39,573 bases of DNA, taken from the IMG/VR virus record IMGVR_UViG_3300047462_000497, positions 1 to 39,573 of that record. One strand, given 5' to 3'. This DNA comes from a virus. Shown here piece by piece: positions 1-39,573 of the stretch (positions within the stretch are counted from its first letter, which is position 1; each line of letters opens with the position of its first letter). Under the pieces are notes generated by a model, which saw nothing but the letters and a program-made list of their open reading frames with translations, was not told where the DNA came from and did not search any database. The translations under genes and the position numbers were made by a program.

Positions 1-11
1 CCCCGACAGGC

Positions 12-2129
12 TTAGCCAGCCAGCGAGAGCGCCTTCGGCAGCCGCGGTCCGAGCGTCGGGCCCGCGCTCAATTTCGCGAGAATGTGCTGCGGATCGAGCG
101 CGTCTGCGACGGCCTTCGTCAACTCCGCTTGCGAGAGCTGCGTGCCGTTGATCGTCAAGGTGAGGCCGCCGAGTACTTGAATCTTCGGTGACCCGTCGCT
201 CGTCCTTTTTGGCGGATGGTCGCGCAACATGCGCATGAGACCGCCGGCAGGATGGAGTGGGTCTTGTCCGCCTTGCACGCTCCAGTTATGCGGAAGCATG
301 TTGCCCGACGCGTCGAACTTCGGCCGCGGGCCGAGCGCGCTGCCGGAGCTTCCCTTCGATCGGTAATTTCCGTATTGGTCGCGGTCCTCAGAGAACGTGC
401 CGTTCTTGCGTCGTTCGTTGCCCTGCACAGCGCCGAGCCATTGCAAGAAGATGGTGCTACTTAAGATCGCGATCAGCGGGCCGAGGGCAGCGGTGAAGGT
501 GCCGATCAACAAACCTGCGCGTGAGGCAGCGGCGCCGGCCGCAGCAGTTTCGCCGGCCGCAACGTTCGTCGCTGCCGTCAACTCGATCATCGCAAGCGTC
601 AGACGGTTGAGCGCCGCGTTGAGCGTCATCGCGTTCCAGACCATTTTGCTGCCCATATAGACGCCTGCGGCAGTCAAGGCCACGGTGCCCGCGATTATGC
701 CTTTCGCGATGTTCTTCGCTGCATCCGGGTTCGCTGCGAGCCAACGATTGAGTTCGCGAAGCCGCGCATTGAAGTCGTTGAGCTTCGACGTCAGTTCCGG
801 CAGAAGCGGCAAGAACGGAAGCATGATCGCGTTCTGCAGGTTGGTCTTGAACGCGTTCCATTGATACAGGAAATTGTTGGAGTAGGTCTTCCATTGACCT
901 TCGACGCCCGGCATGTTGCCGAACGACGTCCGGTTGCGCGCGATTTGCTTACGCGTCTCCTCGGTGGAGATCGCCTCGACGAAACGCTGCGCTTCCTTGC
1001 CGAAGACCTTGAAGATGTCCGTGCTCCAGCGCGACGCGCCCATGCGTGGATCCGCCGCGATCATCTGCTGGCGGCGCTGAAACATGAAGTCGAGCGCCGA
1101 CTGCAATTCGACATGACCGTTGGGCCCGAGGAACTTGTTCAGGCCCTTGGCATCGAAAAGCCCGAGGTCTGAGGCACCCTGTCGCTTCGCTTTCGTCAGC
1201 GACGACGTGAGCATCGGCGCGTTCGAGAGGCCGAGCAAGAGATTGTTGAGCGCCGTGCCGCCGCGATTCTTCATGAAGCCGAGCTGCGCGCCGATCGTCA
1301 TGAGGTCGAAGATCGTCTTCTCGTCGACGCCGTGGCCGACCATGCCCGGAACGAACATGCGCGCTTGCGTGACGAGCTGCTGCGGCGTGGTGTCCGCGTT
1401 CATCTGCAGTTTCGCCATCAGGTCGAGCATCCGGCTCATGCCGCCGGGCCCGTACGCCTGGAAAAGGTGCGCGAACTGCGCCATCGTCGCGACGTTTTCG
1501 ACCGGATTCTCGCCGGTGGCGATGTACCGGACGTCGGCGAACTTGGCCATCTGCGTGAAGATGCCGTTGGGCGCCGCCAGCGCGCGCGGATCCTTGAAGG
1601 CCACCTGCGCGGCTTTCTTCATCTCTTCGGCGATCGTGACCGCCGATTGAGCGCTGATGCCGGAGACCTCGACGATCTGGGACTTGAGTGCCTGCAGCAT
1701 CGCGGGGTTCGCCTGCGTCGCGATCTGCACGCCGGTCAGCGAGCGTTCGAACTTGGCCGCATCGGAAATGCCTGCGGCGCTGGCCGCGGCCAGCACGGCC
1801 GCGCCGCCCATCGCGAAGCCTGCGCCCCACTTCAATCGCGCGTTCGCAGCCGCGGTCCGGGTCGCAGCGCGCTCGTAGCTGGAAAGTGCGACCTCGGCGT
1901 TACGAACGCCGTTGGTCAGCCGTGCGAATTGCGCCTCGACGTCGGGCAGCCCGACGCGCGGCATCGTGCTCAGCTTTTGCAGCGCTACTTTTGCGGCGTC
2001 GATCGACGTCTTGTACTTGCTCATCGTCGCGTTGGCGAGCGCTGCCTGCTTCGTGAGCATCGACAGCACGGCCGCGCCGTTGGTCGAGAAGAGGACGCGC
2101 GCGGAGACGGTCCAATTGCCGCCGGCCAT
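12..2129 (-). CDS. Phage tail tape measure protein
   Basis: A 705-residue protein that sets tail length and, by family precedent, passes into the cell envelope at infection. It has the usual layout: a helical N-terminus (about residues 20-95), a first hydrophobic stretch near residues 100-120 (a Gly/Ala-rich GFAMGGAAVLAAAS region), a long central region like TP901-type tape measures, and two further hydrophobic segments near 475-495 and 545-570. The start ATG follows a GGAGG with 6-nt spacing. It lies directly downstream of the tail completion and chaperone genes, the standard order in myoviruses. It is short for a tape measure, so the tail should be short. The Ser/Gly-rich segment near residues 590-640 is probably flexible. 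Confidence 0.9.
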   Translation of the reverse strand: MAGGNWTVSARVLFSTNGAAVLSMLTKQAALANATMSKYKTSIDAAKVALQKLSTMPRVGLPDVEAQFARLTNGVRNAEVALSSYERAATRTAAANARLKWGAGFAMGGAAVLAAASAAGISDAAKFERSLTGVQIATQANPAMLQALKSQIVEVSGISAQSAVTIAEEMKKAAQVAFKDPRALAAPNGIFTQMAKFADVRYIATGENPVENVATMAQFAHLFQAYGPGGMSRMLDLMAKLQMNADTTPQQLVTQARMFVPGMVGHGVDEKTIFDLMTIGAQLGFMKNRGGTALNNLLLGLSNAPMLTSSLTKAKRQGASDLGLFDAKGLNKFLGPNGHVELQSALDFMFQRRQQMIAADPRMGASRWSTDIFKVFGKEAQRFVEAISTEETRKQIARNRTSFGNMPGVEGQWKTYSNNFLYQWNAFKTNLQNAIMLPFLPLLPELTSKLNDFNARLRELNRWLAANPDAAKNIAKGIIAGTVALTAAGVYMGSKMVWNAMTLNAALNRLTLAMIELTAATNVAAGETAAAGAAASRAGLLIGTFTAALGPLIAILSSTIFLQWLGAVQGNERRKNGTFSEDRDQYGNYRSKGSSGSALGPRPKFDASGNMLPHNWSVQGGQDPLHPAGGLMRMLRDHPPKRTSDGSPKIQVLGGLTLTINGTQLSQAELTKAVADALDPQHILAKLSAGPTLGPRLPKALSLAG

Positions 2130-2139
2130 CGCGAACCTC

Positions 2140-2634
2140 CTAGATCTTCCGGTAGCCGGCCTCGCGCTCTATGCGCGCCGGCGCGCTCGTCAGGCCGAGC
2201 GCCGCGCCGCAGGCCGCTTCGAGCAACGCTTCGATCTCCTCTTCGGAGTCGTCGAGCGCCGTCTTGAAGACGGGTCGCGCCGGGACGATCCCGCTGCGGG
2301 GCGCCGTGTATCCCATTTCGTGATAGAGTTGCACGATTTCCGGGCTGCCGATCGCGGCTTCCATGCCCGAGTGCAACTGCTCGACTTTATCGTAGAGCAG
2401 TTCGCCGGACTCGAAGAGCGGCTCGTCTGGCGAGAAGCCTTTCGCTTCGCGTTCGGCTTGCGTTGCGGCGGCCAATGGCGCGAGTTTCGCGTTGTCGCCG
2501 AAAACGAGCAGCGCGTTCTTTGCGAGGACCTCGGTCGCCGCTTCAGCCGCCGCGATGAACGGCAACTCCGCTTCGAGCGCTCCAGACGCGGTGAACGCCA
2601 CGAACGATTCGAGCGTGAAGTGCCGATCTGCCAT
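2140..2634 (-). CDS. Tail completion protein, HK97 gp10 / Mu gpG-like (virion morphogenesis)
   Basis: A 164-residue protein. A 'FESGELLYDKVE' block is followed by 'YHEMGY' and 'PARPVF', which matches the ending of the phage virion morphogenesis/HK97-gp10 family (host-Gly-Thr then I-PARPFL). Members sit at the head-tail junction or tail terminus. Here the gene lies between the chaperone and the tape measure, an unusual place, since it normally sits beside the connector. Its ATG directly follows the TAG of the frameshifted chaperone product with no intervening base, so the two are probably translationally coupled. The family assignment rests on motif pattern only; the N-terminal half is Ala/Glu-rich and not recognised. 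Confidence 0.6.
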   Translation of the reverse strand: MADRHFTLESFVAFTASGALEAELPFIAAAEAATEVLAKNALLVFGDNAKLAPLAAATQAEREAKGFSPDEPLFESGELLYDKVEQLHSGMEAAIGSPEIVQLYHEMGYTAPRSGIVPARPVFKTALDDSEEEIEALLEAACGAALGLTSAPARIEREAGYRKI

Positions 2635-3191
2635 CTAGTCGTCTCCTGATGGCGGTTCGGGCCAGTGCACTTCGCGCGTCCGGTAATCGATTTCGGCCCC
2701 GAGGCCGCGACAGAAGGCCAAGGTCAGGATCATGCGGTCTTCTTGCTGCATGGCCTGAGCCTCGGAAAGAGAGACGCCTCCCTTTGAGAGCAGGACCAGG
2801 TTTACTGAGGAGGCGAGTCCTGGTCGCTCAACGCGTTTTTTAGGTCGGCCTCGCTAATCGGTTCGCCGTAGGTGACGTTGGCCCAATCACGCAGCGCGTT
2901 ACGCTCTTCGCGCGAGAGGGCGTTGGTCGTCCGGGCGTACTCCTTTTCGTTTATCAGCGGGTGATAGGTGTTGTCCCCGTTGATCGATCGAATACTGCAC
3001 ACGCCGAAGATGCGCGCGCGCAGCGACATCCCCTCGAGCAGCGCGAGCGCGTTGAGCTTGTCGCTGCCGGACATGCGGTTGAGCATGCCCATGTAGATGA
3101 GCGACGCGACGTCTTCCTCGAGCCCGTCGAGTACCCCGACGGTCACCGTCGTCTTTTCGCTCAGTTGAAGTTCGATCGGGTCACCGACCAT
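2635..3191 (-). CDS. Tail assembly chaperone, -1 frameshifted long form (GT-type)
   Basis: Predicted fusion made when ribosomes slip back one base on the A-AAA-AAC heptamer at codons 117-119 of the short chaperone. The first 119 residues come from the short frame. The -1 frame then stays open for 66 codons and stops at TAG 2635-2637, touching the next gene's ATG, to give about 185 residues. The extension ends with 'EIDYRTREVHWPEPP', which reads as real protein and is otherwise unclaimed by any start codon. This matches lambda gpG/gpGT, where the long form is made at a few percent and recruits the tail tube protein to the tape measure. The slip itself is inferred from sequence. Confidence 0.8.
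2794..2841 (-). promoter_or_regulatory. Programmed -1 ribosomal frameshift signal
   Basis: Read on the minus strand, the canonical slippery heptamer A-AAA-AAC (2841-2835) is in the correct phase of the chaperone frame (CTA-AAA-AAC). After a 9-nt spacer comes an exact 7-bp hairpin, GACCAGG with CCTGGTC (2825-2819 and 2800-2794), with an 18-nt loop holding the zero-frame TAA. Slippery site, spacer and downstream stem are the three parts of known -1 signals. The spacing is at the upper end of the usual range. Confidence 0.85.
2802..3191 (-). CDS. Tail assembly chaperone, short form (G-type)
   Basis: A 129-residue protein between the tube gene and the tape measure, the invariant position of the phage tail assembly chaperone that coats the tape measure before tube polymerisation. 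The N-terminus has the compact beta pattern 'PIELQLSEKTTVTVGVLDGLEE' of about 30 residues seen in such proteins, followed by helices. It stops 4 nt before the tube gene begins upstream (stop of tube 3195, start here 3191). A weak GGAG lies about 11 nt from ATG. The last ten codons overlap the frameshift extension. No database comparison was possible; the assignment comes from gene order and the frameshift signal. Confidence 0.8.
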   Translation of the reverse strand: MVGDPIELQLSEKTTVTVGVLDGLEEDVASLIYMGMLNRMSGSDKLNALALLEGMSLRARIFGVCSIRSINGDNTYHPLINEKEYARTTNALSREERNALRDWANVTYGEPISEADLKNALSDQDSPPQ

Positions 3192-3194
3192 GTT

Positions 3195-3632
3195 TTACAG
3201 CATCTCCGTTGCAGCGAACTGCACGCTTGGCTTCACGATGTCTTTGCGCATCCACTGTCCGGACTTATAGCCGTGGAGCACGACGCGCGTGAACGTCCGC
3301 GTCTGAGTCGAGAGCTTGTCGGCATTGAAGGCCGTCCAGACGATCGTGAAATAGACATCGGGGCCTTGCGTGTAATAGTTGGCGTCCAAGAACGCCATCA
3401 GATCTTCGCAGTCGGAGGTTGCGCGTTCGGTTTCGATCGAGCCGCTGATGCCGCTCGGGATGCGCTTGTGCGTTACCCGGCCCTCATCGTCGGTCGTGTC
3501 GTTTTCGATCAGCGTGTCTTTCTCTTCGAACTCGAACTTGGTCTTGTTGCCGCCGAGAGACACCGCCGCGCCCGTATCGGAACGGGTGATCGTCAGCGAA
3601 TAGTCTACGCCGGTGTTATAGCCGAGAGGCAT
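3195..3632 (-). CDS. Tail tube protein
   Basis: A 145-residue protein that would form the inner tube of the contractile tail. It lies immediately downstream of the sheath gene and upstream of the chaperone, the place of the tube in Mu- and P2-like tails. The sequence is beta-rich: a region around residues 28-60 carries 'KTKFEFEEKDTLIENDTTDDEGRV', which fits the first long hairpin and loop of tube proteins, and a second beta region follows at 100-140. The ATG has AGGAG with 9-nt spacing. Family membership comes from position, size and fold pattern rather than a diagnostic motif. Confidence 0.72.
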   Translation of the reverse strand: MPLGYNTGVDYSLTITRSDTGAAVSLGGNKTKFEFEEKDTLIENDTTDDEGRVTHKRIPSGISGSIETERATSDCEDLMAFLDANYYTQGPDVYFTIVWTAFNADKLSTQTRTFTRVVLHGYKSGQWMRKDIVKPSVQFAATEML

Positions 3633-3663
3633 CGCGTGGTTCTCCTGGCGCGACGAAAGGGAA

Positions 3664-3687
3664 GCGACGGCCCCGAAGGACCGCCGC
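3664..3687 (-). terminator. Intercistronic hairpin with UUCG tetraloop between sheath and tube
   Basis: On the minus strand a 10-bp stem (two G-U pairs) closes a C(UUCG)G tetraloop, a very stable RNA hairpin. It is followed by TTCCCTTTCG, a poor U-tract, so full termination is doubtful. It may act as a partial terminator or as a 3' stabiliser that separates sheath from tube expression. Confidence 0.5.
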
Positions 3688-3713
3688 TATGTGGGCGGAT
3701 GCGCGCGCCGCGG

Positions 3714-5660
3714 TTAGGCGGCGGTGAGCAGCGAGGTCGGCGTCTGGACCTGGACGGTCGATCCGACCTGGACGATGTTGAGCACGTAGGAGATGCCCGC
3801 GAGCGTCTGGACCTCGACGGTCGCGATCAGGAAGCCCTGCGTGACCGTCGTGAAGTTGTTGTTGGTGAAGTCGACGGCCACGCTGAAGGCGCTGATGTAG
3901 TCAGCATCAAGCAACGTGTTGAGGTAGGCGTTGATCGCATCGCGATATTCGCGCCGCGTCGGATCGGTGTCGACCTGACCTTGCGCGAAGAGCTGCGGCG
4001 GGACCGATTGCGACTTGCCGACGTAGGGACCGCCGATTTGCTCGAGGACGATCGAGATGACGTTGAGCATCCGGGTGTCGGCGATCGGCGTGCCGTCGAG
4101 CGCGCAGCCGCCTTTGCCGGTCATCAGCTGGAAGCCGGTCAGTCCCGGCGCCTGATTGGTCAGGAAGCAGATGTTGTTCTGCGTCCGTTGGATGATTTCG
4201 GCGTCGTTGAGCGGCTGCGCCGTGGAGATCGTACGCTCGGTGTTGAGCATGTTGCTCTTGCCGGCGACGGGCTTATTGAGCGGGCAGTCCCAGGGATTGA
4301 GCGACGCGATGACGCCGGCGACGGGTCCTTCGGGGCTGACCCAGACGGTCTGGCCCTGATACGGATCGTACACGGACGAGTAATCCATGCACCCGACGAG
4401 ATAGCGCGACGGCAGGTTGTTGCCTTGGATGTTGGAGATCGCCGTCAGCGTCGTGGAATTCCGCGGCACGAGGTTGAGCACGCCGATGCAGCGGTTCGCT
4501 CGGCCGAAGGTGGCCATCGACGGGCCGAGGGTTGGATCGTTGAGGCCGGCGATATAGAACGTGCCGCCCGGAACGATGTTCTCGAACACGTAGATGCCGG
4601 TGCGGCCGGTCGTACCGTCGACGCCGAGCAGAATTGCGCTCGTGACGCCGGAGTAGCCGTTGGTGCCGCCGGATGCTTGCGTGACGACGCCCAGGCCTGG
4701 CGGAACCGTCGAGCTGCCGGCGGACGCCGTGACCCACGCCGATCCGCTCGTCGCGCTGTTGATCGCGGCGACGACGTTTGCTTGGAACGCGGCGGCGTTG
4801 TAGGCGCCGCCGAGCGTCGCGTAACCCGGAATGTTGACGAAGGTCTGCGCCTGGCCCTTAGGCGCGTAGATCGTGACCTGGTAGACGGGGTTGAGGCTCG
4901 TCGTGCCGGACACGAGATCGCAGCGCGCCTTGATATTGTTGCCGTACGAACCGTAGTTGACGGCCGTCAGCACGAGGAACACGCCGTAGCCGCCGCCGGT
5001 CAGCGTGGTCGGCGACGTCGGCGTGCATGTCAACGAGCCGAGCGTGGCGCCCGTGATCGAGATGCTGTTGCCACCGGTGCCGACGACGGCCGCTTTGATC
5101 GGCACGTTCGAACCCGAGGCGGTCGTGTTCGCGATGAAGGCGTTGGCGCCGGTGACCGCGGCCGAGGAATTGATTGCGGCGGCCAGGGCCGTCGCGCACG
5201 CAGAAGTCGACTCGCTGGCCGTGATCGTGATCGGCACGGAGACGGGTGAGCCGCTGGCGGGCGTCAGGGTCACCGTCAGCGTTCCCGAGACCGACGCGGT
5301 TCCGCCGAAGAGGAACCCGCCCGAAGCTGCCGTGCCGGCGTCCGGCATCGAGAGCGTGGCGGTCGTCTGCGTGCCATCGCCGGCGCGGCAGAAGACGAAG
5401 TTTTGCCCTTCGGGCGCGCTGCCGTTGGCGGCGGCCATCAGCATCGAGTGCGTGTCGGTGTCGTCGTCGCCGATCTGCTGCGCCGCGCTCTGGGCCGTCG
5501 CGTAGATGGGCGTTTCGAAGGCGCCCCACGACGACGTGCCGCGCACGCAGATGAGCGAGGTGTTCGGACCGGTCGGCGTGACCGGCGCCGCGGGAATGAC
5601 GACTTCGTAGACGCCGGGACGCGCGAAGGTGCCCGGATTGAGCGAAGATACGGTAGCCAC
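3714..5660 (-). CDS. Contractile tail sheath protein
   Basis: A 648-residue sheath subunit. The N-terminus has the sheath signature: a 'PGVYEVVIPAA' start, then 'NTSLICVRGTSSWGAFETPI', matching the G-x-GxASWGPVN pattern of the family. Residues roughly 105-230 form a Gly/Ser/Thr-rich beta domain, as in Mu-type sheath proteins. The C-terminal third has helical segments with the DYISAF...TTVTQGFL pattern of the conserved domain that binds neighbouring subunits and the tube. The start is GTG with GAGGA 7 nt upstream. Its presence makes the phage a myovirus. It is longer than P2 FI (about 396 residues), consistent with the inserted surface domain. Confidence 0.9.
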   Translation of the reverse strand: MATVSSLNPGTFARPGVYEVVIPAAPVTPTGPNTSLICVRGTSSWGAFETPIYATAQSAAQQIGDDDTDTHSMLMAAANGSAPEGQNFVFCRAGDGTQTTATLSMPDAGTAASGGFLFGGTASVSGTLTVTLTPASGSPVSVPITITASESTSACATALAAAINSSAAVTGANAFIANTTASGSNVPIKAAVVGTGGNSISITGATLGSLTCTPTSPTTLTGGGYGVFLVLTAVNYGSYGNNIKARCDLVSGTTSLNPVYQVTIYAPKGQAQTFVNIPGYATLGGAYNAAAFQANVVAAINSATSGSAWVTASAGSSTVPPGLGVVTQASGGTNGYSGVTSAILLGVDGTTGRTGIYVFENIVPGGTFYIAGLNDPTLGPSMATFGRANRCIGVLNLVPRNSTTLTAISNIQGNNLPSRYLVGCMDYSSVYDPYQGQTVWVSPEGPVAGVIASLNPWDCPLNKPVAGKSNMLNTERTISTAQPLNDAEIIQRTQNNICFLTNQAPGLTGFQLMTGKGGCALDGTPIADTRMLNVISIVLEQIGGPYVGKSQSVPPQLFAQGQVDTDPTRREYRDAINAYLNTLLDADYISAFSVAVDFTNNNFTTVTQGFLIATVEVQTLAGISYVLNIVQVGSTVQVQTPTSLLTAA

Positions 5661-5663
5661 GAA

Positions 5664-5966
5664 TTAGTCCTCGCTCGCCGCGGGCGCGACGTCGTCGGAT
5701 TGCAGTGCGCTCGCATCGCGCGAAGGGTCGGCCGGCCCGCTGTGCGCGTCGTCGAAGAACTCGGCAGCGGCAAGGCTCGGCTCTGCGGCCGGCGCTGCGG
5801 GAACGGGGCGGCGATCGACGTGCTCGCGCGTGACCTGGCGATGCAGGAGCGCGAACTCGGCAGACTGCTCGAAGGCGCGCGCGTCGTCGTCCATCAAACG
5901 CGTGCCGCGCGCGTACTTGCGGCCGCGCCACTCGAAATCGTTGCTGTGTACGAGATAGTCGTACAT
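5664..5966 (-). CDS. Hypothetical protein upstream of sheath
   Basis: A 100-residue protein if started at ATG 5966, chosen because GGAG stands 7 nt upstream; the longer start at 5996 has no SD. The N-terminal 40 residues ('MYDYLVHSNDFEWRGRKYARGTRL') look folded and basic. The C-terminal half is acidic and Ala/Pro-rich and probably disordered. The stop lies 4 nt before the sheath GTG, so it is co-transcribed and possibly coupled. Not recognised. Small proteins in this place are sometimes tail accessory factors, but nothing in the sequence shows a role. Confidence 0.6.
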   Translation of the reverse strand: MYDYLVHSNDFEWRGRKYARGTRLMDDDARAFEQSAEFALLHRQVTREHVDRRPVPAAPAAEPSLAAAEFFDDAHSGPADPSRDASALQSDDVAPAASED

Positions 5967-6049
5967 GCAGGTGCTCCAATCGGAAAAAGCGCGCATCTCG
6001 AAGGAGAAGCACGCACACGCACGCGCCGCGCGGCGCTAAGGGAATCGGA

Positions 6050-8053
6050 TTATGACCAGGTAATCGAGGCGCTCGGGCCGCCCCCTGCCGTAAGATTGAC
6101 GTTGACGATCGCGTACTCGAACGATCGCGCATAGAGGTAAGGACTCGGCAGTCCGTCGAGCCCGTTGGGATGCGTCGGCGGACCGGTCGGCGGCCCGAGC
6201 CGTTTGAACATCTCGGCGTACCACGTCGAGTCATTCATGTATTGCGTCGGACTCGTGGGAAGATTGCCGTACTGATCGGTGACCAGCGTTAGCTCGCCGC
6301 CGACGTCGCCGTAGCCCCAGCCGTAGGCGAAATAGGAGTACTTGTTCGCGCTGACCAGATAGCATCCGAGGCCGAGATCGATATTTGCGCGCGCGTCGGC
6401 AAGCGCCGTGCCGTAGGGCGACGGTACGTTGTTCTGGACGTTCGCGAACCCGGGCCAGGTGCGAAGAATCGTGATGCGGCCGGCCGCGCTCATCGCGTAG
6501 ATCGCGTCGATGGTCGCCTTGATTTGGTCCGGTTCGTCTTGACGTCCGATGATCGACTCGGAAAACGAGCCGTCGAGGGTGCCGTCGAAATACGTCGACC
6601 CTTCGCTGGGCAGCGGACCTGGATAGGTGTTTCCGAGCAGCAGCTTGCCGCCTGGGATCAAGACCGTTATTTTCGAACGCAGCTGCGAGATCAAGTCGTA
6701 GGAGTCGGCGTTGTACTTTCCGAGCGAGTCGATGAAGACGCCGTCGAACTGCGGATACTGCGTGAGCATCCACGCGATCGCGCTCGACCACCACGCGCGA
6801 AACGCGGGGTCGTGTCGATTGTCGCCCTTGCCGCCGATCCACTGCGGTTGCGCGCCCGGGTAGGTCCAATAGCGATACGAGTCGGTGCGCTGCCCGTGAA
6901 AACCGACGTAAAAGAGCAGCTTGCCGGTCGGATTGGCAGCTTTCCACGCCGTCGCGACGGCGTTGACCTGATCCTCGAAATACCCGGTGCCGCCGCCTTT
7001 GATGAGGGCGACGAGCGTTGGCCAATTTGATGCGATGCCGCCGAGCTCGGAGGTCGTGAAGAAGGCGCTCGTTGTCTCGCGACCGATCAGCGTTGCGGCC
7101 GGGACGGTGACCCAATTGTTCCACGGCGGGAAGTTTGCTTGCGGATCCGCCGGCGGTGGCGGCGGTCCGTTGGGCGTCGGATTGAACGGGCCGCCGGCGT
7201 AGATGTCGATCTCGGCGTCGCTGTTGATCGTGATCTGGTTGTCGATCGCGCCGATGGTCGCAGCGCCCAAGTACTCAAGGACCGAGTACTCGACGTCGAA
7301 GGCGAGGTGCGCGGTGAAGCGCGATGCTCGCTGCTGCGCCGAATCTTTGAGTTTGTCGTCGCTCGCGCCCGTCGCGTACGACAGACGCATCGGCGTGTCG
7401 TCGGAAAGCGGCACGAAGACGTTCGCCGCGGTGCCGACGCGCGAACTCACAGCCTCGTGCATCGTGAAACGCACGTCGGGATTGTTGCTGAAACACGAGA
7501 CGAGCAGCGTCTGCGCGCGACGCCCGACTTCCCGCGCGAGAAGCACCGCCGCGGTCGAGACGTTGCATTGGACTTGGTCGACGCCGGCGATCGTAACCGT
7601 GTCCGACGTAATCGAGGCGCTTACGCCGGTCAAACCGAGCGCGTTGACGGCGTTGGCGATGCCGGCACAGACGCTTGCGACGTTGTCCCCAACCGAGGTC
7701 GTGTACGTTGCGTCGTTGTACGGCTGCTCGATCAGCACGTGGAACGTCAGACCCGGGATGACGTTTCCCGCGAAGGTCAAGACGTTGTTGATCGCCCCGA
7801 CGACGACGTCGATGTCCGGCGCCCTGACGGTGATGACGGTGTCGTCCGGCAGATAGCGCGTGACATCGCGCGGCCCCGTGTACTCGCGCACGGCGACCAC
7901 GGTCTTGTTTAGGCCGAGTATCTCGGAGAGCTGAGGCTCGGGCGGCTCGCCCAAGATCACCTGATTGGAGACGCTGAAGCCCGCATCGTTGAGCGAGTTG
8001 CTGACGAGTTGGCCAAGCGTGGTCATCGCGTCGAGAAGGCGCGATTTGCCCAT
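6050..8053 (-). CDS. Neck/tail structural protein fused to a glycoside-hydrolase-like domain
   Basis: A 667-residue two-part protein. Residues 1 to about 290 look like a virion connector or tail-terminator type protein (an N-terminal 'TLGQLVSNSLNDAGF' helix and beta-rich repeats). A Pro-rich linker follows (about 292-310, with five prolines in a row). Residues about 315-640 read as a TIM-barrel glycosidase of the GHL15/putative-glycoside-hydrolase kind: 'LLFYVGFHGQ', 'FDGVFIDSL', 'LLLGNTYPG', 'YFDGTLDGSF'. The acidic residues of 'FDGVFIDSL' would line a barrel active site. It sits between the neck genes and the sheath, so the enzyme would be displayed on the virion and could cut capsule or cell-wall polysaccharide. 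SD is GAGGG at 8 nt. Substrate and exact family are unknown. Confidence 0.7.
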   Translation of the reverse strand: MGKSRLLDAMTTLGQLVSNSLNDAGFSVSNQVILGEPPEPQLSEILGLNKTVVAVREYTGPRDVTRYLPDDTVITVRAPDIDVVVGAINNVLTFAGNVIPGLTFHVLIEQPYNDATYTTSVGDNVASVCAGIANAVNALGLTGVSASITSDTVTIAGVDQVQCNVSTAAVLLAREVGRRAQTLLVSCFSNNPDVRFTMHEAVSSRVGTAANVFVPLSDDTPMRLSYATGASDDKLKDSAQQRASRFTAHLAFDVEYSVLEYLGAATIGAIDNQITINSDAEIDIYAGGPFNPTPNGPPPPPADPQANFPPWNNWVTVPAATLIGRETTSAFFTTSELGGIASNWPTLVALIKGGGTGYFEDQVNAVATAWKAANPTGKLLFYVGFHGQRTDSYRYWTYPGAQPQWIGGKGDNRHDPAFRAWWSSAIAWMLTQYPQFDGVFIDSLGKYNADSYDLISQLRSKITVLIPGGKLLLGNTYPGPLPSEGSTYFDGTLDGSFSESIIGRQDEPDQIKATIDAIYAMSAAGRITILRTWPGFANVQNNVPSPYGTALADARANIDLGLGCYLVSANKYSYFAYGWGYGDVGGELTLVTDQYGNLPTSPTQYMNDSTWYAEMFKRLGPPTGPPTHPNGLDGLPSPYLYARSFEYAIVNVNLTAGGGPSASITWS

Positions 8054-8068
8054 GCTCGATGCCCTCGC

Positions 8069-8893
8069 TTAGGTCGGCGTACTCTTGAGGAACTCGACGA
8101 CGGCGACAGTGCCGGCGACGCCGATCAGTTGACTCGAATAGAGGCCGCGGATCTGAAAGCGCGTGCCGTCGGCGAGCGTGAGAATCATGAGCCGCTGAAC
8201 TTCGAAGGAACCGAGCGGCGGAATGTACGCGAGCTGCTCTTCACGGCTGAAGTCGGCGACGACGTCGGGGTCGTTCTCGTCGTGCACGCGCCGGATGGGC
8301 TGCAGGCCGAAAGGGATGACCGCTGGGGTCGCGCCCGGCGCCGTTGCCAGCGCGTAGCTTCCCGACGTCAGGGTTAGCGGCAGTTCGATCGCTTCTTGGT
8401 TCCCGGCCCACTGCGGGTCGAAGACCGATCCGAACGCCGGCGCCTGCGCGAGCGTTCCAGCGTTGGAGTTCGGGGCCGTCAGCACGCCGAGTTGCTCGCA
8501 CCGCACGAGCATTGTCTCGCGCGTGGGCCGCTTTTGGGCGACGGCGTAGATGCCGTTGATGGCCAACGTCGCCGTCCCGGCCAGGATTGCGGCGCCGTTG
8601 AGCTGCAGGTTCGGCGACTGGGTCTGCTCGACCAGAATGTCTCCGAGCGCGAGGTTCCCGGCGTTGACCATCGCTTCGAAGGCCAGCAGATCAAACGTTT
8701 GATTTTCAACCAGGGTCTTTGAGGTTTCTCGATCGATGCGGGCCGTCAGCGCCGCAATCGGCGTTGTATCGAGCACGCTGACGTTCGCGCTGCTACCGAG
8801 ACGATAGAGATTGTATGACTCGCCCCAGCGTGCCCCGATGCTGCCTCGGATAGCTTGCACCTTGCCGTCAAGGGCACCGAGGCGGTTGGCCAT
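8069..8893 (-). CDS. Hypothetical virion protein (neck region)
   Basis: A 274-residue protein in the head-to-tail joining part of the block. The N-terminus 'GARWGESYNLYRL' resembles starts of uncharacterised phage minor structural proteins. The C-terminal region (about 200-274) is beta-rich with 'SREEQLAYIPPLGSFEVQRLMIL' and ends in 'VEFLKSTPT'. Its stop is followed by 15 nt to the next gene, and its ATG starts two bases after the stop codon of the preceding 110-residue gene. A neck or tail-terminus role follows only from its place. Confidence 0.65.
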   Translation of the reverse strand: MANRLGALDGKVQAIRGSIGARWGESYNLYRLGSSANVSVLDTTPIAALTARIDRETSKTLVENQTFDLLAFEAMVNAGNLALGDILVEQTQSPNLQLNGAAILAGTATLAINGIYAVAQKRPTRETMLVRCEQLGVLTAPNSNAGTLAQAPAFGSVFDPQWAGNQEAIELPLTLTSGSYALATAPGATPAVIPFGLQPIRRVHDENDPDVVADFSREEQLAYIPPLGSFEVQRLMILTLADGTRFQIRGLYSSQLIGVAGTVAVVEFLKSTPT

Positions 8894-8894
8894 C

Positions 8895-9227
8895 TTAGCG
8901 GCGCCCCGCGGAACGGAAGGGGCTCGTCGCGTCGATCGCGACCACCGCTAGATGACGCGCTGCTCGTTCGCGACGAGCGGCGATGGTCGCTTCGTCGACG
9001 ACTGCCGGCTCGTGCGGTCGCCGGATCGCGCGCAGATGCGGCACGTCGTCGCGCCAAGTCAAGACGTTGCGTGGGAAATGGATCGTTAGCGAAAGGACCG
9101 TTGCGTCTTCGTAAAACTCGACGCCGAGCGTTGCGTTGAGCGGCGGCTTCCGGCCGCGGTAGCAGTGGTCGGAGAAGATCTCCTCCAGGCGTTCGCGCTC
9201 GGCTGCGAGCGTCGCCGCGTCGGTCAT
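8895..9227 (-). CDS. Hypothetical neck-region protein
   Basis: A 110-residue protein whose ATG overlaps the TGA of the preceding connector gene (ATGA), so it is translationally coupled. The N-terminal 25 residues form a charged helix (TLAAERERLEEIF), then a beta pair with 'LNATLGVEFYEDATVLSLTIHFP', and an Arg/Ala-rich helix near 75-95. Size and place would suit a head completion or tail terminator subunit, but no family pattern is clear. Confidence 0.6.
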   Translation of the reverse strand: MTDAATLAAERERLEEIFSDHCYRGRKPPLNATLGVEFYEDATVLSLTIHFPRNVLTWRDDVPHLRAIRRPHEPAVVDEATIAARRERAARHLAVVAIDATSPFRSAGRR

Positions 9228-10093
9228 CGAATGCTCCGTGTCGCATAGGGCCGCAGCAAGTACTTCGCTGGTTCGGGTATCGAGAACGGCACTTTGCGGC
9301 GTGTCAGTTCGTCCTCGAATTTCTCAAATGCGCCCATGCCGACGTTCTGCAGGTCGCGGAAGGTGAGCAGCTCCGTCGCGATCATCGTGACGGCTTCGCG
9401 CAAGCGTTCCGGGTAGAAAATCCACGGATAGCCGCAGGTGACGGTCAATTCGATTACGTTGGCCGAGAAGCCGATGACTTCGAGCGCGCCGAGCAGCGCG
9501 TATTGACCCAACGCATAGGCGAGGATCTCGATGTAGCCCAGATCGGGATTCGTATAGATGTCGGTCGTTACGTTGAACGTCGAACGAATCTGCTGCGCAG
9601 AGACGAAGACCAGCGCATCGCACGACACGATCGGCTTGTGATACGGAAACACGCGACGCGATCGACGATACTTGTGCCGTTCCAGATATTGCAGCTGACG
9701 CCGCGAACCGCCCATGAAGGCATCCGCGAGTCCAGAAGCGCGCCGGAGAATGACGTCGAGTTCGCCTGTCGCAAGCCCCGACGTGTCGACGCCTTCGCCG
9801 ATGTATTCCGATGCCTGCACGTATTGCGAGTGGACGCGCAGCGTGAGCGACGCCGTGTTCGGCGGCATTGCCGAGTCGGCGACGGTCGCGGTATCCGTCG
9901 AAAGCCCGTCGGGAACCGCGAATGACAGAACGTTCGAGGCGACCGACGCCGCAACGACGGTCGTCGTGGCCTTGGCCGCGCCTTGCTGCACGAAGGTCAG
10001 CGTCGCCGCGCCGTTGATGAGGCCGGAGCACGCGAGCGCGAGCGTGTTGCCGGGCGCGCAGTCTGCGACGCTCGGGGTGACGCTCGCGCTCAT
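9224..10093 (-). CDS. Head-tail connector/adaptor protein with N-terminal Ig-like domain
   Basis: A 289-residue protein. Residues 1-85 form an Ig/IPT-like beta domain ('CAPGNTLALACSGL', 'NTASLTLRV'). Residues about 190-270 ('YAL...LGALEVIGF', then 'YPERLREAVTMIATELLTF', then an 'FEKFEDEL' helix) resemble the helical gp6-type adaptors that bind the portal ring. It follows the capsid genes and precedes small neck genes, the usual adaptor site. The Ig-like domain may decorate the neck surface. The adaptor call is a pattern-level inference. Confidence 0.55.
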   Translation of the reverse strand: MSASVTPSVADCAPGNTLALACSGLINGAATLTFVQQGAAKATTTVVAASVASNVLSFAVPDGLSTDTATVADSAMPPNTASLTLRVHSQYVQASEYIGEGVDTSGLATGELDVILRRASGLADAFMGGSRRQLQYLERHKYRRSRRVFPYHKPIVSCDALVFVSAQQIRSTFNVTTDIYTNPDLGYIEILAYALGQYALLGALEVIGFSANVIELTVTCGYPWIFYPERLREAVTMIATELLTFRDLQNVGMGAFEKFEDELTRRKVPFSIPEPAKYLLRPYATRSIR

Positions 10094-10099
10094 GGTTGG

Positions 10100-10423
10100 T
10101 TACTGCGCCGATTGCGCGACTTTGCGCGCGGCGCCGGCGCGCCGGGCGTGATCGGGAATGTCGCCCGAGCCGGCCGACTGCGCGATCGCGTCGTTGAGCG
10201 AACGATTGGCTGCGATACGCGATTGTGCGTCGGGATCGACGGGAGGCTCGGGCGCCGAAGCGGGCGCGGGTGCGTCGACCGGTTCGAGGGTGATGCCCAT
10301 CGCTTCGAGCGCCGACTTTTTGTCGTCGGTCAGGCGCGCGATGCCTTTTTCGTTCGGCTCGACCCACCCGAATTTGGTGTGGATGACCGTACCCGGGCGG
10401 CGATCAACGATTCGATAGAACAT
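10100..10423 (-). CDS. Hypothetical protein between capsid-associated and connector genes
   Basis: A 107-residue protein. Residues 1-45 are a compact basic/aromatic domain ('RRPGTVIHTKFGWVEPNEKG' then 'LTDDKKSALEAMGI'), which resembles small phage proteins placed just after the major capsid gene. Residues 48-107 are Pro/Ala-rich and look disordered. It lies 7 nt upstream of the connector gene and is preceded by a strong hairpin (10512-10538). No function can be assigned. Confidence 0.6.
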   Translation of the reverse strand: MFYRIVDRRPGTVIHTKFGWVEPNEKGIARLTDDKKSALEAMGITLEPVDAPAPASAPEPPVDPDAQSRIAANRSLNDAIAQSAGSGDIPDHARRAGAARKVAQSAQ

Positions 10424-10511
10424 GCATCCTCAGCGATGGAGCGCGAAACGAGCGTCGTCGGCCGATGGGGCAGCGACGCGGCGCGAAATGCGATCTGTTT
10501 CATGGTGAAAT

Positions 10512-10538
10512 GAGGCCGACGCGCGAAGCGCCGGCCTC
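10512..10538 (-). terminator. Strong hairpin after the capsid-associated gene
   Basis: On the minus strand a perfect 7-bp stem GAGGCCG/CGGCCTC closes a GC-rich loop that can pair further (GCGC/GCGC). It is followed by ATTTC only. It is probably a partial terminator or an mRNA 3'-end stabiliser downstream of a highly expressed gene. Confidence 0.45.
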
Positions 10539-10545
10539 TGTGCCC

Positions 10546-11076
10546 TTACTGCTGGATGATGATGGTGCAGGGCGCGTAGTTGGTCAGGCCGGCGAGCACG
10601 TTGCTCTGTGCGAGCGCGCTGCCCGACGCCGTTGCCACCGTGTGGCCGCCCGTCGTCGATGCGGCGAGGCTGACCTCTTCGATCACGCCCGCTTCTTTTG
10701 CGGAGATCGTGATGACGGCGGCCGAAGCGCTCGCCGTGAAGAGGGCGGAGAAGGTCGCGTTGGCGTTGAGCGCCGCGGCGACGTCGGTTGCCGTCGTGCT
10801 GAGGCCGCCGGATTGGTCGCCCGAAACCAGCGTGTAGGTGACGGCGTTGCCGTCGACCGTGATCGTGACGGTGTCCGACGTGGTCGGCGTGCCGCTGAGC
10901 GTGACGGTGCCGCTGTTGGTCGAGCGAACGCGGAACTCGAGCGACCCGCCCGTGTTGCCTTGACGTTCGACTTGCACGAAGGCCGGATAGCTCTCGGCCG
11001 TGTACGAGTCGCTTTCGACGTCGGTCGGCGCGGTGAAGATGAGGAATCCCGTTAGGGATGCGATCTGGGTAGCCAA
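10546..11076 (-). CDS. Capsid-associated beta-sandwich protein (possible decoration protein)
   Basis: A 176-residue protein encoded directly after the major capsid gene, where decoration (cement) proteins usually lie. The TTG at 11076 was chosen as start because AGGAGGG stands 6 nt upstream; a TTG nine codons earlier has no SD. Residues about 45-150 form a Thr/Ser/Ala-rich domain ('SDTVTITVDGNAVTYTL' then 'VAAALNAN' helix then 'AAVITISAKEAG'). The same layout appears inside the sheath protein. Hairpins flank the gene on both sides, consistent with separately tuned, high expression. The decoration role is inferred from position. Confidence 0.55.
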   Translation of the reverse strand: MATQIASLTGFLIFTAPTDVESDSYTAESYPAFVQVERQGNTGGSLEFRVRSTNSGTVTLSGTPTTSDTVTITVDGNAVTYTLVSGDQSGGLSTTATDVAAALNANATFSALFTASASAAVITISAKEAGVIEEVSLAASTTGGHTVATASGSALAQSNVLAGLTNYAPCTIIIQQ

Positions 11077-11126
11077 GAGAAGCCCTCCTACGAGCTGGGC
11101 CAAGAAACGAGCAGCGGCGCGCCGTG

Positions 11127-11149
11127 AAAAACGACGCGCCGCATGCGCG
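11127..11149 (-). terminator. Possible intrinsic terminator after the major capsid gene
   Basis: On the minus strand a 5-bp GC stem CGCGC/GCGCG with 5-nt loop is followed by TCG and five Ts. A longer alternative pairs GCGGCGCG with CGCGCCGC around the same T run. It lies between the major capsid stop (11181) and the next gene start (11076). Confidence 0.45.
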
Positions 11150-11180
11150 CGAAAAGAGCTCTAACGCGAGCGCGGAGAGC

Positions 11181-12305
11181 TTACTGGACCTGGAGCGAAA
11201 CGCGGCCCAGACCGATGCTCGGCGCGAGCGCCGCGAGTCCGTACATGCAGAACGGGATCGCGACTTCGGTGAGCTGGCCGCTGACGGCGGTCGGAATCCG
11301 GATGATCGAGGGGACCGGCGAGCCCAGATACGGCATCTCGAGCAGGTCGGTGTCGAGCAGCAGGATGTCCTGATACAGGTTGGTGCCGAGGTTCGGCGAC
11401 CACTGACCGAGGAACTGACCGGGCACGACCAGGACCGGGATGAGGCCCTGATCCGTCGAGATGGCGCGGACCGTGAGGCCCGGGATGATCTCGAGGTTGT
11501 TGTCGCTGCGGACGTAGCGGACCAGCGACAGTTCGTCTTCGAACATCGCTTCCGAACCCGTCGTGTTGCACACGATCAGGTCGATCTTGCCGCCCTTGTC
11601 CCAGATGGAGTTGACCGCCTTGCGCACGGCTTTGAGCACGCGCTGGTCCGTCCACGGCGTGCGGATGTCGACCTGCACGCTGTTTTCCGGCGGCGTCTGG
11701 ACGTTTGCGATGTAGCGCAGACCGTTGAAGCCGTTCGCGTCGTACTTGCCGTTGGGATCGATGTAGGGATTGCTCAGCGCGAGGTTGTTGACGTCGGTTT
11801 GGAAGCGCAGCGACTCGTTCTGAACGTCGCGCGCCAGGGTCTGCATGCCGCCGACGACTTCCTTGCCGTAGAGGTCTGCGGAAGGACCACCGACGGCGTT
11901 GCCGGCGAACTGCGCCTTCATGCTGACCGAACGCCGGATCGCGAAGACCGCGACGTTGCTGGTCAAGCGTTGGTAGCTGTTCGAGTCGTCGTTGACGGTG
12001 CCGGTTTCCGCGATCGTGTTGGGATCGCTCGTCTGCGAGAAGCTGGTCTGTTGCAGATAGGTGTGCGAGAGGCCGTTGGCCGGCACTTTGCGCACCATAT
12101 CGAAGAACGGCCAGTTGCGCACGAACACCGGGATGATGTCGGGCGCGAGGTCTTGCGCGACGATCGGCGAGGTCGAGTCGCTCGATGCGCCCGTGCCGCT
12201 CTTCTGCAGGATCTTGTCGGCGATCGAGCGCTCTTGGCCCAGGAAGTGATGGACCGGCAGGTCCTTGGTCACCGGCTTCCAGAGCGGATAATGCTTGTCG
12301 GACAC
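11181..12305 (-). CDS. Major capsid protein (HK97-fold expected)
   Basis: A 374-residue protein immediately after the prohead protease/scaffold gene, the invariant place of the major capsid protein. The N-terminus has an extended arm region. The body shows typical capsid features: a DLAP-x-IIPVFV...FFD segment (about residues 52-70), 'MQTLARDVQNE' helix near 155, and a C-terminal 'PGLTVRAISTDQGLIPVLVVPG' beta region followed by 'LLLDTDLLEMPYLG'. Start is GTG with GGAG about 10 nt upstream. No sub-family is recognised with certainty. It is flanked by hairpins with T-runs on both sides. Confidence 0.85.
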   Translation of the reverse strand: MSDKHYPLWKPVTKDLPVHHFLGQERSIADKILQKSGTGASSDSTSPIVAQDLAPDIIPVFVRNWPFFDMVRKVPANGLSHTYLQQTSFSQTSDPNTIAETGTVNDDSNSYQRLTSNVAVFAIRRSVSMKAQFAGNAVGGPSADLYGKEVVGGMQTLARDVQNESLRFQTDVNNLALSNPYIDPNGKYDANGFNGLRYIANVQTPPENSVQVDIRTPWTDQRVLKAVRKAVNSIWDKGGKIDLIVCNTTGSEAMFEDELSLVRYVRSDNNLEIIPGLTVRAISTDQGLIPVLVVPGQFLGQWSPNLGTNLYQDILLLDTDLLEMPYLGSPVPSIIRIPTAVSGQLTEVAIPFCMYGLAALAPSIGLGRVSLQVQ

Positions 12306-12319
12306 GTTGAAGAAGCTCC

Positions 12320-12351
12320 AAAACGAAAGCGAGCCCGCGGTGCGGACTCGC
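12320..12351 (-). terminator. Intrinsic terminator-like hairpin upstream of the major capsid gene
   Basis: On the minus strand a 10-bp stem with one T-G pair (left arm 12351-12342, loop ACC, right arm 12338-12329) is followed by TTTCGTTTT. It lies between the protease/scaffold stop (12381) and the capsid GTG (12305), so it would limit read-through into, or process the mRNA before, the capsid gene. Confidence 0.6.
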
Positions 12352-12380
12352 TCGTGACGGTTGGTGTCGGTTAGGTGGGC

Positions 12381-13325
12381 TTAAGTCGTCGCTCGGAGCC
12401 GAGGATCGTTCTGGTCTTGACGCTGCGCGGCCGCGCCGATGACGGCGGCGGCCTCGGCGTTGGACTTGAGATACATCTCGGGAGTGGCGACCGGCTCGCT
12501 TCCGGTTTTGGTGCTTCCGCCGGGTTGCGCGGTGATGCGTCCCGTCGGGGTCGCGCGGAGTTCCGCGAGCTTGTCTTCGAGTTGTTTCTGTTCGGTGGTC
12601 AGCGCTTCGCGGCGTTGCGTCGCTTCGGCGATTTCGCCGGCGAGAGCATCGCGCGCAGCGGTTTTCGCGGCGAGGTCGGCGTCGAGTTCGGCAACCGAGC
12701 CGGCACCGAGCACGACGAACGTGACCTTGGGATACGCCGCGGACAACGTCGCGAGTTGCGTCTCATCGACGCCGCGCACGACGACGGTCTGCCCGTCCTC
12801 GAACGACAGCGTCTCGATCGCTTTTTCGGCGGCCGTCGGCATCTCGGGGTCGCTCGGCAGATCCGCGTCGCCGGGAACGTCGTAATCGTCGGGCAACAGC
12901 GAGCGAACCGCCTTGTGCGCAAGCGCGATATTCACCAGCGACTCGATGCAGCAGCCGTGCGCGTGCACCGATTTGAGCGAGCGCATCGCACTGAGCACGG
13001 CTGTCGCTTGATCGTCGTTGAGCGGGTTCGCTCCGTCATCGGCAGAGCGCGTTTGCGAAACGATGATGGTTTCGCCGGCGGACGTCGCGGCGGCGCGCTG
13101 TTGCGTCTCGCTCAACGCGAGATCGGCCCCCTGGCCATCGGGTGCCAGGGTGGCGCTACCGCTTGCGATCGTCTCCTCGGCGTTCGCCACGACGGCGCCG
13201 GATTCGGCAGCTGCGAGCGCCGCGGTCTCGGCGTCTTTCGCAAAGGCGTCCATGTCGGTGAGCGGCGCTTCGGTCGTCGGAGTTTCCTCGGCGGGCGCGG
13301 CGGTCTGCTCGGCGGCGGGCGGCAT
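12381..13325 (-). CDS. Nested scaffold protein from an internal start in the protease gene
   Basis: An in-frame ATG at 13325 is preceded by a perfect GGAGG with 8-nt spacing and lies just after the protease domain ends. Translation from here gives 314 residues: an acidic, Ala/Pro-rich arm and the C-terminal coiled coil, without the protease. This is the arrangement of lambda C/Nu3, where the scaffold is made in excess from an internal start. Expression of the short form is inferred from the SD and the domain boundary. Confidence 0.65.
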   Translation of the reverse strand: MPPAAEQTAAPAEETPTTEAPLTDMDAFAKDAETAALAAAESGAVVANAEETIASGSATLAPDGQGADLALSETQQRAAATSAGETIIVSQTRSADDGANPLNDDQATAVLSAMRSLKSVHAHGCCIESLVNIALAHKAVRSLLPDDYDVPGDADLPSDPEMPTAAEKAIETLSFEDGQTVVVRGVDETQLATLSAAYPKVTFVVLGAGSVAELDADLAAKTAARDALAGEIAEATQRREALTTEQKQLEDKLAELRATPTGRITAQPGGSTKTGSEPVATPEMYLKSNAEAAAVIGAAAQRQDQNDPRLRATT

Positions 13326-14087
13326 GGTTTTTTCCTCCAGGCCCAGCGCGTCAAGCTGCGCGGGCGTCGTGTCGGGGCGTTCCTCGCCCGCGTGCGGCGC
13401 GAGCATCGCCTTCTTGACCATGGCGCGCGCGTCGGGCAACGCCCGCAGCTCGTCACTGATCGTCTTGACGTACTCGTCGATGTGCGTGTGCAGCGAGCGC
13501 GTCGCGAACTCGACGAAGCCCTTGGTGTACGCGCGCGGATTGGCGGGAATGCCGACCAAACTGATTTCGAGCAGATCGACGTCGTGCACGACGACGCGCC
13601 AATCCATCCAGTCGTCTTCGTTCTTCCAATCGAAGTCAAGCCAAATGCCGCCGATCGAGAAACCGAGCTTCGTGCCACCCTCGACGTGCTTCCACGCCTT
13701 GACCGCACGCGGGTTCTCCGCGTCGATCTCCAGGCGGATCATGAGATCGATGCACTCGCCCTGCGTGGGATCGCTCGCGTTTTGGAGCGTTGCCTCACGG
13801 CACGTGCCCAAGATGTCCTCGGGCACCATGTACGAGTGGTTGAGCCACATGACGATACCGCGCGCTTGCGCGACCATCTTGGTCTGCGCCGAGGCATCGA
13901 GCGTGTCGCCCATGCGATCGTCGACCGTCGAAGACGCCGTGCCTTCGAGGTACATCTTCTCGACGCCATCGGCCGGGTCGATGGCCTTGAAGGCGCGAAC
14001 GGCGCCGGTCTTGATTTCGAAACGGCGCGGATCGTCTTTCGCGACGAAGCGCGGGCGAACGACGTCGATCGCTGCTGCTGGGGGCAT
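12381..14087 (-). CDS. Prohead protease fused to C-terminal scaffold
   Basis: A 568-residue protein. Residues about 25-190 form an HK97/U35-type prohead serine protease: the 'MWLNHSY' block supplies the catalytic His (about residue 84) and 'LLEISLVGIPANP' the catalytic Ser (about 176). It would cleave capsid and scaffold proteins during maturation. Residues about 255-350 are Ala/Glu-rich and disordered. A long Ala/Glu/Arg/Lys coiled coil near 485-535 ('DADLAAKTAARDAL', 'QKQLEDKLAELRA') looks like scaffold. ATG 14087 was chosen over an upstream in-frame start because AGAGGT precedes it by 6 nt. An internal start makes a separate scaffold (see 12381-13325). Confidence 0.88.
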   Translation of the reverse strand: MPPAAAIDVVRPRFVAKDDPRRFEIKTGAVRAFKAIDPADGVEKMYLEGTASSTVDDRMGDTLDASAQTKMVAQARGIVMWLNHSYMVPEDILGTCREATLQNASDPTQGECIDLMIRLEIDAENPRAVKAWKHVEGGTKLGFSIGGIWLDFDWKNEDDWMDWRVVVHDVDLLEISLVGIPANPRAYTKGFVEFATRSLHTHIDEYVKTISDELRALPDARAMVKKAMLAPHAGEERPDTTPAQLDALGLEEKTMPPAAEQTAAPAEETPTTEAPLTDMDAFAKDAETAALAAAESGAVVANAEETIASGSATLAPDGQGADLALSETQQRAAATSAGETIIVSQTRSADDGANPLNDDQATAVLSAMRSLKSVHAHGCCIESLVNIALAHKAVRSLLPDDYDVPGDADLPSDPEMPTAAEKAIETLSFEDGQTVVVRGVDETQLATLSAAYPKVTFVVLGAGSVAELDADLAAKTAARDALAGEIAEATQRREALTTEQKQLEDKLAELRATPTGRITAQPGGSTKTGSEPVATPEMYLKSNAEAAAVIGAAAQRQDQNDPRLRATT

Positions 14088-14107
14088 CTGAATACCTCTG
14101 CGGGCGG

Positions 14108-14296
14108 CTAGTTCGGGCGGTAAGGGATGCACCAGCGCGGCGCAAGGAAGAAATTGACGGCGTCCGGTGGAGCACCGGGCTCGTCGACCTTTGCGCACCC
14201 GACCACTTGCGCGATCGTTGCGCCAACCAAAACGCCATCAAAGATCGCGAGAAGGACGAACGCCTCGGCGACCGACTCAGTCGTCACTCTGGCCAT
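14108..14296 (-). CDS. Small hydrophobic protein between portal and protease
   Basis: A 62-residue protein starting at ATG 14296, 20 nt inside the 3' end of the portal gene, with AGGA 8 nt upstream. Residues 8-33 ('AEAFVLLAIFDGVLVGATIAQVV' region) are hydrophobic enough for one membrane segment. Its stop is 20 nt before the protease ATG, so the gap between portal and protease is filled only by this reading frame. Not recognised; holin-like proteins are of this size, but the position is unusual for one. Confidence 0.5.
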   Translation of the reverse strand: MARVTTESVAEAFVLLAIFDGVLVGATIAQVVGCAKVDEPGAPPDAVNFFLAPRWCIPYRPN

Positions 14297-15683
14297 CGGA
14301 CTCGTCCTGGTTATCGTCGTCGTCGTCGGCCGCAGCGGGCTTGCCGGAGCCCGATTGCGCATCGCCTGGCTTCTGATCGTCAACCTGCGCTGGATCGGCA
14401 GCTTTTGCCATCGCGGTCGGCCAGGGTTCGTCGCCCCAGGGGACGGGCGGCTTGCCGTCTTCGGCGCGAATTTCGTTCGGAGTCGTCGCGCCGATGCTCA
14501 TGTAGATCTGGCGCAGCTTCGCCTCTTCCATCGCGTCGCGCGCATTGAGGTTCGAGAAACGAAACCCGTGGTTTTCGTCGAACTCCCACACGATCTCGCG
14601 CGTGAAAAACTCTTCGACGAGCATCGCGAGCGAACGATGGCCCTCGTCCGTGAGCCGTTCTTGTTTCTCGCCGATCGAACGGTGAATATCTTGCGTCAGG
14701 TTGAATACGCCGAGATCCATCTCGAAGACGGCCGCGATCTTGGTCGCGAGCCACTTCTTGTATTCCTGGCGCTGCATCTCGCGAGCGCTGCGGTGAAACG
14801 GCGTGTACTTTACGTGTCCGGCTTCATCGCCGACGCCGGTGCTCACGATGGCCATGTTCTGCGTGCCGGCGATTTCGCTCGCGTAGTACTCGCGAAACTT
14901 GTCGACGTCGTCAGGATCCACGCCCGGGCCGAGATCGATCAATCCTTGCGGCGCCGTCTGGCGCACCATGTCGTAATCGTAGGCCTCGCCGTACAACTCG
15001 GCTTCGATGATATTGACCAGCGTCTCGATCTTCGACCAGCCGATCGGACTGTTCGTGCGCGGACACGCCATCATGTAGAGCATCTGATCGTTGCGCAGCT
15101 CTGCGCGCAAGATATTGTCTACGTATTGGCGATAGCGAATAGCCTTGGGGTCGTTGCCCGTCCAAGAGCCGTCCGGCGATATGGTCGCGCCGTCGACAGC
15201 GTGGAGCGCCACGATCTTGCCCGCGAGCGTCTTTTCCTTTTCGATTACACCCGCGTCGAGGACCAACAGATCTTCGACGACCTGATCGAGGAGCGACCGG
15301 AGCGACTCGCGCTTGGGGTTGCAGAAGCGGAAGAGCTCGCCGACCGCCTTGACCACGCGCGGGTCGGGCTTTGCTTGCGGATCGTCGACGCGCGCGATGT
15401 GCCACGGCGTTTGACTGACCTGCGATTTGCGGCGATTGATCGCGACGCGCACCCATTCGTTCGCGTCGGCGAAGTGCCGCAGTAGACGGGAAGGCCGGCG
15501 ACGATCGTTGCCGACGCCCCAGGCCGTCCGCTGCGCCATCGCGTAGGGCGCCTGCGTCAACGCGGCCTTGGCGGAGACCGTGGCCAGCGGCGCAGCTTTC
15601 CCGACAACGGGTGCCTGCGGCGCGGCGGCGAGCGTCGGAAGAGCGGGCAGCCACGATCGGAGACGATCGCCGATCGTGGGCAT
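14277..15683 (-). CDS. Portal protein
   Basis: A 468-residue portal, the dodecameric ring at the capsid vertex through which DNA enters and leaves. It lies directly after the large terminase and before the protease. The sequence shows the portal pattern: 'NEWVRVAINRRKSQVSQTPW' near residue 80, 'SPIGWSKIETLVNIIEAE' in the middle, the 'ATKIAAVFEMDLGVFNL' block, and an acidic C-terminal tail. ATG 15683 was chosen because AGGAG lies 8 nt upstream and because the longer reading overlaps the terminase. The tail from about residue 425 is Asp-rich and likely disordered. Confidence 0.88.
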   Translation of the reverse strand: MPTIGDRLRSWLPALPTLAAAPQAPVVGKAAPLATVSAKAALTQAPYAMAQRTAWGVGNDRRRPSRLLRHFADANEWVRVAINRRKSQVSQTPWHIARVDDPQAKPDPRVVKAVGELFRFCNPKRESLRSLLDQVVEDLLVLDAGVIEKEKTLAGKIVALHAVDGATISPDGSWTGNDPKAIRYRQYVDNILRAELRNDQMLYMMACPRTNSPIGWSKIETLVNIIEAELYGEAYDYDMVRQTAPQGLIDLGPGVDPDDVDKFREYYASEIAGTQNMAIVSTGVGDEAGHVKYTPFHRSAREMQRQEYKKWLATKIAAVFEMDLGVFNLTQDIHRSIGEKQERLTDEGHRSLAMLVEEFFTREIVWEFDENHGFRFSNLNARDAMEEAKLRQIYMSIGATTPNEIRAEDGKPPVPWGDEPWPTAMAKAADPAQVDDQKPGDAQSGSGKPAAADDDDDNQDESDGQSDD

Positions 15684-15694
15684 GTGGAACTCTC

Positions 15695-17299
15695 CTAACG
15701 TGGCTTTCGGCCGCGTTCTTGGCCGGCGCCGACCGGCGCGCTCGTGAAGGACATCCCGCTGCGACGCGCGCCGATTTCGGCGAGCCAAAAGGCAAGCACG
15801 GTGTCGTCGTGGGCCTCGACGCCGAGGCCGTGCAGCTCGTTGATGAAGACGTCGACGAACGCTCGCGTGCGCTCGTCGTCACCGTAAGGCAGTTCGATCA
15901 GGTTGGCTTCGAAGAGCGCCTGCAGCGAGGGAATACCCTCGTAGATGTCGACCCGCACGCCTTTGCCCGTGACGTGCTTGCGGATCGGCAGATCGCCTTT
16001 GCTGGCGGCCAGAAGGCTCGATGCGAACCAGCGCTGCGCCTGATTAGCTTCGACGGTCGCAACGCGCAACGTCGGATAGCGGCGCAGCGTGCTTTCGACC
16101 ATCGTGATCTGCGGCGTCATGCCCAGGCCCCGTTTGCGCAGGCCGAAACACAGCCGCCGGCGGCCGTTGTCGGCACGCCGCCAGACCATCACGACCGTGT
16201 AGTCGCCGTCGGAGGCCTGCGCGTCCCGTTCGTTCTCGATGATCGCGAGGTCGATGCCAGCAATGACGCGCTCGGTCTCGCCGTCGCCGGCGCCGTAGTG
16301 ATCTTCGAAGACTGCATCGCGGTTCTTCGCCCGCTCGAGCATCGCCATCGGGAAGAGCGAGGTCTCGTCGTTGGTCGCGACGTTGCGGTAGTCGCGATTG
16401 AAGGTCATCGAGCCAACCACGGCCTTCTTGGCCATGAGCGCGTCCCAGGACCAGCGCGCCGGCCAGAGCGTGATCTTGCGCTCTTCGTCGACGATCGCAT
16501 CGAAGCGCCAAAAATGCCACTGCGAGCCCGGCAGCTTCGATTTCTTCTCGATGCGCATCAGCACGTCGTCGTTGTGCTTCGCGGTGCCGACGATCAGCGC
16601 GCGGCCGTCGGGCTCGAGCGTGCCGAGCAAGTCGCCGTCGACCCACTCCTGCAGCTTGTCGCGCTGGCGCTGCGTCATCGAATTTTCGAGATCGGCAAGG
16701 TCGTCGCCCATCGCCCAGTCGCTCCGGCCGCCCTGCACGGGCTTGGCCGAACCGACCGCGCGCCAGGTCGGCGATTGTGACGTCGACGTACGCCGGACGA
16801 TCAGCTCGCTCTGCGTCCACTTCTCCGGCTGATCCGGCTTGAAGGGACCGAAGTCTTCGATGAGCAGCTCGTTCGACTCGAGTTCGCGCCGGTTGGCGCG
16901 CATAAAGCGCTCGGCAAGCTCCGAATTGACCGACGCGTTGATGATGCGAAGATTGGGATCCGTAACGCACGTGAGCCAGAGGGTCGAGATCTTGGTGAAG
17001 ATCGTCGACTTGGCGTGCGATTTCGGCGCCTGGATGCCGACGTAGCGCAGATCACCGCGCACCATGCGCAGGAATATCTTGTACCATTCGAGGTGGACGG
17101 GCGCCGGTTTGATCGGGTCGCCGTCGTCGGTTTTGAGATAGAGCCAGGCGAAATAGGCGGGGTGCGCGCGCGCCGCGACGATGCGCTCAGCCTTGGTCGG
17201 GAGCTTCCCCGAACAAAGCTTCGAGAGCGCGCTCCGCAACAACAGCGAGTCGGTCGTCCACGGGTCCGAGACTGACATCGTGCTTGATCGCTGCGCCAT
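15695..17299 (-). CDS. Terminase large subunit (packaging ATPase/nuclease)
   Basis: A 534-residue DNA-packaging motor. The Walker A-like loop 'APKSHAKST' is at residues 91-99; it keeps the final Lys-Ser but has His-Ala in place of the usual Gly-x-Gly region. Walker B 'WAMGDDLAD' places the Asp pair at 199-200. The nuclease domain carries 'AGIDLAI' (Asp 350), 'VEANQ' (Glu 417) and 'AHDDTVLAFW' (Asp 498-499), the expected metal-binding acidic set. It overlaps the end of the small terminase-like gene by over 90 nt if started at 17299; an in-frame ATG at 17278 is an alternative. It ends 12 nt before the portal start. Confidence 0.92.
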   Translation of the reverse strand: MAQRSSTMSVSDPWTTDSLLLRSALSKLCSGKLPTKAERIVAARAHPAYFAWLYLKTDDGDPIKPAPVHLEWYKIFLRMVRGDLRYVGIQAPKSHAKSTIFTKISTLWLTCVTDPNLRIINASVNSELAERFMRANRRELESNELLIEDFGPFKPDQPEKWTQSELIVRRTSTSQSPTWRAVGSAKPVQGGRSDWAMGDDLADLENSMTQRQRDKLQEWVDGDLLGTLEPDGRALIVGTAKHNDDVLMRIEKKSKLPGSQWHFWRFDAIVDEERKITLWPARWSWDALMAKKAVVGSMTFNRDYRNVATNDETSLFPMAMLERAKNRDAVFEDHYGAGDGETERVIAGIDLAIIENERDAQASDGDYTVVMVWRRADNGRRRLCFGLRKRGLGMTPQITMVESTLRRYPTLRVATVEANQAQRWFASSLLAASKGDLPIRKHVTGKGVRVDIYEGIPSLQALFEANLIELPYGDDERTRAFVDVFINELHGLGVEAHDDTVLAFWLAEIGARRSGMSFTSAPVGAGQERGRKPR

Positions 17300-17789
17300 C
17301 TTTTCCCGTAAGCTCCACGCGCGCGTTCACGCGGTCGAGACCGTGCACGCGGCTCTGTGCCCGCAGTGCTGCGATCGCGAGCTTCACGGCATCAGCACCG
17401 CCGACGAGACCGCTCCCAAGCGCCTCGAGCGCGCCCGGCATCGCTGCCTCAACGAGAGCGGCGACGTGCTTGACCTGCGACTCCATGACCGACAGGCTCG
17501 CGTCGATCTGACGCTGCGCCGACTCGATGCGGAAACGCCGGTTGACGTCTTCGCGAAAGGCGGCGCGTGCATCGAGCCAACCGTCGTCGGCCGCTTGTCG
17601 CTCGACCGTGCGACGATCGACGCCCAGCCGCTTCGCGATTGCTTCGTAGGACTCGGCGCCGGTGACATACTCTTCGCGAACCGCGATCCAATCGACCGGC
17701 TCGCCCTTGCGCGAGCGCTTACGGTGCGCTCCGCGGAGCCGGCTGATCGCCTCCGCTTCGTCTGCGTTAGGGGTAGACGAATCCGACAT
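17187..17789 (-). CDS. Terminase small subunit-like HTH protein
   Basis: A 200-residue protein just upstream of the large terminase and overlapping it. Residues about 40-75 ('EEYVTGAESYEAIAKRLGVDRRTVERQAADDGW') form a helix-turn-helix of the kind used by small terminases to bind the packaging site, followed by a long helical region that would assemble the ring. ATG 17789 is preferred since AAAGG lies 5 nt upstream; a longer in-frame start at 17834 lacks an SD. It overlaps the preceding gene by 23 nt. Small terminases diverge widely, so the call rests on the HTH and position. Confidence 0.75.
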   Translation of the reverse strand: MSDSSTPNADEAEAISRLRGAHRKRSRKGEPVDWIAVREEYVTGAESYEAIAKRLGVDRRTVERQAADDGWLDARAAFREDVNRRFRIESAQRQIDASLSVMESQVKHVAALVEAAMPGALEALGSGLVGGADAVKLAIAALRAQSRVHGLDRVNARVELTGKDGAAIKHDVSLGPVDDRLAVVAERALEALFGEAPDQG

Positions 17790-18150
17790 AGCGGCCTTTG
17801 CTTGCCACGACCCGCGCGGCTTTGTGCTGCTCATGCGTGCGCGGGTCGAAGACGTCCACGTGGTCGACGAACGGCTTTTTCGACGCGAGCAGATAGCCGC
17901 CGTCGATCAGGGGCGCGTTGGCCAACTTGGCCTGCGCGACCGATTTCTTCAGTTCGGCTTTATCGACTGTCGGCGTGTCTGCGATGCGCATGCGCGGGAA
18001 ACGCGGCTTGCCGCGGCGCTTCCAGCGAATCGGTTGCGGCGGGCCGACGACGTTCGGATCGCGGCGAGAGAGAAGATCTGGCATCATCGTGTCGGGCGTG
18101 TGGATCAGCGACGCAGCTGCGACGGCTGCCGAGATCAAGCGGGGCGTCAT
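17767..18150 (-). CDS. Hypothetical basic protein upstream of terminase genes
   Basis: A 127-residue protein. A Met-Thr start leads into a short Ala-rich helix; residues 28-60 are rich in Arg/Pro/Lys, and the C-terminal half ('VDHVDVFDPRTHEQHKAARVVASKGRYVGFVYP') looks like a small folded domain. AAAGGA lies about 14 nt upstream, which is far, so translation may instead begin at Met 22. It sits between the glycosyltransferase and the packaging genes. Not recognised. Confidence 0.55.
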   Translation of the reverse strand: MTPRLISAAVAAASLIHTPDTMMPDLLSRRDPNVVGPPQPIRWKRRGKPRFPRMRIADTPTVDKAELKKSVAQAKLANAPLIDGGYLLASKKPFVDHVDVFDPRTHEQHKAARVVASKGRYVGFVYP

Positions 18151-18168
18151 ACGAGTGAAGGCGTCCTT

Positions 18169-19257
18169 TCAGACGGCGGCGCACGCGGCGCTCTGCGCGG
18201 GCTGCCGGATCGCGCGATCCCATTGCTCCACCGTCACGCTCGTCAGGTGGCGATGCAACACGGCATCGCGATTCTCACGGGCGTACATCGCCCGGGTGCC
18301 GACGTCGTCGATCATGCGAAGGAGCGCCGTTTCCCACTCGCGCTCGTCGCCGGCGAGCCACACCGACTTCGGCGACTCGCGCTCGTATCGGACGAACGGA
18401 CCGAACCGACTCGCGACGACCGGAATGCCCAGCGCGCCGTATTCCATCAGGCGCAGCGCCGACTTGCAGCGGTTGAACGTCAACGGCGCGAGCGGCGCGA
18501 TCCCGACGTCGAGCTCGACGCGATCGACGTGCTGGTACCAGCGCACGCTCGGCAAGAGCGGGCCGATGTCGGACGCGCGCAGCGGCCATTTGCTCCCCGT
18601 GCCGCCCCAGTACTCGGAGCGCTTCCAAAGCTCGCGGGCGATGAGTGGGCGCAGGTCTCCGCCGACCATGACGAATTTTACATGCTCGCGCGCGCGCAGG
18701 ACGCGTTCGATCGAGCGAGCGACGACGGCGAAATCGCCCCCGTGATTGGGAGCGCCCGCGTATCCGAGGCGGATCTCGCCTTCGCGCCGCGGCTCGCCGT
18801 TGCAAGGGGGCTCGAATTGTAAGGCGATGTGGTCTTCGATACCGTTCTCGGCGACCGCGATCGTCGGTGCCTTGTGCCGGTACTCGTGCGCGAGATCGAC
18901 CGTGGAGACGATCAGCCCGTCGCAGGCGGCTGAGATGCGGTCGAACGCGGCGACCGCCGGCCGGCCGCTGCCGAGGTTCTTCGCCTCGGGAGCCCACGAC
19001 GGGGGCGCGTGCATGAGGTCGTCGATCTCGTGCAGCACCCGTTGCCCGCGCGCCTTGGCCGCCTTGATGACGGGCAGCACACCGAGGTTCGTCTGTCGCT
19101 GCAGCACGACCACGTCGGCGGCGGCGAAAGCCGAATCCGTCGAATTCTCGACGAACGCGATCTCGTGGCCGCAGCAGTCGCGCAGCGCCAGCGCAGGGGC
19201 GACGATCCGGTGATAGCCCGAGCCTTCGTAGTTTGCGGCGCAGAAGGCGATCCGCAT
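18169..19257 (-). CDS. Glycosyltransferase (GT4/GT-B-like)
   Basis: A 362-residue GT-B-type glycosyltransferase that would move a sugar from a nucleotide donor to an unknown acceptor. The N-terminal Rossmann half begins 'RIAFCAANYEGSGYHRI'; the C-terminal half shows 'IRLGYAGAPNHGGDF', 'KFVMVGGDL', 'VELDVGIAPLAPLTFNRCKS' and 'LRLMEYGALGIPVVAS', the donor-binding E-x-G-A-x-G-x-P region of GT4-type enzymes. ATG 19257 shares bases with the upstream TGA (TGATG), so the two are coupled. In a late virion operon it could modify tail proteins or the lysogen's surface glycans. Confidence 0.82.
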   Translation of the reverse strand: MRIAFCAANYEGSGYHRIVAPALALRDCCGHEIAFVENSTDSAFAAADVVVLQRQTNLGVLPVIKAAKARGQRVLHEIDDLMHAPPSWAPEAKNLGSGRPAVAAFDRISAACDGLIVSTVDLAHEYRHKAPTIAVAENGIEDHIALQFEPPCNGEPRREGEIRLGYAGAPNHGGDFAVVARSIERVLRAREHVKFVMVGGDLRPLIARELWKRSEYWGGTGSKWPLRASDIGPLLPSVRWYQHVDRVELDVGIAPLAPLTFNRCKSALRLMEYGALGIPVVASRFGPFVRYERESPKSVWLAGDEREWETALLRMIDDVGTRAMYARENRDAVLHRHLTSVTVEQWDRAIRQPAQSAACAAV

Positions 19258-19676
19258 CAGTGACCGATGCACGCCTCGAAGATTGGTTTCCAATCGTAGC
19301 GCGCGCTGACGATCAGCAGTGCGCTAGGCGCGAACGCCTGGTTGTCGAGAGCGCTCTCGTAGAGCGTTCCAAGGATCTCGACGAGCGTGCCGCCCCGGAC
19401 GTTCGGGTCGCACTGGCCGTTCGGCCACACGACGAAGAACATGTAGGGATCGGGAGAGCCGCCGAGGATCGGTCCGCCGGTTCGCAGCATGCGCGCGAAG
19501 TATGCAGGGTTGAGCGCGCCGCGAGCGACGGCTGCTGCACGAATCGGCTCGTTTAATGCACGATCGGCCCCGTTTGTTGCATAGATCGGCGCATTGTGTG
19601 CGGCGATGGGCGCCGCCGTCGCAAGCAGCGACAGCACGATCAGCACGCGGCGAACCAGCCGGCGAAGTGCACGCAT
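19257..19676 (-). CDS. Small exported protein with Sec signal peptide
   Basis: A 139-residue protein with a classical signal peptide: an Arg-rich n-region, a 'VLIVLSLLATAAPIAA' core, and a likely cleavage near residue 26. The mature part has 'FFVVWPNGQCDPNVRGG' and two cysteines (about residues 89 and 137) that could form a disulfide in the periplasm. SD AGGAGG precedes the ATG. Its stop overlaps the glycosyltransferase start. Unknown function; export from the cell is the firm sequence-based prediction. Confidence 0.65.
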   Translation of the reverse strand: MRALRRLVRRVLIVLSLLATAAPIAAHNAPIYATNGADRALNEPIRAAAVARGALNPAYFARMLRTGGPILGGSPDPYMFFVVWPNGQCDPNVRGGTLVEILGTLYESALDNQAFAPSALLIVSARYDWKPIFEACIGH

Positions 19677-19685
19677 CGGGGCCTC

Positions 19686-20009
19686 CTAGATCAGCGACGG
19701 GCCGACGGAGATCGGAAAGAGGTCCGTCTTGAGCGGGGCAGCCGAACCGAGCGTGACGATCAGCTGCGCGGTGGCGACGCCGGCGGTCGGGAAATCGGTC
19801 GCCGAGGCGGTCGTGTAGGTGACGAACGTGCCGTCTTCGGAGACCGCGCAGGTGAACTGCACTGCACTCGATGCGCCTGGGTGCTTGACGGCGAGGATGA
19901 CGGTCGCGCCGGCCAGCGAGCCGAGACCTCCGAGGCCGTACGCATCGGGGAAGAACTCGAGTTCTTTGCCGACTTCGCCGACCCGGACGTTCGTTGGCCC
20001 GTAGGTCAT
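19686..20009 (-). CDS. Small beta-rich structural protein (Ig-like)
   Basis: A 107-residue protein with a single beta-sandwich pattern: 'NVRVGEVGKELEF', 'GATVILAVKHPG', 'VQFTCAVSEDGTFVTYTT', 'GVATAQLIVTLG', 'DLFPISVGPSL'. This resembles the small N-terminal attachment domains of phage receptor-binding and baseplate accessory proteins. The ATG overlaps the TGA of the upstream repeat protein (ATGA). It is likely a companion of the repeat protein in a tail fibre or tip assembly. Confidence 0.6.
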   Translation of the reverse strand: MTYGPTNVRVGEVGKELEFFPDAYGLGGLGSLAGATVILAVKHPGASSAVQFTCAVSEDGTFVTYTTASATDFPTAGVATAQLIVTLGSAAPLKTDLFPISVGPSLI

Positions 20010-21448
20010 AGCGGCTGCGCTCCTCGCGAGAGGCGAACGTGGAAGGTGACGGTCATCGGGAGCGGCACGTCAAAGCGCGCGCTGCGGCTGATCGGCGGCA
20101 CCCGGATCACGACCGGCGTGATCGACGCGCGAACCGGCGGCGGCGGGTTGAGCAGGTCGATCGTCGCCAGGATGTCGATCAGCGCGCGCGCAGCGGCGAG
20201 TCCAACGGCGATGCCCTGGTCGCTCGTGCGCGTCGGGTTGAGCACGAGTCGGAAGAAGCGGCTGCCGCCGATGAGCGCATCGCTTGTCGCGCCGAGCTCG
20301 AAGAACTGACGGCCCGTGATGATGCGCGGGCCGATGTAGTCGGCGGTAACCAGCGGTTCGAACACGCCGCGAACCGACGCCAGAGCGCCGCGAGAAAGCG
20401 CGTCCGCCGTCGTCAGGGCGTCAGATGCCGTGCGGCCGAGCGTGAAGGCCTTGGCGAGCGCATCCGCCGTCCCTAGCGCCTCAGAGAGCGAGCGCGGGCC
20501 CGTTAGCGCCGAGGTCAACCCGTCGGCGGTTGCGAGCGTTTCCGCGGCGCCGCGCGCCAGGGCGAGCGCCTTGGCCAGCGTGTCGACGGTCGAAAGGATC
20601 TCGCTCCGCGATCGCCCGAACGCGGCGTTCGACGCGAGGCCGTCGTTGGTCACAAGCGCGTCGGCGAGCGCACGCGGCCGCGCAGCGACGGCGGCCAGGG
20701 AGTCCGCAGTCGTCAGGATGTCGACGACGAGCACCGCGTGCACGACGCCGCCGGAGACGATCGCGTCGGCGGTCGTCAGGGATTCGGCCGGCGAGCGCAC
20801 CGGGTAGACCCAGCGCGCGACGCTATCGGCGGTCGCAAGCGCGTCGACGAGCGATCGCGGGAGTGCAACCGTGTGCACGAGGTTGTCGCCCGGCCATAGC
20901 GCATCGAGCAGCGCCCGCACGGTGTGCACGCTTGGCACGGAGAGCGAATCGCTCACCGAAAGCGTGTCGCTAAGCGTTCGGCTCGGGGCGACGTTGGCGA
21001 GGAGCGCGTCGAGGGTCGCGAGCGTCTCGTAGGGGTAGCGATTGAGCGGTTGCGACGAATGCAGACTGTCCGAGGTCGCGAGCGATTCGGCAAGCGCGAG
21101 CAGCCGCGCGACGGTCCGCGCGAGCGAATCCGTGGTCGCGCGCGATTCGCTCGGCGAACGCGAAAACGATTGAGCGCTGCGCGAAAGCGCATCGACGGTC
21201 GAGAGCGATTCCGAGAGGGACCGCGGCAGCGTGACGTGCCGCGTCTTCGAGTCGCTCGTGCTCAGCGATTCCGTAAAGGTTCGCAGCGAGTTGAGGTTGT
21301 CCGCGACTGCGTCCGACGTCGTGACGTTGTCCGAAAGCGTGCGCGGCCGCGAGACACTCGAGACCAGCGAATCGCTCGTCCTGAGCGAGTCGGTAAGGTT
21401 GCTGCTGGACGAGCTGCTGGAGGTGTGAAGAAGCAGGAGCAGCGACAC
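20006..21448 (-). CDS. Repeat-rich tail fibre-like protein (about twenty 20-residue repeats)
   Basis: A 480-residue protein. After a Ser-rich N-terminus, residues about 18-400 are made of roughly twenty units of 20-21 residues. Each unit runs L-x-T-x-D-[AS]-[LV] then about 7 variable positions then R-x-L-x-[DE]-x, as in 'LATADSLARTV...RSLSEA'. The last 60 residues form a different beta-rich end ('VIRVPPISRSARFDVPLP'). Start is GTG with AGGAGGT at 5 nt. Such regular acidic/hydroxyl repeats suggest an elongated solenoid, suitable for a fibre shaft. It lies in the accessory region with small receptor-binding-like proteins. Fibre role is inferred; the repeat is seen directly. Confidence 0.7.
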   Translation of the reverse strand: MSLLLLLHTSSSSSSSNLTDSLRTSDSLVSSVSRPRTLSDNVTTSDAVADNLNSLRTFTESLSTSDSKTRHVTLPRSLSESLSTVDALSRSAQSFSRSPSESRATTDSLARTVARLLALAESLATSDSLHSSQPLNRYPYETLATLDALLANVAPSRTLSDTLSVSDSLSVPSVHTVRALLDALWPGDNLVHTVALPRSLVDALATADSVARWVYPVRSPAESLTTADAIVSGGVVHAVLVVDILTTADSLAAVAARPRALADALVTNDGLASNAAFGRSRSEILSTVDTLAKALALARGAAETLATADGLTSALTGPRSLSEALGTADALAKAFTLGRTASDALTTADALSRGALASVRGVFEPLVTADYIGPRIITGRQFFELGATSDALIGGSRFFRLVLNPTRTSDQGIAVGLAAARALIDILATIDLLNPPPPVRASITPVVIRVPPISRSARFDVPLPMTVTFHVRLSRGAQPL

Positions 21449-21465
21449 GGGCTACCTCCTGCGCG

Positions 21466-22245
21466 CTATCCTCCGACCTCGAGGAATGGCCACCGCACCC
21501 ACGCGATCGGAGTGCAGGGCAAAAGCATGAACGGGCACTGGGTCGACGGATAGATCGCGAGCGACACGGACCAGGCCGTCGACGTCGCGCCACCGCTGCA
21601 TTGGACGCTTTCGCCGCTGGTCCAGACGGTACCGATCGTCCCGTAGCTGACGTACTTGCCGGTGGCCGAAAGCGGCGCGCTCGTGCTGAACGTGTTTGTG
21701 AGCGAAACCGTCTCGCCGGCGGAGTTTGTCGACATGACACACACGGCGAGGCCGCCGGGCGATGATGCAACCTGGATCTGTACGGACGGCGTGCCGCTGG
21801 TGCCCGTCGCCTCAGCGTATTTCGCGAGCGAGAAATTGGCCCCGGATACTTCGATGACGACTTCATAGCGGCACGAGCTGGCAACGTTGAACGTGCACTT
21901 GAATGCGCCCGTCGGTGAATTTAGCGCCTGATAGTCGTAGACGTAGGTTGCCAGGACATTGGAAACCGTGCCGGTCGCGTTCGCTTCGTTCGTGAGCGAG
22001 ACGCCGTTGCTGTCGGTGACGCTCGTCGGGTTTTGCGGCGACGACGTCGCGGTCGACAAGACCGGCGCGACGATGATGTCGCTATTGACCGGCGACGCTG
22101 CAAGCGTGACGGTTTGATTGCTCGCACCGGCTCCCGAAGCGTTGGACTGCGTGACCTTGGGGATCGCGAGCGCCGGCAAGGACAGCGCGGCCGCGAAGAC
22201 CGCAGCGAGCGTCAGCCTAGAGGTAATATGCGGTGATTTGGACAC
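21466..22245 (-). CDS. Exported beta-rich protein with signal peptide
   Basis: A 259-residue protein starting at GTG 22245, where GGGAG lies 8 nt upstream. Residues 1-27 are a signal peptide ('RLTLAAVFAAALSLPALA' core, cleavage after ALA). The mature part is Ser/Thr/Ala-rich and beta-rich with about six cysteines in its second half, resembling secreted surface proteins of the 'ASNQTVTLAAS...SDIIVAPV' kind found in soil bacteria. It overlaps the preceding secreted gene by 29 nt. Function unknown; a host-derived adhesin or surface protein is possible. Confidence 0.65.
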   Translation of the reverse strand: MSKSPHITSRLTLAAVFAAALSLPALAIPKVTQSNASGAGASNQTVTLAASPVNSDIIVAPVLSTATSSPQNPTSVTDSNGVSLTNEANATGTVSNVLATYVYDYQALNSPTGAFKCTFNVASSCRYEVVIEVSGANFSLAKYAEATGTSGTPSVQIQVASSPGGLAVCVMSTNSAGETVSLTNTFSTSAPLSATGKYVSYGTIGTVWTSGESVQCSGGATSTAWSVSLAIYPSTQCPFMLLPCTPIAWVRWPFLEVGG

Positions 22246-22636
22246 CCGATGCGCTCCCGGTCGAACCGTGTTCGGTCGTCGTCGACGCAATCGACCAGCC
22301 GATGGAAGAGAATGCGCCGATACCCGACGGGATGTAGAAGACGCACGGCGTTGCGCTCGACGGACACTCGACTTCCTGGGTCACTTCGGTCGTGCCGAGC
22401 GTTACGTTCGTAGCCGTCGTGTTGAAGAGCTGGATATAGGCAGCCGTCGACGATTGATAGTTGTTGACGACGACCGCATAAAGCGTTCCCGCGCTCGACT
22501 TGATGTTTTGGACCGTGCTGCCGAGGTTGCGATAGAAATACGGCGTGAGACCGGTCGGCGTGCCGACGGCTTGGGCGTTGGCTGCCGCCGGAAACGCCAG
22601 CGCGATCGCAAGCGCGAGGAGCGCGCGCAGTTTCAT
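22217..22636 (-). CDS. Exported phage-type beta protein with signal peptide
   Basis: A 139-residue protein from ATG 22636, next to the stop of the upstream gene at 22639. The signal peptide is textbook: Lys-Arg n-region, 'ALLALAIALAFPAAANA' core, cleavage ANA|QA. The mature part follows a pattern common in virion beta proteins: 'GTLYAVVVNNYQSSTAAYIQLFN', 'TLGTTEV', 'FYIPSGIGAFSSIGWSIAST', 'GVQITAYY'. That a virion-type domain carries a Sec signal is unusual. Location after export and purpose are unknown. Confidence 0.65.
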   Translation of the reverse strand: MKLRALLALAIALAFPAAANAQAVGTPTGLTPYFYRNLGSTVQNIKSSAGTLYAVVVNNYQSSTAAYIQLFNTTATNVTLGTTEVTQEVECPSSATPCVFYIPSGIGAFSSIGWSIASTTTEHGSTGSASGVQITAYYL

Positions 22637-22638
22637 GC

Positions 22639-23055
22639 TTACGTTCCCTGCCAATAGGCGACGATGATGTTGCAGCCCGACGCCGGCGCCGCGCTGATCT
22701 TGTACGAAAGGCCGTTTACCAGCGGGCAGTGCCACGGAACGAATTGCCCGGGCGTCAGTTGGCCCTGAAAGACGATGTCGTTGGCGGATCCGGACGGCGA
22801 GGATCCTTCATCGTAGATCGTGAGCGTCGGCGAAAGGCCGCTGTCGGGCGCGCCGGCATACAGGATGCAGTCGATTGCACCTTGAGCCGCGAAGAGATTG
22901 GTTGGGCTCGTCGCGCTCGACGACGCCGTGATAAGCAGACGATTGGGCGGCAACGGGCAAACGAGCTGCTGATGCTCGGTTTGCGAGTCGCGCGTCGATT
23001 GATAGGTCGAAACGTTCGTGCCGGAGCCGGCGGTGATCGGAACGGAGTTCGTCAA
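22639..23055 (-). CDS. Beta-rich accessory structural protein (paralogue of 24149-24586)
   Basis: A 138-residue protein started at TTG 23055 with AAAGGGG at 6 nt. Its C-terminal half shares with the protein at 24149-24586 the order YDE...P-G-A-D...V-x-G-x-L...PL-NG...PA-G...I-x-YW. No signal peptide is visible. The pattern also recalls the exported protein just downstream, suggesting a small family of beta folds in this region, perhaps alternative tail-tip or receptor-binding modules. Confidence 0.6.
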   Translation of the reverse strand: MTNSVPITAGSGTNVSTYQSTRDSQTEHQQLVCPLPPNRLLITASSSATSPTNLFAAQGAIDCILYAGAPDSGLSPTLTIYDEGSSPSGSANDIVFQGQLTPGQFVPWHCPLVNGLSYKISAAPASGCNIIVAYWQGT

Positions 23056-23090
23056 CGCGCGCCCCTTTCGTTACCGCTGCGCGGCCTGAA

Positions 23091-23663
23091 TTAGATCTGA
23101 ACCGTCCACGCCAACGCGAGGGAGTCGCCGCTCGATGCGACGGTCGCCGTCGCCGACAGCAGCGCTTCGAAGGTCAGCTTCGAGCCGCTCGAGCCGTAAT
23201 ACTGACCCGCCTTCGCAATGACGACGGCGCCGGAGCCCGTGTACGTGAAGGTGATCGACATGATGTAGGACGCTGACGCACCGAGCGAACCCGGCGCGCT
23301 GTACGAGCCGTAGCTCGCAGCTGCGCGGCCGAGGCCGTTGGACGTCAACTCGCTCGCGAGCACAACGTCGGCATTGGCGACGGCGCCCGTGTCGGTCGTG
23401 ATGCCGATGTAATTAGAGGACGCGTTACCGGTCGCGTTCCCCATGATGCCGGCTTGCCACGATGCGCCTTGCGAGACGCGCGAGTTGCGCGACTTGCCAA
23501 GGTAATTCCAGCGTCCGGTCTTGGAGTCGAACAGCGCGGCGCGTACGAGGTTGTGACCGCGCGGAGCGTCCTCGCTCAGGGCGAGGCGCAGCATGTCGGC
23601 TTCGCCTTGGCTCTTGGCATAGCGAAGCGCGCCGGCGACGTCGCCGTCGAAGGTGTGGAGCAT
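23091..23663 (-). CDS. Phage structural protein of the 'NYIGITTDT...ASEL...GLGRA' family
   Basis: A 190-residue protein that matches a widely distributed phage tail-associated family: 'GIMGNATGNASSNYIGITTDTGAVANADVVLASELTSNGLGRA' (here spread over residues 74-115) and a C-terminal 'SYIMSITFTYTGSGAVVIAKAG' block. Members are found among tail fibre and tail-tip genes. Residues 1-60 are a helical head with 'DGDVAGALRYAKSQGEADML'. SD GAGAGGT lies about 10 nt before ATG. Exact role in the virion is not established. Confidence 0.7.
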   Translation of the reverse strand: MLHTFDGDVAGALRYAKSQGEADMLRLALSEDAPRGHNLVRAALFDSKTGRWNYLGKSRNSRVSQGASWQAGIMGNATGNASSNYIGITTDTGAVANADVVLASELTSNGLGRAAASYGSYSAPGSLGASASYIMSITFTYTGSGAVVIAKAGQYYGSSGSKLTFEALLSATATVASSGDSLALAWTVQI

Positions 23664-23708
23664 GGCGAAACAGACCTCTCGGAAGGCGAGCGGCGTGAGG
23701 AGAAGCGG

Positions 23709-24149
23709 TTAGGCCGTCGCGGCCGAGTCGGAGGTCGTCGTGTCGCTCGACGCCTCGGCGTTGACGACGTTGGTCGCCTCAACGCCGTGGTGATCTTGTG
23801 CGTCGACGTGCGCCGCGATCACGCGAACGATCGCATACATGAGGTGCGCCGCCTTGCGGTTTTCCGCCGGCAGCTGCTCGAAGGGGACGATCGTGGGATC
23901 GGTCTTCGCGGCCTCGTCGAGGGTCGGGCCGTATTCCCAACCGTCGGCTTCCTTGCGCGCGCAGAGCATCCGGTATTCCTTCGCGGGCCCGGCATGCTCG
24001 TTGTCGAGAATGAATTGCACGTGCGCGATGTACGCAGCGCGTTCCGCATCAGGCAGCGCGTCGAACGATGCGCTGGCGCGCGCGGCCACCTGCAACGAGC
24101 GTTCGGCTTCGGCGGCGTAGGCGACGCGCGCGATCTGTTCGACGGTCAT
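23709..24149 (-). CDS. RyR-domain protein
   Basis: A 146-residue protein with a ryanodine-receptor (RyR) type domain: an 'IARVAYAAEAERSLQ' helix near the start, then 'ADGWEYGPTLDEAAKTDP', 'TIVPFEQLPAENRKAAHLMYAIV' near residues 75-112. Bacterial and phage RyR-domain proteins are short like this one; their ligand is unknown, although the fold is taken as a small binding module. The ATG overlaps the upstream TAA (TAATG). The Ser/Thr/Ala-rich C-terminal 30 residues look disordered. An in-frame start further upstream would run through the neighbouring gene and is rejected. Confidence 0.8.
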   Translation of the reverse strand: MTVEQIARVAYAAEAERSLQVAARASASFDALPDAERAAYIAHVQFILDNEHAGPAKEYRMLCARKEADGWEYGPTLDEAAKTDPTIVPFEQLPAENRKAAHLMYAIVRVIAAHVDAQDHHGVEATNVVNAEASSDTTTSDSAATA

Positions 24150-24586
24150 TATGCGCTCCAGTACGTTGCGATCACGGCAGCGCCGGCCGCGGGTTGCGAG
24201 GCGACCTTGATGGTGAACCCGTTGCTGAGCGGAATCGATAGCTCGATCGGCGCAGCGTAAGCATTGAGGGTGCCGACCCAAACCAGGTCGGCATCGGCGC
24301 CGGTAGGCGTCGCCTCGTCGTAAATCGAGACGATCGGCGACGTCGCCGAGCCCGTCCACCACAGCTTGTAGAGCGACACCGGCGAAGCGACCGCGGCGAC
24401 GAGGCCGCTTGTCCACGAGGCGTTGGTGACGCGATAGACGTCGGAGGCGATCTGCGCGAAGACGGGATAGTCCGTCACGATGCGCTGCGCGGACGAACCG
24501 CTGCCGCTGGTGCGGATCCGTCTGACGAGTGCGGCCGATTGCTGCGTGTTAGGTGGCGCGGCTGGCGCGGGCGTTGCGGTCGGCAT
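24149..24586 (-). CDS. Beta-rich accessory structural protein (paralogue of 22639-23055)
   Basis: A 145-residue protein with ATG 24586 and AGGAG 5 nt upstream. The N-terminal 25 residues are Pro/Ala/Thr-rich and probably flexible. Residues about 60-145 share the ordered blocks 'SIYDE', 'PTGADAD', 'VGTL', 'PLSNGF', 'PAAGAAVIATYW' with the protein at 22639-23055. It is coupled to the RyR gene. The pair looks like an old tandem duplication now separated by two genes. Confidence 0.6.
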   Translation of the reverse strand: MPTATPAPAAPPNTQQSAALVRRIRTSGSGSSAQRIVTDYPVFAQIASDVYRVTNASWTSGLVAAVASPVSLYKLWWTGSATSPIVSIYDEATPTGADADLVWVGTLNAYAAPIELSIPLSNGFTIKVASQPAAGAAVIATYWSA

Positions 24587-24594
24587 TGCGGCTC

Positions 24595-25821
24595 CTACAG
24601 TGGCACGGCGAAAAACGGCGACAGATCGTCTGGCTCAAATTGATCGAGCGTGCCGAGTGACGGCAGCGCATAGACGGTCTCCAGAAAACGCGTGATGCTG
24701 ACGAGCGATCGGGGCGTGTGGTCGACGTAGCCGCGGTTGGCCAGCGGCGAGATCGCGATCAGCGGGACGCGGAAGCCGTACTCGAACGGGTTTGGAATGC
24801 CGCCGACCGGATTCGGCGCGCTCGGCGGCGCGACGTCGTCGTACCAGTTCGCGCTATCGACCCACGTCAACAGCACGACCGTGTTCGACCAGTCTGGCGA
24901 CGCTTCGAGCGCCGCGACGACGCTGCTCACCCAGTTGGGACCGTTGGAACCTGGCTGCGAGCCATTCTCCGGCGGGTTGTCGGAGTTTGCGAGCGACGCG
25001 GTGACGAAGGCCACGGGCGGCAGCGACCCGTTGCGAATGTCGTTCAGCACCGTAGTCTCGGGCGTGATGACGTTCGCGCGATCGCGCTGATACACGTATG
25101 AGAACGAGAGCGGCGCTGCGGGGCGGCTATTCAGTTCAGCGACGTAGTATTTCCACGGCACGTTCGCGCGGTCGAGCAGCTCGAGGATCGACGCGGCGCC
25201 CAGGCATGGAAATGCGCCCGGGTTTTCGGCCGAGGGATAGGAGCCGCCCATGTAGACCTGCGGCACGCGCGTGTTCGCCGGCGCCGCGCAGGTGACGTCA
25301 CCCATCGTCTTCGCAGCGTTTTCGGAGAACGCCATACCGTTCGGCTCGTAGCCGCCGGACTGGCCGGCGAGCACGTACAAAAACGCGGGCCAGAGCGTCG
25401 ATCGATTCGGCTGAAAGGTCGCGTCGCTCGTCGCATATTGCGACGCCCAGGCGACGTAGGGCATCACTTCGGTCGCCGGCGCGTACGAGTACGGCGTGAC
25501 CGTCGTTCCCGGGCCACACGTGACCGGCAGCAGGTCCCAACCGTCCATCGCGCCGAGATCGTAGGCGGTCTGGAAGTCCTTGAGCGCGTGCTGCGGATCT
25601 CCGCAAGCTCCGAGGCTCACCTCGGCGAGCGGGACGGGGTTGTCGTTGTGATCGATGCCGCTCGACGGGATGGACACGCCGGGCGGCGGTCCGCTACCGA
25701 AGAGATCGGTGAGATTGCGCCCCTGCTGGAAGATGACCACGACGTGCGAGATCGCCGGCGACGTCGTGTAGGCGACGTGGCGAGCAACGTGCGCCGGTGG
25801 CGCGTGATGCAGCGGCAGCAT
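24595..25821 (-). CDS. Phosphoesterase-family protein lacking key active-site residues
   Basis: A 408-residue member of the phosphoesterase (acid phosphatase/phospholipase C) family. Family landmarks are clear: 'ISHVVVIF..GR.LTDLFG' at 24-42, 'AYDLGAMDGW' near 87-95, 'VPWKYYVAE' near 221, 'WVSSVVAALEASPDW', 'VVLLTW', 'NWYDDVAPP'. But the usual metal-binding or catalytic positions differ: Q33-G34 in place of Glu-Asn, N282 where the DHP His sits, V321 where an Asp is usual, and D329 in place of the His of 'YDHV'. Ser155 in 'AGQSGG' remains. No signal peptide. SD GGGAGG lies just before ATG. Probably a non-catalytic binding protein; an altered enzyme is possible. Confidence 0.8.
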   Translation of the reverse strand: MLPLHHAPPAHVARHVAYTTSPAISHVVVIFQQGRNLTDLFGSGPPPGVSIPSSGIDHNDNPVPLAEVSLGACGDPQHALKDFQTAYDLGAMDGWDLLPVTCGPGTTVTPYSYAPATEVMPYVAWASQYATSDATFQPNRSTLWPAFLYVLAGQSGGYEPNGMAFSENAAKTMGDVTCAAPANTRVPQVYMGGSYPSAENPGAFPCLGAASILELLDRANVPWKYYVAELNSRPAAPLSFSYVYQRDRANVITPETTVLNDIRNGSLPPVAFVTASLANSDNPPENGSQPGSNGPNWVSSVVAALEASPDWSNTVVLLTWVDSANWYDDVAPPSAPNPVGGIPNPFEYGFRVPLIAISPLANRGYVDHTPRSLVSITRFLETVYALPSLGTLDQFEPDDLSPFFAVPL

Positions 25822-25853
25822 GGCGCCTCCCGGAAAATATACAGGTTTAGGGT

Positions 25854-26090
25854 TTACAGGAAGAGTCGCGCAAGCGAGTCGTCGAGGAGAAGCAGCCCGA
25901 GCCCGACCGGCGAGCGCAAGAACGTCGCCGGCAAATCGAAGATGCTGGCCTTTCCGTCGGAGAGGCCGAGCAGCGTCAGAGCAGCGAGCATCGGCGCCGA
26001 ATTGAACGAAACTTGCCGGCGATCGTCGACGGTAGGCGCGAAGAAGGTCACCGCGGCTGTGAGTGCGCGCGGAAACCAGTCGGCGATCAT
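25854..26090 (-). CDS. Small hydrophobic hypothetical protein
   Basis: A 78-residue protein from ATG 26090. It has two hydrophobic stretches, near residues 9-18 ('LTAAVTFF') and 29-42 plus 63-78 ('VGLGLLLLDDSLARLFL'). No clear SD. Not recognised; holin-like lengths fit, but a charged central part and weak initiation signal leave this open. Confidence 0.4.
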   Translation of the reverse strand: MIADWFPRALTAAVTFFAPTVDDRRQVSFNSAPMLAALTLLGLSDGKASIFDLPATFLRSPVGLGLLLLDDSLARLFL

Positions 26091-26099
26091 GCTCTCAGC

Positions 26100-26138
26100 C
26101 CCGGCAATTCCCCGGCGTCTTCCCGGCAATTCCCCGGC
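26100..26138. repeat. 17-nt direct repeat pair, 22-nt period
   Basis: The 17-mer cccggcaattccccggc occurs at 26100-26116 and 26122-26138, separated by 5 nt. The short gap and exact match suggest either a recent slip duplication or a paired protein-binding site. It lies in the short gap between two small genes. Confidence 0.6.
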
Positions 26139-26147
26139 ATTTCGCGC

Positions 26148-26468
26148 TCAGCACTCCTCGCGTTCGGGGACGTCGTCGAAGGTCGGATCGTCAGGGTCGG
26201 TCATTGTCCCTCTCTCGGCAGCGCGCCACTCGGCGCGATGAGCAGTCAAGTCAAACCCGCAGCGCGGGCGTTCGCAAATCGTGGCCGTCCGGCCGCTGGC
26301 GACGAATGATCGACACGGCTTTCGCTTCGCGTCGCGCTCGTACGCGGTCTGTGCCGGCTTGCCCATCGCGGCGACGACGGTCTCGAGCGGCACGCGGCGG
26401 AAGCCTTCGTCGCAGAGCCGGGCGTACTCGGCCTGGCGCGCGCCGGCCGACGGTGAGCGACGCGGCAT
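26148..26468 (-). CDS. Hypothetical protein with a small cysteine motif
   Basis: A 106-residue protein with GGAGGG 5 nt before ATG. A basic N-terminal helical part ('RQAEYARLCDEGFRRVPLETVV') is followed by 'KPCRSF', 'RTATICERPRCGFDL', a cysteine set (about residues 52, 65, 70) that could bind a metal. The C-terminal 20 residues are Asp/Glu/Pro-rich. Function unknown. It follows the two HTH genes in the same orientation. Confidence 0.55.
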   Translation of the reverse strand: MPRRSPSAGARQAEYARLCDEGFRRVPLETVVAAMGKPAQTAYERDAKRKPCRSFVASGRTATICERPRCGFDLTAHRAEWRAAERGTMTDPDDPTFDDVPEREEC

Positions 26469-26483
26469 CGCGGCCCTCCGCGG

Positions 26484-26732
26484 TCAGGGTTGCGGCTCGA
26501 GCCTCACGGTCGGGCCGACGTCGATGTAACCGAGGTCGTACAGGCGCAGCACGAGTTCGGCGCGCGTGTCGACGTCGAAGCGATCGAAGAGCCGCTTCAC
26601 GTAGCAGCGATTGCTCGAGTACGCGCAATCTCCGAGGTGGCCGTTGCCGCCGCGCAACATCGCGGCGACCATGCGACGCTGTCGCTCTGAGAGTGCGTTG
26701 CTCTCAGCAGGGATTTGCGTGGACTCGGCCAT
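26484..26732 (-). CDS. LuxR/GerE-type HTH protein (second of tandem pair)
   Basis: An 82-residue protein, mostly one helix-turn-helix of the LuxR C-terminal type: 'LSERQRRMVAAMLRGG', 'CAYSSNRCYVKRLFDRFDVDTRAELVLRLYDLGYID'. Full LuxR regulators have an N-terminal sensor domain; none is present here. Its upstream neighbour (26704-26946) has the same domain and the same ending (GYID), so they are tandem paralogues that overlap by 29 nt. Likely a small DNA-binding regulator of phage genes. Confidence 0.65.
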   Translation of the reverse strand: MAESTQIPAESNALSERQRRMVAAMLRGGNGHLGDCAYSSNRCYVKRLFDRFDVDTRAELVLRLYDLGYIDVGPTVRLEPQP

Positions 26733-26946
26733 TTGCATCGATGTAGCCGAGATCGCGAAGGCGAACGGCGAGCGCGGCCGTCGTGGCGACCGCGAAGCGC
26801 GAACGCAATCGCTCGAGATAGGTGCCGGCGACGGAGTCGGAATAGTGCCGGGCGCGCGCGACGTCGATCAGACGGCCGCCGTCGAGGGTCGTTTGGAGTA
26901 ACTCGACTTCGAGCGCGGTGAGCGTCGTGCGTCGAGCGCGGGTCAC
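26704..26946 (-). CDS. LuxR/GerE-type HTH protein (first of tandem pair)
   Basis: An 80-residue protein starting at GTG 26946, two bases after the stop of the 63-residue gene upstream. It is a stand-alone LuxR-type HTH: 'LTALEVELLQTTLDGG', 'DVARARHYSDSVAGTYLERLRSRFAVATTAALAVRLRDLGYID'. Compared with its partner, the recognition helix differs, so the two probably bind different sites. No SD is evident, consistent with translational coupling. Confidence 0.65.
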   Translation of the reverse strand: MTRARRTTLTALEVELLQTTLDGGRLIDVARARHYSDSVAGTYLERLRSRFAVATTAALAVRLRDLGYIDANGRVHANPC

Positions 26947-26948
26947 GA

Positions 26949-27140
26949 TCAGAACGTGCGGCCCAGCGCGATGCCGTCTTCGAACGCTTGCGATGCGGCG
27001 ACGCCCGGGTTCGCGGCGAGATAGTTGGCGAACGTGGTGGGGTAGTCCCAACCGTTGGCTTTCGCTTGGACTATCCAGGTCGCGTACGCGGCGGTCTTGG
27101 GATAAGGCTTCGCGTGGTCTTTGGCCGGCGGCGTTGCCAT
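26949..27140 (-). CDS. Small hypothetical protein
   Basis: A 63-residue protein with GGAGG 6 nt upstream of ATG, a strong initiation signal. It is Ala/Tyr-rich with 'AAYATWIVQAKANGWDYPTTFANYLAANPGV'. The pattern of aromatic residues suggests a small helical bundle. Lies directly downstream of the integrase stop and starts the string of small regulators. Not recognised. Confidence 0.55.
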   Translation of the reverse strand: MATPPAKDHAKPYPKTAAYATWIVQAKANGWDYPTTFANYLAANPGVAASQAFEDGIALGRTF

Positions 27141-27164
27141 GTCGGGCCTCCGGTGAGCGCTTGT

Positions 27165-28154
27165 TTAGTGACGAACTATCTCAAGGAGCGCCGCGTCTTC
27201 GAAGACGTTGGCGCGGCGAACGTATCCGCCGAGCACCTTGATCGACTTATGGCCCGACACGCGCGAAATGTCGCGGTCAGCAACCTTCGCCCGTGCGGCA
27301 CTCGTCACAAACCCAGCGCGCAAACTGTGGCCGGAGAAATCGCCGGCGATGCCGGCCGAACGGGCGACGCGCTTCACAAGTCGAGCGACCAGTCGCGGGC
27401 TGATACGTTCGATGGCAACGCTTCCGCCGTTGATGCGGCGGAAGAGCGGACCAGCGTCGATGTCGGCCGCTGTCAGCCATGCCTGTGTCGCGCGCACCGG
27501 GCAGATAGCCGCCTTCGGAAGCATCGGGATCGCGATGGCGCGGCCTTCGCCGAGCTGGTCGGTCTTCGATCGCCGCAGCGTTACGACGATGCCCTTGCGC
27601 GAGATCTCCAAATCGGCAACGTCGAGCGCCGCGAGTTCGCTGCGCCGGAACGCACCGGCAAACCCGAGCAGCAGAATTGCGCGGTTGCGGACGCCTTCGA
27701 GGTCGTTGCCGATCGTGACGAGCGCGTCGCGCAGCAGATCGATAGTCAGGGCGGTCTTCTTGACCGCGGCAGAGCCTTTCTCGTTGGCGATACCGCGGAT
27801 GACGGCGAGGACGGCCGGGTGTTTGGTCGGATCCTCAAGTTCGCGGTCGCGGTGCGCGCCGCCGATCGCCGTCAGTCGGCGACGCAGCGTCGAGACCTTG
27901 CACGTCTCGGCTCGCTCGGTCAGATACAGCGCGACGCTCTGCGGCGCAGCGGGCAAAGACTCGAGCCCAGCGCCGGAGCACCAGAGCCCGAAGTCCCGCA
28001 GATCGGAGGCGTACGCGTTGCGCGTCGCTTCCGCTCGTGCCGACCGTGCGTAATCGCGCGCTTTTGCGGCGACCGCCTCCAGGTCGGACTCTCTTCTGAG
28101 GGCCGGCAGACCCGAGACGTTATCGGACACCGGAGGCGTCCGATATGCGTCCAT
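27165..28154 (-). CDS. Tyrosine recombinase (integrase 1)
   Basis: A 329-residue site-specific recombinase. An N-terminal SAM-like core-binding domain (about 40-120) precedes the catalytic domain, in which all active residues are visible: R171 in 'FRRSEL', K197 in 'RRSKTDQ', H276 and R279 in 'GHSLRAG', H302 in 'SGHKS', and the nucleophile Y311 in 'GGYVRRA'. ATG 28154 was chosen because GAGAGGT lies 8 nt upstream; an upstream in-frame start is less likely. There is no arm-binding domain, so it is of the compact Xer/IntI type. Its start codon lies within a set of 10-nt repeats that could be autoregulatory or recombination sites. Confidence 0.88.
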   Translation of the reverse strand: MDAYRTPPVSDNVSGLPALRRESDLEAVAAKARDYARSARAEATRNAYASDLRDFGLWCSGAGLESLPAAPQSVALYLTERAETCKVSTLRRRLTAIGGAHRDRELEDPTKHPAVLAVIRGIANEKGSAAVKKTALTIDLLRDALVTIGNDLEGVRNRAILLLGFAGAFRRSELAALDVADLEISRKGIVVTLRRSKTDQLGEGRAIAIPMLPKAAICPVRATQAWLTAADIDAGPLFRRINGGSVAIERISPRLVARLVKRVARSAGIAGDFSGHSLRAGFVTSAARAKVADRDISRVSGHKSIKVLGGYVRRANVFEDAALLEIVRH

Positions 28155-28199
28155 TATGGGACACCTCTCAGCGCTTCCCCGCGGCACAATATCGGACAC
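28121..28199. repeat. Phased 10-nt repeats around the start of integrase 1
   Basis: The 10-mer tatcggacac occurs at 28121-28130 and 28190-28199, with a one-mismatch copy tatgggacac at 28155-28164; start-to-start spacings are 34 and 35 nt. An inverted copy of its first eight bases (gtccgata) is at 28138-28145. The middle copy lies in the integrase ribosome-binding region. They look like operator or recombinase-binding sites. Confidence 0.6.
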
Positions 28200-28235
28200 A
28201 TCATCGCGACGCGCCGCCCGAAAATATCGGTCAGC

Positions 28236-28448
28236 TCAGTCGCACATCATCCGCGGCATCCGCCCCATGTGCGTCAGATGCAACAGTTCCGCGCGCGCCA
28301 ATGCGAGCACGTTGACGATGTCGCTTTTGGTCGCGTCGACGATGCCGAGGAAGAGGTCGGCCACATCCGCGATCGCCGCGGGCCGGGTGTCGGTCAGCGT
28401 GGGCGTCGTGATCGAGGCCAGGATGGTACGACGGTCAACGTCGGTCAT
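28236..28448 (-). CDS. Small hypothetical protein coupled to an HTH gene
   Basis: A 70-residue protein from ATG 28448, which overlaps the upstream gene's TGA (ATGA). It is helical: 'RRTILASITTPTLTDTRPAAIADVADLFLGIVDATKSDIVNVLALARAEL' is spread through residues 6-55. A longer reading of the same frame lacks a ribosome site and overlaps the HTH gene entirely, so it is rejected. Unknown role; probably acts with the HTH protein. Confidence 0.5.
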   Translation of the reverse strand: MTDVDRRTILASITTPTLTDTRPAAIADVADLFLGIVDATKSDIVNVLALARAELLHLTHMGRMPRMMCD

Positions 28449-28792
28449 GCGGGCGACCCGAAGGGCGGCATCGGCATCGTGGGCGGATCGGTCGAGAGCG
28501 CGATCTGCTTGCGCAGCGCGTCGAGCTTCGCGTTCTCGGCGAACCGCTCGGCCTCGATGAAGGCGGCGCGGAATTCGACGTACCCGGCCTCGCCCTGCTC
28601 TCCGCGTTTCAGCCACGCATACAGCGTCGGCCGAGAGATACGTGCGCACTCTGCGGCGGCCTTGTCGCTGCCGCCAAGCCGCTTCGCCGAGAGCACGGCT
28701 TCGATCGTGCGGCCGTCGTCGAAACGCCCCGATGGCCGATGCTCCGAGGCTAACCGCGTAGCGGTCGCGTCGAGCGATTCGGTCACGGACAC
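28445..28792 (-). CDS. HTH protein resembling small terminase/phage transcription factors
   Basis: A 115-residue protein. Residues about 28-62 ('TIEAVLSAKRLGGSDKAAAECARISRPTLYAWLKRG') are a helix-turn-helix preceded by a helix, followed by a charged 'FIEAERFAENAKLDALRK' helix, the layout of small-terminase-like phage proteins. A GTG at 28792 or 28786 is the start; a G-run lies just upstream of the second. It lies directly behind an intrinsic terminator and promoter, and its stop overlaps the next gene. It may be a DNA-binding late regulator rather than a packaging protein, since a better terminase pair is at 15.7-17.8 kb. Confidence 0.6.
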   Translation of the reverse strand: MSVTESLDATATRLASEHRPSGRFDDGRTIEAVLSAKRLGGSDKAAAECARISRPTLYAWLKRGEQGEAGYVEFRAAFIEAERFAENAKLDALRKQIALSTDPPTMPMPPFGSPA

Positions 28793-28797
28793 CCCCG

Positions 28798-28828
28798 AAA
28801 AACGAAAAAGCGCTCACGTTGCGAGCGC
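28798..28828 (-). terminator. Intrinsic terminator upstream of the 28445-28792 gene
   Basis: On the minus strand a 6-bp GC stem (GCGCTC/GAGCGC; 28828-28823 and 28815-28810) with 7-nt loop is followed by TTTTTCGTTTTT. It ends only six bases before the HTH start codon, so it would stop transcripts coming from the promoter near 28.93 kb or from 29.9 kb. Confidence 0.75.
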
Positions 28829-28904
28829 CTTACACTTGGCCTACACCGGCGCATCGCTTCCCTTACATCGGGTGCGGCGACCAGTAAGCCTTCGGCCACA
28901 AATG

Positions 28905-28934
28905 AGGGTAAGCCATCGGGCAGCCAATTGTCAA
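28905..28934 (-). promoter_or_regulatory. Candidate sigma70 promoter with a 70-nt leader ending in a terminator
   Basis: A perfect -35 TTGACA (28934-28929, minus strand) is followed after 18 nt by TACCCT (28910-28905), a weak -10. Two copies of gtaagcc (plus strand, 28884-28890 and 28908-28914, 24 nt apart) lie in and just after the -10. A transcript would run about 70 nt to the terminator at 28828. Confidence 0.45.
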
Positions 28935-29175
28935 GATGCTCGCGCGGTCGCCAACGCGTAATCACTCTGGAGCAACGACGGATCGTCCGATAGCGCTCTG
29001 CCTGCCTCGCGCAGCACGTCGTAGCAAATAGCCCTGACCCTTTCGAACCACGATTGCCGGCTCAACTCTGCCCACGAGTTCTCGTAGACTGTTTCGTCGA
29101 ACTGCCGATGTATCGACGCTTCGCTCCGTCGACGATCTCGTAAATGCCGCAAAACGTGGCCGACCGAACGCTCAC
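28931..29175 (-). pseudogene. Broken GIY-YIG endonuclease
   Basis: A GTG at 29175 overlaps the upstream TGA and opens a 37-codon frame holding 'CGIYEIVDGAKRRYIGSS' with a following Arg at the right distance, the GIY-YIG nuclease core. The frame stops at 29062-29064. One base back, a second frame stays open to a TGA at 28931-28933 and reads as protein ('SWAELSRQSWFERV', 'CYDVLREAG'). Joined by a single -1 shift near 29070 it would give about 80 residues, short for the family, so both frameshift and truncation are likely. The GIY to YIG gap is 9 residues, one fewer than usual. A sequencing error or programmed shift is possible. Confidence 0.5.
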
Positions 29176-29873
29176 GCAGCAACCCCGTCGATCGCCGCGA
29201 CGCGCGATCCGCCCTCCCGCCACGCATACTCGACGAGCACGAGCCGGGCGAAACCCGGGCGCGTGCTGAGCGCTCGCGCATATGGTTCCGGCAACCCATA
29301 CGTCGTCACGAAATACCGGGCGCTGGCGGGAAGCTCAGGGACTGAAATATCCCAAAAGCCGTCGGCAAGCACGCGCGCAGCTGCGACCGCCAAGACGGTG
29401 CGCTCGAGCGTCGGCCGGCGGTTGAAGAAGTCCCAAACGCCGAGACTGAGCGGGCTGACCTTGAAGCGCGGCAGATGGTAGTTCGAGACCCGGACGATCT
29501 CGAGCGGCGTCGCGCCCGTCGCCGGCGGCACCGGTTTCTTCGCCCGGCGTCCGCTGCTCGAATGGCCTCCGGTGATGTGCAGGTTTTCCGGCTGGAGCAT
29601 CCGCTCCCAATCGTCGAACGACCGGGGGTCGCGCTCGGCCTGCACCTGATCGATCGGCACACCGTCGACGGGATACCGATGGTAGGTCGGGTCGGCGTAG
29701 CGCGCCGCGATGGCAGAGGTGTCGACCGGCCGCCAGAGCACGTCGAGGGTCTCGGACGCCGCGCATTGCCCGGCCTCTGGGTCAGCGTAGCCAAGCGCGA
29801 CCAGCGCCGGGTCCGGCTCGTAGTCATCCTGACGACGAGAGCGCGCGTGCTGCTGGCGCTGGTGACGGCCCAT
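29172..29873 (-). CDS. Hypothetical protein upstream of the GIY-YIG remnant
   Basis: A 233-residue protein. The first 20 residues are Arg/Gln-rich. Middle regions have 'DPTYHRYPVDGVPIDQVQAE' and a Gly/Ser-rich 'GGHSSSGRR' loop. The C-terminal third has 'LSLGVWDFFNRRPTLERTVLAVAAARV' and 'ARYFVTTYGLPEPYARAL', helical and aromatic. A GGAGG lies close (3 nt) to ATG. It is divergent from the plus-strand promoter at 30.0 kb. Not recognised; no motif suggests a biochemical role. Confidence 0.55.
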   Translation of the reverse strand: MGRHQRQQHARSRRQDDYEPDPALVALGYADPEAGQCAASETLDVLWRPVDTSAIAARYADPTYHRYPVDGVPIDQVQAERDPRSFDDWERMLQPENLHITGGHSSSGRRAKKPVPPATGATPLEIVRVSNYHLPRFKVSPLSLGVWDFFNRRPTLERTVLAVAAARVLADGFWDISVPELPASARYFVTTYGLPEPYARALSTRPGFARLVLVEYAWREGGSRVAAIDGVAA

Positions 29874-30002
29874 AGACCTCCGGGTCGGCGGAACGCATCC
29901 ATGCCCAAGGGGCCGAAATGCGAACGATTCCTGTTCCAGCCGAGCAGGGAAAGCCTCCTGCTAGTGCACGGCGACTACGCCGTCGACCGCCGCGCGAAAA
30001 AT

Positions 30003-30052
30003 GTCCTACGCTACCCGTTGACTTTTGTGCCGTCCTACGCTATACTCTGGAC
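30003..30052 (+). promoter_or_regulatory. Strong sigma70 promoter with repeated operator-like site
   Basis: TTGACT (30018-30023), a 17-nt spacer and TATACT (30041-30046) form a near-consensus promoter. The 11-mer gtcctacgcta occurs at 30003-30013 and again at 30032-30042, where it covers the spacer end and the -10; the two are 29 nt apart, flanking the -35. A regulator bound there would block RNA polymerase. The ATG at 30053 falls where transcription would start. Confidence 0.75.
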
Positions 30053-30106
30053 ATGGGGCGCAGCGCCCCGGTGCCAGCGGCGAGAGCGCCGCGGGGATGG
30101 ACGAAA

Positions 30107-30436
30107 ATGGCGACCACGATCTCGGCAACCTCGATCAAAGCGACCTACGCCAAGCTGCTCGACGGCTCATGGGGCCTGCGTCTCGCGGTCGCGGACGGCA
30201 ATCTCCCGGTCGGCCAGCAGATCACCGTTTCCAAGCGCGATGGCTCGAGCAAGACCGAGACGCTGGGCGAGATCATCCACCGCGGCTCCGACTACGTGCT
30301 CGCCAAGATCGGCGGCGGCCAGCGGACGTCGTCGTACGGCAGCCGCTACGCACGCGGCGGCTCGGCGGCTCCGGTTCGCGGCTACTCGCGCTACTGCGCC
30401 GGCCGCGCCGGATGCGGTTGCTTCGACTGCCAATAA
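30107..30436 (+). CDS. Small conserved-type hypothetical protein behind a strong promoter
   Basis: A 109-residue protein. 'ISATSIKATYAKLLDGSWGLRL' leads a beta-rich body ('QQITVSKRDGSSKTETLGEIIHRGSDYVLAKIGG') of a kind often seen as a single small protein in phages and plasmids, and the end is Gly/Arg/Tyr-rich with three cysteines ('CAGRAGCGCFDC'). The start at 30107 keeps this body and leaves a leader with two hairpins (30055-30069 and 30077-30092); an in-frame ATG at 30053 sits at the expected transcription start and could be a leaderless start adding 18 residues. Next gene begins at the stop. Confidence 0.65.
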   Translation: MATTISATSIKATYAKLLDGSWGLRLAVADGNLPVGQQITVSKRDGSSKTETLGEIIHRGSDYVLAKIGGGQRTSSYGSRYARGGSAAPVRGYSRYCAGRAGCGCFDCQ

Positions 30437-30589
30437 ATGGTCGACCTCATCGCCGCCCGCGCGTTCGCGCGCGACCTGCCTCAGCAAGTTTGGGCCGTGG
30501 ACGAACCGCTGGCCCGCGAAGCCTCGGACCTCATCCTATCACTGATCGATGAATGCGCGTGTTTGCGCGAGGTCGCCGGCGACTGTTAA
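30437..30589 (+). CDS. 50-residue protein ending inside a zinc-ribbon motif
   Basis: ATG 30437 touches the TAA of the gene before it, so it is coupled. The 50 residues are helical ('PQQVWAVDEPLAREASDLILSLIDECACLREVAGDC'). The stop TAA at 30587-30589 falls between two codons that would be the first and fourth of a C-x-x-C knuckle, and the same frame reads on as a zinc ribbon (see 30590-30715). Either the gene has suffered a nonsense change or the stop is read through. The peptide alone has no recognised function. Confidence 0.5.
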   Translation: MVDLIAARAFARDLPQQVWAVDEPLAREASDLILSLIDECACLREVAGDC

Positions 30590-30715
30590 ACCTGCGGCGG
30601 CTCCATCCCGCGCGAACGCATCCTGGACGCACGATCGCGCGGCGCCCAGGCGCAGTATTGCTCGACGCGATGCCGCGGCACCGCCGCGAAAAGGCGACAG
30701 CGGGAACGCGATTAG
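30590..30715 (+). pseudogene. In-frame zinc-ribbon remnant after the TAA
   Basis: Reading on in the frame of the 30437 gene gives 41 residues, 'TCGGSIPRERILDARSRGAQ' then 'YCSTRCR' and a basic end, closing at TAG 30713-30715. It lacks its own start codon. The order CG..IP.E+...A+SRG...(Y/F)CS..CR is shared with the intact zinc-ribbon protein at 31507-31686, so it is genuine former or recoded coding sequence. Confidence 0.6.
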
Positions 30716-31470
30716 CCGCGGCTGACGGAGTAGGAGGCGGCCTGCCATGAGTGCGGGCCGCCTTCGTGCGCGCCGCGAATCGCGCAGAACTCGGCGGGCC
30801 GTCGCGGATTCCGCGCGCCGCAGAATGCTTCGGTCGATGCGCGGGCCTGGGCGTCAAGACCGGCAACGAGCGCATCGAGGTCCGGATCGCCAAGGGCGAC
30901 CGATGGCGTTTCGAAGCCCTCCAGCGGTGTGGCCTCGGTTCGAGCCGTTATCTTTCCGGCGCGCGCGGCTCTGTACCGGATTTTCCAGACAAGCTCAACG
31001 CGGACTCCGATCCGCGCGGCAACGTCGGCTGGCTTCTCGCCGCGCTCGAGCGCCGCAACGATCACAGCGTTGCGGGTGGCGATCGCTGGGTCTGCGCGAC
31101 GGCCCCTCCCAGACGGCGCGTCTTCGAGATGGTCACGCGCGGCCTTCAGCGCCTCCTTGACCGTCCAGATCGACACGCCGAAGCGCGCCGCAACGTCGGC
31201 TCGCGGTTCGCCGGCACGGACGGCCGCCACGATCGCGGCGTTCCGCTCGGCGCGCGCGGCGGCTCCGGCGATGATCCGCGGCGGCGCGTCGTCGGCGGCC
31301 GGTTGTCGGGTAACTGTTACCCTCTCGCGCGCGATCGGCGGCGCAAGCGCGGTCAGATCCTCATATCCGGCGACGATCTGCTGCGGCAGCTCGCGCTCGC
31401 GGCTCATCTTTTCGAGCGCGGCCAACTCGCCGTCGAGCTCGTTCGCGTTCGCGACGCGCGATACACCCAA
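30712..31470 (-). CDS. Protein with two tandem helix-turn-helix repeats
   Basis: A 252-residue protein. Two copies of a homeodomain-like HTH lie at about residues 76-115 ('RNAAIVAAVRAGEPRADVAARFGVSIWTVKEAL') and 131-170 ('RNAVIVAALERGEKPADVAARIGVRVELVWKI'), sharing R-NA-IVAA-GE-ADVAAR-GV. The N-terminus is acidic and helical; the C-terminal 60 residues carry 'EAFCGARNPRRPAEFCAI', two cysteines. Start is TTG 31470 with no clear SD, or ATG 31407. It converges on the plus genes at 30.1-30.7 kb. It is likely a DNA-binding regulator; small-terminase-like function is an alternative. Confidence 0.6.
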   Translation of the reverse strand: MGVSRVANANELDGELAALEKMSRERELPQQIVAGYEDLTALAPPIARERVTVTRQPAADDAPPRIIAGAAARAERNAAIVAAVRAGEPRADVAARFGVSIWTVKEALKAARDHLEDAPSGRGRRADPAIATRNAVIVAALERGEKPADVAARIGVRVELVWKIRYRAARAGKITARTEATPLEGFETPSVALGDPDLDALVAGLDAQARASTEAFCGARNPRRPAEFCAIRGAHEGGPHSWQAASYSVSRG

Positions 31471-31506
31471 CCGGGACTATCGCGCCGCGCCATTTAACCC
31501 GAGCGC

Positions 31507-31686
31507 TCACTTCCCGCCCTTCTTTTTCCGGGCCTCGTAGGCTTCGCGAGACGTCTGCCGGTTACGGCACTCCGGCGAGCAGAAGCGAGGCTCCATGCCC
31601 CGCGACTTGGCGGCGTACACCTTCTCGACTGGTATGCGCTTGCCGCACTTCTCAGCCTGACAGTAGTACGCGGGAAGCTTCGCCAT
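31507..31686 (-). CDS. Small zinc-ribbon protein
   Basis: A 59-residue protein from ATG 31686. 'YYCQAEKCGKRIPVEKVYAAKSRG' and 'RFCSPECRNRQ' give four cysteines (C-x4-C and C-x3-C) of a zinc ribbon, followed by a Lys/Arg-rich tail. Such small ribbon proteins are frequent in phages, with unknown or nucleic-acid-binding roles. The longer in-frame start at 31770 lies within the promoter of the divergent operon and is rejected. It is a homologue of the interrupted ribbon at 30590-30715. Confidence 0.65.
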   Translation of the reverse strand: MAKLPAYYCQAEKCGKRIPVEKVYAAKSRGMEPRFCSPECRNRQTSREAYEARKKKGGK

Positions 31687-31739
31687 CTCGGCAGGGTCGA
31701 TTCTACTGCGTCGAGGTATGGCCCTTGGCGGCGAAAATC

Positions 31740-31795
31740 TACTGCTATGCTCTTGACTCAAGCAATCCATAGCAGTATACTACGCGTAAGCAGTA
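31740..31795 (+). promoter_or_regulatory. Strong sigma70 promoter with inverted-repeat operator
   Basis: TTGACT (31753-31758), 17-nt spacer and TATACT (31776-31781) match the promoter at 30.0 kb exactly in both hexamers. The 10-mer tactgctatg (31740-31749) is repeated inverted as catagcagta (31769-31778) over the -10, 29 nt away, and a 5-bp-arm palindrome (CTTGA-C-TCAAG, 31752-31762) covers the -35. Another agcagta lies at 31789-31795, at the likely transcription start. Confidence 0.75.
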
Positions 31796-31807
31796 GACAC
31801 GTCAAGC

Positions 31808-31842
31808 GGCCTCCGCCCGGTGAGTCAGACCGGACGAAGGCC
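31808..31842 (+). other. Leader hairpin in the 5' UTR of the 31859 gene
   Basis: Outer stem ggcct/aggcc (31808-31812 and 31838-31842) and inner stem ccggt/accgg (31817-31821 and 31829-31833) close a 7-nt loop. It lies in the leader between the promoter at 31.75 kb and the SD gaggag, and could control mRNA stability or translation. Confidence 0.5.
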
Positions 31843-31858
31843 TTGAGGAGACCGAGGA

Positions 31859-32104
31859 ATGAGCTCGACCGCCCCCGCCACCCAGGCTACCGTCTCGAAC
31901 GGCAGCGACCTGCCCAACAATCTGCGCTACAGCCCCAACGACGCGAGCAAGATGTGCAAGCGCCACGGCGCGGCGTTCAGCGAGGCCCGCGAAATGGCCA
32001 AGGGCTACTCGTCCAAGGGTTACTACCACGCGATCTGCCGCGCACGCCGCCCGGCTGACACCTGTTCCGAGTGCATCGCGATTCGCACGGCGGTATCGCA
32101 GTAA
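31859..32104 (+). CDS. Small hypothetical protein heading the early operon
   Basis: An 81-residue protein with AGGAG 8 nt before ATG and a 70-nt leader. The middle has 'RYSPNDASKMCKRHGAAFSEAREMAKGYSSKGYYHAICRARR', with C33, C60 and the end C69/C72, a possible metal site. It begins a run of genes joined by 4-nt overlaps; its TAA overlaps the next ATG (TAATG). Not recognised. Confidence 0.65.
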   Translation: MSSTAPATQATVSNGSDLPNNLRYSPNDASKMCKRHGAAFSEAREMAKGYSSKGYYHAICRARRPADTCSECIAIRTAVSQ

Positions 32105-32427
32105 TGCGTAGCCGCTTCCCCATGTCCAGCCGCGAGAAAATCGAGGGCCGCCTCGCGGCCGCCGCCCTCAACGGCGGCGCATCGAACGTCATCGCCAAGG
32201 GCGACGATCACTACCTCGTCGTCGGACGCGCGGGAACGCGCTACACGGTTTTCGCTCCCTCGCTCGAACGGATGCTCTGCGATTGCCCCAGCGGCATCCA
32301 CGGCGGCATCTGCTGGCACCAGGCGGCGGTCTATCTCAAGAAGGTCGCTGACTCCGCGATCTCGCCTCAGCCGTCGGCAAGAGCCGATCTCGACGTTCGC
32401 GAGATCGAGGAGGCGATCTGCTCATGA
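32104..32427 (+). CDS. SWIM zinc-finger protein
   Basis: A 107-residue protein. 'YTVFAPSLERMLCDCPSGIHGGICWHQAAVYL' holds the SWIM pattern C-x-C-x(n)-C-x-H (about residues 60-71) after a beta pair ('NVIAKGDDHYLVVGRAGTRYTV'). SWIM domains bind DNA or protein and occur in many phage small proteins. The start at 32104 overlaps the upstream stop; the longer start at 32071 would overlap the previous gene. Next gene overlaps by ATGA. Confidence 0.75.
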   Translation: MRSRFPMSSREKIEGRLAAAALNGGASNVIAKGDDHYLVVGRAGTRYTVFAPSLERMLCDCPSGIHGGICWHQAAVYLKKVADSAISPQPSARADLDVREIEEAICS

Positions 32428-32603
32428 GCACGGACCGCGACCAGGCCAACGAATCGAGCTATGCGTTCTGCCTCCACTGCGGACGCGGCGGCGACCTCGG
32501 CGTCTCCGGTTACTGCGACCGCTGCGCCGACCCGCTCGAAGACACCGAGTTTGCGACGGCCGCGGGGAGCGCTCCGTCGATCACAATCAGGAGAACAGCA
32601 TGA
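32424..32603 (+). CDS. 59-residue four-cysteine protein
   Basis: A 59-residue protein in the coupled array, with ATGA overlaps at both ends. 'AFCLHCGRGG' and 'YCDRCADPLED' form a two-knuckle zinc ribbon (C-x-x-C, 12 residues, C-x-x-C). The C-terminal third is Ala/Thr/Ser-rich. It is just below the 60-residue length that gene callers often use and might be missed. Unknown function. Confidence 0.65.
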   Translation: MSTDRDQANESSYAFCLHCGRGGDLGVSGYCDRCADPLEDTEFATAAGSAPSITIRRTA

Positions 32604-33007
32604 CCGATTCTTATTCGCCCTGCGGCCCGGAGTGCATCGCGCTGCTGCCGATCACCGACGACGCCGTCGAGGTTCACGCGGACTGTCCCGACCCTGCGGA
32701 GCGCGCGTATCGCATTCGCGGCACTCGCATCGTGCGCGATCTGCTCGTTGCTGACTTCGAGGTCATCGCGGCCAGCGTCGAACAGGCGCGCGAAATCATC
32801 GGCAGGCAGCGTGTTTCCGAGGGAATCCATTGGCGGTACGCCGAGCGCGTCGACGACGGCGAGGCGACGTTCAGCGTTGACGGCGTTGAGGACGAGACGG
32901 CTGGATCGCGCTACGTCGAGCACCACGATTCGGACTGCAAGCCCGGCTGCCAGGCCGACGATTGCATGCGGTACGAGATGAATCCGCCGAAGGAGATTGT
33001 GCGATGA
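32600..33007 (+). CDS. Hypothetical protein of the early array
   Basis: A 135-residue protein starting in an ATGA overlap. It contains seven cysteines: 'CGPEC' near the N-terminus and 'CKPGCQADDC' near the C-terminus, and a middle helix 'DFEVIAASVEQAREIIGRQRV'. The cysteine-rich ends suggest metal binding; the middle looks like a small folded alpha/beta domain. No family recognised. Likely expressed with its neighbours from the 31.75-kb promoter. Confidence 0.6.
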   Translation: MTDSYSPCGPECIALLPITDDAVEVHADCPDPAERAYRIRGTRIVRDLLVADFEVIAASVEQAREIIGRQRVSEGIHWRYAERVDDGEATFSVDGVEDETAGSRYVEHHDSDCKPGCQADDCMRYEMNPPKEIVR

Positions 33008-33378
33008 GCGCCACGATTCCCGACTGCCTCACGCGCGACTCGGCTGCGGACTGCCGCGAGGCGATGCGCGTCTCGCTTGGCGTTGGATACGACGGGGAAG
33101 AGAAGCCGTCGCCCCCGGTTGCGTTTGACGATGCATTGGCCACGATTCTATGGCGCGAAGCGCGCGCCGTTCGGAGAATCTCGATTGCGCTCCCATTTCC
33201 GTCACCGTGGGCGCTCGCCGAGATTGCGTGCGATGCGGCGACACTCGCGTTGAACGCGGCGCGACCAGATGCGGCAAGCGAGACGCCGTTGACGCTGGAT
33301 CAACGCGGCAGGGTACTCGACGCAGCTCGCGCGATCGTGCGCGTGGCCGTGGAGGTCGGGAATGCGTCGGCTCACTGA
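33004..33378 (+). CDS. Hypothetical helical protein of the early array
   Basis: A 124-residue protein, ATGA-coupled to its upstream neighbour; the longer in-frame reading to 32962 is rejected for that reason. Mostly helical and Ala-rich ('ALATILWREARAVRRISI', 'AEIACDAATLALNAA', 'VLDAARAIVRVAVEVG'). No motif. It is followed by a 54-nt gap, the largest in this array. Confidence 0.55.
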   Translation: MSATIPDCLTRDSAADCREAMRVSLGVGYDGEEKPSPPVAFDDALATILWREARAVRRISIALPFPSPWALAEIACDAATLALNAARPDAASETPLTLDQRGRVLDAARAIVRVAVEVGNASAH

Positions 33379-33432
33379 CGAGCAGATTCGCCTCCGCCAC
33401 GTGCACCTACTCGACAGGAGTCGGCTGCGCGG

Positions 33433-33780
33433 ATGGGCACGTGGTGGCTCTCGTTCGCCGATCCGCAGCGCCCGCATGGCTCGCAGTTCCTCGGAGTCGC
33501 CGTCGTGCGCGCGCCCGGATTCGTGACGGCGACCGTCATCGCGCGGCAGCTCGGCATCAATCCGGGCGGCGAGGTGCGCGGGTTCGCGCTGCCCGACGAT
33601 GCGCCGGTCACCGAGGCCGACATGAACCGGCTGCTCAGCCACGACGAGGCGCGCGCGATCGGAGAGCGGAAGCGGTTGAGCGACAACAAGCCGCCATGCC
33701 CATGCGCGTGCCACGAAGGCCGCTACGCGCACCCCCTCGGCTATCTCTGTCGCTGCGCCGTTGAGAGCCGCAGGCCGTGA
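33433..33780 (+). CDS. Hypothetical protein with cysteine-rich C-terminus
   Basis: A 115-residue protein. 'MGTWWLSFADPQRPHGSQFLGVAVV' and 'VTATVIARQLGINPGGEVRGFALP' look like a small mixed domain. The C-terminal 30 residues hold 'PCPCACHEGRYAHPLGYLCRC', a dense Cys/His set likely to bind zinc. AGGAG lies about 12 nt upstream, rather far. A shorter reading frame beginning at 33362 in another frame was considered and is less protein-like. Ends in a GTGA overlap with the next gene. Confidence 0.6.
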   Translation: MGTWWLSFADPQRPHGSQFLGVAVVRAPGFVTATVIARQLGINPGGEVRGFALPDDAPVTEADMNRLLSHDEARAIGERKRLSDNKPPCPCACHEGRYAHPLGYLCRCAVESRRP

Positions 33781-33995
33781 CCGGCCCGCAATGGCACAAG
33801 GCTCGGCACGATCGCGCCTACCGCGGGCGAACGGAGAGCGTCGGGCTCTTGCCGAGCGAATGGATGTGGAACGCGCCGTCGGACCTGCGGCTCCATGCGT
33901 GCTACGCGGCGTGGCTGGCGAAGAACGCGACGTCGCGCGACAACCCGGCCGCGTGGACGGCGTATCGTTGCGCGTGCTACGGGGCAAGTCGATGA
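33777..33995 (+). CDS. Small hypothetical protein
   Basis: A 72-residue protein starting at GTG in a GTGA overlap and ending in an ATGA overlap, so it is coupled on both sides. It is Trp/Tyr/Arg-rich with 'EWMWNAPSDLRLHACYAAWLAKNATSRDNPAAWTAYRCACYG', three cysteines. Not recognised. Confidence 0.55.
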   Translation: MTGPQWHKARHDRAYRGRTESVGLLPSEWMWNAPSDLRLHACYAAWLAKNATSRDNPAAWTAYRCACYGASR

Positions 33996-34183
33996 GTACT
34001 CAAATCGCCGCGCCCGCGAAGTCCTGCGAGCAGCGCCTGAAAGCGCGCTCGCGCAAGCCTGGCCGCGAGTGCGGCGCGACGGCCACGCACTACGATGCGG
34101 CCGAGCGCAGAAACCTGTGCGGGCAGCACGCGCGCGATAATCCGCGCGCCGTCGCCGGCACGGGGCCGTCTTGGTGGGAGTAG
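33992..34183 (+). CDS. Small hypothetical protein ending the early array
   Basis: A 63-residue protein in an ATGA overlap. 'KSCEQRLKARSRKPGRECGATATHYDAAERRNLCGQHARDN' has three cysteines and a histidine that would suit a small zinc-binding site. It ends the plus-strand array. From here to the integrase stop there is a 200-bp gap with no convincing gene, only a 39-codon frame at 34214 and the tRNA-like sequence. Confidence 0.55.
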   Translation: MSTQIAAPAKSCEQRLKARSRKPGRECGATATHYDAAERRNLCGQHARDNPRAVAGTGPSWWE

Positions 34184-34274
34184 GCTAGGCGACCTCGCCG
34201 ACAAACCGACAAGATGACTTCGCGCGAGTCCTCCGCAATAGAGAGCGTCGCGGAAGGCCTCGTTGGCCTGCCGT

Positions 34275-34481
34275 GTGGCCTGTCACGACGGAACGTGGAT
34301 CCGCCGTGCGCCGCAAACCCGCATGGAATCTAGCAGTGGGGCGTCGCCAAGTGGTAAGGCAGGGGACTTTGAATCCTGGCGGCCTTACATTCGCCCTCGT
34401 CGCGGAGCCCTGCCGGACGGGCGTTTTCGTGTTTGTTTTGCCCGCGGTTCGGAGTCGTCGGCGGGCACGTGGCCTGTCACG
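34275..34481 (+). repeat. 13-nt direct repeats flanking the tRNA-like sequence
   Basis: The 13-mer gtggcctgtcacg occurs at 34275-34287 and 34469-34481, on either side of the tRNA-like core and inside the integrase 3' end for the second copy. The pair could be arm-type binding sites of the integrase. Confidence 0.5.
34337..34379 (+). other. tRNA-Gln(TTG)-like 5' fragment, candidate attachment core
   Basis: From tggggcg (34337-34343, acceptor-like) through a D-arm gcc...ggc (34346-34360) and an anticodon arm with loop ctttgaa (34367-34373, anticodon TTG), this reads as the first two thirds of tRNA-Gln. The anticodon stem has one mismatch and no proper T-arm or CCA end follows; the sequence runs on into the integrase stop region. 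It probably derives from a host tRNA gene and marks an integration core beside integrase 2. A functional tRNA is unlikely. Confidence 0.5.
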
Positions 34482-35611
34482 TGAGAGGCTACGAGGGCCG
34501 CAGCGCGATCAACACTTTCGCGGTGCCGAGCAGGCGCAACATGGGTGTAGACGTCGAGCGTCAGATCGGTCGTCGAGTGCCCCGCGATGTCCGCGGCGAC
34601 GCGCGCCGACGCCCCGCTTTCGCCGTACAGGCTGACGCCCGAGTGCCTGAGCACGTACAGCGTCGCCGGCGGCAGGTTCGCCTTTTCGACGATCAAGGCG
34701 AGCGCGGCGTTGGCAACCTTTTCGCTGAGCCACTTGCCGGCGGGCGTCACGAAGACGAACGGTGAGCCGTGTTTCTCCGCTGCCATAGCCGCCTGGTGGC
34801 GCTCGAGCGCCTCGATCGTGCCGGCATCGAGCGGCACGCGTCGGGCTGATTTGGCCTTCGCCGGCGCGAGCTTGCGCGGGCGCTCCTCGAGCGAGTGACG
34901 CACGTCGACGACGGCCGCCTCGAGGTTGACGTCGGACCATTGTAGAGCGAAGAGCTCCCCGGGCCGCATCGCAGCGAAAACGCCGAGCCGCACAAGAGCT
35001 TCGTAGCGATGGCCGCGCGCGGCCGCGAACAGCGTCGCGAGTTCCTCGGCGTCGTACGCGCCCCGTCGCGCTGGCCGATGTTGCGGCCGATCAACGAACG
35101 CGCACGGATTGCGCGCGATGAGACCTTGCCCGATCGCGACGTTGAACGCGCGCCGCAGGCTCTTGTGCAGTTTCTGGATGTTGTCCGCCGACACGCTGCG
35201 CAGCGCGAGGTTCTGGTAGAGCTTCGCGATCGTGCGTCCGTCAAGTTCGTCGAGCGGCATTTTGCCGATGTTCGGCAGCGCGTAGCGTCGGATGCGATCG
35301 GCATAGAAGCGCGCCGTCGCGGACCGGCGCGACGTCGCGACGGAGGCCAGCCACGTCTCGAGATATTCCTCGACGGTTCGCATCTGCGATCGGCCGACGA
35401 CGCCGCCGTTGCGCGCGCGGTGTTGCTCGAACTTCAGCCGCGCCTCGTCTTTGGTCTTGCCGCAGAACGAGCGGCGGATGCGCTTGCCGTTCTCGCCGTA
35501 GCCGAGGCTCACCGCGAAGATCCAATAGTTCGAAGCCACGCCGCTCGGCAAGACGCGCCGACGGTAGAACCAGGACCCTTCCCCGGCGCTGCGGCGACTA
35601 CGTGACGGCAT
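34385..35611 (-). CDS. Tyrosine recombinase (integrase 2), lambda-type
   Basis: A 408-residue phage integrase. The N-terminal 70 residues ('GSWFYRRRVL', 'FAVSLGYGENGKRIRRSFCGKTKDEARLKFEQ') form an arm-binding AP2/LambdaInt-like domain, followed by a core-binding domain and the catalytic domain: R216 in 'MRPGEL', K254 in 'KSARRVPL', R322 in 'YVLRHSG', H345 in 'AGHSTTD', nucleophile Y355 in 'DVYTHV'. The usual His of H-x-x-R is Tyr319. Start ATG 35611 excludes a long upstream reading that is antisense to the Gp37/Gp68 remnant. It ends inside the tRNA-like region, the usual int-attP order. Confidence 0.88.
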   Translation of the reverse strand: MPSRSRRSAGEGSWFYRRRVLPSGVASNYWIFAVSLGYGENGKRIRRSFCGKTKDEARLKFEQHRARNGGVVGRSQMRTVEEYLETWLASVATSRRSATARFYADRIRRYALPNIGKMPLDELDGRTIAKLYQNLALRSVSADNIQKLHKSLRRAFNVAIGQGLIARNPCAFVDRPQHRPARRGAYDAEELATLFAAARGHRYEALVRLGVFAAMRPGELFALQWSDVNLEAAVVDVRHSLEERPRKLAPAKAKSARRVPLDAGTIEALERHQAAMAAEKHGSPFVFVTPAGKWLSEKVANAALALIVEKANLPPATLYVLRHSGVSLYGESGASARVAADIAGHSTTDLTLDVYTHVAPARHRESVDRAAALVASHVTGHVPADDSEPRAKQTRKRPSGRAPRRGRM

Positions 35612-36035
35612 GGACGCCTGTACGCGGACCTTGCGCAACGTCGTACGTTGCCCTAGTATTGCGAACGCATGGCGTGCGGACATGCTGCGCGACATCGACG
35701 CGCCGGTTCGGTTTCTTTCGATCGAGCCGATGATAAGCCCGGTTGACCGCGTTTCGCTCGACGGGATCGCGTGGGCGATCGTCGGTGGCGAATCGGGGCC
35801 CGGTCGTCGGCCTCTCGATCCTGACTGGGTTCGAGACGTCCGCGATCGGTGCAACGCCGCCGGCGTCGCGTTTTTTTTCAAGCAATGGCACAAGGCCAAC
35901 ACCGGACGCGAACTCGACGGCCGGACATGGGACGAGATGCCGCATTTCAACCAGAGCGGCGCGCGACATAGCGGCGGTGGCGAGGTCCCATCCCGCGTAG
36001 ACCTTTCGGCCCCCAAACAGGTGTTCGACGCATAG
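35610..36035 (+). pseudogene. 5'-truncated phage Gp37/Gp68 (DUF5131) gene
   Basis: From about residue 17 the frame matches the C-terminal half of the Gp37/Gp68 family: 'PVRFLSIEPMISPVDRVSLDGIAWAIVGGESGPGRRPLDPDWV' across residues 32-74, then 'VAFFFKQWHKANTGRELDGRTWDEMP'. Family members are about 240-270 residues with an N-terminal cysteine region, which is absent; only about 120 residues remain. The first in-frame Met inside the homologous part is at 35682. The loss coincides with the start of integrase 2, so the gene was probably cut by an insertion or rearrangement. It may or may not be translated. Confidence 0.72.
35635..35651. promoter_or_regulatory. Inverted repeat in the integrase 2 / Gp37-Gp68 divergent region
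   Basis: gcaacgt and acgttgc form exact 7-bp arms around a 3-nt centre. The site lies 24 nt upstream of the integrase start and before the Gp37/Gp68 remnant. Symmetric short-arm operators of this kind bind dimeric regulators. Confidence 0.45.
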
Positions 36036-36178
36036 GTCCGGTAGAGTAGTCGCCTCGGTCACGTCGGGCCGAGCGGGTCGGGCCATTAGGCTCGTCGTCA
36101 AACCGGCGCTGAGTGATATGTCAGAAAGAAACGAATCACCATCGTTCTTCGATTGGCCGGGCCCGAAGGTCGTGCCGA

Positions 36179-37156
36179 TCAAGACGGACCCAATCCGGCA
36201 CGTTCAAGTTCTTGCAGAACAGACTTGCGAACGGCTGTCGGCAATTGAAGCTCGCGTGCGAGAGTTGCGAGCGCGCTGGCAAGCAGTTTTGTTTGCGTCG
36301 GAAGTTCCTCAAGAGCCGAAACCCGCTCCGCAAGAATATTCGCCGCTTCGTCTCGTGCACGGTCGAAACCGATAACGGCAGGCGCGTAGATGTCAAATTG
36401 CGCGCTCTTCTGCGCCTCGTCGGAAAGGCGCGCGTACGAATCCGCGATATAATCGAGTACTTCGACGAAAGCCGGGTAATCGAGAAGACTCTTCTCCGCC
36501 TGTAGCATGTGGTCGCGAATTTGAGAGCCGGCCTCTCCGTACTTTGCCGCAGTCTGTTCGGCAATCTGACGAAGCAAAAAGGACGGATCGCCTCCCCGAG
36601 AATCGAGACGTGCCTTGAATCTCGCGAGCGCGACCGCCTTGAATAGATCAGTTGCTGGAACTGTAGCCGTGGGCAAGCGTGATGGGGGAGCCTTCGCCTC
36701 GTCTTCAATACGGCGAAGCAAGTTCACAAGCGGAAAACCGAACGCCCTCGAGACTTCCTCGGCAAGCGACGGCGGGAAAGCGACGCCAGCTTCGTATCTA
36801 GCCCAGTCGGCCGCCGTAATTCCGATACGAGCGGCGGCCTGTTCCACGTCCAAGTCCTGACTCGCGCGTGCAGCTCGAAGCCACGCTGCGCTTGAGATAG
36901 GTTCACGGACGGCGCGATTTTCGCCGCCTCGGCCAACGAGAGCGTCGATCGTTGCTCCAAACAGATCCGCAAGCGCTTCGAGCGTCGCGAGGCTTGGCGT
37001 GGATGACCCCGATTCAATTCGCTGGATCGTCTTGATATCGACCTTGATCGCCGCTGAGACCGACTGCTGAGTTAGCCCCAAAGCCGACCGATACGCAAAA
37101 ATCCGCTTCCCAACCCTGGTTTTCCAGGATGAGTCATCCGGCTCGACGGGTTCCAC
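36179..37156 (-). CDS. Repressor-like regulator with two HTH domains
   Basis: A 325-residue protein. An XRE-type HTH begins about residue 15 ('RIFAYRSALGLTQQSVSAAIKVDIKTIQRIESGSSTP') and a second, less typical HTH follows near 100-150 ('RAARASQDLDVEQAAARIGITAADWARYEAGVAFP'). The remaining 170 residues are helical with no LexA-type serine protease pattern, so RecA-driven self-cleavage is not expected. GTG 37156 was chosen because the upstream ATG at 37243 would put the start inside the divergent Cro promoter. This is the likely lysogeny repressor; its lower GC than neighbouring genes hints at separate ancestry. Confidence 0.72.
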   Translation of the reverse strand: MEPVEPDDSSWKTRVGKRIFAYRSALGLTQQSVSAAIKVDIKTIQRIESGSSTPSLATLEALADLFGATIDALVGRGGENRAVREPISSAAWLRAARASQDLDVEQAAARIGITAADWARYEAGVAFPPSLAEEVSRAFGFPLVNLLRRIEDEAKAPPSRLPTATVPATDLFKAVALARFKARLDSRGGDPSFLLRQIAEQTAAKYGEAGSQIRDHMLQAEKSLLDYPAFVEVLDYIADSYARLSDEAQKSAQFDIYAPAVIGFDRARDEAANILAERVSALEELPTQTKLLASALATLARELQLPTAVRKSVLQELERAGLGPS

Positions 37157-37205
37157 GAGGCTTCGACTTGGGCGACGATGACCGATACTTTGCGACTTTG
37201 GCGTC

Positions 37206-37241
37206 TTGACAAACCCGCGTCCGCGTCCTATTGTCTGGGAC
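37206..37241 (+). promoter_or_regulatory. Strong sigma70 promoter for a leaderless Cro-like gene
   Basis: Consensus TTGACA (37206-37211), 17-nt spacer, TATTGT (37229-37234). The ATG at 37242 lies 8 nt after the -10, at the predicted transcription start, so the mRNA would begin with the start codon. The reverse strand contains a weak divergent promoter (TTGTCA) for the repressor. Confidence 0.75.
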
Positions 37242-37469
37242 ATGGATGCCGTAGCCGACCCGTTGCCGGGCACGCTCGCTGAAGCACTCAAGCTCTACGT
37301 GACCGCCGAGGTTGCGAAGGCGACCGGTGTTTCTGTCTGGGCCGTCCAGGATTGGAAGAGTGGCAAGACTTTTCCGCGGCCAGAGTCATGGGTTGCCTTG
37401 GCTCGGTTCTTGCGGGTCGACGTGTCGGTCATTGGCGGCTGGGCCGCCGAACAGGCGCGTGGGGCGTAG
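37242..37469 (+). CDS. Cro-like small HTH protein
   Basis: A 75-residue protein. 'YVTAEVAKATGVSVWAVQDWKSGKTFPRPESWVALARFLRVDVSVIGGW' is a short XRE/Cro-type helix-turn-helix. It is divergent from the repressor, the standard place for Cro. It begins at the predicted +1 (leaderless) with no SD. A longer in-frame start at 37206 would put coding sequence across the promoter and is rejected. The next gene starts one base after the stop. Confidence 0.72.
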   Translation: MDAVADPLPGTLAEALKLYVTAEVAKATGVSVWAVQDWKSGKTFPRPESWVALARFLRVDVSVIGGWAAEQARGA

Positions 37470-37470
37470 C

Positions 37471-37680
37471 ATGGCAAGGACGCCGAGCGTACCAGCCACG
37501 ACGCCGACGCGGGAAAACGGCCGCGCTAATAGTACCAACCGCCGTCGCGCACACGCCGAGGAGCTCGGCATGGAGGCGCTCGCGTTCCTGGATGCAGTCG
37601 AGCGCGACGCGATCGCCGTGGCGCTCAAGGCTCGGCGCGGCAAAGAGGTGCTGCGCGCGATGAATCTGGGGGCGGCCTAG
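37471..37680 (+). CDS. Small basic hypothetical protein
   Basis: A 69-residue protein. The N-terminal 30 residues are Thr/Pro/Arg-rich, the rest helical ('AEELGMEALAFLDAVERDAIAVALKARRG'). One base separates it from the Cro-like stop and 2 nt from the next start, so it is in the same operon. Not recognised. Confidence 0.5.
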   Translation: MARTPSVPATTPTRENGRANSTNRRRAHAEELGMEALAFLDAVERDAIAVALKARRGKEVLRAMNLGAA

Positions 37681-37682
37681 CC

Positions 37683-37910
37683 GTGCCCAGCGCGCGTTCT
37701 CTGAAGCCGGCGCTCCAAGCCGAGGTCCGGTACACGACGGCGGAAGTCGCGCGCGCCACCGGCATCGGCCGCGCCGTGCTCAAAAACGCCCAGGAACGCG
37801 GCGCGCTCGCCTACAGCATGCACGGCGGCCGCCGCATGATGACCCAGCGGCAGGTCGACGCCTACCTCGCGTCCGTGACCGTTCGCGGACCGCAGCGGAG
37901 AGCGTCATGA
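37683..37910 (+). CDS. Excisionase / MerR-type small HTH protein
   Basis: A 75-residue protein starting at GTG 37683. 'VRYTTAEVARATGIGRAVLKNAQERGALAYSMHGGRRMMTQRQVDAYLASV' is the winged-helix pattern of excisionase and MerR-like small proteins: a turn-helix, then 'GGRRMMT' as the wing, then a closing helix. In the early operon of a phage with two integrases it could direct excision. The target integrase is not known. Confidence 0.7.
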   Translation: MPSARSLKPALQAEVRYTTAEVARATGIGRAVLKNAQERGALAYSMHGGRRMMTQRQVDAYLASVTVRGPQRRAS

Positions 37911-38341
37911 CCGCCACGAGAGTCCCCGGATCGGGGATAGCGGCGGAGGCGGCGCGCATCGCCTCTCCCGCGGTTGGACCGAGCCGCGTCGTCGCGCCAT
38001 CGGTCATCGGTCGTGCGCTGACGCTACGGCGTGAGTCGCGCGACCGGTTCCTCCCGCTTGCTCCTGAGCGGTCGAGGATGGCGTCTGCGCATCCGTCTGG
38101 GTCCGGATCGCGCCGCGCTCTGAATTCCGGTGCGGCCGAGGGCGCTTTCCACTTCGGCGCGCCTCGGCTGTCACGACCTCGACGCGCGGCGGGGACCGGG
38201 AACCGCGCTCACTCTTCGCGCGGACCGTGTGTTCCCCGCGCGCAAGCCGACGCGCCGCGGTTCGGCGCCGACATGCTGAGCGCCGTCGGGCTCGAACCCC
38301 GGCGGCGCTCTCGGAGCAATGCAAGTGCTCTTCCCATCTAG
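37907..38341 (+). CDS. Weakly supported Arg/Ser/Ala-rich reading frame
   Basis: A 144-codon frame starting in an ATGA overlap with the excisionase-like gene. It is Arg/Ser/Ala-rich, has no Lys, and shows no folded-domain pattern, unlike its neighbours; no other convincing gene fits here. The 400 bp could instead be non-coding sequence, carrying a tandem atcggtc pair and the strong hairpin at 38278-38310, perhaps a regulatory or replication-related site. Translational coupling is the main argument for coding. Confidence 0.3.
   Translation: MTATRVPGSGIAAEAARIASPAVGPSRVVAPSVIGRALTLRRESRDRFLPLAPERSRMASAHPSGSGSRRALNSGAAEGAFHFGAPRLSRPRRAAGTGNRAHSSRGPCVPRAQADAPRFGADMLSAVGLEPRRRSRSNASALPI
38278..38310 (+). 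other. 13-bp stem-loop before a small gene
   Basis: Arms of 13 nt (38278-38290 and 38298-38310) pair with one G-U and enclose a 7-nt loop ctcgaac. There is no T-run, so it is not a terminator. It ends 8 nt before the ATG at 38319 and could fold in the mRNA leader or as single-stranded DNA. Confidence 0.6.
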
Positions 38342-38549
38342 TTCTGCCGTGGCCGATCCGCGGCCCTTGCGTTTGCCGTTCGGCGAGCCGCAGAAGGCAG
38401 CCGCTCCTGCGGCGCCGGCGGCTCGTCCGCGCGTCATCGCGCCGTGCGCGTGCGGCAATCGCGACCCGATCGTCACCTGGCGCTTCGACGGCAAACTCGC
38501 TTGCGACCGGTGCGCGTTTCCGCTCGGCAGCGAGGCGCAACTGCCATGA
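38319..38549 (+). CDS. Small zinc-ribbon protein
   Basis: A 76-residue protein. 'IAPCACGNRDPIVTWRFDGKLACDRCAFPLG' has C-x-C and C-x-x-C with the spacing of a zinc ribbon; the first 40 residues are Pro/Ala-rich. GGAG is only 2 nt from ATG, so a start further in (GTG 38349) is possible. Its TGA overlaps the next ATG. Function unknown. Confidence 0.6.
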   Translation: MQVLFPSSSAVADPRPLRLPFGEPQKAAAPAAPAARPRVIAPCACGNRDPIVTWRFDGKLACDRCAFPLGSEAQLP

Positions 38550-38737
38550 CCGCTGAGAAGATCGGCCCGGTCGGCAAGAAGTTCCGCTATCACTCCGGCG
38601 GCGACGTCGGTGTGTGTCGCGGGTTCAATCTGGCCGTCGTCAACGGCGTGCCGCGCATCACGACGCTCAACATCGAATTGCGCGACGGCCGCCGCGAGCT
38701 GTGGCCCGTCGATCGCATCGTCGAGGTCGCGTCATGA
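38546..38737 (+). CDS. Small hypothetical protein
   Basis: A 63-residue protein with ATGA overlaps at both ends. 'GKKFRYHSGGDVGVCRGFNLAVVNGVPRITTLNIELRDGRRELWPVDRIVEV' reads as a small beta barrel, in the style of SH3/KOW-like domains. Not recognised. Confidence 0.55.
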   Translation: MTAEKIGPVGKKFRYHSGGDVGVCRGFNLAVVNGVPRITTLNIELRDGRRELWPVDRIVEVAS

Positions 38738-38823
38738 AGCGCGTCGCTCAGAGCATCTTGCAGGGCGTCACGCTCATTCTTTTTCTCGGCATGTGCTGGC
38801 TCGCGCTGTGGGCGGCGTCATGA
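38734..38823 (+). CDS. 29-residue single-pass membrane peptide
   Basis: A 29-residue frame coupled on both sides by ATGA overlaps. 'ILQGVTLILFLGMCWLALWAA' forms a clear membrane helix after a Lys-Arg start, so the N-terminus should be cytoplasmic. It is below usual gene-calling length. Could act at the membrane as an early-expressed host-takeover or exclusion factor; unknown. Confidence 0.55.
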   Translation: MKRVAQSILQGVTLILFLGMCWLALWAAS

Positions 38824-39020
38824 GCCGTTGGGCTATGGAGCATCCCGACGAGCAAGAACGCATCAGCGTCTCCGAGATGTCGCAATTTGACAACGACGGA
38901 GACGACGATCGCCCGAACCCGCCCGGATTTTGTCGCAACACCGTCGACGGCGAACTCTGCGACGAAACGCTCGACGACGAGCACACGTGCCCGCGTTGCG
39001 GTTGGCGGTGGGAGCCATGA
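38820..39020 (+). CDS. Small acidic protein with zinc knuckle
   Basis: A 66-residue protein in an ATGA overlap. Acidic N-terminal half ('EHPDEQERISVSEM', 'NDGDDDRPNPP') and 'CRNTVDGELCDETLDDEHTCPRCGWRW' with four cysteines, the last C-x-x-C within 'CPRCGW'. A zinc ribbon of the rubredoxin-like type is likely. ATGA-coupled to the next gene. Confidence 0.6.
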   Translation: MSRWAMEHPDEQERISVSEMSQFDNDGDDDRPNPPGFCRNTVDGELCDETLDDEHTCPRCGWRWEP

Positions 39021-39316
39021 GCGCGCAAACTGACGCGCCCGCCGATCGCAAGACGCGAGTCGCCTGGAAAGAGCACGACCTCGTCGTTCTCACGCGAGTG
39101 TTCGACAAGGAAGGCGTCTCCGGCGCCGTTGCCGCGCTCGACGGAGATTACACGCCCGAACAGGTGCGCGCGAAACTAAACGCGCTCGGCTTTTTGCAGC
39201 TGAGCGCCGCGGACAAGAATCACATCGCCGAGTTCGCCGCTTGGCTCGCCAATCATGAGCATCGCGACCTCGCCGTTGACGAGGCGCTGGCGCGGATCCG
39301 CAAAGATTGGCGGTGA
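39017..39316 (+). CDS. Small helical hypothetical protein
   Basis: A 99-residue protein. 'VAWKEHDLVVLTRVFDKEGVSGAVAALDGDYTPEQVRAKLNALGFLQ' resembles a small HTH-like helical domain in which 'TPEQVRAKLNALG' would be the recognition region, followed by 'ADKNHIAEFAAWLANHEHRDLAVDEALARI'. It is the last coupled gene before the recombination gene. Not recognised firmly. Confidence 0.55.
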   Translation: MSAQTDAPADRKTRVAWKEHDLVVLTRVFDKEGVSGAVAALDGDYTPEQVRAKLNALGFLQLSAADKNHIAEFAAWLANHEHRDLAVDEALARIRKDWR

Positions 39317-39357
39317 GGCGTGAGAGTTGACTACGTGCTCGGCCGGGAGTTTGGGCA

Positions 39358-39573
39358 ATGAGCGTCGCTTTCGCCAAGTCGGCCGATTGGATCGCCGAGC
39401 GCCGCACCTATTTCGGCGGGACCGACGCCGCGTCGATCATGGGCTTCAACCCGAAGCGCACGCCGCTCGAAACCTACATGCTCAAGACGGGCGAGATCAG
39501 CGCGCCCGACCTGTCCGACGTCGAGAAGGTCCAATGGGGCCTCATCCTCGAGGATCCGGTCGCTGACGAATGG
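39358..39573 (+). CDS. YqaJ-type viral exonuclease, 5' part (runs off the window)
   Basis: The first 72 residues of a YqaJ-like recombination exonuclease: 'ERRTYFGGTDAASIMGFNPKRTPLETYMLKTGE' then 'VQWGLILEDPVADEW', the opening motifs I-G-x-SD-(A)...G...P...W-G..LE of the lambda-exo superfamily. It would resect DNA ends in phage recombination with an annealing protein expected to the right. GGGAG lies 8 nt before ATG. The open frame is cut by the window edge, so the catalytic D-x(n)-E-x-K part is not visible. Confidence 0.82.
   Translation, partial: MSVAFAKSADWIAERRTYFGGTDAASIMGFNPKRTPLETYMLKTGEISAPDLSDVEKVQWGLILEDPVADEW

Follow-up and report, generated by a model that had tools for sequence, protein, structure and literature searches.

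Three minus-strand genes with predicted N-terminal signal peptides, here called P1, P2 and P3, lie between an integrase gene and the terminase genes of the phage in IMG/VR record IMGVR_UViG_3300047462_000497. The window analysed is the whole of this record, 39,573 bases, and its ends cut into the tape measure gene and, by reading, an exonuclease-like gene, so the record is probably a genome fragment. In minus-strand reading order it contains an integrase (27165-28199), an accessory block (approximately 26.7 to 17.8 kb) that holds P1, P2 and P3, and then terminase, portal, protease, SU10-type capsid, sheath and tape measure genes. The block runs into the minus-strand packaging genes, TerL (15695-17299) and, identified from its position and by reading, TerS (17187-17834). 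The right part of the window has a second integrase and an Xre-type regulator, and the two tyrosine integrases (27165-28199 and 34385-36016, both minus strand) are thus found within one phage fragment. A gene between those for capsid and sheath (6050-8053, minus strand) encodes a glycosyl-hydrolase-like GHL15 domain (PF14885, E=9e-11).

The window reads as a temperate, contractile-tailed phage with an uncultivated bacterial group as host. Its TerL is 65-71% identical to those of the phages L002 and L003 and of prophages in the genomes G001 and G111. The phylum of G001 shows a huge expansion of the PF04185 phosphoesterase-fold family, which occurs in 100 of its 149 genomes, and this makes that phylum, which we take to resemble Eremiobacterota/Vulcanimicrobiota, the likely host.

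All three open reading frames are present on the minus strand. P1 (19257..19676) encodes 139 aa, with a signal peptide of about 26 aa and a mature part of 113 aa. P2 (21466..22245) encodes 259 aa, starts with GTG preceded by GGGAG, and has a signal peptide of 27 aa followed by a Ser/Thr-rich mature part of 232 aa. P3 (22217..22636) encodes 139 aa, a signal peptide of 21 aa and 118 mature residues. A perfect AGGAGG ribosome site precedes P1 and a weak one lies at P3; the P3 and P2 genes overlap by 29 nt, and the P1 stop overlaps the ATG of a glycosyltransferase-like gene (18169..19257, minus strand) in the sequence TGATG. These ribosome sites and overlaps indicate that P1, P2 and P3 are real, coupled genes. 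P1 and the glycosyltransferase-like gene are probably coupled in translation, judging from the TGATG overlap, and gene spacing suggests that the block is co-transcribed. A consensus scan of the block, uninformative for this host, found no promoter, and terminators at chance level only.

The other genes of the block inspected here, all on the minus strand, have no signal peptides. Between P1 and P2 lie a 107-aa gene (19686-20009) and a gene for a 480-aa Ser-rich repeat protein (20006-21448), which is built from degenerate repeat units some 25 residues long (…RSLSESLSTSDSL…), has no cysteine and weakly matches phrog_12240 (E=0.0014). Upstream of P3 are a mutually related pair (22639-23055 and 24149-24586), a gene at 23091-23663, and a small RyR-domain gene (23709-24083; PF02026, E=2e-6), whose domain is common to several phage families. 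Beyond these is a phosphoesterase-fold gene of the host-type family PF04185 (24595..25821). Host copies that we inspected carry either a signal peptide or a lipobox, together with the active-site motifs QENRS, NEGPS-PAH and DDWGGWYDH, their signal peptides being of the same style as those of P1, P2 and P3; the phage copy lacks a signal, and its motifs read QQGRN, NRSTLWPAF and VDSANWYDD. This phage relative is probably catalytically dead and not exported, and has been kept for another role.

Signal peptides and cysteine content

The N-termini of P1 (MRALRRLVRR-VLIVLSLLAT-AAPIAA^HNAP), P2 (MSKSPHITSRLT-LAAVFAAAL-SLPALA^IPKV) and P3 (MKLR-ALLALAIAL-AFPAAANA^QAV) each consist of a charged n-region, a hydrophobic core of 9-10 residues and an A-x-A type cleavage site. 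We evaluated them using a simple signal-peptide scorer calibrated on annotated genes of the phages lambda, Mu, P2 and HK97. P1, P2 and P3 score 3.34, 3.62 and 3.99. The scorer can tell proteins directed to the membrane from those that stay in the cytoplasm, but it does not distinguish a cleaved signal from an anchor that is left uncleaved. Of 85 coding sequences for packaging or virion proteins in the four calibration phages, none exceeds 2.3, while membrane-targeted controls score 4.1 (Lom), 4.3 (Rz), 3.1 (the Mu spanins) and 3.0 (a SAR endolysin), and spanins, SAR endolysin and LysA/B/C together range from 2.8 to 4.8. The next-best open reading frame in the window, scored from its first start codon, reaches 2.72. 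When each whole protein was shuffled 2000 times, its own score was reached by 20 shuffles for P1, 2 for P2 and 0 for P3. The three Sec signal peptides of the original prediction are thereby confirmed, although the arginine-rich n-region of P1 might also belong to a Tat signal or to an anchor that is not cleaved. Across 35 terminase-related loci, open reading frames having both a signal peptide and a ribosome site occur almost solely on the late strand.

The mature parts contain even numbers of cysteines (2 in P1, 6 in P2 and 2 in P3), at densities of 1.8-2.6 per 100 aa; in head and tail genes the value is mostly below 1. Such even counts would fit folding in an oxidising compartment; the neighbouring 22639-23055 protein, which lacks a signal peptide, still has 4 cysteines.

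The block in related phages

The genes had been described as part of a late virion operon. The block does run into the terminase genes, but it lies upstream of TerS and not among the capsid and tail genes, and at the same place in the close relatives L003, G001 and G111 it is missing. With no counterpart before TerS in these sister phages, it is accessory.

A further member of the clade, L002, encodes two proteins with signal peptides within its head operon, both on the late strand: one between TerL and portal (3199-3846) and one before the protease (6435-6860). The first resembles P1, P2 and P3 insofar as it is exported-type cargo in the late strand of the same phage clade. It differs in having counterparts in 34 of 149 host-phylum genomes, with identity of up to 50% over residues 1-213, signal included, and by its sequence is a host-type secreted protein; P1, P2 and P3 have no such homologues. 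The host-phylum matches to P3 that we inspected fall by chance on the signal peptide of a phosphate-binding-type protein or on unrelated or antisense frames, and those to P1 and P2 are likewise chance matches, short and weak, many with internal stops. The second L002 protein, like P1, P2 and P3, has no homologue that we could find; it is similar to P3 in size and layout, with no detectable sequence similarity. Exported late-strand cargo is thus found in two of five clade members, some of them seen in part, and is not a quirk of a single contig. With the calibrated signal peptides and the even cysteine counts, this recurrence makes the predicted export of P1, P2 and P3 by the infected cell or lysogen well supported. 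The G001 prophage contig carries a lipoprotein-type gene (MKRLLLVAALAISTLVACGGGG...; L072:3388-4407, plus strand) opposite to the late-gene strand.

Sequence and fold comparisons and alternative readings

Searches of PHROGs, Pfam and NCBIfam with whole and mature proteins gave no virion-family match for P1, P2 or P3. No close relatives were found in IMG/VR, no tblastn matches among phages and plasmids, no sequence match to solved structures and no homologue of any kind for P1 or P2; none of the three proteins gave a homologue with a known function. A degenerate beta-motif pattern occurred at chance positions only and was dropped as evidence. The P2 structure model was of too poor quality to interpret. 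Mature P3, modelled from its single sequence, is all-beta at low confidence (pLDDT 49), and its best BFVD fold matches, which are weak, are phage proteins of 119-125 aa (probability 1.00, TM ~0.5, E of at least 0.004); a PDB fold search with P3 gave nothing meaningful. The virion-like beta domain of the original prediction therefore stands on one low-confidence fold match of P3, while no sequence search returned a virion homologue. The matched small tailed-phage beta proteins (BFVD entries of 119-125 aa, among them A0A516MBL2; also U6C862 of Ralstonia phage RSK1) resemble mature P3 in length and approximate fold, but their 119-125 aa correspond to the mature part alone and leave little room for a signal peptide, and the comparison has E of at least 0.004 from a low-confidence model.

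These fold matches favour the possibility that P1, P2 and P3 themselves belong to the virion, as beta domains of decoration or fibre type that would be secreted, fold with disulphides outside the cytoplasm and join particles at or after lysis. Also in its favour, the distantly related phages L090, L093 and L105 carry signal-peptide proteins right behind their capsid genes, and the L093 protein at 7602-8879 has a phage-type C-terminus. Against it are the low confidence of the P3 model, the failure of all three proteins to match a virion family by sequence, and the absence of the block from sister phages, which indicates that it is dispensable for the particle. An incomplete literature search turned up no account of virion proteins of tailed phages with Sec signals, and we know of no assembly route via export in tailed phages. 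We regard this explanation as unlikely, though slightly less so than the other alternatives.

Somewhat less probable still is that P1, P2 and P3 are lysis or membrane-anchored proteins whose N-termini are uncleaved anchors or SAR sequences. The Mu lysis cassette (SAR endolysin and spanins) directly precedes the terminase genes and likewise places export signals just upstream of TerS; its products also register as signal peptides in our scorer, no lysis gene was identified within the window, and the n-region of P1 has five arginines. Unlike the Mu proteins, however, P1, P2 and P3 have no lipobox or match to a lysis family, and P3 is predicted to be beta and not coiled coil. In the G001 prophage, lysis-type genes (a weak SLT match, E=0.026, and, by reading, a short two-helix membrane protein) come after the tail genes, a position equivalent to one beyond the left end of the window. 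The missing lipobox and lysis matches and this gene order weaken the case for lysis.

That the N-termini owe their hydrophobicity to chance or to a misassigned start codon and that the proteins are cytoplasmic, as the GTG start of P2, the weak ribosome site of P3 and the 1% of shuffles that equal alanine-rich P1 might suggest, is very improbable given that one block has three such N-termini and the 85 control genes none, and that independent instances occur in L002.

Proposed exported accessory proteins and their possible role

The explanation we favour, at slightly better than even odds, is that P1, P2 and P3 are accessory ('moron') proteins that are exported and by which a temperate contractile-tailed phage changes the envelope or surface of its host; most likely they are host-surface cargo and do not belong to the virus particle. 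Besides the signal peptides, the cysteine counts, the accessory setting and the L002 proteins, the coupling of P1 to a glycosyltransferase-like gene and the similar signals of the host phosphoesterase homologues speak for this reading; the failure to find a homologue of known function and the four cysteines of the signal-less neighbour speak against it. The proteins would be made from the variable block between integrase and terminase, routed via the Sec pathway and cleaved, disulphide-bonded outside the cytoplasm, and retained in or on the envelope. There they would most likely alter the surface met by phages, for instance through attachment to a glycan or receptor that lowers the adsorption of related phages. 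We infer the cleavage, the disulphides, the location and the surface or superinfection function. A surface change or a block to superinfection is plausible by analogy, because exported prophage genes commonly act in this way: in known prophages superinfection exclusion is a common role of exported moron-type genes. Our literature search, incomplete in its coverage, returned nothing on exported prophage exclusion proteins.

One of the closest known parallels, and the one that they would resemble in function, is lambda Lom, an outer-membrane moron next to the tail genes that forms a beta barrel and is encoded downstream of J. Like P1, P2 and P3 it has a Sec signal peptide and is encoded on the late strand beside morphogenesis genes without being a packaging or assembly gene. 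In contrast to Lom, the three proteins P1, P2 and P3 have unrelated sequences and are encoded upstream of terminase, and P2 and P3 appear to be soluble proteins, Ser/Thr-rich or beta. Exported phage cargo is a kind already known, and P1, P2 and P3 would add to it.

A variant that we consider improbable would make P3, and perhaps P2, a secreted version of a receptor-binding or decoration domain of particle type, with the Sec signal letting the infected cell or lysogen coat its own receptors. In distantly related phages, signal-peptide proteins occur in a row shortly after the capsid genes (L093:7602-9900, L090:8201-8641 and L105:17142-20034), an arrangement that may be a wider pattern. The L093 signal-peptide protein has 10 cysteines, and the C-terminus of 7602-8879 matches phrog_12121, of function unknown (E = 4e-4); the signal-peptide proteins of L090, L093 and L002 have no homologues in annotated phages.

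Genes adjoining terminase and capsid genes are usually presumed to serve the particle, and a calibrated test here finds an export-type cluster at that position in phages of a little-studied phylum. If P3 or P2 does act as a secreted decoy, the L090, L093 and L105 cases would represent a wider, unreported habit of tailed phages, and should the beta domains turn out to be of particle type, such decoys would link receptor binding and superinfection exclusion.
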